DNA from: Azorinus chamasolen
Taxonomy: Eukaryota; Mollusca; Bivalvia; Cardiida; Solecurtidae
Length of the DNA: 64,000 nt
Assembly: GCA_963576725.1 (NCBI GenBank)
Contig: OY755243.1
Coordinates: forward strand, 38,053,243-38,117,242
Direction: 5' to 3'
A program made the translations under genes and the position numbers. The notes under the pieces were generated by a model, which did not search any database, was not told where the DNA came from, and worked only from the letters and a program-made list of their open reading frames with translations. Below are positions 1 through 64,000 of the stretch, in pieces. Position 1 is the first letter of the stretch. Each line of letters opens with the position of its first letter.

Positions 1-259
1 TGGTATACATGTGTTTCTCATTTTGCTGCACAGTTTGAGGAGTAACATGTCAAGGTCAAGGTCATCCTTCATGGTCAAAGGTCACACACTTTAACATTGG
101 CCATAACTTTTGAACCAGTAGAGATACAGACTTGATATGTGGTATGCATGTGCACCCCATGAAGCTGCACAGTTTGAGGGGTGACATGTCAAGATCAAGG
201 TCATCCTTTAGGGTCAAATATCATATCGAGGGGGCATAGTGTTTCACAAACACATCTTG
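1..259. repeat. Family F dispersed repeat, copy 1
   Basis: GGTCAAGGTCATCCTTCATG, GGCCATAACTTTTGAACCAG and GGGGGCATAGTGTTTCACAA. The core phrases occur twice within this copy. Similar repeats are common in bivalve genomes. Confidence 0.6.
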
Positions 260-482
260 TTAAACCTTTACCTCATGAATATAAAAAATGAGACATGATG
301 AATATTAATTGACTGTATTTTTATAATGACGTATGGACTTAAGAATTTCTTTCATGTGAGAAACTAAAAATATTAGATTTGTATTTTTCAATATTTAAAG
401 GAAACGGGGCAGACCCTGACAGATCAGATTGCTCCTATAGAATCAGTCTGTTTGAAAGGCATGTCTATGAGGTAATGGTTAA
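260..482. mobile_element. Family A palindromic MITE
   Basis: Ends TTAAACCTTTACCTCATGAA and GAGGTAATGGTTAA. Centre GCAGACCCTGACAGATCAG and AATCAGTCTGTTTG, decayed. Confidence 0.55.
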
Positions 483-825
483 ACTTCCGAATGCTCTTGG
501 TTAATTTTTATCCCCCCACACGGGATTGGAGGCATATAGCATTACTTTTGGCTGTTCATATGTATGTCCTGGCATTGTTTCGTTGTTTAATCCTTTTTGC
601 CCATGGATTGGCATAGGGCCTTATACTTTCTTCCACATTTGTGCATTATTTCCTACAAAGTCTTGTGTGCCTAGTTCCTCCTACTCTAATGGGAGGGTAT
701 TCTTCAAACTTCCAAAGGTGAACAAGCTGATCAGGATCAGTTCTGTCTACTAATGGGATTATGTAGTTCTCTTACATCAGAAGATAGAAAAAATGTTTAT
801 TAGTGCTGTAACACTTTTGCTCATA

Positions 826-1037
826 TAAACTCTTTTTCACACTTTCGCAAACAGGGCAAACCCAGATCAGAAAGCTCACATCTGATCAGGCTCCGCTTTG
901 TTTATGAAATCATAATAGATCTGACTCCATAGTTTTTATAGCAAACATTCATGTGAAGATATGCCATTTTAAAAAATCAGCAAAAAATATTCATGATGTT
1001 AATTTTTCTTAAGGTATTCAATATTGAAGGAGTAAAG
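826..1037. mobile_element. Family A palindromic MITE
   Basis: Centre CAAACAGGGCAAACCCAGAT / ATCTGATCAGGCTCCGCTTT, then the typical CATGATGTTAATTTTTCTTA and GAAGGAGTAAAG end. It abuts laminin exon a by about 200 bases. Confidence 0.55.
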
Positions 1038-1245
1038 AATGACTAGCAGTCCATGTTAATACACATTTGTAACAGCATTTTCATTAAAAGACTGATTAAA
1101 CTGGTACCTTGGACATGTATATCTTTAATCACATACTTGTATATCTTTTTAAAATTAACCTCATGATTGAATATCTTTTCAGATTGATAATATTTTTGTA
1201 TGATTATATTTTTCACATTAATCACATGCATGTATATCTCTTCAG

Positions 1246-1399
1246 ATTGACCATAGTGTAAGAGGCAGTATCAGAAATTTGAAGGTGAACAAAAATTTGA
1301 AGACATTTAAAGATTCCACAATGCTGCGAGGTGTTGACAGGTGCTTTTCAAAGGTTGAAAAAGGAGCTCACTTCACAGGAGACTCTTATGCAGTATATG
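1246..1399 (+). CDS. Laminin-like exon a (end of LG4, start of LG5)
   Basis: Acceptor CTCTTCAG ends at 1245 and donor GTAGGT starts at 1400. It is read in phase 0 and leaves one base over. It encodes GSIRNLKVN, a linker Cys, and FTGDSYAVY, the start of LG5. The exon before it must lie upstream of the window; I found none in 1-1245. Confidence 0.82.
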
Positions 1400-4300
1400 G
1401 TAGGTGGAAGTAATGTATATATGTAATACACAAGGCAAGTGTGATCTAATTCGCTAAAATCTAATTGTTTAACTCTTTATCTGTTTAATACTCGTCTTAG
1501 AAATAATGACATCGTGAATATTTATCAGGGGAATTTTCATAATAATACATGAACACAAGAGTTGTTTAATATGACACACTTATATAATTTTATATGCGAA
1601 CCGAGCAGACCTTAATCAGATGGTTCCTGTCTGATCTCGGTCTACACCATTTACAAAGGCATGAAAAGGCATTTATTTGGGGGAAAGGGTTAAAGAGTTG
1701 TGATGTAATTATTTACCTTCAGTGATTTTCTTAGCATTCTTAACCCTTTACTCCATGAATATTTATATGTACACAAGAATTTTTTTATTGGTAGAAACTG
1801 TAGAGTCAGATCTATTACAACTTCATGAGCAAACACAGCTGACGCGAAAAAGCGTTTATATGAAGGAAAGGGTTAACATGTGTAGGCTAGATTCACTATG
1901 TTATTTCATACATGAGAAAGTCAAATGGTAGATCAGAATTGAAAATGGGAAACCAATTCTCTATTTATTGATTTTTATTCGAAACTTTCATGAGAAAGCA
2001 ATAAACACTTTAATTAACACCATAATCTTAGATGAAGCACCAGTTCGTCTCCCAACATCACTCTTAAAACATAGTGGATGAATTACTGAAACCCTAACTT
2101 TTTTGGTCCAGATAGGAATCCAAGTAATGTTGAGTCAGGTCAAGATCCAAACTGTTTTTACACACTGACACTGTTATCGAACAGAAATTGGAGAGATAAA
2201 AATATGTTGAGATCAATAGCAGTGACCAAATTGGTTAATTCTTTCAGATTCACAATTCAATGTTGGCAAAGATCTTGAAATAGACCTAGAATTCCGTTCT
2301 ACCCAGACTGATGGTATTCTGGCAACGTTAACGAACAGCAATAACGCACTTGCCCTGCAGCTCCATAAGGGACAGGTAAGCATTGTATGCTGTAAACAGT
2401 TACGTTCCAGATAATTAACTACATAGACAGTGATAAAGATCAATGCAGATTTAAATGAATTATTCTGTTTTTTGGCTGCTCAAATAGTAAAGAAAGAGTT
2501 GTGGCATTACGAGAGACTTGAGTGATGTGATAGATAATAATAAAATCACTTGTTTAGATCCAGAAGAAACGGTTCATTGCTCATAGTGTGCAATATCTCT
2601 CACCATATCTACTACTTTGTGTTTTAATTAAAAAACGGAATGAAATTCTACTCATCATGCCACCCCATGAAAATAAGGGGTTATATTGTTTTGTCTCTAT
2701 TAGAGACAGAGATTTCATACTTGGTATAGATACTCATCTTATAAGTCTGCAACATTTGAGTGGTGCCATGTTAGTTTCAAGGTCACACTTCAAGGTCAAT
2801 TGTCAATATAGTAGGTCAGCTACTATTGATTTGGCATACATTTCATAAACATCTCATCTCTTATTATGTTATGGGCTTTACTTTTCTAATGCTAGATTTT
2901 CAAAGTGGAATAGTCAGTCTTTACATTACCAGAAATGAGCTATTGTAAACATGCACCCACTGTTGTCATTTAGTCTCTGACACTACTTTTCATTCAAACG
3001 ATATCATGTTTGAAACCTCTGGATGGGACATGATAGACTGTGGATGGATGTTCCTTAGCTGATCTTCTACCAAAGTTGTTGAAAAATGGGAAATGGTTGT
3101 TATGGTAACCAAAATGGTCATTATTTTAATTGTCTCCCATTTGTGTGTCATTTGCTAGAAGGGTGACACATTGCAATCATTCTCTGTAATCTGTCTGTCC
3201 ATCCATCTGTCATGCTTTCTTCATACTTCAGCCAGCAGGTGAAACATACATGTGTTTCATCTAAGACTGTTTTTTACTTTTATAGGTGTTGTGTGAGCTA
3301 TAACTTTCTTTCACATTAACAGAATTTTGAGTACATCTTAATCATGAGTAAGTAGTCTGTGCTAGGGCTTGATATGCTGCCTAGATGCATCTAGACTTTT
3401 AACAGTAGGTTCTATGCAGAATTAAAGTTTGGTCTAAAGCATTACAGATGCCAGTTTATTTGTCTGGCATTCAAAATGTCAATAGTTGAGTATGTAAATG
3501 TATATGTTTCAGGTAAAATTCAGTGTGATTGCTGAAGGCACACAAGCTACTGCAGAGACTGCTTATGGTGGAATTTACAGTTTATGTGATAACAGCTGGA
3601 GGCGTGTACAGGCCAAGTGGGTCAGGAATGTGGTGACCATACAGGTGGATGACCAGGAGCCAGTTCGAGCAACATTGCCAGAGGACATCACAGAAACTAC
3701 CACATCTAATACCCTGTTCCTTGGTGGAAAACCAGGTATAGGCTTTAGTTGTCAGAAAGGTGTAGCTGTATGTCTGCTTATGCCTTTACCTGATAGAGAT
3801 GCTTTTTGACACCTTTGCCAACAGAGTAGACTCTGATTAGATAACTCCTGTTGAAGACCTCTAATCAAGGTCTACTATGTTTGCCTATGGAATGATACAG
3901 ATGTGATTATACAGTTTCTGCTTGTTCATAATGCCATTATAAAAATTCAGCTAATAAATATATGTATGTATACAGTCATTATTTCGTTATGACCATTCAT
4001 CAGGTAAAGAGTAACATTTTAAGCTCTTTTGTTCCACGCAAATCAGTCAGAGCATGTTGGAATATTGAGTAAACAGAAATTACCTTTAAATCCCCTTACT
4101 TATTTACATGCTATGCATAAAGCAGTGATACAAGTTTTGTGCCTAAACTGAACCATGTTACATTTGATAAAGGCCAAAAACTTATCACTTTGTCTAAAGT
4201 TTGTGACAATTTAGCTTCTGGATTATAATCTTTAACCCTTGACTCCACTAATATTAATGTCAGAAATAATGACTTTATGAATATTAACTAGCTGAATTTT

Positions 4301-5549
4301 TATAATGGCATCATGTACAAGAGAATTTTTACCATGGCAGAAACTGAGTAGATCCTAACCAGACAGCTCCTACTGGAGCCATCTGATCTGGTTCTACACT
4401 GTTTGCAAAAGTACCAAACTCCGTATCTATTGAGTATATGATAACTCTTTGCCATCTGCTGCACATTGCAAATTGGGTACAAACTATTTGCATATAGGTT
4501 ATGACAATTTCACCTGCTAACACTTCACACAGGTTAATTATGAAATATAGTTGAACTTTGATATCTCAAACTTCTTGGGACCATACAAATTGCTTTGACA
4601 TCTTTGACAGTTGGAGTCATCTGGTTTCTAATCTGAACAATTTCTCAAGTTCACAGCTTAATGCAGGTCTAAAATAATGCTCATACAGGAGCTTTCATTA
4701 TTACTTTCAGCCTGCATTAAGCAGTCACGTGTATTTCTATTGCTGTGATGCATTTGTATTATAAAGTTTGGAAGGATATTGTAAATTTTGGAAGGACCAA
4801 ACTTTTACTTTGAATTGTCGGGAAGTTCAAATCATTCGAGTTGGAAACATCGAAGTTCAGCTGGATTGAGATTATCTTTGCAAACAGTTTGCATTGGGAT
4901 CCAAACTATTTAACTCCAGATCATATTTTTGAAAACAAATAGAAGAAACATTTAACTTTCAGAATTGAACAAAAATTAATCTAAAGAGTTATTTCTTATG
5001 TATTTGGATAGACAAACTTAGGCAACTAGTGCAAACCAAGATCAATTGGCTCTTGAAGGAGTTGGTTGATCAAGGTCCACACTACAGGTATTTGCCACTA
5101 TGTCAGTCTGATTCAAAATTATCAAAATGATAAAATTATAAATTCAGTCTGATTCAAAATTATCAAAATGATAAAATGATAAATTATTTAGCTTTAATAA
5201 CAGAGGAGCTGAGATTGAGTGTCTGAATACTTTAATAGTGTAGTTAGGGTATTAGATTACTGAAATGGTCTTGCTCTTATTAAATTGTCTGTTGCAGCAG
5301 TTATGCAAAAATAAATTCAAAATGTGCTTTATGAAAATCCAAAGTGCTTTATAAACAAAAATAAACAGAGTATTCAATTATTGCTTATAAAGAATATTTG
5401 TATTTTCAGTGGCATCCAATTCTAAGGCTGTGCTTACATCCAGAGGCTTCACCGGGTGCCTGAGAAATGTGAAAATAAACAACAATATGGTAGACTGGTT
5501 TAGCATTGACACTGTCCTAGTCCACAAGACTTCCTGTCCACTGGTGTAA
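1246..5549 (+). CDS. Laminin alpha-like chain, C-terminal end (LG4 end and LG5), 5' partial, four exons
   Basis: Spliced reading frame joining 1246-1399, 2248-2375, 3513-3735 and 5410-5549, giving 214 residues and a TAA stop at 5547-5549. Every junction is AG/GT and the intron phases (1, 0, 1) keep one frame, which is strong evidence for a real gene. The protein starts in the closing strands of one laminin G domain (GSIRNLKVN), passes a linker with Cys (GVDRCFSKVEKG), then holds a complete second LG domain: FNVGKDLEIDLEFRS, TDGILATL, LCDNSWRRVQAKW (the usual C-D-x-x-W strand), GCLRNVKIN, and ends in SCPLV. Laminin alpha chains end in five LG domains with a terminal S-C-P stretch, so this is the LG4-LG5 tail, which in known laminins binds dystroglycan, heparin and integrins in basement membranes. 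One oddity: the first LG domain reads GS where GC is usual. The rest of the gene lies upstream of the window. Agrin or perlecan are less likely because of the ending; homology search was not possible. Confidence 0.86.
1469..1693. mobile_element. Family A palindromic MITE
   Basis: TTAACTCTTTATC start and GGGGGAAAGGGTTAA end. Centre GCAGACCTTAATCAGATGG / CTGATCTCGGTCTAC. Confidence 0.6.
1740..1876. mobile_element. Family A MITE, internally deleted (137 bp)
   Basis: Both ends are intact (TTAACCCTTTACTCCATGAA and GGAAAGGGTTAA) but only GCAAACACAGCTGACG is left of the palindrome. This is a useful deletion form for defining the ends and the TTAA target. Confidence 0.6.
2248..2375 (+). CDS. Laminin-like exon b (LG5 first strands)
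   Basis: Acceptor TTCTTTCAG ends at 2247 and donor GTAAGC starts at 2376. Joined in phase 1 it reads DSQFNVGKDLEIDLEFRS then TDGILATL, typical LG strands. Ends in phase 0. Confidence 0.85.
2660..2855. repeat. Family F dispersed repeat, copy 2 (laminin intron 2)
   Basis: CACCCCATGAAAATAAGG, TTCAAGGTCACACTTCAAGG and TCATAAACATCTC; decayed. Confidence 0.5.
3513..3735 (+). CDS. Laminin-like exon c (LG5 core)
   Basis: Acceptor TATGTTTCAG ends at 3512 and donor GTATAG starts at 3736. Phase 0 in, phase 1 out. It encodes the LCDNSWRRV strand, then VTIQVDDQEPV and TLFLGGKP, the usual order of an LG domain. Confidence 0.88.
3778..4012. mobile_element. Family A MITE in laminin intron 3
   Basis: Centre AACAGAGTAGACTCTGATTA / TCTAATCAAGGTCTACTATG; end CATCAGGTAAAG. 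It follows laminin exon c by about 40 bases. Confidence 0.55.
4232..4450. mobile_element. Family A MITE
   Basis: TTAACCCTTGACTCCACTAA start; centre CAGCTCCTACTGGAGCCATC; right end decayed. Confidence 0.55.
4547..4868. mobile_element. Family B MITE, long subfamily
   Basis: Ends TTGAACTTTGATATCTCAAA and the near inverse GAAACATCGAAGTTCAGC. The core is the B palindrome GCTTAATGCAGGTCTAAAAT / CCTGCATTAAGC. The same arrangement occurs at 58337-58637 and, more diverged, at 10820-11105. Confidence 0.6.
5410..5549 (+). CDS. Laminin-like last exon (LG5 end, stop)
   Basis: Acceptor TGTATTTTCAG ends at 5409. It encodes GFTGCLRNVKIN and DWFSIDTVLVHKTSCPLV, followed by TAA at 5547-5549. The final Cys pairs, in known LG5 domains, with the Cys of the GC motif. 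Confidence 0.88.
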
Positions 5550-5830
5550 ACCAGTCAATGTATAGTTGTCTGCCATATTTTATACACTAGTTTATTATAC
5601 AACACAAATGAGATTTTTTTTACCTTGGGAGAAGATATGGACAATGGAGTATGGTGAGATTTCAGCAAAGAAGAGAAAGATCTGTATTGACATTTGTACA
5701 GCACCTTAAAATCCTAAGGTGTATATAGGTTATTGTATTTACAATGTAGTAGTGGAACTGAAAAAAATTCTTCCAAAACAAAACAAGTGTCAAACACTTC
5801 TACTGCAATAAATCATGTGACAAAAAGTAT
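5550..5830 (+). terminator. 3' UTR and poly(A) signal of the laminin-like gene
   Basis: AATAAA at 5807-5812 lies 258 bases past the stop codon, followed by a T-rich stretch near 5838-5860. This is the first canonical hexamer after the stop. The cleavage site itself cannot be seen. Confidence 0.55.
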
Positions 5831-5956
5831 CTATAAGCTTTTTATGTTGTAGTAGACTACTTTAAGTGCATGATTAAAACATTTTCTTTTTGTGTTTTTG
5901 TGTTGGCAGAATTCATGAAAATGTTCTTGTGTTGTTTATTATTTGAGCTTTTAACC

Positions 5957-6209
5957 CTTAACCCTTTCCCTCATACAAACGTGTTTTCATGCATTTGCAA
6001 ACAGAGTAGACCCAGATCAGACGGCTCCTAGAGGAGCCGTCTGATCAGGGTCTACTCTGTTTGCTAGTGGAATCGCAAAGATCTGTGTCTTTACTTTCTA
6101 AAATGGCTACAATGTTCCACCTTCCATATTTCTTTACAACTATTTTGTCCATGAATAATCAGTAGGTATTGAAATTCGTAATAAACACAGAACAGGGAAC
6201 CAGGGTTAA
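5957..6209. mobile_element. Family A MITE with near-perfect 33-bp hairpin arms
   Basis: The palindrome spans about 5995-6063 (GCAAACAGAGTAGACCCAG to CTGTTTGC), with one mismatch between arms; centre CTCCTAGAGGAG. It lies just past the laminin poly(A) signal. Confidence 0.65.
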
Positions 6210-6235
6210 TGTGAGGGAACCAAGTATACAAGACC

Positions 6236-6397
6236 TTTGCAAACAGTGTAGACCCAGATCAAAGGGGAACCATTAAATAGGAGTCTGCACTGTTTGTCAT
6301 AAATTTCTTCAGTGATAAATTTTGATGCAACCTTTTGTTTGGTTAATATTTAGAAAGGAAGGAGCCAGGTTTATTTATTAAGCAGATTAAGGATTAA
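6236..6397. mobile_element. Family A variant (A-prime), partial
   Basis: Centre CAAACAGTGTAGACCCAGAT / GTCTGCACTGTTTG. It ends in AAGCAGATTAAGGATTAA, a different terminus from ordinary A copies; the same end occurs at 17464 (inverse) and 19155. Confidence 0.5.
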
Positions 6398-6784
6398 TAT
6401 GGTTTGAAGTTTGTCAATGGTAGCCTATATCAATTGTATAGGACACAATTGGACCGCTATATTTTGAAGACTGGCATACCTTTATGCAAGTCACTTTCGT
6501 AATATGTGTTTCAGAAGGAAACATTACTTGGTATGTGTCATAGGGCAATTGACATTATTCAGTTTCCAAGTATGACCACAAGTTTAGCAACCATCCAAAT
6601 ATTCATAGGCACCGGTATAATTATGATCTAATTAGTAGTATTTGTAGATGTTTACGCTAATATTATACGGGTCAAATATCCTTCCTTGTATCATTAATTT
6701 TGTGCAATGGATGAATTTATATTTCAGAGATTTTGTATGTTTTGAGCAAGCTATAAATTCATGTTTTTGCTTTGACTCATTTTT

Positions 6785-7045
6785 ATGCCCTCAAGATATA
6801 AATTCAGAGCATATTGTTTCTGGCTTGTCTGTTTGTGTGTTGATCTGTCTGAAACTTTAACCTTGGCCATAACTTTTAAGTATTAAAGATAGAGACTTCA
6901 TACATTGCATGTGCACTCACCCCATGAAACTACAACGTTTGGGTGGCACCTTATTGGGGTCAAGGTCAAACTTCAAGGTTAAAACTGTAGGTCAGGGTGT
7001 CTGTTGGGGGCATAGTATTTCACAAACATCTTCTTTGTTACTGCC
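6785..7045. repeat. Family F dispersed repeat, copy 3
   Basis: GCCCTCAAGATATAAATTC start, GGCCATAACTTTTAAGTATT, GGTCAAGGTCAAACTTCAAG and GGGGGCATAGTATTTCACAA. Confidence 0.6.
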
Positions 7046-8057
7046 TAAGTTATCACTTGCAGTAGGCTAGATTGTTTATCGCAAAACCTTTGTGTGTCCA
7101 TTTAGACAATGTTGGTACATGTAAATACATGTAATTTATAAACTTGTGCACTAGATTGTACTTTGCTTTCTTTTTGGGAAAAACAAAATACCGTTGATTT
7201 TTTCCATCTGATTTGAGGAACTTTTAGAACTGTACATGAAAGTGGAAAATGTCATTGTTTTGGAGTTTTATTCCCTTAAGATAACTTTGACCCACTGGAA
7301 TAGCCATTAAATCTGTCTAAAGCTTAGTTTTAAGAGAAATCGTTTGATCCTCGTGAGACATTCTAACCCTTATATCTGCCAAGCAAAGGTCTTAATATAT
7401 CATTTGTGTGCTAGGCCAGTAATTAAATAGTGTACTATACTTATTCTTAGTAATGCCCTTGCCAAGTATATCCCCAAAGCTAAAGAGTGTGGAAGTCTGT
7501 TATAATGCTTTATGATCCCTGGGCATTAGTGTGGATAAGTGCTGGACAAAATTGTTTTGTACAGTCATTTGCTTCTGATCGCAGACAAGGTATGCACAGG
7601 CATGCATTCATCAGTCATGCATAAGGCTGTATTATAATTGCTAGAGTGATGATGATGAATTTGGCATGCAGAAACCAAAAGTTAAAATTTCATATTTGCC
7701 ATGTGTTTGTTTGCGTCATATGTGCCAAATGTTGTGATTTGAATATCAGATGTTTCTGAAGCTGCTGCTGTCTTTTTATCAACATTGTATTTTGCCAACT
7801 TTCCACAGAACATTGAAACATTCTAATTTTGAAGATATTTCAAACATGTAACTTAACGATCAGTGTTTGAAGTATGACAACCCATATACAGTTCAGAAGC
7901 CAGTGTTCCAAAAAGTGATTATTTTACTAGTTCTCTTCTTAATACAGACAGGTTTTGCATCACCTGTATGAGACATGTCTTTGGTTCAAGTTCTTACTAC
8001 TATTGTTTGTGCTAGAACTTTGGCATATCCATTTGCAAATGCCAATGTTTGTATTGT
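7046..8057. other. No feature seen
   Basis: AT-rich sequence with no long ORF, no family A-H match and no tandem repeat that I could recognise. Confidence 0.5.
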
Positions 8058-8268
8058 AAATCTGTCGTAAGCGACACATTAAAACATTTCTAATTCTGGA
8101 TCTTTTAAGCAGGTAGTGGATTAATGCAGGACAAAACTAATGCAGAAATCCCAACAGGAGCTTTCTGTATTATTTTTACTGTGCATTAAGCAAGTACCTG
8201 ATTTCTTTTTAAAGTTTCGTATGTTTAATCAGTAAGTGGTTGTCATTTAAAACAGGTTTTACTGTACA
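8058..8268. mobile_element. Family B MITE
   Basis: Core TTAATGCAGGACAAAACTAA / GTGCATTAAGCAAGTACC; right end AACAGGTTTTACTGTA. Confidence 0.55.
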
Positions 8269-9063
8269 GTGCAATCCTAAATTAGCGGCCATATTTTTAA
8301 ACTATGGCAGCTGAGTCAAGACTTTGGTAGCACACCCTAAGCTACAGTGCTTGTTCTATCACACCTAAACTGCACTTCAATGTGGGAAACTGATCTGGAT
8401 ATGAATTCGTTGTACTGTTCAATGGTATGCTTTCACACAGCAGGGCCAACATTCAACTTAATTCAATATTTCTTGAACTGGCAAAAAGTTCCCTTTTGTC
8501 AGTATCCATATATTTATATATAGAAAGATATTGCAACACATACCCTAAGCATTCGGACAAACATCCACAAGTAGTGAAGACCCAAAATCAACTACTCCTG
8601 AAGGATCACTTTGAGCAGGGTCTTCACTATTTGCTATTGTATCAATCTAATTTAAAGTAAATCAAAATGGTGCCATATTGAATTATTCAGCTTTACAATC
8701 TTGTGGAAGCAGGAGATGGGGTGTTTCAGCTTTACAGTCTTGTTAAAGAGAGAGATGGGGAGTCTGAATATTTAGGGTAGATAGGGTACATGTAAATCCC
8801 TCTTTATGTTTTATATACTATGTATATGTTAACTGTTGTATAAATTCCTGTATGATTTTTTGTACATTGATATTTATAAGTAGCTAGATAGGTAGTCTTT
8901 TTGTAAAAAAAATATGTATAGTAAAGTAGTTATAAATCTAAATTCAGTCTACATACTATATAGAAGGTTATTTCTGTGGTTGAATTATTTTATGATTTAA
9001 GCCAAAAGCATCATGGTAATATAGAAATTAATATTAAAATCTAAAGAAGCAGTCATTAGATTA
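8269..9063. other. No gene; A-prime trace and local duplications
   Basis: A decayed A-prime centre lies at 8565-8645 (AGTGAAGACCC / GGGTCTTCACT). An imperfect duplication of TTTCAGCTTTACAGTCTTGT lies at about 8687-8760. Confidence 0.45.
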
Positions 9064-9336
9064 TTTAACCATTTGCCTAATGAACATTTATGCTTAAAAT
9101 TGATCACTTCATGAATATTCATGAGCTTAATAATGTATAACAATTACATTGTTATAGGTAACTTTTTCAAATGTATTTTGGCTTTATAGATTATAAAAAC
9201 TGCTGGATCAGATCTATATAATTGCATAAGTAAACAGAGCAAATCCTGATGAGATGGCTTCTATGGTAGCTGTCTGATTTGAGTCTACTCTGTTTGCAAA
9301 GGCTTGAAACATTGTTTAGGTAAAGGAAAGGGTTAA
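9064..9336. mobile_element. Family A MITE
   Basis: TTAACCATTTGCCTAATGAA start and GTAAAGGAAAGGGTTAA end. Centre AAACAGAGCAAATCCTGATG / TTGAGTCTACTCTGTTTG. Confidence 0.6.
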
Positions 9337-9966
9337 GTAAGCACATTTACATCTACTTATTTTACCATTCAGGTATCTGGTGTAAACATTTAAATACAGT
9401 GTACATATGATACAAACTAATAGTGTGACTTTGAACAAACCAACCAACCAAACACTCGGTACTCAGTAGTTAGTACATATACTATACTTACATACAGAGG
9501 AATCTTGTTAAACGTTAAGGTACAGGTACTCATTATTTCAGTTTTAACTTTGAAATCTGTCATGAAAAGTGTCGTAGATACCAGTACATGTACAAAACAA
9601 TTAACCAAACAGCACAGTCATGTAAGTCCTTTACTGCAAGTGTACTATTATTTCCTGAGATAAGATATGTACTATTTTGTTTCTTTGATTAGTGTAATTT
9701 GCTCAAATGTACATTTATAAAACTAAACAGATAATGATAAACAGAACAGTGACACTTTCATCATGCAAGATTTTTCACATCAGCCACATTTAGTCTCTAA
9801 ATAGCTTCTAGCTAATGTTAAATGTTATTCTGTAACACCCGACTATACATAAAGTTTCTTGTATCAGCATTGAAAGGCTTTTATTGGAAAAACCTTTTGA
9901 CATGTGCACTACTTGCAATATTGTTTTGCATTAGTGTTCAATGCATTTGATAATTGTCTTTTGTGT
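9337..9966. other. No feature seen
   Basis: No recognisable gene or repeat family; short ORFs lack any conserved pattern. Confidence 0.45.
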
Positions 9967-10108
9967 ATAGAACCTGTCTTATGCAGCCAATCACTTATTG
10001 CACATAGGCGTCTTGAAAAACAAATGGTTGCTTAATGCAGGTCAAAAGTAATGTAGAAAGTGCCAAGAAATTTCTGCATTACTGTTGACCTGAATTAAGC
10101 CACTACCG
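9967..10108. mobile_element. Family B MITE
   Basis: AGAACCTGTCTTATGCAGCC start; core GGTTGCTTAATGCAGGTC / GACCTGAATTAAGCC. Confidence 0.5.
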
Positions 10109-10243
10109 AAGTTAAGCAAACTTAGCAAATTTATATCTAGATTAATCTAAATAGTTTAAATGCTTAGATTATACCTGTTAACATTGGATAAAGTGCTGGC
10201 AGAATCTCTGAAATTTGAAAGCCACAGAAATAACCAGCTATTG

Positions 10244-10440
10244 ATTAACCCCCTATTGCATATTTACTACAACAATTCTAAATATTTGGCAAACAATGTA
10301 GATCCAGATCAAACTGCTCTGGGAGGACCAATTGATCAGGGTATACACTGTTTACTACTTCATATTAGTTTAAAGTTAACAAAATGGTGCCAAGTTGATT
10401 TTACAAACCAGTGGAGTTGACCAACTGGTTGACCGAATAA
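10244..10440. mobile_element. Family A variant (A-prime)
   Basis: TTAACCCCCTATTGCATATT start; centre CAATGTAGATCCAGATCAAA / TTGATCAGGGTATACACTG. Related shorter copies lie near 5010-5095 and 8565-8645. Confidence 0.45.
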
Positions 10441-10819
10441 TTAAGGTGAAAGAGATTACATCACAGTGTAAATGTCCTATCATAATGAATGGTTCATTGC
10501 TAGATTGAAAATCTGAGAGATCGACGTAATAGAACAGAATATTTTGATACTGGTAACTTTTGAGACTTCTCTTAACAGTTTGAATATGATTAGATTGTCA
10601 AATCCATGGTATCTGATCAATATCCTATATTGCCACTCTGGTTGTAATTTGTGCACATCTACAAAATTTGTTAACATTTTAAAGTACATTTACTCTAAAT
10701 TTTAGTTTTACTGCAAATGTGCATGTTGTTCAGTATGTCATTTAACCCCGTATGTATACTTTTAACTGTGCATATTAACTTTTAGAAACAAAATGTTTTA
10801 TTAAAAAGACTTTATATAC

Positions 10820-11105
10820 AGTGGAACCTCAATAACCCAAACCTGGATAACTCGAACATTAGGATAACACGAACTGAAAGTTCGGTCCTACCAAAACTTA
10901 CAATACAGAACTGCTCTAAAATGTATAACTACACATATTTAGCAACATATGTGTCAGCCTAATGCAGATCCAAAGTATAACTTTAGACCTGCATTAAGCT
11001 ATGAACTTGAGATATTGTCCAATTAAAAATCAGATAAATCTAACCTTTGTTATCCCGAAATAACATGTATGATCCCTTGAAGTTTGAGATATTGAAATTC
11101 AGATG
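10820..11105. mobile_element. Family B MITE, long subfamily
   Basis: AGTGGAACCTCAATAACCCA start and TTGAGATATTGAAATTCAGA end; core CCTAATGCAGATCC / GACCTGCATTAAGC. Confidence 0.5.
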
Positions 11106-11768
11106 TATTAAAATTTTTAAAAAAAAATATGACTTTGAAAACAAGAGTATTTGGAGATAACTTTCATGGCAGGATATGTGTAATGGGTGGTCCTTAGAGA
11201 GGACTAGGGTGTTTGTGATACCCGAACCTTTCCTGGCCCCAGATTTGTTGGAATTGTAAAACTTACCTCATTATTATATCACATGGTGAGTGTCATAAGT
11301 TTGGCTTATATAAAAAAACACATTATCAGTTGTTACACCATTCAGGTTAGAGCCATCTGTATGAATTTGCTTTCATAATTAAAAACACGACAGTCTAATT
11401 GAAATAATAAAAAAGTACCCACTTGATGTCTGCGAGTTTGTTAGTTTTATTCATTTTCCTTGTAGCTCAGTTGATGAAACAATAGATTATACAGTTACTA
11501 CTGAGCTAACGAAAAGAGACCAATGCAAGTACTTTGGTATACATCTGAGGTTCTACACCTGAGCAAACATTGTTGATAGAAAATGTCTTCATGTTTAGAA
11601 TTCTGAGCACACCTATTTCCATTTCATTTCAAAGATCTTAATGTATAGTGTAGTATCTCAGTGTGTCAATCCCGTCAATTTGCCAATACTCTGCAACAAT
11701 TTAATGACATTTTGTTTCTTGAGATACCTGTATGCTTGAAAATGAAGAAACATGTGAAATACCCATTT
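11106..11768. other. No gene seen; tRNA-like words at 11463-11570
   Basis: TAGCTCAGTTGATG resembles an A box and GAGGTTCTACACC a poor B box, too far apart for a tRNA. I see nothing else. Confidence 0.35.
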
Positions 11769-11970
11769 TAACCCATTGCCTGTTCAATATTCATGTAGGA
11801 AATAATCAGATCATGAATAGCTGACATGTTATATTGGTATATCTACACTTGAGTATTGGTATTGGTAGAGTCAGATCTCATAGTTTCATATGCCTACACA
11901 ACATAACCTAATCAGACGGCTGATATAGGAGGCATCTAATTTGGGTCAATTCTGTTTGCAACAAATAAAA
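11769..11970. mobile_element. Family A MITE
   Basis: TTAACCCATTGCCTGTTCAA start; centre CCTAATCAGACGGCTGATAT and TGGGTCAATTCTGTTTGC; right end lost. Confidence 0.5.
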
Positions 11971-12493
11971 AATTAGCTTTGAAGCTATTGTTCAATAAAA
12001 TCAGATTATCCAGTAACAATACAAACAAACAACCTATAAAATAGAAACCTGTAAAAATAGAAAGTCTGTGAAATAAATAGTATATCACATATAGGTTTCA
12101 TTAAATCGCAAAGTTGAATTTATTACGGAAAATGTACTGAACCCATCTTATTACAGATAACTTGCATCGAATTTGTAAATGAAAAAAACCACAACAAAAT
12201 GTCAATGGTGTTTATATGACATTATGACGGTCAACGGGAAGTAACTCATACAAGTTCCAAACTTAGTGAAGTTTGAGTTAATTCCCTTAAATACAATCAA
12301 ATAAGATGCTTGTAGACATACCCAAAGTCCACTGTATATACCCTCTAGTCCTGCCCTCAGTCTCCGACTGAATATCAGATGCTGTACATAACGCCAATTG
12401 GTTAGTATTATGAAAATTAAAGGCTAAGTATCATAAATTGTGATAAAAGATCAACCACTCTGGTAAGCATTAAAACTGACAAATAAACCAAAC

Positions 12494-13628
12494 AAGAGGG
12501 CCATAATAGCCCCAATATCTCTCACCAGACAAACAGGAGATGATTTGCAAATTTTCACAATGTTTCTATAAAAAACTGGCTACCACTGGGACAGGCCTCA
12601 TTCTGCCCTGGGGTCATAATTCATTCAATTTTTTGAGGAGTTTTCACCGTGAATATGTTTCTATTTAAAACAATTCACTCCTGGGGGAGGGGAGATACTC
12701 TCGTTGATAACCCTTTTCGCCATGCATATGCATGTGGGAAATAATGATGTCATGAATATTAAGTAGATTATTTTTTTAAATTAGCACATGGACACATGAT
12801 CATAATCATATCTATATTGTATCATATATTTAGCAAACAGAGCAGACCCTGATCAGATGGCTCCTATAGAAGCTATATGATCTGGGTCTACTCTGTCTAT
12901 AAATGCATAGAAAGGCGTATTTACGAAGTAAAGGGTTAATCCTAACTCTTCGTCTCTAGATATAATCCACGGTGTCCTTGTATCCCAGGCTCCGTTCTCC
13001 AAAGCATTACTACACCCCAGCATTACCTGTATACCAAAATACAAATAGCCAATAGGTCAAGCAAACAGCACTGCCTGACCTCTGTACTCCAAACCTGCAG
13101 GCTGCTGCAAATTTGCTAGAAAACCTACCACCCCTGGGCGGGGTCAGTTTTTACCCCAGGGACATAATTTATATAACCATAGTAGAGGACCTGAGCATGA
13201 TGCTATGTGCCAAAATTAAAAGTTGACAACTTTCCAGTTTCAGAGGAGAAGATTTTCAAAGTTTTCACTATATCTCTGTATTGAAAACTGGCCACCCCTG
13301 GAGCGTGGCCAATTTTCACCCCAGGGGCATATTTTATATAACCTTTGTAGAGTACCTGAAACATGATGCTATGTGCCAAATATGATAGCTGAGAACATCC
13401 CAATTTCAGAGAGGATTTTCAAAGCTTTCACTAAGTTTACTACAGAAAACAAGGCACCCCTGGAGACGGGGGGGGGGTGCAATTTTTACCACAGGGAGAG
13501 CCCTGTAGATTCAGAGGAGAAGATTTTTTAAAGGTTCAAATTGTTGACGAGGGACAACGCACGCCGACGGACGACGGACATCAGGCGATCACTAAAGCTC
13601 ACCTTGAGCACTTTGTGCTCTGATGAGC
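12494..13628. repeat. Family G dispersed repeat with internal duplications
   Basis: AAGAGGGCCATAATAGCCCC start; the module ACTGGCCACCCCTGG...CCCAGGGACATAATTTATAT occurs about four times; end AAAGCTCACCTTGAGCACTT, CTGATGAGC. A family A MITE interrupts it at 12708. Confidence 0.6.
12708..12939. mobile_element. Family A MITE, complete
   Basis: ATAACCCTTTTCGCCATGCA start and GAAGTAAAGGGTTAA end. Centre GCAGACCCTGATCAGATGG / ATGATCTGGGTCTACTC. It is inserted in the family G repeat. Confidence 0.62.
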
Positions 13629-14770
13629 ATAACATTACAGGTAGGAAAAACAGGCAATCAAAATATTAGTTTTACACCAGGATACTTTCCTAGCACTGGT
13701 TCAAACTCATATCATGCATAGAATAAATCAAAGGGATACAGAAAAGCCATGCTACAATTACACAAATAACAGAAAAGCAACTGCAAGCATTTAGAACTTA
13801 TCTAGCACAAATCTACCTGATCAAGCTCATATGTTATTAAATATATGTTGCAATACAGACCACATTAGATGACTCTTGAATTGTCTACGCTGTCTATCAT
13901 GTCAAACAGTTATGTTGTACAGATGTATCGGACCATACAAATATCAGGAAGAGATCTGATCTGTGTTTACTCTGTTTGCACAGGCGTGGAAATGGGTCAG
14001 GCAAAAGGCTACTTTATAATGCTTAATTTTTTAATTAAGACTTATTGAGATTGTGGCCCAGAACCCCTATAACATATACTACTGAGGTAACCTTGCCGAT
14101 GATGTTATCCCTCTTCCTGAACTGACAATAGAAATACATATGCAATACGATATGAATTCTGGAATATCTCTTAAACAGTTATCTATTTATATTCTGGCTT
14201 TTGCGGATTATGGCGTTTTATTTTCAGAACCAAAGGATGACCTTCAATCCTCATTCAATAAGCAAAAACTGGAATTTAACGTTTAATATAGATAAAACAA
14301 AAATGTTGTTTTTAGAAAAGGCGGGAATTCGGGCTGGGGAATGAGTTTGACGTATCGTAGAAATCAAATTGAAGATGTTAATAGCTTCAACTATTAAAGG
14401 TTAGTGTTATCGAGTGGGGGTCATTTATGCCAGCGACAAACACTCCATCCAGTAAAGGACTCAGAGCATTAAACACACTCTTGAGTATTAAAAACGAGAT
14501 TGAAGTTCCAATTAACATTATATGTAATTTGTTCGATTCTTACGTTTCTTCAATCTTAAATTACAGCTGTGAAGTTTGGGGCTTTGTTAAGGCTGATGAC
14601 ATTGAAAGAGTACATATAAAGTTTTGTAAATGGTTGCTAAATGCAAACAAAAAATCAACAACTCACTGGCACCATATGCCGAATTAGTGCGTAACCCATT
14701 ACATATATGTAGATATATCAGATTCATTAAATTCTGGTTAAAGTTTTGTAGGCATAAATATGACAATTGT

Positions 14771-15743
14771 ACGAAAGACCGGCGGTGACATTTCCACTTC
14801 AAGATTTCACACAATACAATTCATGATTTCACGATTTCACAATTTCACGATTTCACAATTTCACGATTTCACGATTTCACTTCAAAATTTCACAATTTCA
14901 CGATTTCACAATTTCTCAATTTCGCAATTTCAACTTCATGTAAAATATTTTAGTCACGTGACACGCTTGACGTAAATAAGGCAACAGAGTGACTCTCACC
15001 CTTGAAATCAGGATGGCGATTGGAGATCCATAAATACATCTTTCTACGCCTTTGCAAACAGAGTAGACCCAGATCAGACGACTCCTATAGGATTTAATCT
15101 TAATTAAAATCCATGATGTCATTATTTCTTACAGTTTATTATTAATTAAATTCTCCTCCAATACAGTGTCATACAAACAAAAGACAATGATTTAACATAA
15201 TAAACACATGATTGGCAATTCTCATACATGAATATTCATGGAGGAAAGGGTTAAACAATCTTGATTGTGGACCATGAGCACAAGCTACATGCCAAATATG
15301 AAGGTCCTCGGCCCTACAGTTCTGGAAGGGAAGATTGTCATAGTTTTCCGCCGTTTCTTTCATCGTGGCTTTTACTCCAACACTGTGATTTCCCGCGTTT
15401 TGATGACGTCATAACAATTAAAATGGACAAATTGAAATCATGAAATCGTGAAATTGTGAAATCGTGAAATTTTGAAGTGAAATCGTGAAATTGTGAAATT
15501 TTGAAGTGAAATCGTGAAATCGTGAAATTGTGAAAATCGTGAAATTTTGAAGTGAAATCGTGAAATTGTGAAATCGTGAAATTTTGAAGTGAAATCGTAA
15601 AATTGTGAAATCGTAAAATTGTGAAATTGTAAAATTTTGAAGTGAAATCGTTAAATCGTGAAATTGTAAAATCGTGAAACCGTGAAATCATGAATTGCTT
15701 TGTGTGAAATCTTGAAATGGAAATGTCACCGCCGGTCTTTCGT
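14771..15743. mobile_element. 973-bp foldback element with minisatellite arms and 8-bp target duplication
   Basis: Ends ACGAAAGACCGGCGGTGACA and its exact inverse, with about 60 bases of near-perfect terminal inverted repeat. The arms then consist of 10-11-base repeats: CACGATTTCACAATTTCA on the left (to about 14930), and the inverse GTGAAATCGTGAAATTGT on the right (15438-15715). The flanks are ACAATTGT at 14763-14770 and 15744-15751. Removing element plus one flank restores the LINE reading frame (YDNC-IHKAV). An 8-base duplication suggests hAT-type mobilisation. The middle holds a family A piece (15040-15253) and no coding region. Confidence 0.78.
15040..15253. mobile_element. Family A MITE piece inside the 973-bp foldback
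   Basis: CTTTGCAAACAGAGTAGACC and the end GAATATTCATGGAGGAAAGG; the right palindrome arm is missing. Confidence 0.55.
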
Positions 15744-16389
15744 ACAATTGTATTCATAAAGCTGTTCTCGATAACCAGAGAAGGAATATTGAAGATAACA
15801 ATAGTACTAATCACTGGTCAACAGGTATGTGGTTCGGGGTTTGCATATGCCTGCATGGGCATTCCCAGAATCTGCCTGCTTAGAAGGTTTTAGCCTGTTG
15901 TAAATACTCGTTTAAAAGATATTTACATTTCTCAATGGCATGAGAGCGCTAATAACTGTACATCTTTGGTTTTGGTTAAGGAACTCAAGACATTATTTAG
16001 TGTGTCTACATAGTTAGGCTTATTAGATCATACGAAACAGAAATGATATGTGATATCTCAAATCAGATTGTCTTCTCATAAACTTTTGATAGAAGTAGGT
16101 CGACAAAGAAAGATATCGAGGAACGCAAGATTGTCAATTTTGTGAATTAAATGACATAGAAGACGAATAATAGTTTATACTAGTATGCCTTAAATATGAT
16201 AATCTTAAAAAACAATATATATCAAAGACCAAGCATGTTCAAATTTATTGAATTGTTGAATATTACATGTACAAAGTAAATTGTCTTAAATAAATTCGCT
16301 ACATGCTGCATAAAAAGTTGTAAATGCTGGGATGGTGAATTAGCCTCCTACAGTAACACATTCTACAATAGGTATAATTCTGGGAAGTA

Positions 16390-16545
16390 CAGGCAGGTGG
16401 TAGCTTTATGCAGTACAAAAGTAATGCAGAAAGCTCCTAGAGGAGCTTTCTGCATTACTTTTGTCCTGCATTAAGCAACCACCTACTTATAACGACGCCC
16501 ATGTTTATTCATTAAGTGGTCGCGTTAGAGGGGTTTTACTACAGT
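16390..16545. mobile_element. Family B MITE with perfect core palindrome
   Basis: Core about 16392-16486: GCAGAAAGCTCCTAG / AGGAGCTTTCTGC with arms GGTGGTAGCTTTATGCAG and CTGCATTAAGCAACCACC. Right end GTTAGAGGGGTTTTACTACA; the left end is missing. Confidence 0.6.
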
Positions 16546-16941
16546 CTCACTACAATGCATTTTGCAATTTTTTGAATAATAATATATGTATAAGTACATG
16601 CCTGACCAATGTATATTTGTATAAACACGCATCTATACCTAGTGTACTCATATCAGGCATGTAGACATACAAGGATAAGTACAAAACAATGTCTATGAAA
16701 ACCTTGATTAATAACACTCTCACATAACTCACCAAATAGATATTAGCAAAACAAAATAAAGATCTACACAGCACCTATCTGATACTGAATCTGACAATGT
16801 AACGCATGTAATATCCGTACATGTATATGTATTTTCGTATGCACGGTGATGAGCTGTAATGCTTAAACCAAGGTTTATTTGGCGAGTGTTAGAACACTGA
16901 GACACCAAGCTTTATTGAACTCTCTTCACATTTCGACAGGA

Positions 16942-17062
16942 GCCCAATAATGCAACTTTCGTCACGTTATAAATAATGCAACGTTTGTCACGAGACAAAT
17001 AATGCGTCTTTTATTATGATCCAAATAATTTATCTTTCGTCACGAGTTAAATAATGCATTTT
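16942..17062. repeat. Short tandem repeat, unit about 26 bp, five copies
   Basis: The unit resembles AATAATGCAACTTTCGTCAC followed by GAGTTA. Copies are diverged but in register. Confidence 0.6.
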
Positions 17063-17065
17063 GCA

Positions 17066-17315
17066 TTAAACCATTCCCACTTGAACATTATTCAAGATAT
17101 CATGACCTTATGGATAAAAATTTACAGAACTTTATACATGTACATGTAATGAAACATGAACATGAGCTTTTATTTTGAACTAAGAAGGATTTATAGAAAC
17201 ATATTACACTAGCAAACAGAGTAGACCCTGATCGGACAACTCCTGCAGCAGCTGTCTGATCTGTATCTATTCTGTTTGCAAATATGTAAAAGGCATTTAT
17301 AACTGAGAATGAGTT
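17066..17315. mobile_element. Family A MITE
   Basis: TTAAACCATTCCCACTTGAA start and GAGAATGAGTTAAG end. Centre GAGTAGACCCTGATCGGACA / CTGTCTGATCTGTATCTATT. Confidence 0.55.
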
Positions 17316-17463
17316 AAGCTACCACATGTCTTTAAACCTTATTGACCCTTGTAGAGCTGTTTCACTGACGCTAATTTAGCCAATCTCCGTAATGTGGTAA
17401 TTCCGGTATTAAGCCGTCGATTCCGTTCATGTGATCCGACATAATGTTCTCGAAACAAGATCA

Positions 17464-17662
17464 TTAACCCTTAATCTGCTGAATTATTCAACCCTTCTTT
17501 AATATAAATCAAAGAAAAACTTTTATCAGAATTAATCACTGAAGAAAATGATTTTATGACAAACAGTGCAGACCTGGATCAAAAGTCTCCCCAGGGACCC
17601 TTTGATTTAGTTATACACTGTTTGCAAAGATATGGTATGCTCTGTTCTCATATATTAAGGGT
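17464..17662. mobile_element. Family A variant (A-prime), complete
   Basis: TTAACCCTTAATCTGCTGAA start and ATATATTAAGGGTTAA end; centre AACAGTGCAGACCTGGATCA / TTGATTTAGTTATACACTG. Confidence 0.55.
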
Positions 17663-17930
17663 TAATTCGATAATGTACCCGGCAACACAACCGTGTGCCA
17701 ATTATTTACAGAAACAATTCCCATTAAGGAAATGCGGTGGTCACACTGGGTAGATCAAAGTGTCTAGATTTGTATTACATGTATAAACACACCACCAACA
17801 AAGGCATGCTCTGAATATCTCTAACACATACAAAATGCCATTGCTGACATTCATCTGTTACAATATAAGACTATGAGATAGGATACGTGAAATGAACTTC
17901 TTTTTTTAAAGAAAAGGTTCCTTTATTTAT

Positions 17931-18017
17931 CCACCAAAATACTATGTTGTTACCACTCTTTAGAATCGTCTCTTTGAGACGAATTCACAAAGTTGTCACA
18001 ACATAGAGTTTGGTGCA
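17931..18017. repeat. Imperfect palindrome
   Basis: CACCAAAATACTATGTTGTT pairs with AACATAGAGTTTGGTG; the inner arms are AGAATCGTCTC / GAGACGAATTC. A related sequence lies at 30725-30790. Confidence 0.5.
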
Positions 18018-18159
18018 GCAATGATGATGTTAGTATTTGGATATGCATCTTAGTAAAAGGCTTATGGCGAAATGATAGAACGTGTACGCTCTTTGAAGAT
18101 CAGAACATCAACATTTCGATCTGTTAGAAAATACAGATAACTACTTTCATACTTACAGA

Positions 18160-18402
18160 CAGATGGAGAGAGAAACAAACACAGAGACAGTGAGAGACAG
18201 AGAGAAACCGACAGAGATAGACCGATAGAGAGAGAGAGAGAGAGAGAGATACATACAGACAGACAGACAGAGAGACAGAGAGAGATACAGAGAGAGACAG
18301 AGAGACAGAAACAGAGAGACGCACGCACGCACGCACACACACACATACACACACACATACACACACATACATACATACATACAGAGACAGGATGAGAGAC
18401 AC
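18160..18402. repeat. Microsatellite (GA)n grading into (CA)n and (CATA)n
   Basis: Purine-rich GAGAGACAGA repeats to about 18325, then CGCACGCACACACACA and CATACATACATA. The Cys/Ser-rich ORFs on the other strand are only this repeat in translation. Confidence 0.9.
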
Positions 18403-18452
18403 ACAGAGAGGGACATACTTTAAGATGTAATTCGTCTCTTTTCATATCGTAC

Positions 18453-19045
18453 ACTCACCTTCTATCGAACCTCACCTGTTTATCGAACTTTTCATTTTTT
18501 TGTGTTTACGCATGTACAAGTGCATACTACCTCATAAAATCATGAGTACCGGTGCTTTGTCTTTAAACAACGCCTCGTAGCTTTAGAAACGAAATATACG
18601 TCATAAACAGGTCAATACAGTTTATTTTTCCTTCAACTATGCTAAACATGAGAAAACTCTTAATACGTTATAGAATATCAACATAAATTGAAAAGTGTAC
18701 CACATTAAAATTGTTTGACAGCTCTGACCCCTTCAGCTTATGCAAAGGTCGCCTGCCCATGATGAAATCACGTGACTATGAGTATTATGTTACCGTAAAC
18801 AGTTTCTAAAATAAAGGTTCGATAAACAGGTGATATTTTTCTGGCAGTCATTTTTGTTTTTGTTATGCGGGTGGTGGGGAACACTGGATTGTTTGGGGAT
18901 TAATAGATGAGAATAAAATTACTTAATTGTTTCAAGGTATGTATAAAATATTATTTTGAACTACTGGTTTATTTTTAACTTCAATATTCACAGTAAACGT
19001 TTTCTGTTCCTGGTCAAAGGTTAAGAGGTTCGATAGACGGTGAGA
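18453..19045 (+). mobile_element. Family E element, about 590 bp, copy 1
   Basis: It starts CTCACCTTCTATCGAACCTC and ends with the near inverse GAGGTTCGATAGACGGTGAG. It contains an inner inverted pair CACCTGTTTATCGAAC / GTTCGATAAACAGGTG. A second full copy lies inverted at 50543-51135. Its shape is that of a non-autonomous DNA transposon. Confidence 0.65.
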
Positions 19046-19357
19046 CCATGCTACAAATCATTCTTCAATTGTGCATTTTTATACAACGTTTTGTTTAACT
19101 GATATCCAAAAAAAAGAAGGAGCTAGTGTTGATTATTCAGCAGATTAAGGGTAACACTTGCGATTGAATTGAGAACCCAGTAGTTCGGCTTCTGATCAGA
19201 AAACTGAAATAATAAATAATTGCACAGTAAGTAATTGTCTGCGAAACATTGTCTTCTAAAATTGTATAAACTAGTTCGGATCCTAATGGGACGTCTGGTT
19301 ACTAACCTCATCTTGGTCCAAACATTTTGCATAGTTTGTCATAAACTCGTTACTCGC

Positions 19358-19743
19358 ATACCACTTTACTCAATGAATACACTTTGTAACGCCTTTATAG
19401 ACAGAGTTGAGCCAGAATAAATGGCTAACCAGGGTCCATGCTTATAAAACGTTTTAGTTGAGTCTGAGATTGTTCTCAAGTTTTTGTTTGGTCAGATTTG
19501 AGCCATAGGCTCAAATCTGACCAACCAAAAACTTGAGAACGAACTCAGACTCAACTAAAAAGTTTTATAAGCAAGTATACTTGGTCTGCACAATTTGTTT
19601 ATGGAATAATATTGATTGTATTGCACAGATTCTGCCGTGGCGAAAAGGTCATGAATTTGTTCGTGTGCCTTTATAAAATAATTTAATAAATGTGTTTAAT
19701 GTCATTGTTTCTAATATGAATATTCATGAAGTAAAGGAGTTAA
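19358..19743. mobile_element. Family A MITE split by a family D palindrome
   Basis: Left part CTTTACTCAATGAATACACT to GGCTAACCAG; right part TTGGTCTGCACAATTTG to GAAGTAAAGGAGTTAA. The D element at 19433-19575 lies between them. Confidence 0.55.
19433..19575. mobile_element. Family D palindrome
   Basis: Arms GGTCCATGCTTATAAAAC, GTTGAGTCTGAG, CAGATTTGAGCC and their inverse; centre GAGCCATAGGCTC. About 70-base arms with few mismatches. Confidence 0.7.
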
Positions 19744-19984
19744 ATTGGGTTATGATTTCTATTTCAGTAGACTGTAAACCTGACTGTTTGCATTATAGTC
19801 AAAGCATCCGTACCATCACTAGACCTTTGAATGCCGGATATTCAAAGTAGAATAACCTGAGCCAATGCTCAACTATTTAGCTGATAGAGAAGCTTCAGCC
19901 AACAGAATAGATCCAAATCAGACAACTGTAGAAGCCGTTTGATACCGGAGCAGTATAGCCAGGCGTTGCTCTGGTTGCTGTTGA

Positions 19985-20118
19985 AATAATATAGATATGA
20001 CTCTACAGTTTCTGATATGACTCTACAGTTTCTGATATGACTATACTATAGATATGACTCTACAGTTTCTGATATGACTATACTATAGATATGACTCTAC
20101 AGTTTCTGCCATGGCAGA
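19985..20118. repeat. Tandem repeat of a family A segment, about 42-bp unit, three copies
   Basis: GATATGACTCTACAGTTTCT and ATGACTATACTATA alternate. ACTCTACAGTTTCTGCCATG is an inner part of family A. Confidence 0.6.
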
Positions 20119-20364
20119 ATAAAACTATTCTGATGAATATTCATGATACCATGAATTTTTGCATTAATTTTCATCAAACAAAAAGTTAACTATAGCTCAG
20201 TATGAAATAAAAACACTACAATATAATTTTAAATTACAAAAGGGTAGATAGGTTAAGGTTCGACTGTGAGCCCCTTGAGCTGGGTCTATATTGTTTGAAA
20301 ATGCCGATGAACTCATTAAGCACATTCAAGGTAAAACAAAATTTCGATAAAGGTGAGGCACATA

Positions 20365-20513
20365 GGCCCATGGTTATCAAACTTTTTAGTTGAGTCTGAG
20401 TTCGTTCTCAAGTTTTTGATTGGTCAGATTTGAGCCTTTAGCTCAAATCTGACCAATCAAAAGCTTGAGAACTAAATTCTACTAAAAAGCTTTATAAGCA
20501 TGGACCCTGGTTT
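20365..20513. mobile_element. Family D palindrome
   Basis: CCCATGGTTATCAAACTTTT to TTATAAGCATGGACCCTGG; centre TTGAGCCTTTAGCTCAAA. A decayed family A piece lies just before it (20240-20330). Confidence 0.65.
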
Positions 20514-20538
20514 TCGGCGTCTCATTAGGAGTCAGACG

Positions 20539-20780
20539 TTTAATCCTTTACTCCATAAATACGGTTTTCCACGCATTTGCGAACAGAGTAGACTTACAGA
20601 CGGCTCCTACTGGACACGTCTGATCAGGATCTGTTCTGTTTGCTTATGAACTGTAAATAATACAGTTTCTGTCATGGCAAAATAAAGTCTGTCTTCATGC
20701 ACCATTATGAAAAAAATAATCTTATCAATATTCATGATGTCATTATTTCTGACAAGAATATTCGTGGAGTAAAGGCTTAA
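20539..20780. mobile_element. Family A MITE, complete
   Basis: TTAATCCTTTACTCCATAAA start and GGAGTAAAGGCTTAA end; centre GAACAGAGTAGACTTACAGA / GTCTGATCAGGATCTGTTCT. Confidence 0.6.
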
Positions 20781-21387
20781 CAGAATTTGACGAACATCAT
20801 ATTTTGAGTTGAAGCAGACATATTTGCAAACGGTATTTATCTTTGACTGTGTATATTTAAACAGTTACAGATAAAGACAATTTATTTCCCGTTGACTATT
20901 TTTGGTGTTTCTCGGTGCACTATATAGCATTAATTAAGAGAAACAAAGCATGCGTACGACCCCAGCCAAGTTTATATCTTATTATTTATGTTTGATGTAA
21001 TGCTATAAGCTGTTCGAGCTAACAAAAGAACAGCTCGCAGTAAAAAGTTCAAAGTGAATTAACTGCATAAGATCAATAGTCTCTGATGACACAATATGTA
21101 TTTTGAACTCTGAATTCTGACCATGTTTGCGACTTTGGTAATCTGTGGTCACTGTGGACAAATCAAGGAAACGAAAATTGTAGCAGACGACCTCTTTTGC
21201 AGATTTGCAAGATGTAACCCCTGCTCAGCGCGTCATGTCTTGTTCTTGTAAAAATATTTAATCCAGACGAGACTCTTATCTTGACCCAATTTGTTTGACA
21301 ATTGGTCAGTTGTAAAAATTGTTACAGATCGGAGTTTAAGTAAGCATTATTTTTTATCAGCAGGATATGGGTGAATCTATCATAAAC

Positions 21388-21615
21388 CACCACCACCGCC
21401 GCCACCGTCGCCACCACCACCACTACAACAACAACAACTACTACTACAACTACCACTACTGCTGCTACTACTAGTACTACTACTAGCACTACCATTATTA
21501 CTAGTGGTACTACCACTTCTACCAGTACTACTATTAGTATTACTTAAAATTACTACTATTACTACTATTACTACTACTAACACCATCACCACTACTACTT
21601 CTACTACTACTTCTG

Positions 21616-21659
<44 letters not shown>

Positions 21660-21696
21660 TCTTCTTTGAAACTTTTTCTTTTCGTACTATTACTAT

Positions 21697-21772
<76 letters not shown>

Positions 21773-21780
21773 GCTACTAC
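21388..21780. repeat. Trinucleotide microsatellite (ACC/ACA/ACT)n, about 390 bp
   Basis: Blocks of ACC, ACA, then long ACT/TAC runs, broken near 21660-21685 by TCTTTGAAACTTTTTC. The poly-Ser, poly-Leu and poly-Thr ORFs here are translations of the repeat. Confidence 0.9.
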
Positions 21781-23084
21781 GATAACAAGTGGTTAAGTCA
21801 TAAGCTTTGGTGGAGTAATGACGACTCCAGTATTTGAAGATGTATTGGAGATGTACTCTGCTCATTTCTTAATGGACCTAATTTAATCAAAGACATACAC
21901 ATACATTGTATGTATATGCCTCTGTCGCTCTAAAACAGCTTATATGCATGGATACGAAAGGCGTTAATATAGCATCTTGAAACAGTCAATGTATACCATT
22001 TCTGATAAAAAAGGTCACGTAACGTTATCTTTAGAGAAGAATATAAAATTCCATAAAACATAACATTGTCAGAAGAGCGCACCAATATATACATATCAAC
22101 CACGTAACGAAATTATGTAACCATAATATAAACTAAAGTGTTCTTCTGGTGACATTTTACTTAATGATCAAGAAGCGCACGTCAAGCGATCAGGTAAGCA
22201 CGGAAATAGATATAACGGAAGAAATTGCGAATGGTCAATATAAGCATAACATGCATTTCACTTTTTTCAAGGGAGTAAGGCTTCCTGGGGAAAGCAAAGG
22301 GTCTGAACAGGGGCAATGGTATCACGCAATCACCACAAACTCTCATATAAAACCCACCACAACATCGGCAACGTTTTGAATACTATTTCGACTGATACAT
22401 GGCAGTCTTTGTTACGTAAATCCATTAAATATCCCACGTTATTCTGAATCAGAGCTTGATCTAACTTTTGATTTTCGTGTAAGGTGTCCGCCTCTTACAT
22501 AGTCGGCGGTTTTCTAAGGGTTTAGCAGTATGGACTCGTCCGGGCGCCGAATACGCCGTCGATTCGCTTTACAGTACAAATGGTTTACCCAGTAAAATTG
22601 TGCGTCAATTAGGTGATTTCGGGAGTTTCCTTTAGAACGCATTGTCCAACGCTGAAAAATTCATGAACTATCATGTAACTTTCTGAAAAATATAATTGAT
22701 TCGGGGAAGCCGTAAATCAGGTAATAAATCTTGGTACAGTCATTTTTTCTTTGGAATTGTTTTATCGCTTCATTTCGGACATTCTTCTGACAGCTGTCGC
22801 CATTTTGTAATTTACTCGAATTGACGAATTATATTAGATGAAATGTGCCTTCACCAGACAGACATTGAAGATAATACTTATTAATACACACGAGAGGGTG
22901 CGACAGATAAGTTGCATTGTCAGCGAGTAAACTTCAATTATGAAATAACGTCGCGGCTTGCGGGAGTAAAGTGTATTTCCCCCTGACATGGACTCATTGT
23001 CACCGCAAACATACAATAATTTAGGTTTGGTTATGTGAGGACACGGCATGTTGGACTATGTTACAGTATATGACTATTCTGTGC
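21781..23084. other. No gene seen
   Basis: Somewhat richer in CpG near 22490-22570 (CGTCCGGGCGCCGAATACGC), but no exon with good splice sites, no long frame and no repeat match. Confidence 0.4.
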
Positions 23085-23760
23085 TAGGACGAGCAAGCAA
23101 TGTACTGCTTTTATTTAATGATAATGACCTTTCACTAAGTGAGGAGGCGTTGGTTAAGCGTTATTAAACGCATACACTCTTGATATGACGAGCAAGTCAC
23201 AAAGCGGCTTGCGATGATACTGCTTTCATTTCATAATATTCAGCTTAGACTATGTTAGGATGTGTCAGACAGTTTCATGTTTACACTGTTCTCCATAAAT
23301 ACGCCTTTTGCAAACAGAGAAGACCAAGAGCACATAGACTCAATGTGTCAGCAAACATAAAATAGTTGAGCTTTGTTTATGTGGGCATGCGGCAGGTAGG
23401 ACCTGTAGGAACTATATTGTGGTACATGTACTTAGCCACTCTTTGTCATGAGCAAGCCGCCAAGCGGTTTGAGAGAAATATACTGCTTTTATTTAATAAT
23501 ACTGATCTTCGCTATGTGAGTAGGCATTATGAAGGAGTTAGTTAAACCTTTTTACGCCTTTGCAAACAGAGTAGAATCTCACCAGACAGCTCCTATAGGA
23601 GTCGTCTGGTCTAGGTATGTCCCGTCTGCTTATGACAATATATATGCCATAGCACAAACCTTCTGTTTCACTTGCCATTGGACGTAGGCATCTAAATGGT
23701 ACACATATTGTCATTCTTTCTTACTGCTTTTATTTGATGATATTGAGCTTTGACTGTGTT
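23085..23760. repeat. Diverged repeated module, four copies
   Basis: A module resembling GAGCAAGC...CAAGCGGCTTG...TACTGCTTTTATTTAATGAT occurs near 23090, 23190, 23445 and 23715. The second to fourth copies alternate with family A pieces (about 23285-23330 and 23540-23645). Confidence 0.5.
23540..23645. mobile_element. Family A MITE piece
   Basis: CTTTGCAAACAGAGTAGAAT, centre CAGCTCCTATAGGAGTCGTC. Confidence 0.55.
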
Positions 23761-23881
23761 GGTATATGGTTACACGTTACTGCTTAAACATGCCTTTGAA
23801 ATCAGAGTACACCGAGATAAGTAACTTTTTGTATGAATGTTCCTAGTGTTGTTGTTATGCTTGCCGTGCTTTCTATGCCTG

Positions 23882-24090
23882 TACAGTGAAACTCCGCTAA
23901 TGCGACCACTTAATAAACAACCACTGATGTCGTTTAAAGCAGGTGGTTGCTTAATGCAGGACGAAAGTTATGCAGAAAGCTCCTATAGGAGCTTTCTGCA
24001 TAACTTTCGTCCTGCATTAAGCTACCACCTGCCTCTGCCATCCAGAATTATGCCCCTTTTTGGTGGTCGTATTAGCGGGGTTTTACTGTA
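23882..24090. mobile_element. Family B MITE, complete, near-perfect 46-bp hairpin arms
   Basis: Termini TACAGTGAAACTCCGCTAAT and GTATTAGCGGGGTTTTACTG. The core at 23940-24031 pairs almost completely, centre AAGCTCCTATAGGAGCTT. The ends resemble those of pogo/Tigger-type elements with TA targets (inference). Confidence 0.72.
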
Positions 24091-25739
24091 CTTGTACTTG
24101 CGTATTGTATGTGTATGTAATGTTGGTGTTAAAACCTCTGTTGAGCTTATATATACAAATAATATTTTTTGAAACAGAACTGGCTCTGTAACTTGACTTT
24201 TGAGGTGAAGGATAACACATCCAAGATCTGTCATGAACAAGTATTTGAACATAAACATTTAAACTACATGACAAATTGACAAGTCAGGAGGCATATAGTG
24301 AAATAACTTTACTGGTAAAGTATAGACCGAGATGAAGGACAAACTTGCAGCTTGTAAGGAATACCTTTATCACAATATTATTTACATTTAATAAAGAGGG
24401 CGATTGCGTGAGTAATACAAGCTTTAATATGTTTCTTCGTTTGAACTAGCTGCCTTCACTGACAACGTTTAAAGTTCCAATTGATGAGAAAGCATTTCAG
24501 TTTGCAATAAATATAGAGTATAGTTACATAACGAGAATTACACTGAAATAACAGGCAAAATGAAAAAAGGTTAATAATTCTTGATTTTGCGCACGCTGTA
24601 TTGAGGAACATTAGATGTTGATCTCCCTTTTCTACTAAAGAAGAATAGGTCCTTATTTCCTTCCACAAAATTAAGTTCATCCATATAATGTATTCATTAA
24701 CGCAATGCAAAATTTTACATGGTCGACATGTGTATCAAGGATAAAAATAAAGCTTTTAAAATAAAAGGAGCCATGATTGTTTTAACCTATTTGTGCCCAG
24801 TGCATTCTTCGATGTTTATATATTGGATTAGTCCATTTTTATTTAAGGGGTGCCTGGCCTAAATTTTCAATTTCGTTTTGTTTTATATTGAAATTCCTAT
24901 CAGCAAACCGTGTAGACTCTGATCAGATGCCGCATTATATCCCATATATGGGATCGTGGGAACAAATTGTTTAAAATTAAAAAAGTTTCTAATTTTATCA
25001 AGAGCAAACAACTGACTAATTCTCCTCATTGCCATTTACTTAGTAATTCAATTATGCTATCAGCACCAAAACTGTTCTTTTTTTATTGTATATTAATTAG
25101 AAGCTTTTTTAAATAAACATATCTAATCGTTAACTTTGTTATGTCTTTTCTATACCCGACTTTTGCAATTCTTATTACCTCCTAGCATAATTAATTCATA
25201 TCAGCATCAGAAGACTAGCCTTTCGTATACTAGTATACTCGAAATAAAAATGGCATTTTACCAGTGCCAATACTGTTTAAAACTACTTTGCTTTCAAATA
25301 ATAAACACTTTACACTTGAACAGTCAAACTATCATTTAATACTTATTAAGCAAATAATTACGTTTACATTAAATGGTAAGCTTTGTTTTGCCGCAGTACT
25401 TATTCACTTTGCTGTACATGTACAGCAATTTCTTACTTTTGCCTTAGATTGACGTGTATTGAAAACGTGTATTAGGTGAAAGTGCTGACACAGCAGATTG
25501 TGAATAGGATTTATAGAGTTTTATTTAGCAGAGTGTGGTCTTTGGTAAAATATCATCGATTAACTTGACGTATAATGAGCTTTGGTGACAAAAGAGTAAT
25601 TCTGCAACAGCTTGTACTGGTCAAAGTTGAACCTCGTATTCTGAAACACAACAAATTAAAACAATGAACTAGCAGTAGAGAATAGCACCAGCAACAATTA
25701 TGAAAGGAGTAACAGCTTTTCAACCACCGCCTTTCAGGC
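24091..25739. other. No gene seen; small family A trace
   Basis: A piece CAAACCGTGTAGACTCTGAT lies at about 24905. The rest is AT-rich with short ORFs only and no repeat family recognised. Confidence 0.4.
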
Positions 25740-26350
25740 AATCATTTTAATTAATGACCTTAGTGTAAGAAATAATGACGTCGTGAATATTAATTCTTTA
25801 CTCAAAGAATATTCATGTAAGAAATTATGACATTATGAATATTAATGATTCTTTTATAAAATGGCATATTAACACTTTCCTTTATAGAAACGCATTTTCA
25901 CACCATTGCAAACAGAGTCGCTCCAGATAAGATAGCTCTTTAGGAGCCGTCTGACAGAGTCGGCTGTTTTCTTAAAACAGTTTAAAGATCAGGATCCATG
26001 CTTATAAAGCTTTTTAGTTGAGTCTGGGTTCGTTCTCAACCTTTGGCTCAAATCTGACCAATCAAAAACTTGAGAACGATCTCTGCAGTTTCTGCCAAGG
26101 TGGAAAAATCCCTTGCCCATGTTCTATATAACCTCATCAGCAAACTGAGAAGACACTGGTTATACGTCCCCTATAGGAGCCTTCTGATCTAAGCCTACTC
26201 TGCTTGACTATGGCAGAACCTGTAGAAACGTTTCTATATACATGTAATTTCATAAGCAATAGAGCAGAACTGATCAAACAGCTCCAAGGAGCCACCTGGT
26301 CTGGGACTCGTCTGTATGCAAAAAGCGTATCGATGGAGTAATGGTTAATA
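25740..26350. mobile_element. Nest of family A MITEs with a family D half
   Basis: Two or three A copies are run together. Repeated TCATGTAAGAAAT...CATTATGAATATTAA starts are at 25760 and 25805. Centres are at 25905-25970, 26140-26210 and 26262-26320. A truncated D palindrome (25992-26083) is inserted after AAAGATCAG. Confidence 0.5.
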
Positions 26351-26969
26351 CATTTAGCACAAGAATCACGTGCCTGTTAATGACAGTGACGGGTAGAGTT
26401 TGCACGTAGAACTCGCAGACACGGCGGATGGTCTGGTTGTCAACATTGCGTTATTCTAAAGTCTTTAAGTTACCAACCGACTGCACTTCTTGAATTGGAA
26501 GTAGTGAGTTCGATCTTCGACTGGACGATACCAGAGGCTTTTAAAATAATTCTAGCTACACACTGGCTTAACGCACAGTCTTTAAGGGTTGTGTAAGCAC
26601 TGTTCAGACAAGTATGAGGACAATGTAACACATACACACAGTCATATACACGCATACACACACCACGTACGCACACATATAAACGTACACAGGAATAATG
26701 TAAGGCTGAAACTGACCGAACAGTTGTCAGGGTAACGTTACAGGCTTTGGTTAGAACTGATCAGAGTAATAATACCTTACGCTGAGTAAGTATCGGGCAA
26801 TATGAGATTCTTGATGTTTCCGCTCCTTCAATTCCTGCCAGTGCGTCCATTAACCATATATAGCAATATACTGAATTCTAAATGTAGTAGATCCTTCGAA
26901 AGCAAAGACAGCAAAGCGAAAAGAGAACATTACATACTTGGTTTTATTGAGTCTGTTCATGAGTAGTTA

Positions 26970-27213
26970 TTAACCTTTAGCCTTCCAAAATTCTTTTTTA
27001 CTCCGCCCTCCTTGAATATTAATTAGGCAAATATCTACAAAAATATACAGGATATGTTCAAATGATTTTCCTAGGCAAAAGCGTAGAGCATGCAGGCATG
27101 GATTTTCCATGGCAAACAGTGCAGACCAAGGTGAGAGAGCTCCTATAGGGTGTCATCTGGGTCTACACTGTTTGCAAATGCAACTATAGTTGTGACTGAC
27201 AGGCTATGGGTTA
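26970..27213. mobile_element. Family A MITE
   Basis: TTAACCTTTAGCC start; GGCTATGGGTTAA end; centre GGCAAACAGTGCAGACCAAG / CATCTGGGTCTACACTG. Confidence 0.55.
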
Positions 27214-27410
27214 AAAGAGCAACACTACCCTGCCTTGAAGCGGTATTCAACGTTCATAACTAAAAGCAATGAAACTGAAGGTCCTGAATGACCAGAAAGT
27301 AAAACAACCATGAGAATGAAATACGTTGCGACATTTTACAGCCGCAATACGTGCACTTAATATTCCAAGAAGCTTTTGAAAAAGATCCGATTCAGAACTC
27401 TATAGATCTG

Positions 27411-27588
27411 GGTCCATGCTTATAAAACTTTTAGTTGAGTCTGAGAACGTTCTCAAGCATTTGATTGGTCAGATTTGAGCCAAAGGCTCAAATCTGACCA
27501 ATCAAAAGCTTGAGAACTCAAATCTGACCAATCAAAAGCCTGAGAACGAAACTCAGACTCAACTAAAAGCTTTATAAGCATGGACCCA
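27411..27588. mobile_element. Family D palindrome inserted in a family A right arm
   Basis: It begins GGTCCATGCTTATAAAAC and ends TTATAAGCATGGACCC. One internal segment (CAAATCTGACCAATCAAAAG with TTGAGAACT) is duplicated. The flanks TATAGATCTG and AGATTCTACCCTGTTTGC together form a family A right arm. Confidence 0.65.
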
Positions 27589-28059
27589 GATTCTACCCTG
27601 TTTGCAAATATCTTATATACTCAATTCCCACGCATCAATAGTTAAAGGACAATTACTTCTACAGTCCTACGTGGTACATTAGCTCCTAAGAACGTTTTCT
27701 TTTTCAATAACATATAACACCGATCCCAAATTACGACAGAGCAACAATCAACGGAAGTAACTCTAAGAACAAAATGAAGAACTCTCATGAGAAGTTTGAG
27801 GAAAACGTGAATCAGATCCTGGTGAAGTGAAACGGAAATTTATTTCAATGTAACTAGATATTTGATTTAAAATTGTTTTTATTTCGTGAAAGTGCATAGT
27901 TATGTTTATCATTAAAGTACTGAGCAGAGAGCAACATGTTTTCAAGGAGTCAATCCCCTCAAACATAACAATGGTGGTCATCTACTTTATTTACACCATT
28001 TTATCGTTTGGCAAATAAAACATGAAAGTTTTATTTTGTATTCTTTAAAATAACCGCGA

Positions 28060-28198
28060 TCAGAGTGTCAAGCAATCTTGAGTCTGATAAGACGTTATAC
28101 AGTATTGAGTCTGATTCAACGTCACCCAATATTGAGTCTGATATGTCACACAGTCTGGAGTCTAATGTGACGTCACAAAGTATTGAGTCTACACTTTT
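28060..28198. repeat. Tandem repeat with CRE-like sites upstream of the CAP gene
   Basis: Five diverged copies of about 26-30 bases with AGTATTGAGTCTGAT and a GACGTCAC-like half. A full TGACGTCA lies at 28168. It ends about 570 bases before the TATA box. Confidence 0.55.
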
Positions 28199-28256
28199 CA
28201 TTCAGGAACATTGGACTGATGCTTAATGTATAACGAAAATAACGTTCAACCTGCAT

Positions 28257-28468
28257 TAACCCTTTCCTTCTATTTCCTTTGAAAACAGAGTAGGTCCATT
28301 TAAGATGGCTGATCAGGGTCTATGCTGTGTTTGCTTATGGTGTAAGAGAGATCTGATTCTACAGTTTCAGACTGAGTCAAAATGTCCTGTGTTCATGAGG
28401 CACTATGGTAACTATTGATCTAATTACTATTATTTCTTCCACACGAACAGTGACCAGGTAAAGGGTTA
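28257..28468. mobile_element. Family A MITE in the CAP upstream region
   Basis: TTAACCCTTTCCTTCTATTT start and CAGGTAAAGGGTTAAG end; the left palindrome arm is largely lost. Confidence 0.6.
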
Positions 28469-28769
28469 AGCTCTCGCCGGTTCTATAGACGGACAAATGG
28501 AAATCTACTGAGCGACTGCCTGAGAGAGGTGTCACTGTTGTACAGCTTTATTCTCTCTCTATACCAGCAAGCATGTATGTACATAATAAGGGAATATAAT
28601 GAGAAAAAACGCATTAGGTTAAAGGTCACGGTGGGAGAATAAACGAAAGTTAATCGGGATTGTTCCTTGATCTCAACAATTGACATTCATCAAAGACCGA
28701 TTCCCAGAATTGGAAGAATTGTGCCTAAATGCCAAATGACATGGGAAAGCATGCCCAGGGTCGGGACCA

Positions 28770-28777
28770 TTTATAAA
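28770..28777 (+). promoter_or_regulatory. TATA box of the CAP-protein gene
   Basis: TTTATAAA lies 83 bases before the ATG of the signal-peptide exon. That places transcription start near 28800 and leaves a 5' UTR of about 50 bases. The position fits a core promoter; no transcript evidence is available. Confidence 0.55.
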
Positions 28778-28852
28778 GCTCGGAAACCAACCTAAAAGGC
28801 GCAGTGGATTGCGGTACTACGAGGTTTTGCAAGACTTAGACTTTCTCACAAG

Positions 28853-28864
28853 ATGTACGGAAAG
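28853..28864 (+). CDS. CAP gene exon 1 (start codon, MYGK)
   Basis: A 12-base coding part with ATG at 28853-28855 and donor GTGAGA at 28865, phase 0. It is chosen as the start because exon 2 lacks an ATG ahead of its hydrophobic stretch, and because it sits 83 bases past a TATA box. A second lysine before the hydrophobic core is typical of a signal peptide n-region. Confidence 0.68.
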
Positions 28865-31800
28865 GTGAGACATTTTAATATCGTTACTTGATATTTTCAA
28901 TTGTGTTGCTGTTACACTGTTTCGTATACTCGAATAAACGTTTAATATGACAACGTGTGTATATTATTGTTATTTTAGTGAACACAAAAATGCAGTATTC
29001 TAGATATAGAAACTCTTTGTTTTGTTTTTAAAAAGGCAAGCACTTCCACCCAGTTCACAGTCAGAACTAAATTTAAATATTACCGAGTGCATTATGTACA
29101 GAACCATAGCATTATATATGCGTGTTTTAAGCTGAGTCGAAAACACATATGTTTATATTAATTTAAAACTTTACTCCATATATACGCCATATATATAATG
29201 TGTGGTATTAAGCTGAGTCGAAACACGTATGTTTATATATATTTAACAATTTACTCAATTTATATCCCTTTTAACGTTTTTGAAAACAGAGTTGACCCCA
29301 GATCAGACGACTCCTTGGTTGACATCTTCTCTGCTTACCTAGGGTATAATATAACTCTGAGTCAACAGTTTCTGCCGCGGCTCAAAGCGCATGTGTTCAC
29401 TTGCCAATATACAAAATCAGCAAACTAATATTTATAGTGTCATTATATTTAACACGAGTATTCATGGAGTACATGGTTAATAGGGAATTGTTCATGTAGT
29501 ACAGGTTTAATATTGTATTGTTCATGGAGTACATGGTTACTATTGTATTGTTCATGTAGTACAGGTTTAATATTGTATTGTTCATGGAGTACATGGTTAC
29601 TATTGTATTGTTCATGGAGTACATGGTTGATATGGTATCGTTCATGAAGTACATGGTTGATATGGTATCGTTCATGAAGTACATGGTTGATATGGTATCG
29701 TTCATGAAGTACATGGTTGATATGGTATCGTTCACGGAGTACATGGTTACTATATGGGCATTCTGTCTGACTTCTATTTACCCTGCATTAAGCAGTCACA
29801 TGCCTATAAAAGGGTATCACATCTTCACTAGTAAACGTTTGAAGTGTCGAGATTTTACTGTACTGTATTGACATGATGGTGTTTCGATTTGATCAAGCTC
29901 TCGAGAAACTATTGGCCGAGTGTCAAACGGTTTGGATCCTGATGAGACGCCGAGTGAATCTCATTTAGATGCATCTGTTTGTAATTGGGAGTCCTATCGC
30001 GGTTAGCGGGATACGGGTTATAATACAGTGAACCCTCATTATACCGGTATTCGTTACAATGGCACCCTCGTTATACCGGCAGTATGCATTGAAACAAAAT
30101 TACAGTTAAGTCTTTGAAACAACCATTATCTAAATAGGTGCAATGCCAATAAGACAGGTGATCGCTTAATGTAGAAAACAAGAAGTGCAAAAAGCTCCCA
30201 AAGGGAGCTTTTTGCACTTCTTGTGTTCTTCATTAAGCGTTCACCTGTTGGTACTAGTTTAAAACTGGCCATATGGTTCTTTTCATATTTAAACTCGTTA
30301 TAACGGCAATTTCGTTATACCAGCAAACTGTCTGGAAACAAACACCTCCGTTGTAACGAGGGTTCACAGTAATATATTTTGATAGTTATTTGTACATTTA
30401 TTCAGAAAGGGATAACAGATATAAATGGTTTATTCAACCCTTTACCCGTTGCGCTTTCATGTAAGAATGTCATGAATATTTATTAGCTGATTGTTTTGTA
30501 TAATGAGACAAGGGTTTTGATATTAATATAAGCTGTAGATTCAGATATATTATACGTACTTGCATCAGCAAACAGCACAGACAATGATCAGTTGGCTCAT
30601 GCAGGAACCTTTCGATCAAGGTCTACTCTCTTTCCAAATGTGTGAAAAGGAATTTATATGGGAGAAAGGGTTAAGCGTCACAGAACAATAGATAAAGGTG
30701 CATACTCAAATACTAAAATCGTATTTTCTCCACCAAACCCTATGTCAAGACGATTCTAAAGGGTGGTCACAACATTCGTAATGTTTAAGTGGAGAAATAA
30801 AGAAGTTATAATGTTTATAATGCTTAATGTTTTACTTGACGCTGTATTATAGAACAATGATACACATATAATACAATATACACCGAAATCCATTAAAATC
30901 ACAATCAAGCACATAATGATCCACAAAAACATCGTTAATTCTGTGACAAAACATGTTACTATATTCGCACATAAAATTTAAAACGATGCATAAAACTGCA
31001 TAAACAGCATAAGAGAATAACACGAATACATTTAAAATGAATTTACTTGAGAAATATAAACCAGTGCAGTAAAACATGTCTTGAAATTTAACAGATGTCT
31101 AAATTTGGGGGTTTAACCATTCCCTCATATTGATGCCTTTGATTCCTCAGTAAAATCAATTTTTGAAACTATTTGTGATATACTGATCATTTGCTACGCA
31201 GAAGCAAATACTCTTTTTATCACAGTGGTTTCAAAACTACAATTCTTTAATTTTCATTTTCTCTGGTAATTAATGTTCATGTTTGAATATTTATTCAAAG
31301 AGGTTGGGTCTAAAAATAGCCAATTATGGAATGGGTTAAGGCATTTTTTTGCATTATTTTCTACCTGTATGAAGTCACCGTCTGCTCTTAACTGTTTGAA
31401 TGCTGACATTTCAAATTGGAATGCTCCACCGTTGTTTAATGATAGTGTCTATTCATACGAAAGGGTATGCAACTTTTTGAATTACAAACATTGCAGACCC
31501 TAGTAGAGGATTTCTCTGTAATCTGGGGTACATAGTTTGCAAATGTCATTTCTCGCACTCAAGGGATTGAGACTGTTTTATCAATAAATGATCGCTCAAG
31601 TTTCGTTCTCTTTTAAAGAATAGGGCATCATAAATATCACACTGTAACATATATGTTGTGATTATTGTCTAGTATGGATCCATTTTGTTTGCAAATACTA
31701 GTGAATTTGCGATCGACAGGGAAATGGTTAATATATCTGTTACTCTCCTGATTGGCTTTCTTCACAGGTTACTATCCATTTTAAACAGAGTTTCCCTTGT

Positions 31801-34800
31801 GCGTCTTTCTTCACAGATCACTCTTCTGTTTATCATTTTCATAGGTTACTGTTCTGATTGTCTTTCTTCACATATTACTCTCCTGGTTGTCTTTTTCACA
31901 GATGCCTTTCTTGGTTGTCTGGTTTCACATGTTACGCTCCTGGTTATCCTTCTTCACAAATTACTGTCCTGGTTTTCGTTTACACAAATTACTCTCAATT
32001 ACTCTCCAGGTTGACCTTCTTCGCAAAGTACTCTCCTGATTGTTTTTTTCATATAGTACTTTCTTTGTTGTCTATCTTCACATAGCACTGTTCTGATTGT
32101 CTTTTGTTTTACATGTTACTCTCATCATTGTCTTTCTTTTTTCACATATTCATCTCTTGTTTGTCTAGTTTCACATATTGCCCTCCCGGGTGTCTTTCTT
32201 TACATATCACTCTCCATGTTGTCTTTCTTCAAATATTACCCTCCTGGATATCGATTTTCACAGATTACTCTCCTGGTTGTCATGTTAACAGATTACTCTC
32301 CTGGTTGTCATGTTAACAGATTACTCTCCTGATTGTTTTTCTTCACAGTTTACTCTCCTGGTTGTCTTTATAGCAGGTTACTCTCCTGGATGTCTTTTAT
32401 CACTTATTTCTCTCTTGTTTGTCTTTTTCACAGATTACCCTCCCTTTTTTACAGATTTCTTTCTTGTTTGTCGTTTTCATAGATTAATATCCTGGTTGTT
32501 ATTGATCACAGATTACCATCCTTCGCATGTCGCCTTTCTTCAGAGATTACTGTCTTGATTGTCCTTTTTCACAGATTACTATCTATGTTGTCCCTTTTTC
32601 ACATATTACTATTCATGTTGTCCCCACCGGTTGTCTTTTTTACAAACAAACTCCTGCTTGTCTTATTTCATATATAACTTTCCTTTTATCACTAATTACT
32701 CTTCATGTTGACCTTCTACACATATCACTGTCCATGATGTTTCCTTTTTTATAACTTTCGTGATTGTTTTTTTCACAGGTTATTCTCCTGGTTGCGGTGC
32801 TCGTGCTTGTGGTATGCCAGGCAAGCAAGGTAATGCTTTTTCGGTTTGATTTGATTTAGTTAAGCAACGATATACATATACATACAATCTTATTGCGACA
32901 ATAGATTACATGAAATAAGGACATTATAAAGTGTATAAGAGATACGACTGCATATATAATTATATGTCTTCATGGGTATCTTTAATGCAGTAAAAATAAT
33001 GCAAACAGTATAGATGAATTTCAATGTATTTAGATGAATTGCAATGTATTTAGATGAATTTCAATGTATTTATATATTTGTTTGCAATGGATAATTTCCT
33101 TTGAATGTTATGATATACGTGCATACAAGTGATATGGTCGATAAAAATGCCATGTTTTAGCTGTAATTAAGAAAAATAAAATAATACAATAAAACACATA
33201 TCCATTACACTACACTACACTGCACTGTACTACATTCAACTACAATGCACTGCACGGCAGTACACTACACTACGCGCCACGCCACACTGCACCGCACACC
33301 ACCACACACCACCGCACTGTACTGCACTGCAAATATACTGCACTGTACTACACTGCACTGCATCGTAACACAAAACAACACGACACGAGATGCTAAAAGA
33401 TATGACACGGCACGATACAATACAATGCAATGCAGTGCAATGCAAGACAATGCAGTAGAATGCAATAAGCACAGTACAATAAGAAAATATATTGTCTAGT
33501 AACACATGCAGTGCGCACTGTGTACATGTATAGATAGCTCAAAAAGTAACTTATCTTACTTCTTTTCTACAAGCAAGTATGCTTAGCTTGTATGTATTGG
33601 TGTGGGTTGGCATGGACTGTGTTATAAGTGATATCTGACATGTTTTCATGATCTACTATCTAGTGTAAGTCACGGGTTGTGTTATAAGTAGTCTGTCAAT
33701 TGCGTTCTTCAACCACTATCTGTTACATCATGAAAACAGCCTTGGGCCTGGCATACCTACTTTAACCCTATGCCTAATGAAACTATATTCAAGTATCTAT
33801 CACCTCGGGATTATATACAGACCGTATTTTTACGATGGTCCCTAAACAAGGGAAGCTTTGGTCACACCGGAAACATTAGGATCATTTCTATATAGTTCCA
33901 CAAGCGAACAGAACAGACCCTGGCATCTTTAATGCATCTCTATGAGACAAAGTGCTATATTTAGCCTGATCGGGCTAAGTTACGATGCTCCTTGCAATCA
34001 GACTGGATCAATTGTTGTTAGATAAATTGGACATACAGTAAAACCTGTCTTAAGCGACCGTTAAAACTAGGTATACATTTCGGTCTTTACCACAGGTGGT
34101 AGCTTAATGCAAGTCGGAAATTATACCGAAAGCTCTGTTACAACCACTTTTGCAATAATAACCAGAATTGCAATAAATTTATTGCGAAACTGGTTGGGAT
34201 GTAAAATGGGTCCAAATTCGTATTGCAATTACTTGACAACCACTTTTGCAATAAAAACCAGAATTGCAATAAATTTTTCTAGATTTAAGAATTAGGTTAC
34301 CGTTGCATTTCGGGTAGTTGCTAGTAGTTGCAAACAACTTTACATGACATGCCCGGACGAAAACAAAGCCCAAATGGGCTTATCAGTAAATTAGGAAAAC
34401 AACCATTTATCAGTGTTTTCTCTTTTTAAACACTGGATGGGTTGATAGACTAGTCAATTATATGATTGTTTGTTTTGAAAGTTGTTGAACTTTACTTTTT
34501 AAAGCTAATTCGGATAATATGGAAGCCTAATGGGCTTATCTGCCAACCATGAACTTGCCAAAAACTACCTGTTCTGAACTTAATATATAATTGAAATTTG
34601 ACAGTAATGATAACAATGAAGACCAATTTGCCATAGTCTACTAGATCAGATACCTTTTCAAGAATTACAAAATGTTTATTGCGAAACTGGTTGAGATGTA
34701 AAAAGTGTCTAAATTCGTATTGCAATTACTTGACAACCACTTTTGCAATAAAAACCAGAATTGCAATAAACTTTTCTACATTGGAGAAATGAGTTATTCG

Positions 34801-37800
34801 TGCTTTGGCAACAGTTGTAAACATAGGCGAACATCTCAAATGGACACACCCAAATGCCAACAAAGCCTAAATGGGCTTATCAGCACATTATGAAACCAAC
34901 CTTATATCGTCTCTTTCTGTTTGAACATTGGGGATTGACAGCGTAGTCCCAACCACCTTTGCAATAAATTTATTGCAAAACTGGTTGGGATGTAAAATGG
35001 GTCCAAATTCGTAGTGCAATTACTTGACAACCAGTTTTGCAATAAAAACCAGAATTGCAATAAACTTTTTCTGGATGAAACGAAGAAGTGATTGTTGCAT
35101 TTTGGGTAGTTGCTAATAGTTGCAAACATCTTAAATGGACATACTCGGATGGAATTAAAGCCCAAATGGGTTTATCAGTAAACTAGAAAAACAATCATTT
35201 ATCAGTGTTTTCTCTGTTTGAACATCGGCTGGATTGATAAATTAGTCGATTATAGGATTATATGTTTCAAAGGTAGTTGCAAACATCTTTTTAAAGCTAA
35301 TTCGGATAATATGGAAGCCTAATAGCCTTATCAGTCGTCTATGACATTGGCCCAAAACTACCTGTTCTGAACTTACATGTTCGAAAATTGACAGGAATGA
35401 TAACAATGTAGACGAGTTTGCCATAGTCTGCAAGATCAGACCCCTTTTCAAGAATTGCAAAATGTTTATTGCGAAACTGGTTGGGATGTAAAAAGTGACA
35501 TAATTTGTATTGCAATTATTTGACAACCAGTTTCGCAATAAAAACCAGAATTGCAATAAACTTTTCTACATTGGAGAAATGAGTTATTCATGTATCGGCG
35601 GCAGTTGTTAACAGACGCGAACATCTCAAATGGACACATCGCAATGCCAACAAAGCCTAAATGGGCTTATCAGCACATTATGAAACCAACCTTATATCGT
35701 CTCTTTCTGTTTGAACATTTGGGATTGACAGCGTAGTCCCAACCACTTTTGCAATAAATTTATTGCAAAACTGGTTGGGATGTAAAATGGGTCCAAATTC
35801 GTATTGCAATTACTTGACAACCACTTTTGCAATAAAAACCAGAATTGCAATAAACTTTTCTACATTGGAGAAATGAGTTATTCATGTATCGGCGGCAGTT
35901 GTTAACAGACGCGAACATCTCAAATGGATACACCGCAATGCCAACAAAGCCTAAATGGGCTTATCAGCACATTATGAAACCAACCTTATATCGTCTCTTT
36001 CTGTTTGAACATTGGGGATTGACAGCGTAGTCCCAACCACTTTTGCAATAAATTTATTGCAAAACTGGTTGGGATGTAAAATGGGTCCAAATTCGTATTG
36101 CAATTACTTGACAACCACTTTTGCAATAAAAACCAGAATTGCAATAAACTTTTCTACATTGGAGAAATGAGTTGTTCATGTATCGGCGGCAGTTGTTAAC
36201 AGACGCGAACATCTCAAATGGATACACCGCAATGCCAACAAAGCCTAAATGGGCTTATCAGCACATTATGAAACCAACCTTATATCGTCTCTTTCTGTTT
36301 GAACATTGGGGATTGACAGCGTAGTCCCAACCACTTTTATTGCAAAACTGGTTGGGATGTAAAATGGGTCCAAATTCGTATTGCAATTATTTGACAACCA
36401 CTTTTGCAATAAAAACCAGAATTTCAATAAACTTTTCTACATAGGAGAAATGAGTTATTCATGTATCGGCGGCAGTTGTTAACAGACGCGAACATCTCAA
36501 ATGGACACATCGCAATGCCAACAAAGCCTAAATGGGCTTATCAGTACATTATGAAACCAACCTTATATCGTCTCTTTCTGTTTGAACATTGGGGATTGAC
36601 AGCGTAGTCCCAACCACTTTTGCAATAAATTTATTGCAAAACTGGTTGGGATGTAAAATTGGTCCAAATTCGTATTGCAATTACTTGACAACCAGTTTTG
36701 CAATAAAAACCAGAATTGCAATAAACTTTTTCTGGATGAAACAAAGAAGTGACTGTTGCATTTCGGGTAGTTGCTAATGGTTGCAAACATCTTAATAGGA
36801 CATATCCGGATGCAATTAAAGCCCAAATGGGCTTATCAATAAACTAGAAAACCAATCATTTATCAGTGTTTTCTCTGTTTGAACATCGGCTGGATTGATA
36901 AATTAGTCGATTATAGGATTATTTGTTTCAAAGGTAGTTGCAAACATCTTTTTAAAGCTAATTCGGATAATGTGGAAGTCTAATAGGCTTATCAGTCATC
37001 TATGACATTGGCCAAAAAGTACCTGTTCTGAACTTACATGTTCGAAATTTGACAGGAATAATAACAATGAAGACGAGTTTGCCATAGTCTGCTAGATCAG
37101 ACACCTTTTCAAGAATTACAAAATGTTTATTGCGAAACTGGTTGGGATGTAAAAAGTTATATAATTTGTATTGCAATTGTTCGACAACCAGTTTCGCAAT
37201 AAAACCCAGAATTGCAATAAACTTTTCTTCATTGGAGAAATGAGTTATTCGTGCTTTGGCAACAGTTGTAAACATAGGCGAACATCTCAAATGGACACAC
37301 CCAAATGCCAACAAAGCCTAAATGGGCTTATCAGCACATTATGAAACCAACCTTATATCGTCTCTTTCTGTTTGAACATTGGGGATTGACAGCGTAGTCC
37401 CAACCACTTTTGCAATAAATTTATTGCGAAACTGGTTGAGATGTAAAAAGTGTCTAAATTCGTACTGCAATTACTTGACAACCAGTTTTGCAATAAAAAC
37501 CAGAATTGCAATAAAAACTATGTTCTATAGAAAACTGGCCTCCCCTGGGGTGGGCTTTATTTCGTAGCATGACTTGACTGAAATTAGCACACAGTTTGGA
37601 TTCTGATCTGACGCATACCTGTATGTTACTTCATATGTGGTTTGTACATAAGTTAATTGTAAGATTGATATGCATTAACCCTTTCCTCCATAAAACGCCT
37701 TTCTACGCCTCTGTAACAGCCACTTTATGAAACCATTGTGATAAATAGAGCATTTGCTCCATATGAGTAAATGCTCTATTTATCACAATGGTTTCAAATC

Positions 37801-40800
37801 TACGCAATTCTGAAATTTTCCGTTTCTCTAATTCATGCTCCTTATCAGTAGATTTATTCAAAGAGGTAGGATCTGAAAATAGTCTATGAGGGAATGGGTT
37901 AAAAACAGTGTGAATAAACAGACACTAATTCTGAAGCAGACAACTGTATAGAGTTTTGACCAGGAAATTGACCTCTCCAGTGATTGCATAACACAGACTG
38001 AGTAGCTGGAGTCCTTCTGGCTCAGTGGAACCTTTATAGTGTAATAGTCTATTTTAAAGTATAACAAACAGGGAAGGGCCAATTTTAACCTCAGAACTAT
38101 GATAATAACAAATTTCTATAAGGTATATTAGGTAAATCTATACACCAAATATCTAAGCTCTGTGACATGTAGTTTTTGACAAGAAGATACTTAAAGTTTT
38201 CCCCATGCTACTTGTACAGAATAACAGTCAGCTAGAGAAAACTGGCCACCCCTGGGACCGTTGCGGGGCCAATTTTGACTCCAGGGACATAATTTATATA
38301 ATTTTTGTAGAGGACCGATAGGTGATGCTATGTGCTAAAGATGAAAGCTGAGAACCCTGTAGATTCAGAGGAGAAGACTTTTAAAGGTTCAAATTGTTGA
38401 CGACGCACGGCGCACGACACACACCGCACGACGCACAACAAACGCCGACAGACGACGGACACCAGGCGATCACAAAAGCTCACCCTGAGCACTTTGTGCT
38501 CTGGTGAGCTAAAAATGCGAACATCTTGATAGGACACATCCGAATGCCAACAAAGTCTAAATGGGCTTATCAGCCAATTACGTAATCAACCGTATATAAT
38601 GTTTTTCTGTGTTGAGGATTCGCTGGTCGTTAGTATGTTTGGTAGCTTCTTCATTTGCAAATATCTTATGATAACAAAACCTAGAATAGGTTATCAACAC
38701 AAACCGGAACTGACCAAATGTGATCATTTACATATTTGCCCATTATTATCTCAATGAAGACAATATTCCAAAAAAGGAATTAATATAATATATAAATACT
38801 TGAATACTTGAATGATTACTTTAATTATTACAAGAAAAAGTCAGTTTGTATGGAAGTTACAAAGTGAAATAGTGCATGCAAATTGTAACTAATATAAGCA
38901 TTGAAATTATATTATTATACCATTAATACACTTAAACAATGTATGTTAACACTCTTTGAAAAATAACGACTTTGAACCCTTTCCTGCATAAATGCGCCTT
39001 TCTCCGCATTTACAAACAGAGTAGAATTAGATCAGATAGCTCTCGTGGGGGCCATCTGATCAGGGTCTGTTCTGTTTGCTTATGGAATGAAATATATATG
39101 ATTCTATAGTTCCTACAGTTTAATATGCCATTGTTAAAATTAATCTAATTATTATTCATGATGCCATTATTTCTTACATAAATATTCACTGAGTTAAGGA
39201 TAAACACGATCATTTCGGAATAGATTGAAAACAGTTTTATGACTGACTAGAGTTCACACTGTTGACCGTACACCGTGCTTTTGTTACATTTATATACATG
39301 TAAATAATAATGATATCCTGAATAATAATTATATTAATTTTATACGGATACATTAACACAGATTTTGGGCATAGCAAATACTCTGGAATCAGATCTATAT
39401 TATAACATAAATATATGCCAAATATTAAAGCTGGAAATCTGCCAGTTTCAGAGAAGATTTTCAAAGTTTTCACTATATGTTTCTATAGATAACAAGGCCC
39501 CCTGGGGTGGGACCAATTTTGACCCCAGGGACATAATTTATATACCTTTTGTAGAGGACTTAACTATGATGGTAAGTGCCAAATATGAAACCTGACAACC
39601 CTGTATATTCAGAGGAGAAGATTTTTAAATGTTCAAATTGTTGACGACTGACGGCACACGACGGACACCGCACGACGCAAGCTGACGGAGAATGGAAACC
39701 AAGCGATCACAAAAGCTCACCCTGAGCACGTTCTGGTGAGCTAAAATGGATGTTATTGCGACACACTCGTGTTTTTCTGATAAGGCTATTAATTTTTCAT
39801 ATTATCCGAATTAGCTTTAAAAAAGACCTTAGATCCAGCTTTTTTAAATATAGAAAACATTGAAATACATTTGTTGGAGTGGTGGTCCAGTGGTAGGAGG
39901 TTAGACTTGGGATCGGAGGGTCCCCGGTTCGAATCTTGCCATCGGGCTATCATATATTTTCTGAACAATAAATGCATCCCACGATTAATACTCTCCACCC
40001 AGGTGTATAAATGGGTTCCTGTGAGGGAAATAAGCTGCATTGGGCGCTGAATGTTAATGGCCGACATATAACCCAGTGCTAAGGGGTAAATTGTGAAGTC
40101 GGGAGAATATGTACATGTATATAGTTCATAACATTACACCTCACTTTTACCTTTACATGTACATGTATATAGTTGGTTTCCAAAAGTTACTTATAAGATT
40201 TATCCTACTACCAGGTTTGCAACTATTAGCAAGTATCCGAAATGCAACAGTAACTTCTTTGTTTCATCCAGAAAAGTTTATTGCAATTCTGTTTTTTATT
40301 GCAAAACTGGTTGTCAAGTAATTGCAGTACGAATATGGACCCATTTTACATCTCAACCAGTTTCGCAATAAATTTATTGCAAAAGTGGTTGGGACTACGC
40401 TGTCAATCCCCAATGTTCAAACAGAAAGAGACGATATAAGGTTGGTTTCATAATGTGCTGATAAGCCCATTTAGGCTTTGTTGGCATTGCGATGTGTCCA
40501 TTTGAGATGTTCGCGTCTGTTAACAACTGCCGCGGATACATGAATAACTCATTTCTCCAATGTAGAAAAGTTTATTGCAATTCTGGTTTTTATTGCAAAA
40601 GTGGTTGTCAAGTAATTGCAATACGAATTTGGACCCATTTTACATCCCAACCAGTTTTGCAATAAATTTATTGCAAAAGTGGTTGGGACTACGCTGTCAA
40701 TCCCCAATGTTCAAACAGAAAGAGACGATATAAGGTTGGTTTCATAATGTGCTGATAAGCCCATTTAGGCTTTGTTGGCATTGCGATGTGTCCATTTGAG

Positions 40801-43800
40801 ATGTTCGCGTCTGTTAACAACTGCCGCGGATACATGAATAACTCATTTCTCCAATGTAGAAAAGTTTATTGCAATTCTGGTTTTTATTGCAAAAGTGGTT
40901 GTCAAGTAATTGCAATACGAATTTGGACCCATTTTACATCCCAACCAGTTTTGCAATAAATTTATTGCAAAAGTGGTTGGGACTACGCTGTCAATCCCCA
41001 ATGTTCAAACAGAAAGAGACGATATAAGGTTGGTTTCATAATGTGCTGATAAGCCCATTTAGGCTTTGTTGGCATTGCGGTGTATCCATTTGAGATGTTC
41101 GCGTCTGTTAACAACTGCCGCCGATACATGAATAACTCATTTCTCCAATGTAGAAAAGTTTATTGCAATTCTGGTTTGTATTGCAAAAGTGGTTGTCAAG
41201 TAATTGCAATACGAATTTGGACCCATTTTACATCCCAACCAGTTTTGCAATAAATTTATTGCAAAAGTGGTTGGGACTACGCTGTCAATCCCCAATGTTC
41301 AAACAGAAAGAGACGATATAAGGTTGGTTTCATAATGTGCTGATAAGCCCATTTAGGCTTTGTTGGCATTGCGATGTATCCATTTGAGATGTTCGCGTCT
41401 GTTAACAACTGCCGCCGATACATGAATAACTCATTTCTCCAATGTAGAAAAGTTTATTGCAATTCTGGTTTGTATTGCAAAAGTGGTTGTCAAGTAATTG
41501 CAATACGAATTTGGACCCATTTTACATCCCAACCAGTTTTGCAATAAATTTATTGCAAAAGTGGTTGGGACTACGCTGTCAATCCCCAATGTTCAAACAG
41601 AAAGAGACGATATAAGGTTGGTTTCATAATGTGCTGATAAGCCCATTTAGGCTTTGTTGGAATTGCGGTGTATCCATTTGAGATGTTCGCGTCTGTTAAC
41701 AACTGCCGCCGAGACATGAATAACTCATTTCTCCTATGTAGAAAAGTTTATTGCAATTCTGGTTTTTATTGCAAAAGTGGTTGTCAAGTAATTGCAATAC
41801 GAATTTGGACCCATTTTACATCCCAACCAGTTTTGCAATAAATTTATTGCAAAAGTGGTTGGGACTACGCTGTCAATCCCCAATGTTCAAACAGAAAGAG
41901 ACGATATAAGGTTGGTTTCATAATGTGCTGATAAGCCCATTTAGGCTTTGTTGGCATTGCGATGTGTCCATTTGAGATGTTCGCGTCTGTTAACAACTGC
42001 CGCCGATACATGAATAACTCATTTCTCCAATGTAGAAAAGTTTATTGCAATTCTGGTTTGTATTGCAAAAGTGGTTGTCAAGTAATTGCAATACGAATTT
42101 GGACCCATTTTACATCCCAACCAGTTTTGCAATAAATTTATTGCAAAAGTGGTTGGGACTACGCTGTCAATCCCCAATGTTCAAACAGAAAGAGACGATA
42201 TAAGGTTGGTTTCATAATGTGCTGATAAGCCCATTTAGGCTTTGTTGGAATTGCGGTGTATCCATTTGAGATGTTCGCGTCTGTTAACAACTGCCGCCGA
42301 GACATGAATAACTCATTTCTCCTATGTAGAAAAGTTTATTGCAATTCTGGTTTTTATTGCAAAAGTGGTTGTCAAGTAATTGCAATACGAATTTGGACCC
42401 ATTTTACATCCCAACCAGTTTTGCAATAAATTTATTGCAAAAGTGGTTGGGACTACGCTGTCAATCCCAAATGTTAAACAGAAAGAGACGATATAAGGTT
42501 GGTTTCATAATGTGCTGATAAGCCCATTTAGGCTTCGGTGGCATTTGGATGTGTCCATTTGAGATGTTCCCACCTGTTTACAACTGCCGCCGATACATGA
42601 ATAACTCATTTCTCCAATGTAGAAAAGTTTATTGCAATTCTGGTTTTTATTGCGAAACTGGTTGTCAAATAATTGCAATACAAATTATGTCACTTTTTAC
42701 ATCCCAACCAGTTTCGCAATAAACATTTTGCAATTCTTGAAAAGGGGTCTGATCTTGCAGACTATGGCAAACGCGTCTACATTGTTATCATTCCTGTCAA
42801 TTTTCGAACATGTAAGTTCAGAACAGGTAGTTTTGGGCCAATGTCATAGATGACTGATAAGGCTATTAGGCTTCCATATTATCCGAATTAGCTTTAAAAA
42901 GATGTTTGCAACTACCTTTGAAACAAATAATCTATAATCGACTAATTTATCAATCCAGCCGATGTTCAAACAGAGAAAACACTGATAAATGATTGGTTTT
43001 CTAGTTTACTGATAAGCCCATTTGGGCTTTAATTCCATCCGAGTATGTCCTATTAAGATGTTTGCAACTATTAGCAACTACCCAAAATGCAACAATCACT
43101 TCTTCGTTTCATCCAGAAAATGTTTATTGCAATTCTGGTTTTTATTGCAAAACTGGTTGTCAAGTAATTGCAATACGAATTTGGACCCATTTTACATCCC
43201 AACCAGTTTTGCAATAAATTTATTGCAAAAGTGGTTGGGACTACGCTGTCAATCCCCAATGTTCAAACAGAAAGAGACGATATAAGGTTGGTTTCATAAT
43301 GTGCTGATAAGCCCATTTAGGCTTTGTTGGCATTGCGATGTGTCCATTTGAGATGTTCGCGTCTGTTAACAACTGCCGCGGATACATGAATAACTCATTT
43401 CTCCAATGTAGAAAAGTTTATTGCAATTCTGGTTTTTATTGCAAAAGTGGTTGTCAAGTAATTGCAATACGAATTTGGACCCATTTTACATCCCAACCAG
43501 TTTTGCAATAAATTTATTGCAAAAGTGGTTGGGACTACGCTGTCAATCCCCAATGTTCAAACAGAAAGAGACGATATAAGGTTGGTTTCATAATGTGCTG
43601 ATAAGCCCATTTAGGCTTTGTTGGCATTGCGATGTGTCCATTTGAGATGTTCGCGTCTGTTAACAACTGCCGCGGATACATGAATAACTCATTTCTCCAA
43701 TGTAGAAAAGTTTATTGCAATTCTGGTTTTTATTGCAAAAGTGGTTGTCAAGTAATTGCAATACGAATTTGGACCCATTTTACATCCCAACCAGTTTTGC

Positions 43801-46800
43801 AATAAATTTATTGCAAAAGTGGTTGGGACTACGCTGTCAATCCCCAATGTTCAAACAGAAAGAGACGATATAAGGTTGGTTTCATAATGTGCTGATAAGC
43901 CCATTTAGGCTTTGTTGGCATTGCGGTGTATCCATTTGAGATGTTCGCGTCTGTTAACAACTGCCGCCGATACATGAATAACTCATTTCTCCAATGTAGA
44001 AAAGTTTATTGCAATTCTGGTTTTTATTGCAAAAGTGGTTGTCAAGTAATTGCAATACGAATTTGGACCCATTTTACATCCCAACCAGTTTTGCAATAAA
44101 TTTATTGCAAAAGTGGTTGGGACTACGCTGTCAATCCCCAATGTTCAAACAGAAAGAGACGATATAAGGTTGGTTTCATAATGTGCTGATAAGCCCATTT
44201 AGGCTTTGTTGGCATTGCGATGTGTCCATTTGAGATGTTCGCGTCTGTTAACAACTGCCGCCGATACATGAATAATTCATTTCTCCAATGTAGAAAAGTT
44301 TATTGCAATTCTGGTTTGTATTGCAAAAGTGGTTGTCAAGTAATTGCAATACGAATTTGGACCCATTTTACATCCCAACCAGTTTTGCAATAAATTTATT
44401 GCAAAAGTGGTTGGGACTACGCTGTCAATCCCCAATGTTCAAACAGAAAGAGACGATATAAGGTTGGTTTCATAATGTGCTGATAAGCCCATTTAGGCTT
44501 TGTTGGCATTGCGGTGTATCCATTTGAGATGTTCGCGTCTGTTAACAACTGCCGCCGAGACATGAATAACTCATTTCTCCAATGTAGAAAAGTTTATTGC
44601 AATTCTGGTTTTTATTGCAAAAGTGGTTGTCAAGTAATTGCAATACGAATTTGGACCCATTTTACATCCCAACCAGTTTTGCAATAAATTTATTGCAAAA
44701 GTGGTTGGGACTACGCTGTCAATCCCAAATGTTAAACAGAAACAGACGATATAAGGTTGGTTTCATAATGTGCTGATAAGCCCATTTAGGCTTCGGTGGC
44801 ATTTGGATGTGTCCATTTGAGATGTTCCCACCTGTTTACAACTGCCGCCGATACATGAATAACTCATTTCTCCAATGTAGAAAAGTTTATTGCAATTCTG
44901 GTTTTTATTGCGAAACTGGTTGTCAAATAATTGCAATACAAATTATGTCACTTTTTACATCCCAACCAGTTTCGCAATAAACATTTTGCAATTCTTGAAA
45001 AGGGGTCTGATCTTGCAGACTATGGCAAACGCGTCTACATTGTTATCATTCCTGTCAATTTTCGAACATGTAAGTTCAGAACAGGTAGTTTTGGGCCAAT
45101 GTCATAGATGACTGATAAGGCTATTAGGCTTCCATATTATCCGAATTAGCTTTAAAAAGATGTTTGCAACTACCTTTGAAACAAATAATCCTATAATCGA
45201 CTAATTTATCAATCCAGCCGATGTTCAAACAGAGAAAACACTGATAAATGATTGGTTTTCTAGTTTACTGATAAGCCCATTTGGGCTTTAATTCCATCCG
45301 AGTATGTCCTATTAAGATGTTTGCAACTATTAACAACTACCCAAAATGCAACAATCACTTCTTCGTTTCATCCAGAAAATGTTTATTGCAATTCTGGTTT
45401 TTATTGCAAAACTGGTTGTCAAGTAATTGCAATACGAATTTGGACCCATTTTACATCCCAACCAGTTTTGCAATAAATTTATTGCAAAAGTGGTTGGGAC
45501 TACGCTGTCAATCCCCAATGTTCAAACAGAAAGAGACGATATAAGGTTGGTTTCATAATGTGCTGATAAGCCCATTTAGGCTTTGTTGGCATTTGGGTGT
45601 GTCCATTTGAGATGTTCGCCTATGTTTACAACTGTTGCCAAAGCACGAATAACTCATTTCTCCAATGTAGAAAAGTTTATTGCAATTCTGGTTTTTATTG
45701 CAAAAGTGGTTGTCAAGTAATTGCAATACGAATTTAGACGCTTTTTACATCTCAACCATCTTCGCAATAAACATTTTGTAATTCTTGAAAAGGTGTCTGA
45801 TCTAGTAGACTATGGCAAATTGGTCTTCATTGTTATCATTACTGTCAAATTTCAATTATATATTAAGTTCAGAACAGGTAGTTTTTGGCAAGTTCATGGT
45901 TGGCAGATAAGCCCATTAGGCTTCCATATTATCCGAATTAGCTTTAAAAAGTAAAGTTCAACAACTTTCAAAACAAACAATCATATAATTGACTAGTCTA
46001 TCAACCCATCCAGTGTTTAAAAAGAGAAAACACTGATATATGGTTGTTTTCCTAATTTACTGATAAGCCCATTTGGGCTTTGTTTTCGTCCGGGCATGTC
46101 ATGTAAAGTTGTTTGCAACTACCCGAAATGCAACGGTAACCTAATTCTTAAATCTAGAAAAATTTATTGCAATTCTGGTTTTTATTGCAAAAGTGGTTGT
46201 CAAGTAATTGCAATACGAATTTGGACCCATTTTACATCCCAACCAGTTTCGCAATAAATTTATTGCAATTCTGGTTATTATTGCAAAAGTGGTTGTAACA
46301 AAGCTCATATTGGAAATTTCTGCATTACTTTTGCCCTGCATTGAATAACCATCTAGATTTTAAAATGTCTAAGTCCAATTAGTAAATGGTCGCTCTATCC
46401 TTTCCTTCATATAAATGATTTTTTTCGCATTTCCAAACAGAATTCTACATATGTCATTATAAAACATTAGCTAATAAATATTCATGACGTTAGTATTTCT
46501 TACATAAATATTCGACAGTGAAATAGTTAAGACAGGCTCTTACTGTACTTCGTATTTGGCAAAATATGTTTTCCGTAAATAGATGCAAACAAATACTGAA
46601 CAAGCTAAAGGTTACGGGTGATATAAAAGTTATCCTAACAATAACCCAACAATTGCGACTTTTAACAATTCCAACATATGTTACTTTTGTAATTACATGA
46701 TATGGAAATGCCCAGTGCAATAATTGCTCCCACAATACACGTGGCAATATGACACTCCTACACACAGACTGTGTTCGAAATACATTGTGTTCTGTAGTAT

Positions 46801-49800
46801 TAAGAACTAATTAAAACAAGTCTTTGTTCGTTTCTTTGGTGGCATATTGCTGCCAACACTTAAGCACTTGGCGTTCGCAAAAATGTTCCTGTTAAATAAC
46901 AAACTACATAGTTTTAATGAATGTTTCGTGTTAGCATGTCATATAATTATCTTAGACTTGAAATTATGAATATTTTCCCGAGAACCAGTTGCATAACTTA
47001 ACATATAATTGTGCTAGTGCCTGAATCTACCACCATTTAAACAATGGAACCTGTTATCTTAAGCAGAACATTATCATGAAACTGTTACTTAGCTGAAACC
47101 TTTCCTAAAAGTACTAAGCTTGCAAATATATTACAAAACTGTTTATGCATTGTTATTTAACCCCTCACTTGCTGAATTTTAAAATACATTTCTTCTTCTT
47201 TACCCATTCCCTGTTGTATAATTGCATATATCTTCACTGTCTGCAATTATTTCTCTGTGCAATCACTGCTGTGGAGTGCACTGGTTGCACAATCAATTTG
47301 TAAATAGTGCAGACCCTGATGAGACAGCTCATGCAAGAGCTGTCTCATCTGGGTCTGCACTATTTACAGGTAGGTATATTGACGTGAACAGCAAGCGAAG
47401 GGTTAATACGAGTATATGATTACCTGGATGGGTTTACTCAAACTCACAGGAGGTAGTCACAAAGGCCGAATAACCTTTCGGAGGTAGTTACGAAGGCCGA
47501 ATAACCATTTTAGATATGATATTTGTGTTTAACCTTTTACTCCATAAATATCCATGTAAGAAAATATTATATCGTCAATACTGATTAGATCTATTTTATA
47601 CTGGCACATGGACACAGGAATATTTGGCCCTGTCAGAAATTGTGAAATGTCATACACCAACTGAGCAGACACTAATCAGATAGTGCCTTTAAGAGCCCTC
47701 TGATCTGGGTCCACTCTGTTTACAAAAGCGTTTAAAACGCTCATTTATGAAGTTTCTTACTGGTCTTATTTCATGAAAAAAGGTTTTATGAAAATATTCG
47801 GGGTAAGACTTTTCACTTATTTTATGAATTTAAAACGAACATTAGCGGACGCTGAGTGATTAAGTCGCGGCAGATATGTGCCACCATGCATTGTTTTCTA
47901 CGGCTTCCTGTCCAGCAAACTTCTCGGCATGCTGATGTAATGGATACCATTAATAAATTTGCTCGGTAGATATGTTTGCACTGGTCTAAAGCAATTTTAC
48001 TTCCAGTTCGTTCAAGCGTTTGTGAAACTACTGCATTAGCTAGGGTTAGGGTTAGGGCTGGATCCTGATAAACACGTATAACGCTGCCCTCTTTTTATGT
48101 ACGCCGACAAGAAAGGTTTAGTACTCTATGAAGATGACTCTTAAATCCGGAAACGGAAGGAGGACGTCGGATATATGTCGTGTTTGTCGTACCCTTTATT
48201 ACTTTTCTACGGTTACTCTGTTTGCAGCTCAATCACTGAATACACTAGCGATAGGTGGATACAGTTTGTTTCAATTAAATATGTTTCCGTTCTACATGCA
48301 ATTTACCAATGTATTTGCCATCGCGGTTGTTGTAGATTAGTCGGAGAGGGGATACGTTTATTTACACTTTTTACCTTTTAGGGTGGGGATGGAATAATTG
48401 TGATGTTGGGCTCCCCTAAACCGGTTTAAACCCCCAGTGACTATTGTCACTGACCGTTCCATGGCGGTACTTCTATCTTCCCCTTACTTCCATCTCCCCC
48501 TATTGTTTGTTTTTTGTCTTTGTGCGTCTCTTTGTGTTTTGGTAGTTATCTACATTAACTGTTGTGGTACTGTTCGGACGGCTGTTTGTTTTGTATGTGC
48601 TGTTTCCTGCATGGCTCATATTTGTACTTTTATCGTCGTCTCATCCGGGTCCACGCTGTTTAAAAATGTAATGCATGTCGCGTTTGACAGTATATGCCTT
48701 ATGTTTTAAGTGCCATCGACCAAATATTTGTTATGAACAATGAATCTAAACTAATCTAATCTTATTTTCATTTACCATTTACTTGATGAAAACGTTTTTT
48801 GGCCATAGCAGAAACTATAGAATCAGATCTATATCAGCATAAGTAAACAGAACATACACTGATCATGTTATAATATAACAATATAACATGTCTTAAGCGG
48901 CCATTAATGTATTGAGCAGGTAGTTGCAGAAAACTCCTTTAGAACCAGCCTTACAGACCAATAATTGGACCTGTTTGTCTCATCGATGTAAATGAATAAA
49001 CGAGTATCTCTGGCATTATGTAGATGACGTTTGGAAACTAATTTATAAAGGAGATAACCCATTTTCCTATCAGAAGGTCCTTCAGGAGCGCCCTTGTTTA
49101 GTGTTATGTTGTTTGTATATGGCCGTATTAAGGGACGTTTGCACAAAAGGTTTAATTCCATTCATCACTTATTAACAACAACCTTTTCTCTGTCCATTAA
49201 ATTCTGTGAACGACTGTCATATAGTCAACAATTAAATTTTATAATAATTTTGTATATCATGAATTGTAAGAGATATGGAAAGTTTGAAAAGTGCATCTAA
49301 CGTCAACTTACCCGATGTTCTGTTTCTTTCAGTCATGTGATAAAAAATACAAAAAGCTTAGGAACCATTCAGCTTGTGCGCCGAAATCGAGCAAAGCCAC
49401 GGACTCAGGTATGTATTAATATCTGATTAGCAGCGGAACACCATGTCCCTATAACTCCCATTTTATATAAGGCAAAATTGAAAGTTGGAAGCCTGTGGGT
49501 TCCTGGTAGAGTTCTTTGATTTAGATTTACGTTGTTTGCATATGTCCCTGTATTGGAACATGTGTGCGGATAGGTTAAGCGGACAATCGCGAAGAAGCAT
49601 GGGTATCTTTATGGATGCTTACACATTTCCCTGTACAATTTTCATGGAAGAAATGATGGGATCATGAATATTTATGCAAAGATTTCAAGTACCTTTTGCT
49701 TTAATGTACGCTGTAGAATCATACCTATATCTTGCCATAAGTAAACAGACAAGATCCTGATCAGACGGCCTCTGCTGGAGCCGTCTTCTCTGTGTATACT

Positions 49801-52800
49801 CTGTTTGCAAATGCATAAAATCGTTTATCCTGTCACGTGCCTATTTTCCTGACGGATAACAAGGTGCCTCATAACCTTTTTGTTATTATGCCAGTTGGTC
49901 ACATGATCGATGTTATGTCAGTTGGTCACATGACCTGTAGCCGAAACTACTTTTTTTTACCGAGACGTTTATTTCGTGAATACACAAATTTACGTCTACC
50001 GAGTACTAGATCTACTGAATAAAAAAAGTTTTTGTTGATTTCAATCGATACCCATTAAACTAAATAGATCTAATTCTTTCACTTCATTCTCCGAAACTTA
50101 GGCCCTAGCATATTCTAGACTAGATCTAGTAGATCTAGATCTAAACTAGATCTAGTTGTTTGTCGCGAAATTACCATGTTTAGATAAAATCCACATCAAG
50201 AATCATAAATCGTCTAGATATCGTCAAGTGACAGGTTCTTTTTCTCACATAACCAACCGGGGCAACGGTTTTGTTTTGAGCATTTTTTTTAAAGCAATGT
50301 GACATTTTGGAATTCCAGTGACGTAATAACGCCTTTATAGTGACGTCATCAACAGTCTAGAGCCAGTAGAGTCGGGTATACTTTGCGGTGCATTTTGTGG
50401 TACATTCGGTACAAAATAATTATATGTTGCTGTCGTGACAAGGATAAATAGAATATTTGGTTCCTAGCTTTGAATGAGAAATATTATCTGGCTCGGCTTC
50501 TGAATATATCAGGTTCGCCTTCGGCTCACCTGATAGCATGGTCTTACCATCTATCGAACCTCTTAACCTTTGACCAGGAACAAAAAATGTTTACTGTGAA
50601 TATTGAAGAAAAAAATAAATCAGCAGTTCAAAATAATCTTTTATACATACCCTGAAACAATTAAATATTTTTATCCTCATCTATTAATCCCCAAACAATC
50701 CAGTGTTCCCCACCACCCGCATAACAAAAACAAAAATGGCTGCCAGAAAAACCTCACCTGCCTATCGAACCTCTATTTTAGAAACTGTTTACTGTAAAAT
50801 AATACTCATAGTCACGTTATTTCATCATGGGCACGCGACCTTTGCATAAGCTGAAGGGGTCAGAGCTGTCAAACATTTTAAATGTGGTACACTTTTCAAT
50901 TCACGTTGATATTCTATAACGTAGTAAGAGTTTTCTCATGTTTAGCATAGTTGAACGGAAATAAACTGTTTTGACCTGTTTATGACATATATTTCGTTTT
51001 TAAAGCTACGAGGCGTTGTTTACAGACAAAGCAACGGTACTCATGGTTTTATGACGTAGTGTGCACTTCTACATGCGTAAAAACACCAAAAAATGAAAGG
51101 TTCGATAAACAGGTGAGGTTCGATAGAAGGTGAGTGTACGATATATTCATCCGCCTTGCCAGATAACATTTCTCATTCAAAGCTAGGAACCAAATATTCT
51201 CTATTTATATGTAGGAAAGGTTAAGCGGCCAGCAACATGAGGTATATATATTAAAACTATTTTAGCGGTTATTTATTTTTAGCTCGTCTGTTTTGAAGAA
51301 AAATCGAGCTATTGTGATCACTGGGTCGTAGGCGTTGTCGAACTTGTCGTCGTTGTTGTCGTCGTCGTCGGCGTGCAAAACCTTTAATGTAGATAATTCC
51401 TCGGAAAGTATAAGAGCTATCATCATGAAACTTCATAGGTTAGTAGATCTCATTGAGGGGAAGGCCCCTACATAAGCTTGGTTTCAAAATTTGGAGTTAT
51501 GGCCCTTTTTGTTTTTCAAAGATGCTTAATTTAGCTGGACAAACACCAAGTAAGACGAGCGTTGGCGTTGTTTGAACATAGGAGTCTTAAAAAGCACATG
51601 GTTGCTTAAGGCAGGGCAAAAGTAATGCAAAAAGTTTTCTGCATTACTTGTTACTTGCATTAAAGTACCACCTGCCTTTAAGACCAAAGATTAGACCTTG
51701 TTTCACTGGCCGCTGAAGACATGTTCTACTGTGTCTCTATCTGGTATATGGATCAAAACAAGTAGTAACAACATGTGGTTGATTGATTAATTGCTTGCAC
51801 GGGCTTTTATATATATATGTATGTGTACACATTTGCCAACTAAGTAAAACCAGATCGTCCACTCCTGGTATGATTCAACAGTTCCATTGCAATCGTAACA
51901 CTTTTATAATGTAATGATTTCGTACATGAGGCAAATGGTTCAAGACTCAGACTCTCTACGTCTTCAAACAGATTATATCCAAATCAGACGGCTGATCGTG
52001 ATCTGATCTGTTTGCCTATGATATAGACAGCTGATTGTGATCTGATCTGTTTGCCTATGATATAGACAGCTGATATCGTGGTCTGATCTGTTTGCCTATG
52101 ATATAGACAGCTGATCGTGATCTGATCTGTTTGCCTATGATATAGACAGCTGATCGTGATCTAACCTGTTTGCCTATGATATAGACAGCTGATCGTGATC
52201 TGATCTATTTGCCTATGATATAGACAACTGGTCGTCATCTGAACTGTTTGCCTATGATGTAGACACGATTTTACAGAGTGACATGGCCAAACATTTTTGT
52301 GTCCATATGGAATTATAACAATTAATCTCAGTAACATTCATAGTGTCCTTATTTCTTACCCAATATTCACGGATTAACCTTTCCTCCATAAATACGAAAA
52401 TAGGAGCAAATGCTCTATTTATCAATACAATACAAACTTTATTTAGAGTCGGTGCATATATAACAATGTAACATTAGCTATGTATAGCTATTTACCGACA
52501 TTACATCACAGTAACAACTTATGACATACAAACAAACACAAGAACAATACAGACACATATACAATCAATTAAAATGACAGATCATATAAGATTCAGAATT
52601 ACAATTACAAAACACGCAACTGATTCCCATTTTTAGGAAACAGGTACATGTACTGCCTATGGTTAAACGAGAATATAGAGTTAAACATTATGTTTAGAGT
52701 GCATCAATTACACATAAGGCCTTAAAATTATATGTTAAAAAAGTGTATCTTACATAAATGCGTACAGGTCAGGTTTCAGATCAGATGTCGAGAGATTTGA

Positions 52801-55800
52801 CATCCGATCAGGATCCAGCCTGGAGGCTGTAAATCAATTCACTTAAAAAATAAAACTTTATTTAAAAGTACAAAAATGAGTCATGCAGGAAATACCACAT
52901 ACAGAACAAACACTCGCCCGAACAGCAACACAAGGAAACAGCAAATGTACATGGGTAGAAAAAACAACAAGAGACGCACAAAGACAAAACAAACATTCAA
53001 TAGGAGGAAGATGGAAGTACCGCCTTGGAACGGTCAGTGACAAAAGTCACCGGGGGTTTAAACCGGTTTATGGGCGCCCAACCTCACCCTTATTCCATCC
53101 CCATCCTAAAAGACAAACAGTGTAAATAAACGTATCCCCTCTCCGACTAATCTACAACAACCGCGACAGCAAATACAGTGGTAAAGTGCATGTATAACAA
53201 AAAAACATTTAATTGAACATACTGTATCCACCTATCGCTAGTGTACTCAATGATTGAGCTGCAAACAGAGTAACTGTAGAAAAGTAATAAAGGGTACGAC
53301 AAAAATGAAATAGTACAGATATCCGACGTTCTCCTTCCATTTCTGGATTTAAGAGGTCGCCTTAAGTCCGTACTTAATATTAAGTATAATCTCCGACGTA
53401 CAAGCAAACTTAAAACAATACATACACTTATATTTTATGATCAATTAAAATATCAGAATGTTTAAATTTTAGAAGTGCATTTACAATGGTTTACACACAC
53501 TTGATTTTCATTTTTAGGAATCAAGTATATGTATTACCTATAATCAGTAAGAGAACATTTAAAAGTATATTTAGAGAGAGAAAGTAAAAAAAATAGCATA
53601 CATACATGTATCACTTAATGCATACAAATTAAATTTTAATGTTACTGACGTGCATCTTGCATCTATGCATTCAGGTTGGGTTCAGATTGGATGTCAATAT
53701 ACTTGGCAGCCAATCATAATCCAGCCTGGAGGCTGTAAAAGTTATACAGAGCGAATCTGTCTGGAATTTTGCTGATCTTGACTTAAGTCTAAGACTATGT
53801 TTAGATTTACAATAAGGACTGAATAGTAAAAAGCATAATATTGCGACTGCTTATATCACAATGGTTTTAAACTAAAATTCTAAAAGTTTACTTTTCTCTA
53901 GTAAAGGCTCCTTTTGGGTAGAATCATCCAAAGAGGTTGGGTCTAAAAATAGCCCATGGGGAAAAGAGTCAAAGTGTTAAAGTAGCCGTTACAGAGATGT
54001 TTTAATTGAAATATATCATCTATAAAGTCCACTGTCTTTAACATTTACCCTAACGTAAAAAGAATTCTCGCTTTGCCTTTTCTTTGTTAAGTAATGTCAC
54101 AATGAATATATATTACCTGAACGTTTATGCATGTAGTGGCATATGTGTACATGCATTTTGGTATTGATAGAAATCTATCATAATTTCAAAGCAAACAGAG
54201 CCACAGTAGAACCTGTCATAAGCGTCCATCAGTTTACTGAACATAGGAGTATTAAAATCAGTTGTTGGGGCAAAATTAATGCAGCACGCTTTTTGAATGC
54301 CTTTTGACATGCATTAATCTGCCACCTGCCTAACAGAATCTTAATTAAATCTATTTTGACCGCTTAAGACAGACTCTACTTTACTTTGTTTACAAAGGCG
54401 TGAAAGTATGTTTATATGATGGAAAGGCCTGTCCCGGTCGGGAAGATGCAACCCGACAGATGCATTTTCTTATGATATATTCTGGTTTTATAACCATTTG
54501 TTATGGTGGCTTCTTGAATACAGTATTTGTTACTCGTTTTTAAATATTGTATTATATTCCAAAAACGATGTTTGCTAAGCCTTGTTAAAAATTATATAGC
54601 ATTCCGTTTGTTCCTTATTTCGCCAGGCGTATCACCAGACGAGAAGGAATACATCCTGAAAGAGCACATGCGCATTCGCCGAGAAGTGGACCCACCGGCA
54701 ACGAACATGCGTGAAATTGTATGTATTTGAAAGAGGGCACTGTTTTATGTGTAACGTGTAATAAAAAAAGATTCAAGCTGTCCTTTGTCTTAGCAGGCAA
54801 ATAGTCAATCTGTTCTCTGCCTTAGCAGGCAAATAGTCAAGCTGTCCCCTGTCTTAGCAGGCAAAGAGTCGTCAAGCTGTCCTCTGTTTTAGCAGGCAAA
54901 TAGTCAAGCTGTCCTCTGTCTTAGCAGGCAAAAAGTCAAGCTGTCCTCTGTCTTAGCAGGCAAATAGTCAAGCTGTCCTCTGTCTTAGCAGACAAATAGG
55001 CAAGCTGTCCTCTGTCTTAGCAGTCACATAGTCACACTGTCCTCTGTCTTAGCAGGCAAATAGTCAAGCTGTCCCCTGTCTTAGCAGGCAAATAGACAAG
55101 CTGGCCCCTGTCTTAGCAGGCAAATATTCAAGCTATCCTCTGTCTTAACAGACAAAGAGTCAAGCTGTCCTCTGTCTTAGCAGGCAAATAGTCAAGCTGT
55201 CCCATGTCTTAGCAGGCAAAAAGTCAAGCTGTCCTGTATTAGCAGGGAAATAGTCAAGCTGTCCTCTGTCTTAGCAGGAAATAGTCAAGCTGTCCTCTGT
55301 TTTAGCAAGCAAATAGTCAAAGCTATGCTCTGTCTTAGTAGGCAAAGAGTCAAGCTGTCCTCTGTCTTAGCAGGCAAATAGTCAAGCTGTCCTCTGTCTT
55401 GTTTTGATAATCCCTCCTTTGTACACATATGCGAACACAGTAGACTAAAATATCTCTGTAGAAGCTATCTGATCAGGGTCTGCTCTGTCTGTGGTTTTAT
55501 GTTACAGATCGGAATGGATACCGTTTTGCCATCACAATATGTTTCCTTGCATTCTTTTCTATTTTGATACAAGATATACCGCTGTGTAATATAATGTCTG
55601 CTTGAATTTGGATCTGTTAAGATTAGGTACAATTTATCGAGTGTTAATATTGTTCTAAAATGTATATATGAGCAATTTTATTAAATATTTTTAACAAGTA
55701 TTGTTCTATATTCGAAGAGTATTGTTCTATATATATTGGTCTATATATGAGGAGTGCTGTTCTATAGATATACATGTACATTGGGGCATTGTTCTATGTA

Positions 55801-58800
55801 TACGTCGAACACTATTGTTCTATATATGAGGAATAGTTGTCTGTAAATGAATAGTATTGTTCTATTTATATGAGTAATATTGTATTATGTATGAGGAGCA
55901 ATGTCCCATATATGAGGAGTATTGTTCTAAGTCAATTCTATCTCAATCGAATCGTTTCTTTGCGACACTGCATTGTTGTAGAACAGTGGAATATATTCTG
56001 TGTTTTACCATTATCCCGCTTATCACAGCGTAACTCGCGTTTGTAAACAGCCTGGATCCAGATGAGGTGCCGAGTCATAAAATCTTGATCGAATGGGATC
56101 CACATTTGAGGAGACATTACATGTTTACGGTAGGATAAGGGTAACACATGTAGTGGGCGAGACTTTGTTCAAACAAAACAAAATACTCTGCTGTATAAAG
56201 TTTACTGTATACAGTTTAGTTAACACAATTTGTTGGATAATAGCAACAATGGGTGTATTTCAGACCTGGGACGATGAGTTGGCCAACACAGCGCAAAGCT
56301 GGGCAGATACCTGCAATCTTAGACATGATAACTCTGATCAGCGCATGGTCCCAGGTAAAACCTCACCTATTTGAACCATCTTCTTATATAGGGTTACTGC
56401 CTTTAATGAGTCAGAGGCATCTGCAAATGGGTTGTAATTGTCACGAGCCTGATGACAACAACGGCTTTGGGTGACGTTGAAAACCCTTTACCTGACGAAT
56501 ATTCATGTAGGCAATAATAAATATATGACCGTATCAATAATAATTTAATGTACAGTAAAACCTCTCTATAACGGCCACAAAATTACATCAATTATTTTGT
56601 ATTAGAGGCAGGTGGCTGCTTAAAGCAAGGTGAAGTAGGGGCGTTCTGCTTTACTTTCACCTTGCTTTAAGCAGCCATCTGCCCTAAATACCAACTAATT
56701 AACACAATTTAGTGGCCGTTATAGAGAGGTTTTACTGTACTTATACAACGACATAATGAGCATGGCATATTTAGCCAAGACAGACATTATAGAATCAGAT
56801 TTACATTATTTTATTGTTAAACAGAGCAGACAGCTCCCTCAGGGACCATATGATCTATGCTTTGTTTACTGTGGTATGAAAGGGCAACTCTATCAAGGAA
56901 ACGTCTACATGTGTAAATGCTTAACAATTATTACTACCATAATATTATTCATTCAAACGTTTTCACTCTTTTGTCTGTAAATAGTATATCCTGCTTAAAT
57001 GCTAAAAGTAAAATAATTCCGTGTGTGAGTGCTTGTGTGTGTGTAAGTGTGTGTGCGTGCTTGTGAATGCGTTTATGTGCGTGTGTGTGTGTATGTTAAT
57101 TATAGGGGATGTTGGAGATAACGATGCCACTTACGTGCGATATACTTTTGCATGTATATGTATATTGACATATTGGCAACTAATTTTCGAACATTCGCAT
57201 TGGTCTATTTTTCGGGCGTCCATTATAGCAACCATTTGAGAAAATCTAGGTTAAGGTGCATTATTGGAATATCGACAATTCCAAACTTGTTCTGCGCGTT
57301 TTAGGAATTTTAGGAATTGCAATAATATCGAAAATATTGGAATGGGTGATAATGAGGATCAATCATAGTCTATTTTATTTATATGAATTGCATTGTACGA
57401 CTCTCATACAATTTTCAGAAGAAATTTGGGAAAGGGAAGTTGTGACAATGCAAATAACTGGCATTGTATTCTTAGCATTTTATTTGCAAAATAACAATGC
57501 TTATCACAGAGGGTAATGCAATTTTGACTTGCGGGAATCTAGATTGTTCCACTATTATTGGAATTCCTAAAACGCATAGGACAATTCTAGAATTGACCAT
57601 ATTCCACTAATGCGCAGTCCATGTAGCCACTCAAATGGATGCTATATGGCACGGACACCTTCCAAAATGTCTGCAGTGACATAGAAAGACGAAATACTGA
57701 TACAGGTCACCTCTCAAAACCTTGAGCAATGATGATCGATACTACATATTAAATACCTATATGGTTTGCAAATATGCCCGTAAAGGGAGAACTAAAACGG
57801 GCCTGCATTGTTATACTATTATCTGCGAATGGTTAATTTGCACTCCATAGAAGCCTGTTATATTCCATATCGCAGTCATTAGATCCAAGTGGATACGTGA
57901 ATTAGCTGTCCCGGTTGGTTTGCCACTTGTACTTGAAAGTAATGGGAAATGCGCCCGAATATAACCCTTTACACAACGAACACGCATTTTAACTCCTGAA
58001 GGTGCCTGATCATTCAGTTCTGTTTGAAAATGGAATAATATAGATAAAAACTACATTTTCGGCCATTCTGTGTTCGTACGATTCGTATGTTGAGATCAAC
58101 AAACAAAATTCAGTTGAGATCAACAAACAGAATGTTTGGTAACTGTTAAAGAATTGCCACTAGTCCGTGTGTCTTTATACACAAAGAGTATGTAACTCTG
58201 AAAGATTGTATAATTTCCTCCCAGCTTTGTTGCTGGCCTGCAGAACGTAGCAAATGTTTTGTCGCTACTGAACACATACCACGACCACGGTAAAAATTGC
58301 TGTTTACAAGTTCATGCATTTCACTGAACATAAAATACAGATGAAATTCGATATCTCGGACTTCAAGGGACCATACAAATTACTTTGAGATAACGGAGGT
58401 TTCAGTCATCTAAACAATTTCTCAATTGACGCAGAACTAACTAAAGTACTGCTGAGAACTCCTACAGGAGCTTTCAGCTTTACTTTTGACCGACAGTAAG
58501 CTGTCACATGTTTCTAGATATGTGTAATGATACATTTTAGAACAATTTTGTATTATAAATTTTGGAAGGACCGAATTTATGCTTCGAGTTATCCCGAATT
58601 TCGAGCTATACGAGTTCGAAATACCGAAGTTCAACTTATCTCTGACGTGGCGTCTGATTACGAGTCTAAACAGTCAGATGTCAGTATGCGTAGCAAACTG
58701 TATCTATAAACAGTGGAAATCCAGATCAGCCACAGTATATGAAAGTATACTGAAATTAACGACGTTTAACAATCCTCCAGTTTAAAAACCAATACCGTGT

Positions 58801-61147
58801 TGTTCATTGGACGGTTCATAAATATTTCCCACAGGACGTTTCTCTGTTGGTCAAAATTTGGCATACAACTCACCAAACAAAGACTGGAAAGTAGCAGTTA
58901 AAGGATGGGAATCGGAAAAGAAAGACTTTACATACGCTGGAGAACCACCAAAGAATGCCGTCATCGGACATTACACACAGGTAACGTCTTATCTCTGTTA
59001 ACGCCAAATCATCTGCAGATACATGTAATGTCATTTGTTCTTTAAGTTTCCGAGTGTACTTTCTTCAATGTTATAAAACGTAAATGATGAGACATATTGG
59101 ATCTTGGTAAGATACCGAGCTACTCGACGTCTCATCTGGTTCCAAACTGTAATCAAGGACTCGAACATTGCAACAAGCCACGTGAGTCGCTTGTCGGCGA
59201 CTTCTGCGGTGTATGTGTTTAACAAATTTCCATTTTGTTTGAGATGGTGTTTAAGTTATTGAATTATATTAATCATGTTTATTGCACTACGATATGAGTC
59301 GCCAGGATAGGTCAGGCAGGAACTATCGGTTTAACCCATTACATCATTAGCTATTTTTAGATACAACCTCTTTGAATAAATCTACCGAAAAGGAGCATTT
59401 ACTAGAGAAAAGGACAATTTTAGAATTTTGTAGTTTGAAACCATTGTGATAAATAGAGCATTTTCTCTATTTATCACAATGGTTTCACAAAGTGGCCTCT
59501 ACACAGTCGTCAAAAGTCGTCAATATGAGGGAATGGGTTAATTCGCGATATATGGTCTAAGACTTTAACATGTTACTAGTGACCCTCTCACTTAGTGTTA
59601 AACTGATTACTTCAGTGCTGGTGTCAAGATAATAACAATGGCATATGTTTAAGCATATGTTAGTGCTTTAATCTGAAATTACCCTGGGCAGATGGTACTT
59701 CAACGTTAGATCTTGATTTTATCTTAACCTCATATAAATGCTTTTATCACGCCTTTGCTAACAGAGTAGACCCAGATCAGACAGTTCCTACTGAAGCCGT
59801 CTAATCAGGGTCTGCTCTGTTTGCTTACTCATGAATTCATAATAGAATTGACTCCACAAGCTCTACCAATGTCAAAGCTTGAACTGTGCTTATGCTACTA
59901 TAGACATTCAGCAAATAAATAGTAATGATTTCATTATTTTCTTTACATGCATACTACAGGGGGAAAGGGTTAAAACAGTTTAACCCACATAGGCGGCGTC
60001 AATAAAGGGAGTTGAGGCACGAATGATTTATTTGTAACTTATCAAGTTGAATTGAAGACTCTATTATCTATAACCACTTCTATTGAGGCCTATGGTGTAA
60101 GAAAATTATGTTTTAGCTCCCTTACCTAACCTCGTATGTCACATGACTTTACTTTATTTATTAATCAGGTAGTGTGGGCGGATACTACAAAAATTGGGTG
60201 TGGTTACGCCAACTGTGGCGGCATGAACTACTATGTCTGCAACTATGCCCCAGCGTAAGTATAATGTGCCGTCCATAACAGCTGCAGAAAAACCACCTGA
60301 CAGAAGTATAAAACAGGCGGTAGTTTAATGCACTACAAAAGGTATGCAGACAGTTCCCACATGAGCTTTCTGCATTACATTTGACCAGCATTAAATAACC
60401 ACCTGCTGTAATAGACTTCTATATTAGTAAATGCGTCGCCGCATTAGTGAGACTTTACTGTAATTGCAAGTTACACGTATTTTATATCAAGACATTGCTA
60501 TCCCTTTACCTAATGAATATTCATGAATGAAATAATGACATCATGTATATTTTTTGGCTGAAAAAAGGCGTCTCCTTCAGGCAAAGACGTACCTACAATT
60601 TACATAAAATGATATACATTTCAAATTCGTTGGTATTTTAATAGAACCCAATTTACGAGTATACATGTAAATTTCGGATTTCCATTCATTTGACCAGTTC
60701 GGGGCAACTTGCCTTTCGTTAAATATTCGGTATCGCGTAAGCATCATTGCATAACAGTCGCCCATATTCAACACCACATACACGTTTGTGATGTCATTTA
60801 CGACGTTTTTGTTCAATTATATGATATCGTCTGCCTATTATTAATTTTATTAGCACATATTTGTTATATATATTTATAATCTGGTGACTAGTAACAATAG
60901 TACTCGTAGCAGTAGTACTCGTAGCAGTAGCAACAACAACAGTAGCGGTATAGTAGATGTAATAGTAGTAGTAGTAAGATCAATGGTAGTATTAAGATCA
61001 AACATATCGATTTAGTTTTACACGTGGGACGTTTACGAATCCAGGTTTCTGTCTTCAGTGGTAATATGATGAGTTCAAAGATGACACCTTGGAAGAGTGG
61101 AGACCCATGCGGAGACTGTCCGGGAAGCTGTAACAACAAAATATGTG
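28853..61147 (+). CDS. Secreted CAP/SCP-domain (CRISP/antigen-5/PR-1 type) protein, eight exons, 3' partial
   Basis: Exons 28853-28864, 32779-32829, 49333-49408, 54627-54718, 56264-56354, 58835-58980, 60169-60254 and 61059-61147 join into 214 residues with all AG/GT borders and consistent phases (0,0,1,0,1,0,2,1). Residues 1-21 form a signal peptide (MYGK then VILLVAVLVLVV). Residues 22-50 are a basic, Cys-containing spacer. Residues 52-185 are the CAP domain: ILKEHMRIRREVDPPATNM helix, WDDELANTAQSWADTC, H98, GQNLAY, W132-E133, the first CAP signature GHYTQVVWADTTKIGCGY (152-169) and the second YYVCNYAPAGN (177-187). Of the CAP tetrad, His98, Glu133 and His153 are present; the usual first Glu is Gln114, as in insect antigen-5 proteins. 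Residues 202-214 (CGDCPGSCNNKIC) begin a Cys-rich tail. The last exon ends in phase 1, so at least one more exon follows; none is convincing before 64000. CAP proteins are extracellular; the ligand of this one cannot be told. Confidence 0.85.
29243..29480. mobile_element. Family A MITE in CAP intron 1
   Basis: Centre AAAACAGAGTTGACCCCAGA; end GAGTATTCATGGAGTACATG. Its right end runs straight into a tandem array made of that same end. Confidence 0.55.
29458..29745. repeat. 30-bp minisatellite grown from a family A terminus, about ten copies
   Basis: The unit resembles TTCATGGAGTACATGGTTAC plus TATTGTATTG. The first part equals the family A terminal sequence. Two subtypes (CATGTAGTACAGG and CATGGAGTACATGG) alternate in the first half and GAAGTACATGG takes over in the second. 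Confidence 0.75.
29778..29868. mobile_element. Family B right half
   Basis: CCTGCATTAAGCAGTCACAT to GAGATTTTACTGTACTG. Confidence 0.5.
30024..30371. mobile_element. Family B MITE with its own terminal sequences
   Basis: Ends TACAGTGAACCCTCATTATA and GTAACGAGGGTTCACAGTA. The core palindrome at 30158-30246 (AGTGCAAAAAGCTCCCAAAG / GGGAGCTTTTTGCACT) has 40-base arms. Confidence 0.7.
30433..30675. mobile_element. Family A MITE, complete
   Basis: TCAACCCTTTACCCGTTGCG start and GGGAGAAAGGGTTAAG end; centre AACAGCACAGACAATGATCA / CGATCAAGGTCTACTCTC. Confidence 0.6.
31113..31339. mobile_element. Family C palindromic MITE
   Basis: TTAACCATTCCCTCATATTG start and GGAATGGGTTAA end. It contains TATCACAGTGGTTTCAAAAC and TCAAAGAGGTTGGGTCTAAA. 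Confidence 0.6.
31735..32778 (+). repeat. 29-bp minisatellite copying the CAP exon 2 splice acceptor, about 36 units
   Basis: The unit resembles TTCTTCACAGATTACTCTCC followed by TGGTTGTCT. The last unit is the functional acceptor TTTTTTTCACAG|GTTATTCTCCTGGTTGC of exon 2. About a dozen units keep CACAG after a pyrimidine tract and so look like 3' splice sites. The hydrophobic ORFs in this stretch are the repeat in translation. Confidence 0.8.
32779..32829 (+). CDS. CAP gene exon 2 (signal-peptide core)
   Basis: Acceptor TTTTTTTCACAG ends at 32778 and donor GTAATG starts at 32830. It encodes VILLVAVLVLVVCQASK, an ideal h-region plus a cleavage region near CQA-S. Its first bases match the unit of the minisatellite lying directly upstream. 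Confidence 0.78.
33010..33072. repeat. 20-bp direct repeat, three copies
   Basis: ATGAATTTCAATGTATTTAG three times with one or two changes. Confidence 0.7.
33205..33480. repeat. Degenerate 5-bp satellite-like tract
   Basis: Runs of CACTA, CACTG, CACCG, CACGA and CAATG follow one another; the pentamer phase is kept through most of the tract while the bases drift. Confidence 0.75.
33762..33925. mobile_element. Family A MITE, decayed
   Basis: TTTAACCCTATGCCTAATGA start; GCGAACAGAACAGACCCTGG near 33904. Confidence 0.45.
34034..34135 (+). mobile_element. Family B palindromic MITE, left half (split by the foldback)
   Basis: TACAGTAAAACCTGTCTTAA starts the element, followed by GGTGGTAGCTTAATGCAAG and GAAAGCTC. 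The matching right half is at 46301-46400, so the 12.2-kb foldback inserted at the centre of this palindrome. Confidence 0.7.
34130..34135. repeat. Left target-site duplication AAGCTC of the 12.2-kb foldback
   Basis: AAGCTC directly before TGTTAC. The same six bases follow GTAACA at the other end. Inside the host MITE these bases are its central AAAGCTCC. Confidence 0.7.
34136..37516 (+). repeat. Left arm of the foldback
   Basis: The unit marker GACAGCGTAGTCCCAACC occurs at 34937, 35727, 36021, 36315, 36598 and 37388. Steps are 790, 294, 294, 283 and 790: three short units framed by two longer composite units. The arm decays abruptly into a dispersed repeat at 37517. Confidence 0.8.
37675..37902. 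mobile_element. Family C MITE, complete, perfect hairpin
   Basis: TTAACCCTTTCCTCCATAAA start and GAGGGAATGGGTTAA end. The palindrome at 37729-37796 is GAAACCATTGTGATAAATAG and its inverse with a short loop (GAGCATTTGCTCC...GAGTAAATGCTC). Confidence 0.7.
38070..38513. repeat. Family G dispersed repeat
   Basis: AACTGGCCACCCCTGGGACC, CCAGGGACATAATTTATATA, CACCAGGCGATCACAAAAGC and GCTCTGGTGAGCTA. Confidence 0.6.
38973..39205. mobile_element. Family A MITE in the foldback core
   Basis: AACCCTTTCCTGCATAAATG start; centre AGCTCTCGTGGGGGCC; end ACATAAATATTCACTGAG. Confidence 0.6.
39395..39745. repeat. Family G dispersed repeat
   Basis: AACAAGGCCCCCTGGGGTGG, CCCAGGGACATAATTTATAT, GCGATCACAAAAGCTCACC and TTCTGGTGAGCTA. 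Confidence 0.6.
39870..40100 (+). mobile_element. tRNA-derived SINE
   Basis: A-box-like TGGTCCAGTGGTAGGAGG at 39883-39900 and B box GGTTCGAATC at 39926-39935, spaced as in a tRNA head. The body contains CTCTCCACCCAGGTGTATAA (from about 39992) and GGCCGACATATAACCCAGTG. Mollusc SINEs with such a body are known; the exact family is uncertain. It interrupts an arm remnant of the foldback. Confidence 0.7.
40391..42448 (-). repeat. Seven 294-bp tandem units (first block)
   Basis: Seven head-to-tail units of exactly 294 bases with only a few substitutions, such as GATACATG/GAGACATG and CATTGCGATG/CATTGCGGTG, shared by non-adjacent units. The lack of length drift indicates recent amplification or homogenisation. 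Confidence 0.88.
42449..44706 (-). repeat. 2258-bp higher-order unit, copy 1
   Basis: One 788-base composite unit plus five 294-base units. The composite unit recurs 2258 bases later (44707-45495) with nearly the same sequence, including the variant AATCCCAAATGTTAAACAG that the ordinary units lack. Confidence 0.8.
44707..45588 (-). repeat. 2258-bp higher-order unit, copy 2 (partial)
   Basis: It repeats 42449-43330 almost base for base, then diverges near 45586 (CATTTGGGTG in place of CATTGCGATG) into the outer arm sequence that also ends the left arm. Confidence 0.78.
46301..46306. repeat. Right target-site duplication AAGCTC of the 12.2-kb foldback
   Basis: AAGCTC directly after GTAACA at 46300; it matches 34130-34135. 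Confidence 0.7.
46301..46400 (+). mobile_element. Family B palindromic MITE, right half
   Basis: It continues TTTCTGCATTACTTTTGCCC, TGCATTGAATAACCATC and a decayed end near TAGTAAATGGTCGC. This is the inverse of the left half at 34034-34135, with more substitutions. Confidence 0.62.
46396..46530. mobile_element. Family A MITE, internally deleted
   Basis: CTTTCCTTCATATAAATG start, CATTTCCAAACAGAATTCTA, GTGAAATAGTTAAG end. Confidence 0.5.
46531..47157. other. No feature seen in this part of CAP intron 2
   Basis: No ORF with a recognisable pattern and no family match. Confidence 0.4.
47158..47404. mobile_element. Family A variant (A-prime) with near-perfect hairpin
   Basis: TTTAACCCCTCACTTGCTGA start and GCAAGCGAAGGGTTAA end. 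The palindrome at about 47299-47368 (GTAAATAGTGCAGACCCTGA / ATCTGGGTCTGCACTATTTA) has arms of about 30 bases. Confidence 0.62.
47446..47512. repeat. 30-bp tandem duplication
   Basis: GGAGGTAGTCACAAAGGCCG and GGAGGTAGTTACGAAGGCCG, each followed by AATAACC. Confidence 0.65.
47527..47760. mobile_element. Family A MITE
   Basis: GTTTAACCTTTTACTCCATA start; centre GAGCAGACACTAATCAGATA / CTGATCTGGGTCCACTCTG. Confidence 0.55.
48087..48632 (+). mobile_element. Solo 3' tail of the Penelope-like element, 5' truncated
   Basis: It starts with the last codons of the RT frame (CTTTTTATGTACGCCGAC and the TAG that ends the frame at 63043 in the longer copy), continues through the shared 3' UTR and ends at TTGTACTTTTA near 48632. 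It lies in CAP intron 2 in sense orientation. Confidence 0.7.
49333..49408 (+). CDS. CAP gene exon 3 (mature N terminus)
   Basis: Acceptor TGTTTCTTTCAG ends at 49332 and donor GTATGT starts at 49409. It encodes SCDKKYKKLRNHSACAPK and on to TDS, a basic spacer with two Cys. Phase 0 in, phase 1 out. Confidence 0.78.
49616..49830. mobile_element. Family A MITE in CAP intron 3
   Basis: ATGGAAGAAATGATGGGATC, centre GATCAGACGGCCTCTGCTGG and ATACTCTGTTTGCAAATGC. Confidence 0.55.
50110..50162. repeat. CTAG-rich palindromic tract
   Basis: Overlapping copies of CTAGATC and AGATCTAG between 50112 and 50158 form nested short palindromes. Confidence 0.6.
50543..51135 (-). mobile_element. Family E element, copy 2 (inverted)
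   Basis: It matches 18453-19045 in reverse over its whole length, including the inner motif GGTTCGATAAACAGGTGAG near 51098. It lies in CAP intron 3. Confidence 0.65.
51281..51545. repeat. Family H dispersed repeat with GTC-rich tract
   Basis: AGCTCGTCTGTTTTGAAGAA, AATCGAGCTATTGTGATCAC, then GTCGTCGTTGTTGTCGTCGT and GGAGTTATGGCCCTTTTTG. A repeat of this wording is widespread in bivalves (from memory). Confidence 0.55.
51585..51735. mobile_element. Family B MITE
   Basis: Core GGTTGCTTAAGGCAGGGCAA / CTTGCATTAAAGTACCACC; end GAAGACATGTTCTACTGTG. Confidence 0.5.
51960..52262. repeat. Tandem expansion of a family A right arm, six to seven units
   Basis: The unit is about 41-44 bases: GATATAGACAGCTGATCGTG followed by ATCTGATCTGTTTGCCTAT. 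The flanks are the rest of a family A copy (AATCAGACGGCTGATCGTG on the left, a TTAACC end at 52376 on the right). Confidence 0.7.
52425..52838 (-). mobile_element. Likely LINE 3' tail
   Basis: On the - strand it ends with AATAAAGTTTGTATTGTATT, a poly(A)-signal-plus-short-repeat ending typical of non-LTR elements. A diverged copy lies at 53405-53735. No ORF. Confidence 0.5.
52861..53402 (-). mobile_element. Solo 3' tail of the Penelope-like element, 5' truncated
   Basis: Very similar to 62534-63060 in the same orientation. On the - strand it begins near the last codons of the RT frame, with a short unrelated patch around 53370-53395, and ends at TTTAAAAGTAC (52861). It lacks the RT, as expected of a 5'-truncated retrocopy. 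Confidence 0.7.
53405..53735 (-). mobile_element. Likely LINE 3' tail, diverged copy
   Basis: It shares TTTTTAGGAA...TATGTATTACCTATAATC and AATCCAGCCTGGAGGCTGTA with 52425-52838. Confidence 0.45.
53838..53975. mobile_element. Family C MITE, half
   Basis: TATATCACAATGGTTTTAAA and CAAAGAGGTTGGGTCTAAAA; the palindrome partner is missing. Confidence 0.5.
54201..54385. mobile_element. Family B MITE inserted in a family A copy
   Basis: CACAGTAGAACCTGTCATAA start and AAGACAGACTCTACTTTA end. The flanks GCAAACAGAGC and CTTTGTTTACAAAGGCGTG are the two arms of an A palindrome. Confidence 0.55.
54627..54718 (+). CDS. CAP gene exon 4 (first CAP helix)
   Basis: Acceptor TTATTTCGCCAG ends at 54626 and donor GTATGT starts at 54719. 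It encodes DEKEYILKEHMRIRREV and PPATNMREI, the opening helix and loop of CAP domains. Phase 1 in, 0 out. Confidence 0.87.
54776..55399. repeat. 32-bp minisatellite in CAP intron 4, about 19.5 copies
   Basis: The unit resembles AGCTGTCCTCTGTCTTAGCA then GGCAAATAGTCA. It starts about 58 bases after exon 4. Units carry a pyrimidine tract followed by TTAGCAGG, so each resembles a 3' splice site. Confidence 0.82.
55640..55935. repeat. Degenerate tandem repeat, unit about 25-30 bp
   Basis: GTATTGTTCTATATATGAGG recurs about ten times with drift and indels. Confidence 0.65.
56264..56354 (+). CDS. CAP gene exon 5
   Basis: Acceptor GTGTATTTCAG ends at 56263 and donor GTAAAA starts at 56355. It encodes TWDDELANTAQSWADTC followed by NLRHDNSDQRMVP, including the first tetrad histidine (His98). 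Phase 0 in, 1 out. Confidence 0.88.
56482..56880. mobile_element. Family A MITE split by a family B MITE
   Basis: Left AACCCTTTACCTGACGAATA to AATTTAATG; right CTTATACAACGACATAATGA to TTGTTTACTGTGG. The B element lies between them. Confidence 0.6.
56551..56739. mobile_element. Family B MITE, complete
   Basis: Termini TACAGTAAAACCTCTCTATA and GTTATAGAGAGGTTTTACTG pair exactly. Core GGTGGCTGCTTAAAGCAAGG / CCTTGCTTTAAGCAGCCATC. Confidence 0.7.
57020..57095. repeat. (GT)n microsatellite
   Basis: GTGTGTGTGTAAGTGTGTGT and GTGCGTGTGTGTGTG, with GA and CT interruptions. Confidence 0.8.
57238..57612. mobile_element. Inverted-repeat element, about 375 bp
   Basis: GCATTATTGGAATATCGACA pairs with CCATATTCCACTAATGCG, and GCGCGTTTTAGGAATT with AATTCCTAAAACGCATA. 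Non-coding; likely a MITE of another family. Confidence 0.55.
57962..58050. mobile_element. Family A MITE, internally deleted
   Basis: TAACCCTTTACACAACGAAC start, centre ACTCCTGAAGGTGCCTGATC, then TCTGTTTGAAAATGGAAT. Confidence 0.45.
58337..58637. mobile_element. Family B MITE, long subfamily
   Basis: AATTCGATATCTCGGACTTC start and CGAAATACCGAAGTTCAAC end; centre AACTCCTACAGGAGCTTTC. It matches 4547-4868 along its length. Confidence 0.6.
58835..58980 (+). CDS. CAP gene exon 6
   Basis: Acceptor ATTTCCCACAG ends at 58834 and donor GTAACG starts at 58981. It encodes FSVGQNLAYNSPNKDW, KGWESEKKDFTY and ends in GHYTQ of the first CAP signature. Phase 1 in, 0 out. Confidence 0.89.
59331..59541. 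mobile_element. Family C MITE, complete
   Basis: TTAACCCATTACATCATTAG start and TATGAGGGAATGGGTTAA end. The palindrome GAAACCATTGTGATAAATAG plus AGCATTTTC lies at about 59428-59490. Confidence 0.68.
59723..59973. mobile_element. Family A MITE, complete
   Basis: TTAACCTCATATAAATGC start and GGGGGAAAGGGTTAA end; centre AACAGAGTAGACCCAGATCA / TCTAATCAGGGTCTGCTCTG. Confidence 0.62.
60169..60254 (+). CDS. CAP gene exon 7
   Basis: Acceptor TTATTAATCAG ends at 60168 and donor GTAAGT starts at 60255. It encodes VVWADTTKIGCGYANC and NYYVCNYAP, the rest of signature 1 and most of signature 2. Phase 0 in, 2 out. Confidence 0.89.
60268..60462. mobile_element. Family B MITE just after CAP exon 7
   Basis: Core GGCGGTAGTTTAATGCACTA / CAGCATTAAATAACCACC; end GCATTAGTGAGACTTTACTG. 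It begins about 14 bases past the exon 7 donor. Confidence 0.58.
60895..60985. repeat. AGT/AGC-rich microsatellite
   Basis: AGTACTCGTAGCAGTAGTAC, then AACAACAACAGTAGC and ATAGTAGTAGTAGTAAG. Confidence 0.75.
61059..61147 (+). CDS. CAP gene exon 8 (Cys-rich tail)
   Basis: Acceptor TTTCTGTCTTCAG ends at 61058 and donor GTACGC starts at 61148. It encodes GNMMSSKMTPWKSGDPCGDC then PGSCNNKIC, the start of a Cys-rich extension as in many CAP proteins. It ends in phase 1, so the gene goes on. Confidence 0.82.
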
Positions 61148-62533
61148 GTACGCACCTCTTTGTTTTAGCGTGCTTTGCAATTTGATGTATTCTCAAGTTT
61201 TCGGCTACTTCATTATACAAGTTGCCGGTATAATTCAATTTCTTTAAAGAGTGCAATCATATTGTTGAACAATTTGAATCATGGTAAGACCCGGCATAGT
61301 TACTGGGTCGAATCGATTTAAGTCGTAGCTCCTAAAGTTATACTATTTTTATTTCAATAGCACCATTAATGGTGCGTGCCGCTATTGTCATTGTGTCAAT
61401 ATTCTTATTTTCTCCTTGATTTTTTCAAAACTTGCAAAACGTGTAAATAGGCTTGAGCACTATGACGCAAGTACAAGCCGAATTAATTGGATTCTCCTCT
61501 GCATCTTTTCCGGTTTCAAAGGCTGTGAAATAAATTGCCAATGATGCGGCATGAAGAGTTTGTGAGAAAAACTTATTCTTTGTTTCAAGGCAGACATCGA
61601 AGTTTTATTTTGCAAAATTGATTAATCAATTACATTCGCGAAATACACTAGCAAGCTACACTACCACGATTATCACAAACATTTCTATTACAATTTTTTT
61701 CGGTTATATAAAACTGTTTTTTATCGTTTGAAATGTAGTAAAACTGTTTTTTATCGGATTTCCACCTTTTTTCTATATATATATTATATATCAGTGGTAG
61801 GCTTTTTAAGTTGTGTCCGGCAATGAATTCAAATGATGGAATATCTGGTAGAAAACGCATAGTTGATTACACAGGCCATTCGCTAGTTTCCCTCTGTAAT
61901 TAAAGAGTTAAAACATTTAAATGCTCATAATTGTAAAGACTTACATTCAATTTAATATAAAGTGGTAATCGTAGTATTTTAGCATGCTTTGTGTTTCGTG
62001 AGGAGAATTTGTTGACTAGATTCGCTACATCAAATTCGGAGTCTTGCCTTTAGTACTCGTCTTGTGTGTGGCATTGTTGGGGAACAGTTCAGACACTATT
62101 GTTAGCAAGTGGTAAAATAAAATGTTGGCAAATGATGAATGATTAAGACAGTGTCGTTGGTGAATGAGTCCGACCATATAATTGGCGAATGGTAAAGCAG
62201 TTATTGACTAGATATTAAGCCCATGTTGTAGGCGAATGGTGAAATGTTTAATTATTGACAAATCATTTAGATAATTATGTTGTTGAATGGTTCATATAAT
62301 ATTGCTATAGATACATAGATTTGTTTCAATATTGTGCAAGTAACATGGTTATAGTAATAATAAAATTAAAATTTTAACAACAATTGATAATTAAAGCAAT
62401 GCATGTATAAAAAGATGGACTAAATAATGAACCATGTCAATATCACACCAATATCAAGAATGATACATAAAAGGAAAAACGAGTCCTTATTTCCAATGCG
62501 GTTCTTGATATGTATTGTTGGACATAGGGAGAC
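61148..62533. other. Stretch after CAP exon 8 without a recognised gene
   Basis: I looked for the missing last CAP exon in phase 1 and found no acceptor followed by a Cys-rich reading frame. From about 62090 to 62290 a loose motif resembling TTGGCGAATGGT recurs every 45-60 bases, perhaps a decayed minisatellite. Confidence 0.4.
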
Positions 62534-63042
62534 ATTAAAAGTACAAAAATGAGTCATGCAGGAAACACCACATACAGAACAAACAGCCGCCCGAATAGCA
62601 ACACAAGGAAACAGCAAATATACACAACTATAAAAACATCAAGAGACGCACAAGACAAAACAAACATACAATAGGGGGAAGATGGAAGTACCGCCTTGGA
62701 ATGTTCATTGACAAAAGTCACTGGGGTGTGTTAAACCGGTTTATGGGCGCCTAACCTCACACTTATTCCATCCCCCCCTAAAAGACAAACAGTGTAAATA
62801 AACGTATCCCCTCTCCGACTAACCTACAACAACCGCGATGGCAAATACAGTGGTAAAGTGCATGTATTACGAAAACATTTAAGTGAACAAACTGTATCCG
62901 CCTATCGCTAGTGTACTCAATGATTGAGCTGCAAACAGAGTAACTGTAGAAAAGTAATAAAGGGTACGACAAAAACGAAACAGTACAGATATCCGACGTT
63001 CTCCTTCCGTTTCTGGATTTAAGAGGTCGCCTTCATAGAGTA
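62534..63042 (-). mobile_element. 3' tail of the Penelope-like element
   Basis: Directly downstream of the RT stop on the - strand, about 510 bases ending near ATTAAAAGTAC at 62533. The same tail occurs twice more in the window without the RT (48087-48632 and 52861-53402), which defines its 3' border at the same sequence. This supports reading it as the element's 3' UTR. Confidence 0.65.
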
Positions 63043-64000
63043 CTAAACCTTTCTTGTCGGCGTACATGCAAAGAGGCCATCGTGATTGCCAACTATAAAA
63101 GGGTTGACAACCAAACATGCAGTATGTTGTAGTACTATTGGATCATACCCCTTTTTAATGAAATTTTAACATATTTGATGAACAAAGTGAGAAAATGGGT
63201 ATGCCCAATAATTTTACGAAGTTTGTAAATCACATCACCATAACATTCAGGATGTGAAATACCGTGTCGCAGAAGCTCCTTGAGATTACATTGGTACTTG
63301 CCAATAAGCGAGAGATTGCGATAGTAAAATTTAGAGAAAGTTTTTCTTAATTTATGGTATCTATATCCTTGCTTAAGCAGTTTTTCAGTTACAATGAGAT
63401 TTCGACTGTTAAAATCGTCAAAAGATGAACAAGTTAGATATATAAACCCCGTACGATGGAGCACGGGGAACATCCCCGTCAGGATGAGGGAAATTTACAA
63501 TATTATAATCAAAATCATCTCTTTTTGTCATATATTTTACAAGAAATCATTCCATTATCAATTTTAAGGTCTAGATCAAGAAACGCTGCATAATTGTCGG
63601 ACGGGTTGGCTTTATTCAATTTGAGTTTTTAGGATAAATTGTAGGAATCAGAATATCAAAGAAAGGGTTATCTAAGTTAAAAATATCATCCAGATATCGA
63701 CAAGTTTCATTGAAGGATTTTATAACATCTTGTGATTGTGGATTCAAACGCAACATGAAATCTCTCTCATAGCAGTACAAAAACAAATCTGCGACAAAGG
63801 GTGCACAATTCGTACCCATAGGAATACAAATTACCTGACGGTATATAGCATTCCCATAACGTACAAATATGTTATCCAAAAGAAAGGTTAGTGATTCGCA
63901 AACTTCTGAGCACGTCCAATTGGTGTAATATTTCATTTGCTCGTCAGTAAAGAAACCTTTTTCAGCATTACGTGCCAGGAATGATGTTTTTTCCCGGGCA
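63043..64000 (-). pseudogene. Penelope-like reverse transcriptase, 3' part, broken by frameshifts, runs off the window
   Basis: Reading the - strand from 64000, the frame is open to a stop at 63616 and shows RT core motifs: IPMGTNCAPFVADLFLYCYE (RT motif region with the GTNCAP turn) and CRYLDDIFNL (the catalytic aspartate pair region). After 63616 the homologous protein continues only by changing frame, near 63620, 63521, 63425 and 63148. Further pieces are recognisable as HKLRKTFSKFY, YGDVIYKLRKI and TACLVVNPF, ending at a TAG at 63043-63045. Four frame breaks mean this copy is dead. The family is one I know from many mollusc genomes; placing it in Penelope-like elements is inference from the layout (FLDLDL-type box after the DD motif). 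The 5' part, including any endonuclease, is outside the window. Confidence 0.7.

Follow-up and report, generated by a model that had tools for sequence, protein, structure and literature searches.

The inverted structure in this 64,000-nucleotide stretch of DNA (the window) is very probably one copy of a young, non-autonomous family of cut-and-paste DNA transposons with foldback architecture. It starts with TGTTAC at 34136 and ends with GTAACA at 46300, and a copy of AAGCTC lies outside each end; the exact inverse ends and matching flanks given in the preliminary description are thus borne out to the base. At the left junction CCGAAAGCTC gives way, with the break at 34136, to TGTTACAACCACTTTTGCAATAATAACC; at the right junction GGTTATTATTGCAAAAGTGGTTGTAACA runs to the element's last base, 46300, and is followed by AAGCTCATATT. 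The flanks match over exactly 6 bp, base 7 being unlike between the two sides. The foldback anatomy in the window is confirmed, with these parts:

34136..46300, no strand: complete foldback element, 12,165 bp, recognised by inverted arms, unit matches and genome-wide termini
34130..34135, no strand: left target-site duplication AAGCTC, from flank reading and paralogous empty sites
46301..46306, no strand: right target-site duplication AAGCTC, from flank reading
34136..34182, plus strand: left 47-bp terminus, TGTTAC followed by 17-bp motifs in direct orientation at 34142 and 34160 and by the first bases of an inverted one at 34179
46254..46300, minus strand: right 47-bp terminus, inverse of the left
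34136..37517, plus strand: left arm, a core/spacer array with spacers in the order B A B A A A A B A
35465..36730, plus strand: tandem run of 294-bp units in the left arm (core 102, spacer A 174, joints)
37518..38510, no strand: inner block of about 1.0 kb, holding interspersed-repeat pieces
38511..40210, plus strand: 1.7-kb centre, conserved and non-coding, that includes diverged unit remnants
40197..46300, minus strand: right arm, an inverted core/spacer array with two 294-bp tandem runs (40270-42723, 43115-44981) and spacer B between them
34093..34135, no strand: left part of the interrupted older palindromic interspersed repeat, the element's insertion target
46307..46354, no strand: right part of the same repeat

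The arms are built of a 102-bp core alternating with spacers of 174 bp (A) or 393 bp (B), spacer A being homologous to the first half of spacer B. The inverted arms of 294-bp units described earlier therefore stand, while the “790-bp composite” is refined to core, spacer B, core and spacer A with their joints. The arms are of unequal length (left 3.4 kb, right 6.1 kb, with a 2.7-kb centre between), and unit remnants lie in the centre at 38511-38726 (plus), 39754-39840 (minus) and 40197-40270 (minus). As had been noticed, the outer arms are nearly identical: 1389 bp are 98% complementary and the terminal 500-bp pieces are 99.8% alike, and over the left arm's first 2763 bp the likeness to the right arm is 96.0% (83 mismatches, 9 gap openings). 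All nhmmer unit matches fall within 34136-46301, bar three weak or partial core matches overhanging the edges (34078-34157, 34112-34179, 46279-46334). The 17-bp core motif AACCA[CG][AT][AT]T[TC]GCAATAA occurs at 102 places inside the element and none in the remaining window; the core pattern had no matches in collections of viral contigs and of genome contigs.

The same ends recur throughout the 1.72-Gb assembly. A 28-base terminus has 177 exact copies (91 forward, 86 reverse; none for the reversed control), and of the listed 100 places 66 combine into 33 pairs that face inward, their spacing ranging from 95 bp to 21 kb; within 35 kb these 100 include no outward-facing pair and one same-way pair. 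A search for two-ended copies, as had been proposed, thus yields at least 33. Matches to the 294-bp unit (best 40 of 768 candidates) fall into 22 clusters: 17 inside inverted terminus pairs, two beside one exact terminus, two beside a centre copy beyond the listed termini, and one (C1:89.88 Mb) unplaced relative to termini or centre. Plain tandem arrays, named beforehand as an observation that would overturn a mobile element, are not what most of these matches reveal. The best 40 of 9787 candidate centre matches are all full length and at least 98% identical; of the 19 on C1-C9, 15 are enclosed by exact inverted termini, 3 have one exact terminus next to them and 1 has none. In the 11 copies where the centre measures 900 bp or more it is 98.6-99.9% identical, in line with the recent movement suspected from the arms; the partial centres of L033, L036, L037, L043 and L044 (90.7-97.6% alike) are outside these 11 by length, and L029, L030 and L031 are without a centre. 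Elsewhere in the family the inner block spans about 795 to 1550 bp and is almost missing from L033 and L037; most long copies have the conserved non-coding centre, and cores number 2 to 20 per arm across long two-ended copies, arm length varying between copies. Tandem subrepeats in inverted arms, target-site duplication with dispersed copies, and variable arm length, the marks of a foldback element, are all present.

Target duplications were read in 40 copies (the 33 listed pairs, 4 further pairs, and 3 whose second end is altered or short). In differing flanks, 32 of them show an exact 6-bp duplication, as a rule around AGCT: 27 of 34 in the main set, L074, L077, two C10 copies and L043/44. 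Two more (L057/58, L087) have one mismatch, and six have no duplication (L017/18, L029, L031, L033, L035, L055/56). Of these six, L017/18 and L033 are flanked on each side by NNGCNN, as recombination between copies would leave them. Over the 27 exact copies of the main set, target position 3 is G in 25, position 4 is C in all 27 and position 5 is T in 21; GC in 25 of 27 targets has a chance probability of about 2e-35. Paralogous empty sites for the window element are supplied by other copies of the interrupted repeat: its joined flanks, with one AAGCTC, align without a gap to the uninterrupted copies at 23941-24031 and 16394-16485, although some joined sites have gaps at the junction against repeat copies (window 51587-51732 and 9987-10107).

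Because the structure is replicated genome-wide with independent duplications, it does not owe its form to chance. It is highly improbable that a plain satellite array was inverted by rearrangement or mis-assembly, with ends alike by coincidence: satellite-like 294-bp tandem units would be expected of such an array, and L029 (C9:67164-67172 kb), a near-perfect palindrome taking in about 1.96 kb of flank per side, has the form expected of an inverted duplication or of a foldback made in assembly, but the fixed-end pairs, the exact duplications in differing flanks, the empty sites and the confinement of most listed unit clusters to inverted terminus pairs all run against it. Given paired termini, 6-bp duplications and uninterrupted repeat copies with one AAGCTC, this is a young, dispersed mobile family rather than a plain satellite, and the window structure behaves, as had been proposed, as a single inserted unit.

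Because several insertions fall close to the middle of palindromic repeats, targets were tested for local inverted repeats. No preference was found when 27 sites were compared with 196 motif-matched window sites (p = 0.30; L045, whose left flank is too short, scored 0).

Arm-to-arm correction had been offered as the alternative to recent movement for the near-identity of the arms. For the window copy this is unneeded: 19 arms of other copies are closer to its left arm than its own partner, which ranks 20 of 45. Over 46 ends, arm likeness averages 90.3% within and 90.0% between copies, the low values stemming from copies with differing unit order right behind the tip. In 23 copies the own partner is the sole best match in 7 (L027, L029, L030, L033, L035, L036, L045), tied best in 4 and beaten in 12. 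Unit turnover can be followed in spacer A: adjacent spacers are 97.1% alike, those of the same arm 95.4%, of the other arm 95.6% and of other copies 94.7%. Correction is not needed as a general explanation, and some copies may have undergone it.

How such an element might move is suggested by its tips. A terminus of 47-48 bp is identical across many copies, and the same ends build the 95-bp mini-element L038; a 96-bp one, L074, has a right tip of 19 bp. Both have exact duplications, which suggests that the tips suffice in cis. A putative transposase encoded elsewhere would recognise the 17-bp motif, cut at TGTTAC and join the ends to NNGCTN targets opened with a stagger of 6 bp. In the tip, TGTTAC is followed directly by the very motif of which the arms are full, so the simplest reading makes the arms arrays of about 100 putative transposase-binding sites, which may have grown by tandem duplication and unequal exchange. 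Long arms would aid synapsis or transposase capture; they are seemingly dispensable in cis, because 95-bp elements with exact duplications exist.

The element would depend on a transposase from elsewhere. As previously stated, it contains no transposase frame: the longest stop-free stretch in 11 centres (1.7 kb) is 114 codons. An autonomous relative with the same ends, which had been proposed as something to look for, was not found in the places inspected. These were the unpaired or otherwise odd copies L071, L073, L075, L076, L077, L086 and L087, two large copies with foreign DNA, and other continuations of the first 23 or 14 terminal bases. Keeping the first 14 bases but changing base 24 gave 17 sites, several being family variants, against 43 for the reversed control; no pair was among the 17. 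In the two large copies LINE-like and simple-repeat frames were seen by eye and read as nested insertions. A partner may have been missed, because about 26 of the 32 unpaired listed termini were seen as a place alone or with about 1.5 kb around, and 77 of the 177 termini lie beyond the 100 listed. As no transposase was found, any superfamily assignment is inferred, and so is the role of the motif in binding.

Several placements can be considered for that superfamily. With its 6-bp AGCT-type duplication and TGT..ACA ends, the family fits neither the Mutator nor the P foldbacks. In the P superfamily, which includes Galileo, duplications are 7-8 bp (7 bp for Galileo itself), against 6 bp here. 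A Mutator- or P-type foldback like Tetris or Galileo is hence quite improbable, even though the architecture is the same, with long arms, internal tandem repeats and a variable non-coding middle (PMC4079207, PMC3688188, in the parts available), and a miniature element having the tips alone in common is described for Tetris, whose duplications are 8-10 bp as against 6 bp in 32 of 40 copies here (PMC4079207).

Membership of IS3EU/GingerRoot, the foldback being moved by an IS3-like or Ginger-like DDE transposase, is a tentative but serious candidate. These elements make 6-bp duplications, GingerRoot termini are occasionally TG..CA, the rarer reported form and the one seen here, and rve_3 frames are present in the genome (at least 73 matches among the best 150 of 1336 candidates), many in frames longer than 1100 aa, the size expected of retroelement polyproteins, and others shorter. 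Against this, the available text of PMC10045372 gives TA..TA for complete IS3EU families without exception and for most GingerRoot termini, describes autonomous elements as coding, and mentions neither a foldback form nor an AGCT preference, and the nearest rve_3 match lies 27.1 kb from an exact terminus, among 40 matches listed on C1-C10 and the listed termini.

An as yet undescribed superfamily, visible through this non-autonomous family alone, seems unlikely. To our knowledge no superfamily unites TGTTAC tips with a 6-bp AGCT-centred duplication, which counts in its favour, as does the lack of a paired partner among the 17 end-variant sites, but the same lack would be seen if a partner from a known superfamily had diverged, degenerated or been lost. 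It is a doubtful idea that an AGCT-targeting transposase, of a superfamily undescribed or not known for foldbacks (by its ends nearest IS3EU/GingerRoot), drove its non-autonomous passengers into 4-20 kb arrays of about 100 of its own binding sites, satellite-like DNA thus being favoured as a transposase sponge and not as a centromeric or neutral array.

Other candidates were rejected. Ginger1 and Ginger2 make 4-5 bp duplications and have TGTNR ends; the ends here match TGTNR, but the duplication is 6 bp. Helitrons and Helentrons leave no duplication, and this family has 6-bp ones. Dada elements insert in multicopy small RNA genes, and those in U6 and U1 are without terminal inverted repeats (PMC3706591, available text); the window had no tRNA or Rfam match, and the flanks here are varied, with NNGCTN targets.

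The classical foldbacks FB (Drosophila melanogaster) and TU (sea urchin) have tandem subrepeats in inverted arms, as here, although by description their duplications are 9 and 8 bp and the subrepeats much shorter. Tetris of Drosophila virilis comes closer: about 220-bp tandem repeats in the arms, a non-coding middle that varies, tips common to the miniature element DAIBAM, foldback arms linked to satellite-like arrays, and again no autonomous partner found, in the parts of PMC4079207 available. Unlike Tetris, which has three structurally complete copies and repeats also in longer satellite-like arrays, the present family has 32 copies with exact 6-bp AGCT-type duplications, two alternating spacers and a conserved centre, and free arrays are absent among its listed unit matches (best 40 of 768). 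Galileo shares foldback-like long arms with internal tandem repeats, and in those repeats the THAP domain of its transposase has additional binding sites, the role proposed here for the arms; compared by description, it differs in having a known P-type transposase (PMC3688188, available text). Pearl/HINE Helentrons of oysters are likewise bivalve mobile elements with satellite-like tandem repeats, but instead of filling long inverted arms the tandem repeats separate two modules that carry short subterminal inverted repeats, and no target duplication is made (PMC7492417, available text). Foldback architecture itself is known; the 6-bp AGCT-type duplication and TGT..ACA ends set this family apart from the Mutator and P foldbacks. 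No mollusc foldback family is reported in the titles and abstract openings surveyed in the freely accessible literature, and in the oyster papers checked the word foldback is tied to Tetris alone.

Dozens of near-identical copies in one genome share their centre but differ widely in their arms, and 95-bp derivatives accompany them. How do satellite-like arms grow within a moving element? Do long arms help or hinder transposition? At what rate do arms recombine between copies (L033, L017/18) or form palindromes (L029)? The family also cautions that an assembled inverted satellite array can be a transposon. No second end was seen in the stretches examined for the single ends L071, L073, L075, L076 and L086. 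L072 is an excision-like remnant, with AAGCTT copies around 48 bp of one tip, and L031 carries a second, outward-facing tip 2 bp behind its end.

The element at window positions 34136-46300 belongs to a genuine foldback transposon family that is recent and non-autonomous and carries satellite-like arms; no earlier description of the family was found. Its 6-bp AGCT-type duplication and the many clean copies make it a new variant among foldbacks. Verification at single-base resolution bore out the preliminary description, which had proposed a 12.2-kb inverted-arm element with TGTTAC/GTAACA ends and AAGCTC on both sides: the element starts with TGTTACAACCACTTTTGCAATAATAACC, ends with the exact inverse of this, and is flanked on either side by AAGCTC, with the seventh flanking base differing between sides. 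Its parts are:

34136-37517, left arm
up to 40196, centre
40197-46300, right arm

The outer arms had been called nearly identical, and their outer 1389 bp are indeed 98% complementary. Each arm is built from a 102-bp core alternating with either spacer A (174 bp, giving a unit of 294 bp) or spacer B (393 bp), spacer A being homologous to the first half of spacer B. Within the centre that copies share, 39880-39960 looks by eye like the A and B boxes of a SINE derived from a tRNA; neither ARAGORN nor Rfam reported it.

The host assembly, 137 contigs totalling 1,723,440,353 bases, has 177 perfect matches to the 28-base terminus (91 forward, 86 reverse) and none to its reversed control. Among the 100 termini listed, 66 form 33 inward-facing pairs spanning 95 bp to 21,263 bp; there is one same-direction pair, and no outward-facing pair within 35 kb. 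A 23-base tip search placed a second, outward-facing tip back to back with copy L031 (C9:60149297; L and C numbers denote family loci and contigs), 2 bp behind its end. At L047, two same-orientation termini (C5:96860613 and 96865912) lie 5.3 kb apart with a single centre between them, and the stretch read holds no reverse terminus.

A common plan runs through most of the long loci read: tip, a run of cores and spacers, centre, inverted units, tip, with 2 to 20 cores per arm side in the long two-ended copies. The centre is missing from L029, L030 and L031, and only partial in L033, L036, L037 and L043/44. Where 900 bp or more of centre is present (11 copies), pairwise centre identity is 98.6-99.9% and no stop-free stretch exceeds 114 codons, in agreement with the earlier remark that no transposase frame is present; the recent movement suggested there likewise accords with a recent family. 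Partial centres, outside this set, match that of the window at 90.7-97.6%, and an older subfamily (L033, L037, L043/44, L077) has centres about 91-94% alike. When 1241 bp of centre were searched against the genome, the best 40 of 9787 candidates were all full length at 98% or more; C1-C9 carry 19 of these matches: exact inverted termini enclose 15, an exact terminus adjoins 3, and the one at C5:8627474 has arms but no exact terminus next to it.

Could the arm unit be simply a satellite, found elsewhere as plain tandem arrays without TGTTAC ends, as the preliminary description had considered? With the best 40 of 768 candidates for the 294-bp unit scored, the matches listed fall into 22 clusters. 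Inverted terminus pairs enclose 17 of these, 2 adjoin one exact terminus, 2 (C13:67.84 and C12:51.3) lie outside the listed termini and beside a centre match, and the last (C1:89.88) is some 31 kb away from a terminus. Among these matches, no plain array came to light.

Flanks were read in 40 copies: all 33 listed pairs, 4 further pairs, and L074, L077 and L087, whose second end is altered or short. In this set, biased to intact tips because it was mostly chosen by exact 28-mer, an exact 6-bp duplication is present in 32 copies (27 of the 34 in the main set, L074, L077, two C10 copies and L043/44), one with a single mismatch in 2 (L057/58, L087), and none in 6 (L017/18, L029, L031, L033, L035, L055/56); the right tip of L077 carries one change, its duplication still being exact. 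Across the 27 exact duplications of the main set, C stands at position 4 in all 27, G at position 3 in 25, T at position 5 in 21 and A at position 2 in 16: the target core is the palindromic AGCT. The chance probability of GC in 25 of 27 is about 2e-35 at 36% GC. No preference of insertions for local palindromes was seen (p = 0.30).

The host site of the window element is an older palindromic interspersed repeat, interrupted by the insertion. Uninterrupted copies at 23941-24031 and 16394-16485 align without gaps across the junction, with a single AAGCTC; AAGCTC is retained at 8123-8200 and L034:1-73, where the gaps lie elsewhere, and for 51587-51732 and 9987-10107 the gaps fall on the insertion site or beside it. 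Gap-free empty sites were found also for copies L046 and L034; all of these empty sites are paralogous and not allelic. The repeat is of AGAAAGCTCCTATAGGAGCTTTCT type, with window copies at 8123-8200, 16394-16485, 23941-24031 and 60313-60404.

The 95-bp L038 (C8:29388805-29388899) consists of two 47-bp tips flanking one base, within the duplication AAGCTG; the 96-bp L074 (C2:94858286-94858381) has 19 bp of right tip and the duplication TAGCAT. Unless both became smaller once inserted, these elements suggest that some 19 bp of tip may be enough on one side. At L072 (C10:15101966), 48 bp of single tip lie between AAGCTT copies; from this one site, the best reading is an excision that was then partly repaired.

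Among 193 spacer A units, mean identity is 97.1% between neighbours, 95.4% with the rest of the same arm, 95.6% with the other arm and 94.7% with other copies; 98 units find their best match in their own arm (ties included), 35 in the other arm and 60 only in another copy. This fits local tandem duplication atop a shared recent origin. Arm-to-arm correction, proposed earlier for the near-identical arms, is not needed, because the mean likeness of terminal 500-bp pieces is no higher within copies than between them and 19 foreign arms match the window left arm better than its own partner; it may have acted in some copies, the partner being the sole best match in 7 of 23. In L033 and L017/18 the NNGCNN hexamers differ from one end to the other, a pattern that recombination between copies would leave and that suggests such recombination, possibly with rearranged chromosomes. 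L029 (with L078 and L079; C9, about 67164-67172 kb) is a near-perfect palindrome, about 8 kb long, with a short family copy in the middle; it takes in some 1.96 kb of flank per side at 99.9% and has an abrupt edge. It is either a genuine inverted duplication or a foldback of the assembly. By eye, L075:1387-3336 contains reverse-transcriptase-like frames of a LINE-type element, and the stretch also holds a truncated arm.

What mobilises the family? Tip-continuation patterns and rve_3 frames in the host assembly yielded no mobilising transposase. One pattern for the tip with another continuation gave 2 sites, and a second gave 17 versus 43 in the reversed control; rve_3 frames are common (at least 73 matches among the best 150 of 1336 candidates), the nearest of 40 listed matches on C1-C10 being 27.1 kb away from a listed terminus. 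Judged by the length of the duplication, IS3EU/GingerRoot comes closest among superfamilies: it shares the 6-bp duplication and has termini TA..TA, occasionally TG..CA (PMC10045372). Tetris, attributed to Mutator, differs in its duplication of 8-10 bp (PMC4079207).

Another feature of the arms is the 17-bp motif AACCA[CG][AT][AT]T[TC]GCAATAA, of which the element has 42 occurrences on one strand and 60 on the opposite one, the rest of the window having none. At the tip, TGTTAC is followed at once by the motif, again 18 bp on in direct orientation, and then inverted. In Galileo, arm repeats hold additional sites to which the transposase THAP domain binds (PMC3688188); by analogy, the motif may play the same role here, making the arms arrays of putative transposase-binding sites. 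Unrelated minisatellites elsewhere in the window lie at 54773-55400 (32 bp x 19.6), 29461-29753 (30 bp x 9.8) and 51986-52265 (39 bp x 7.1).
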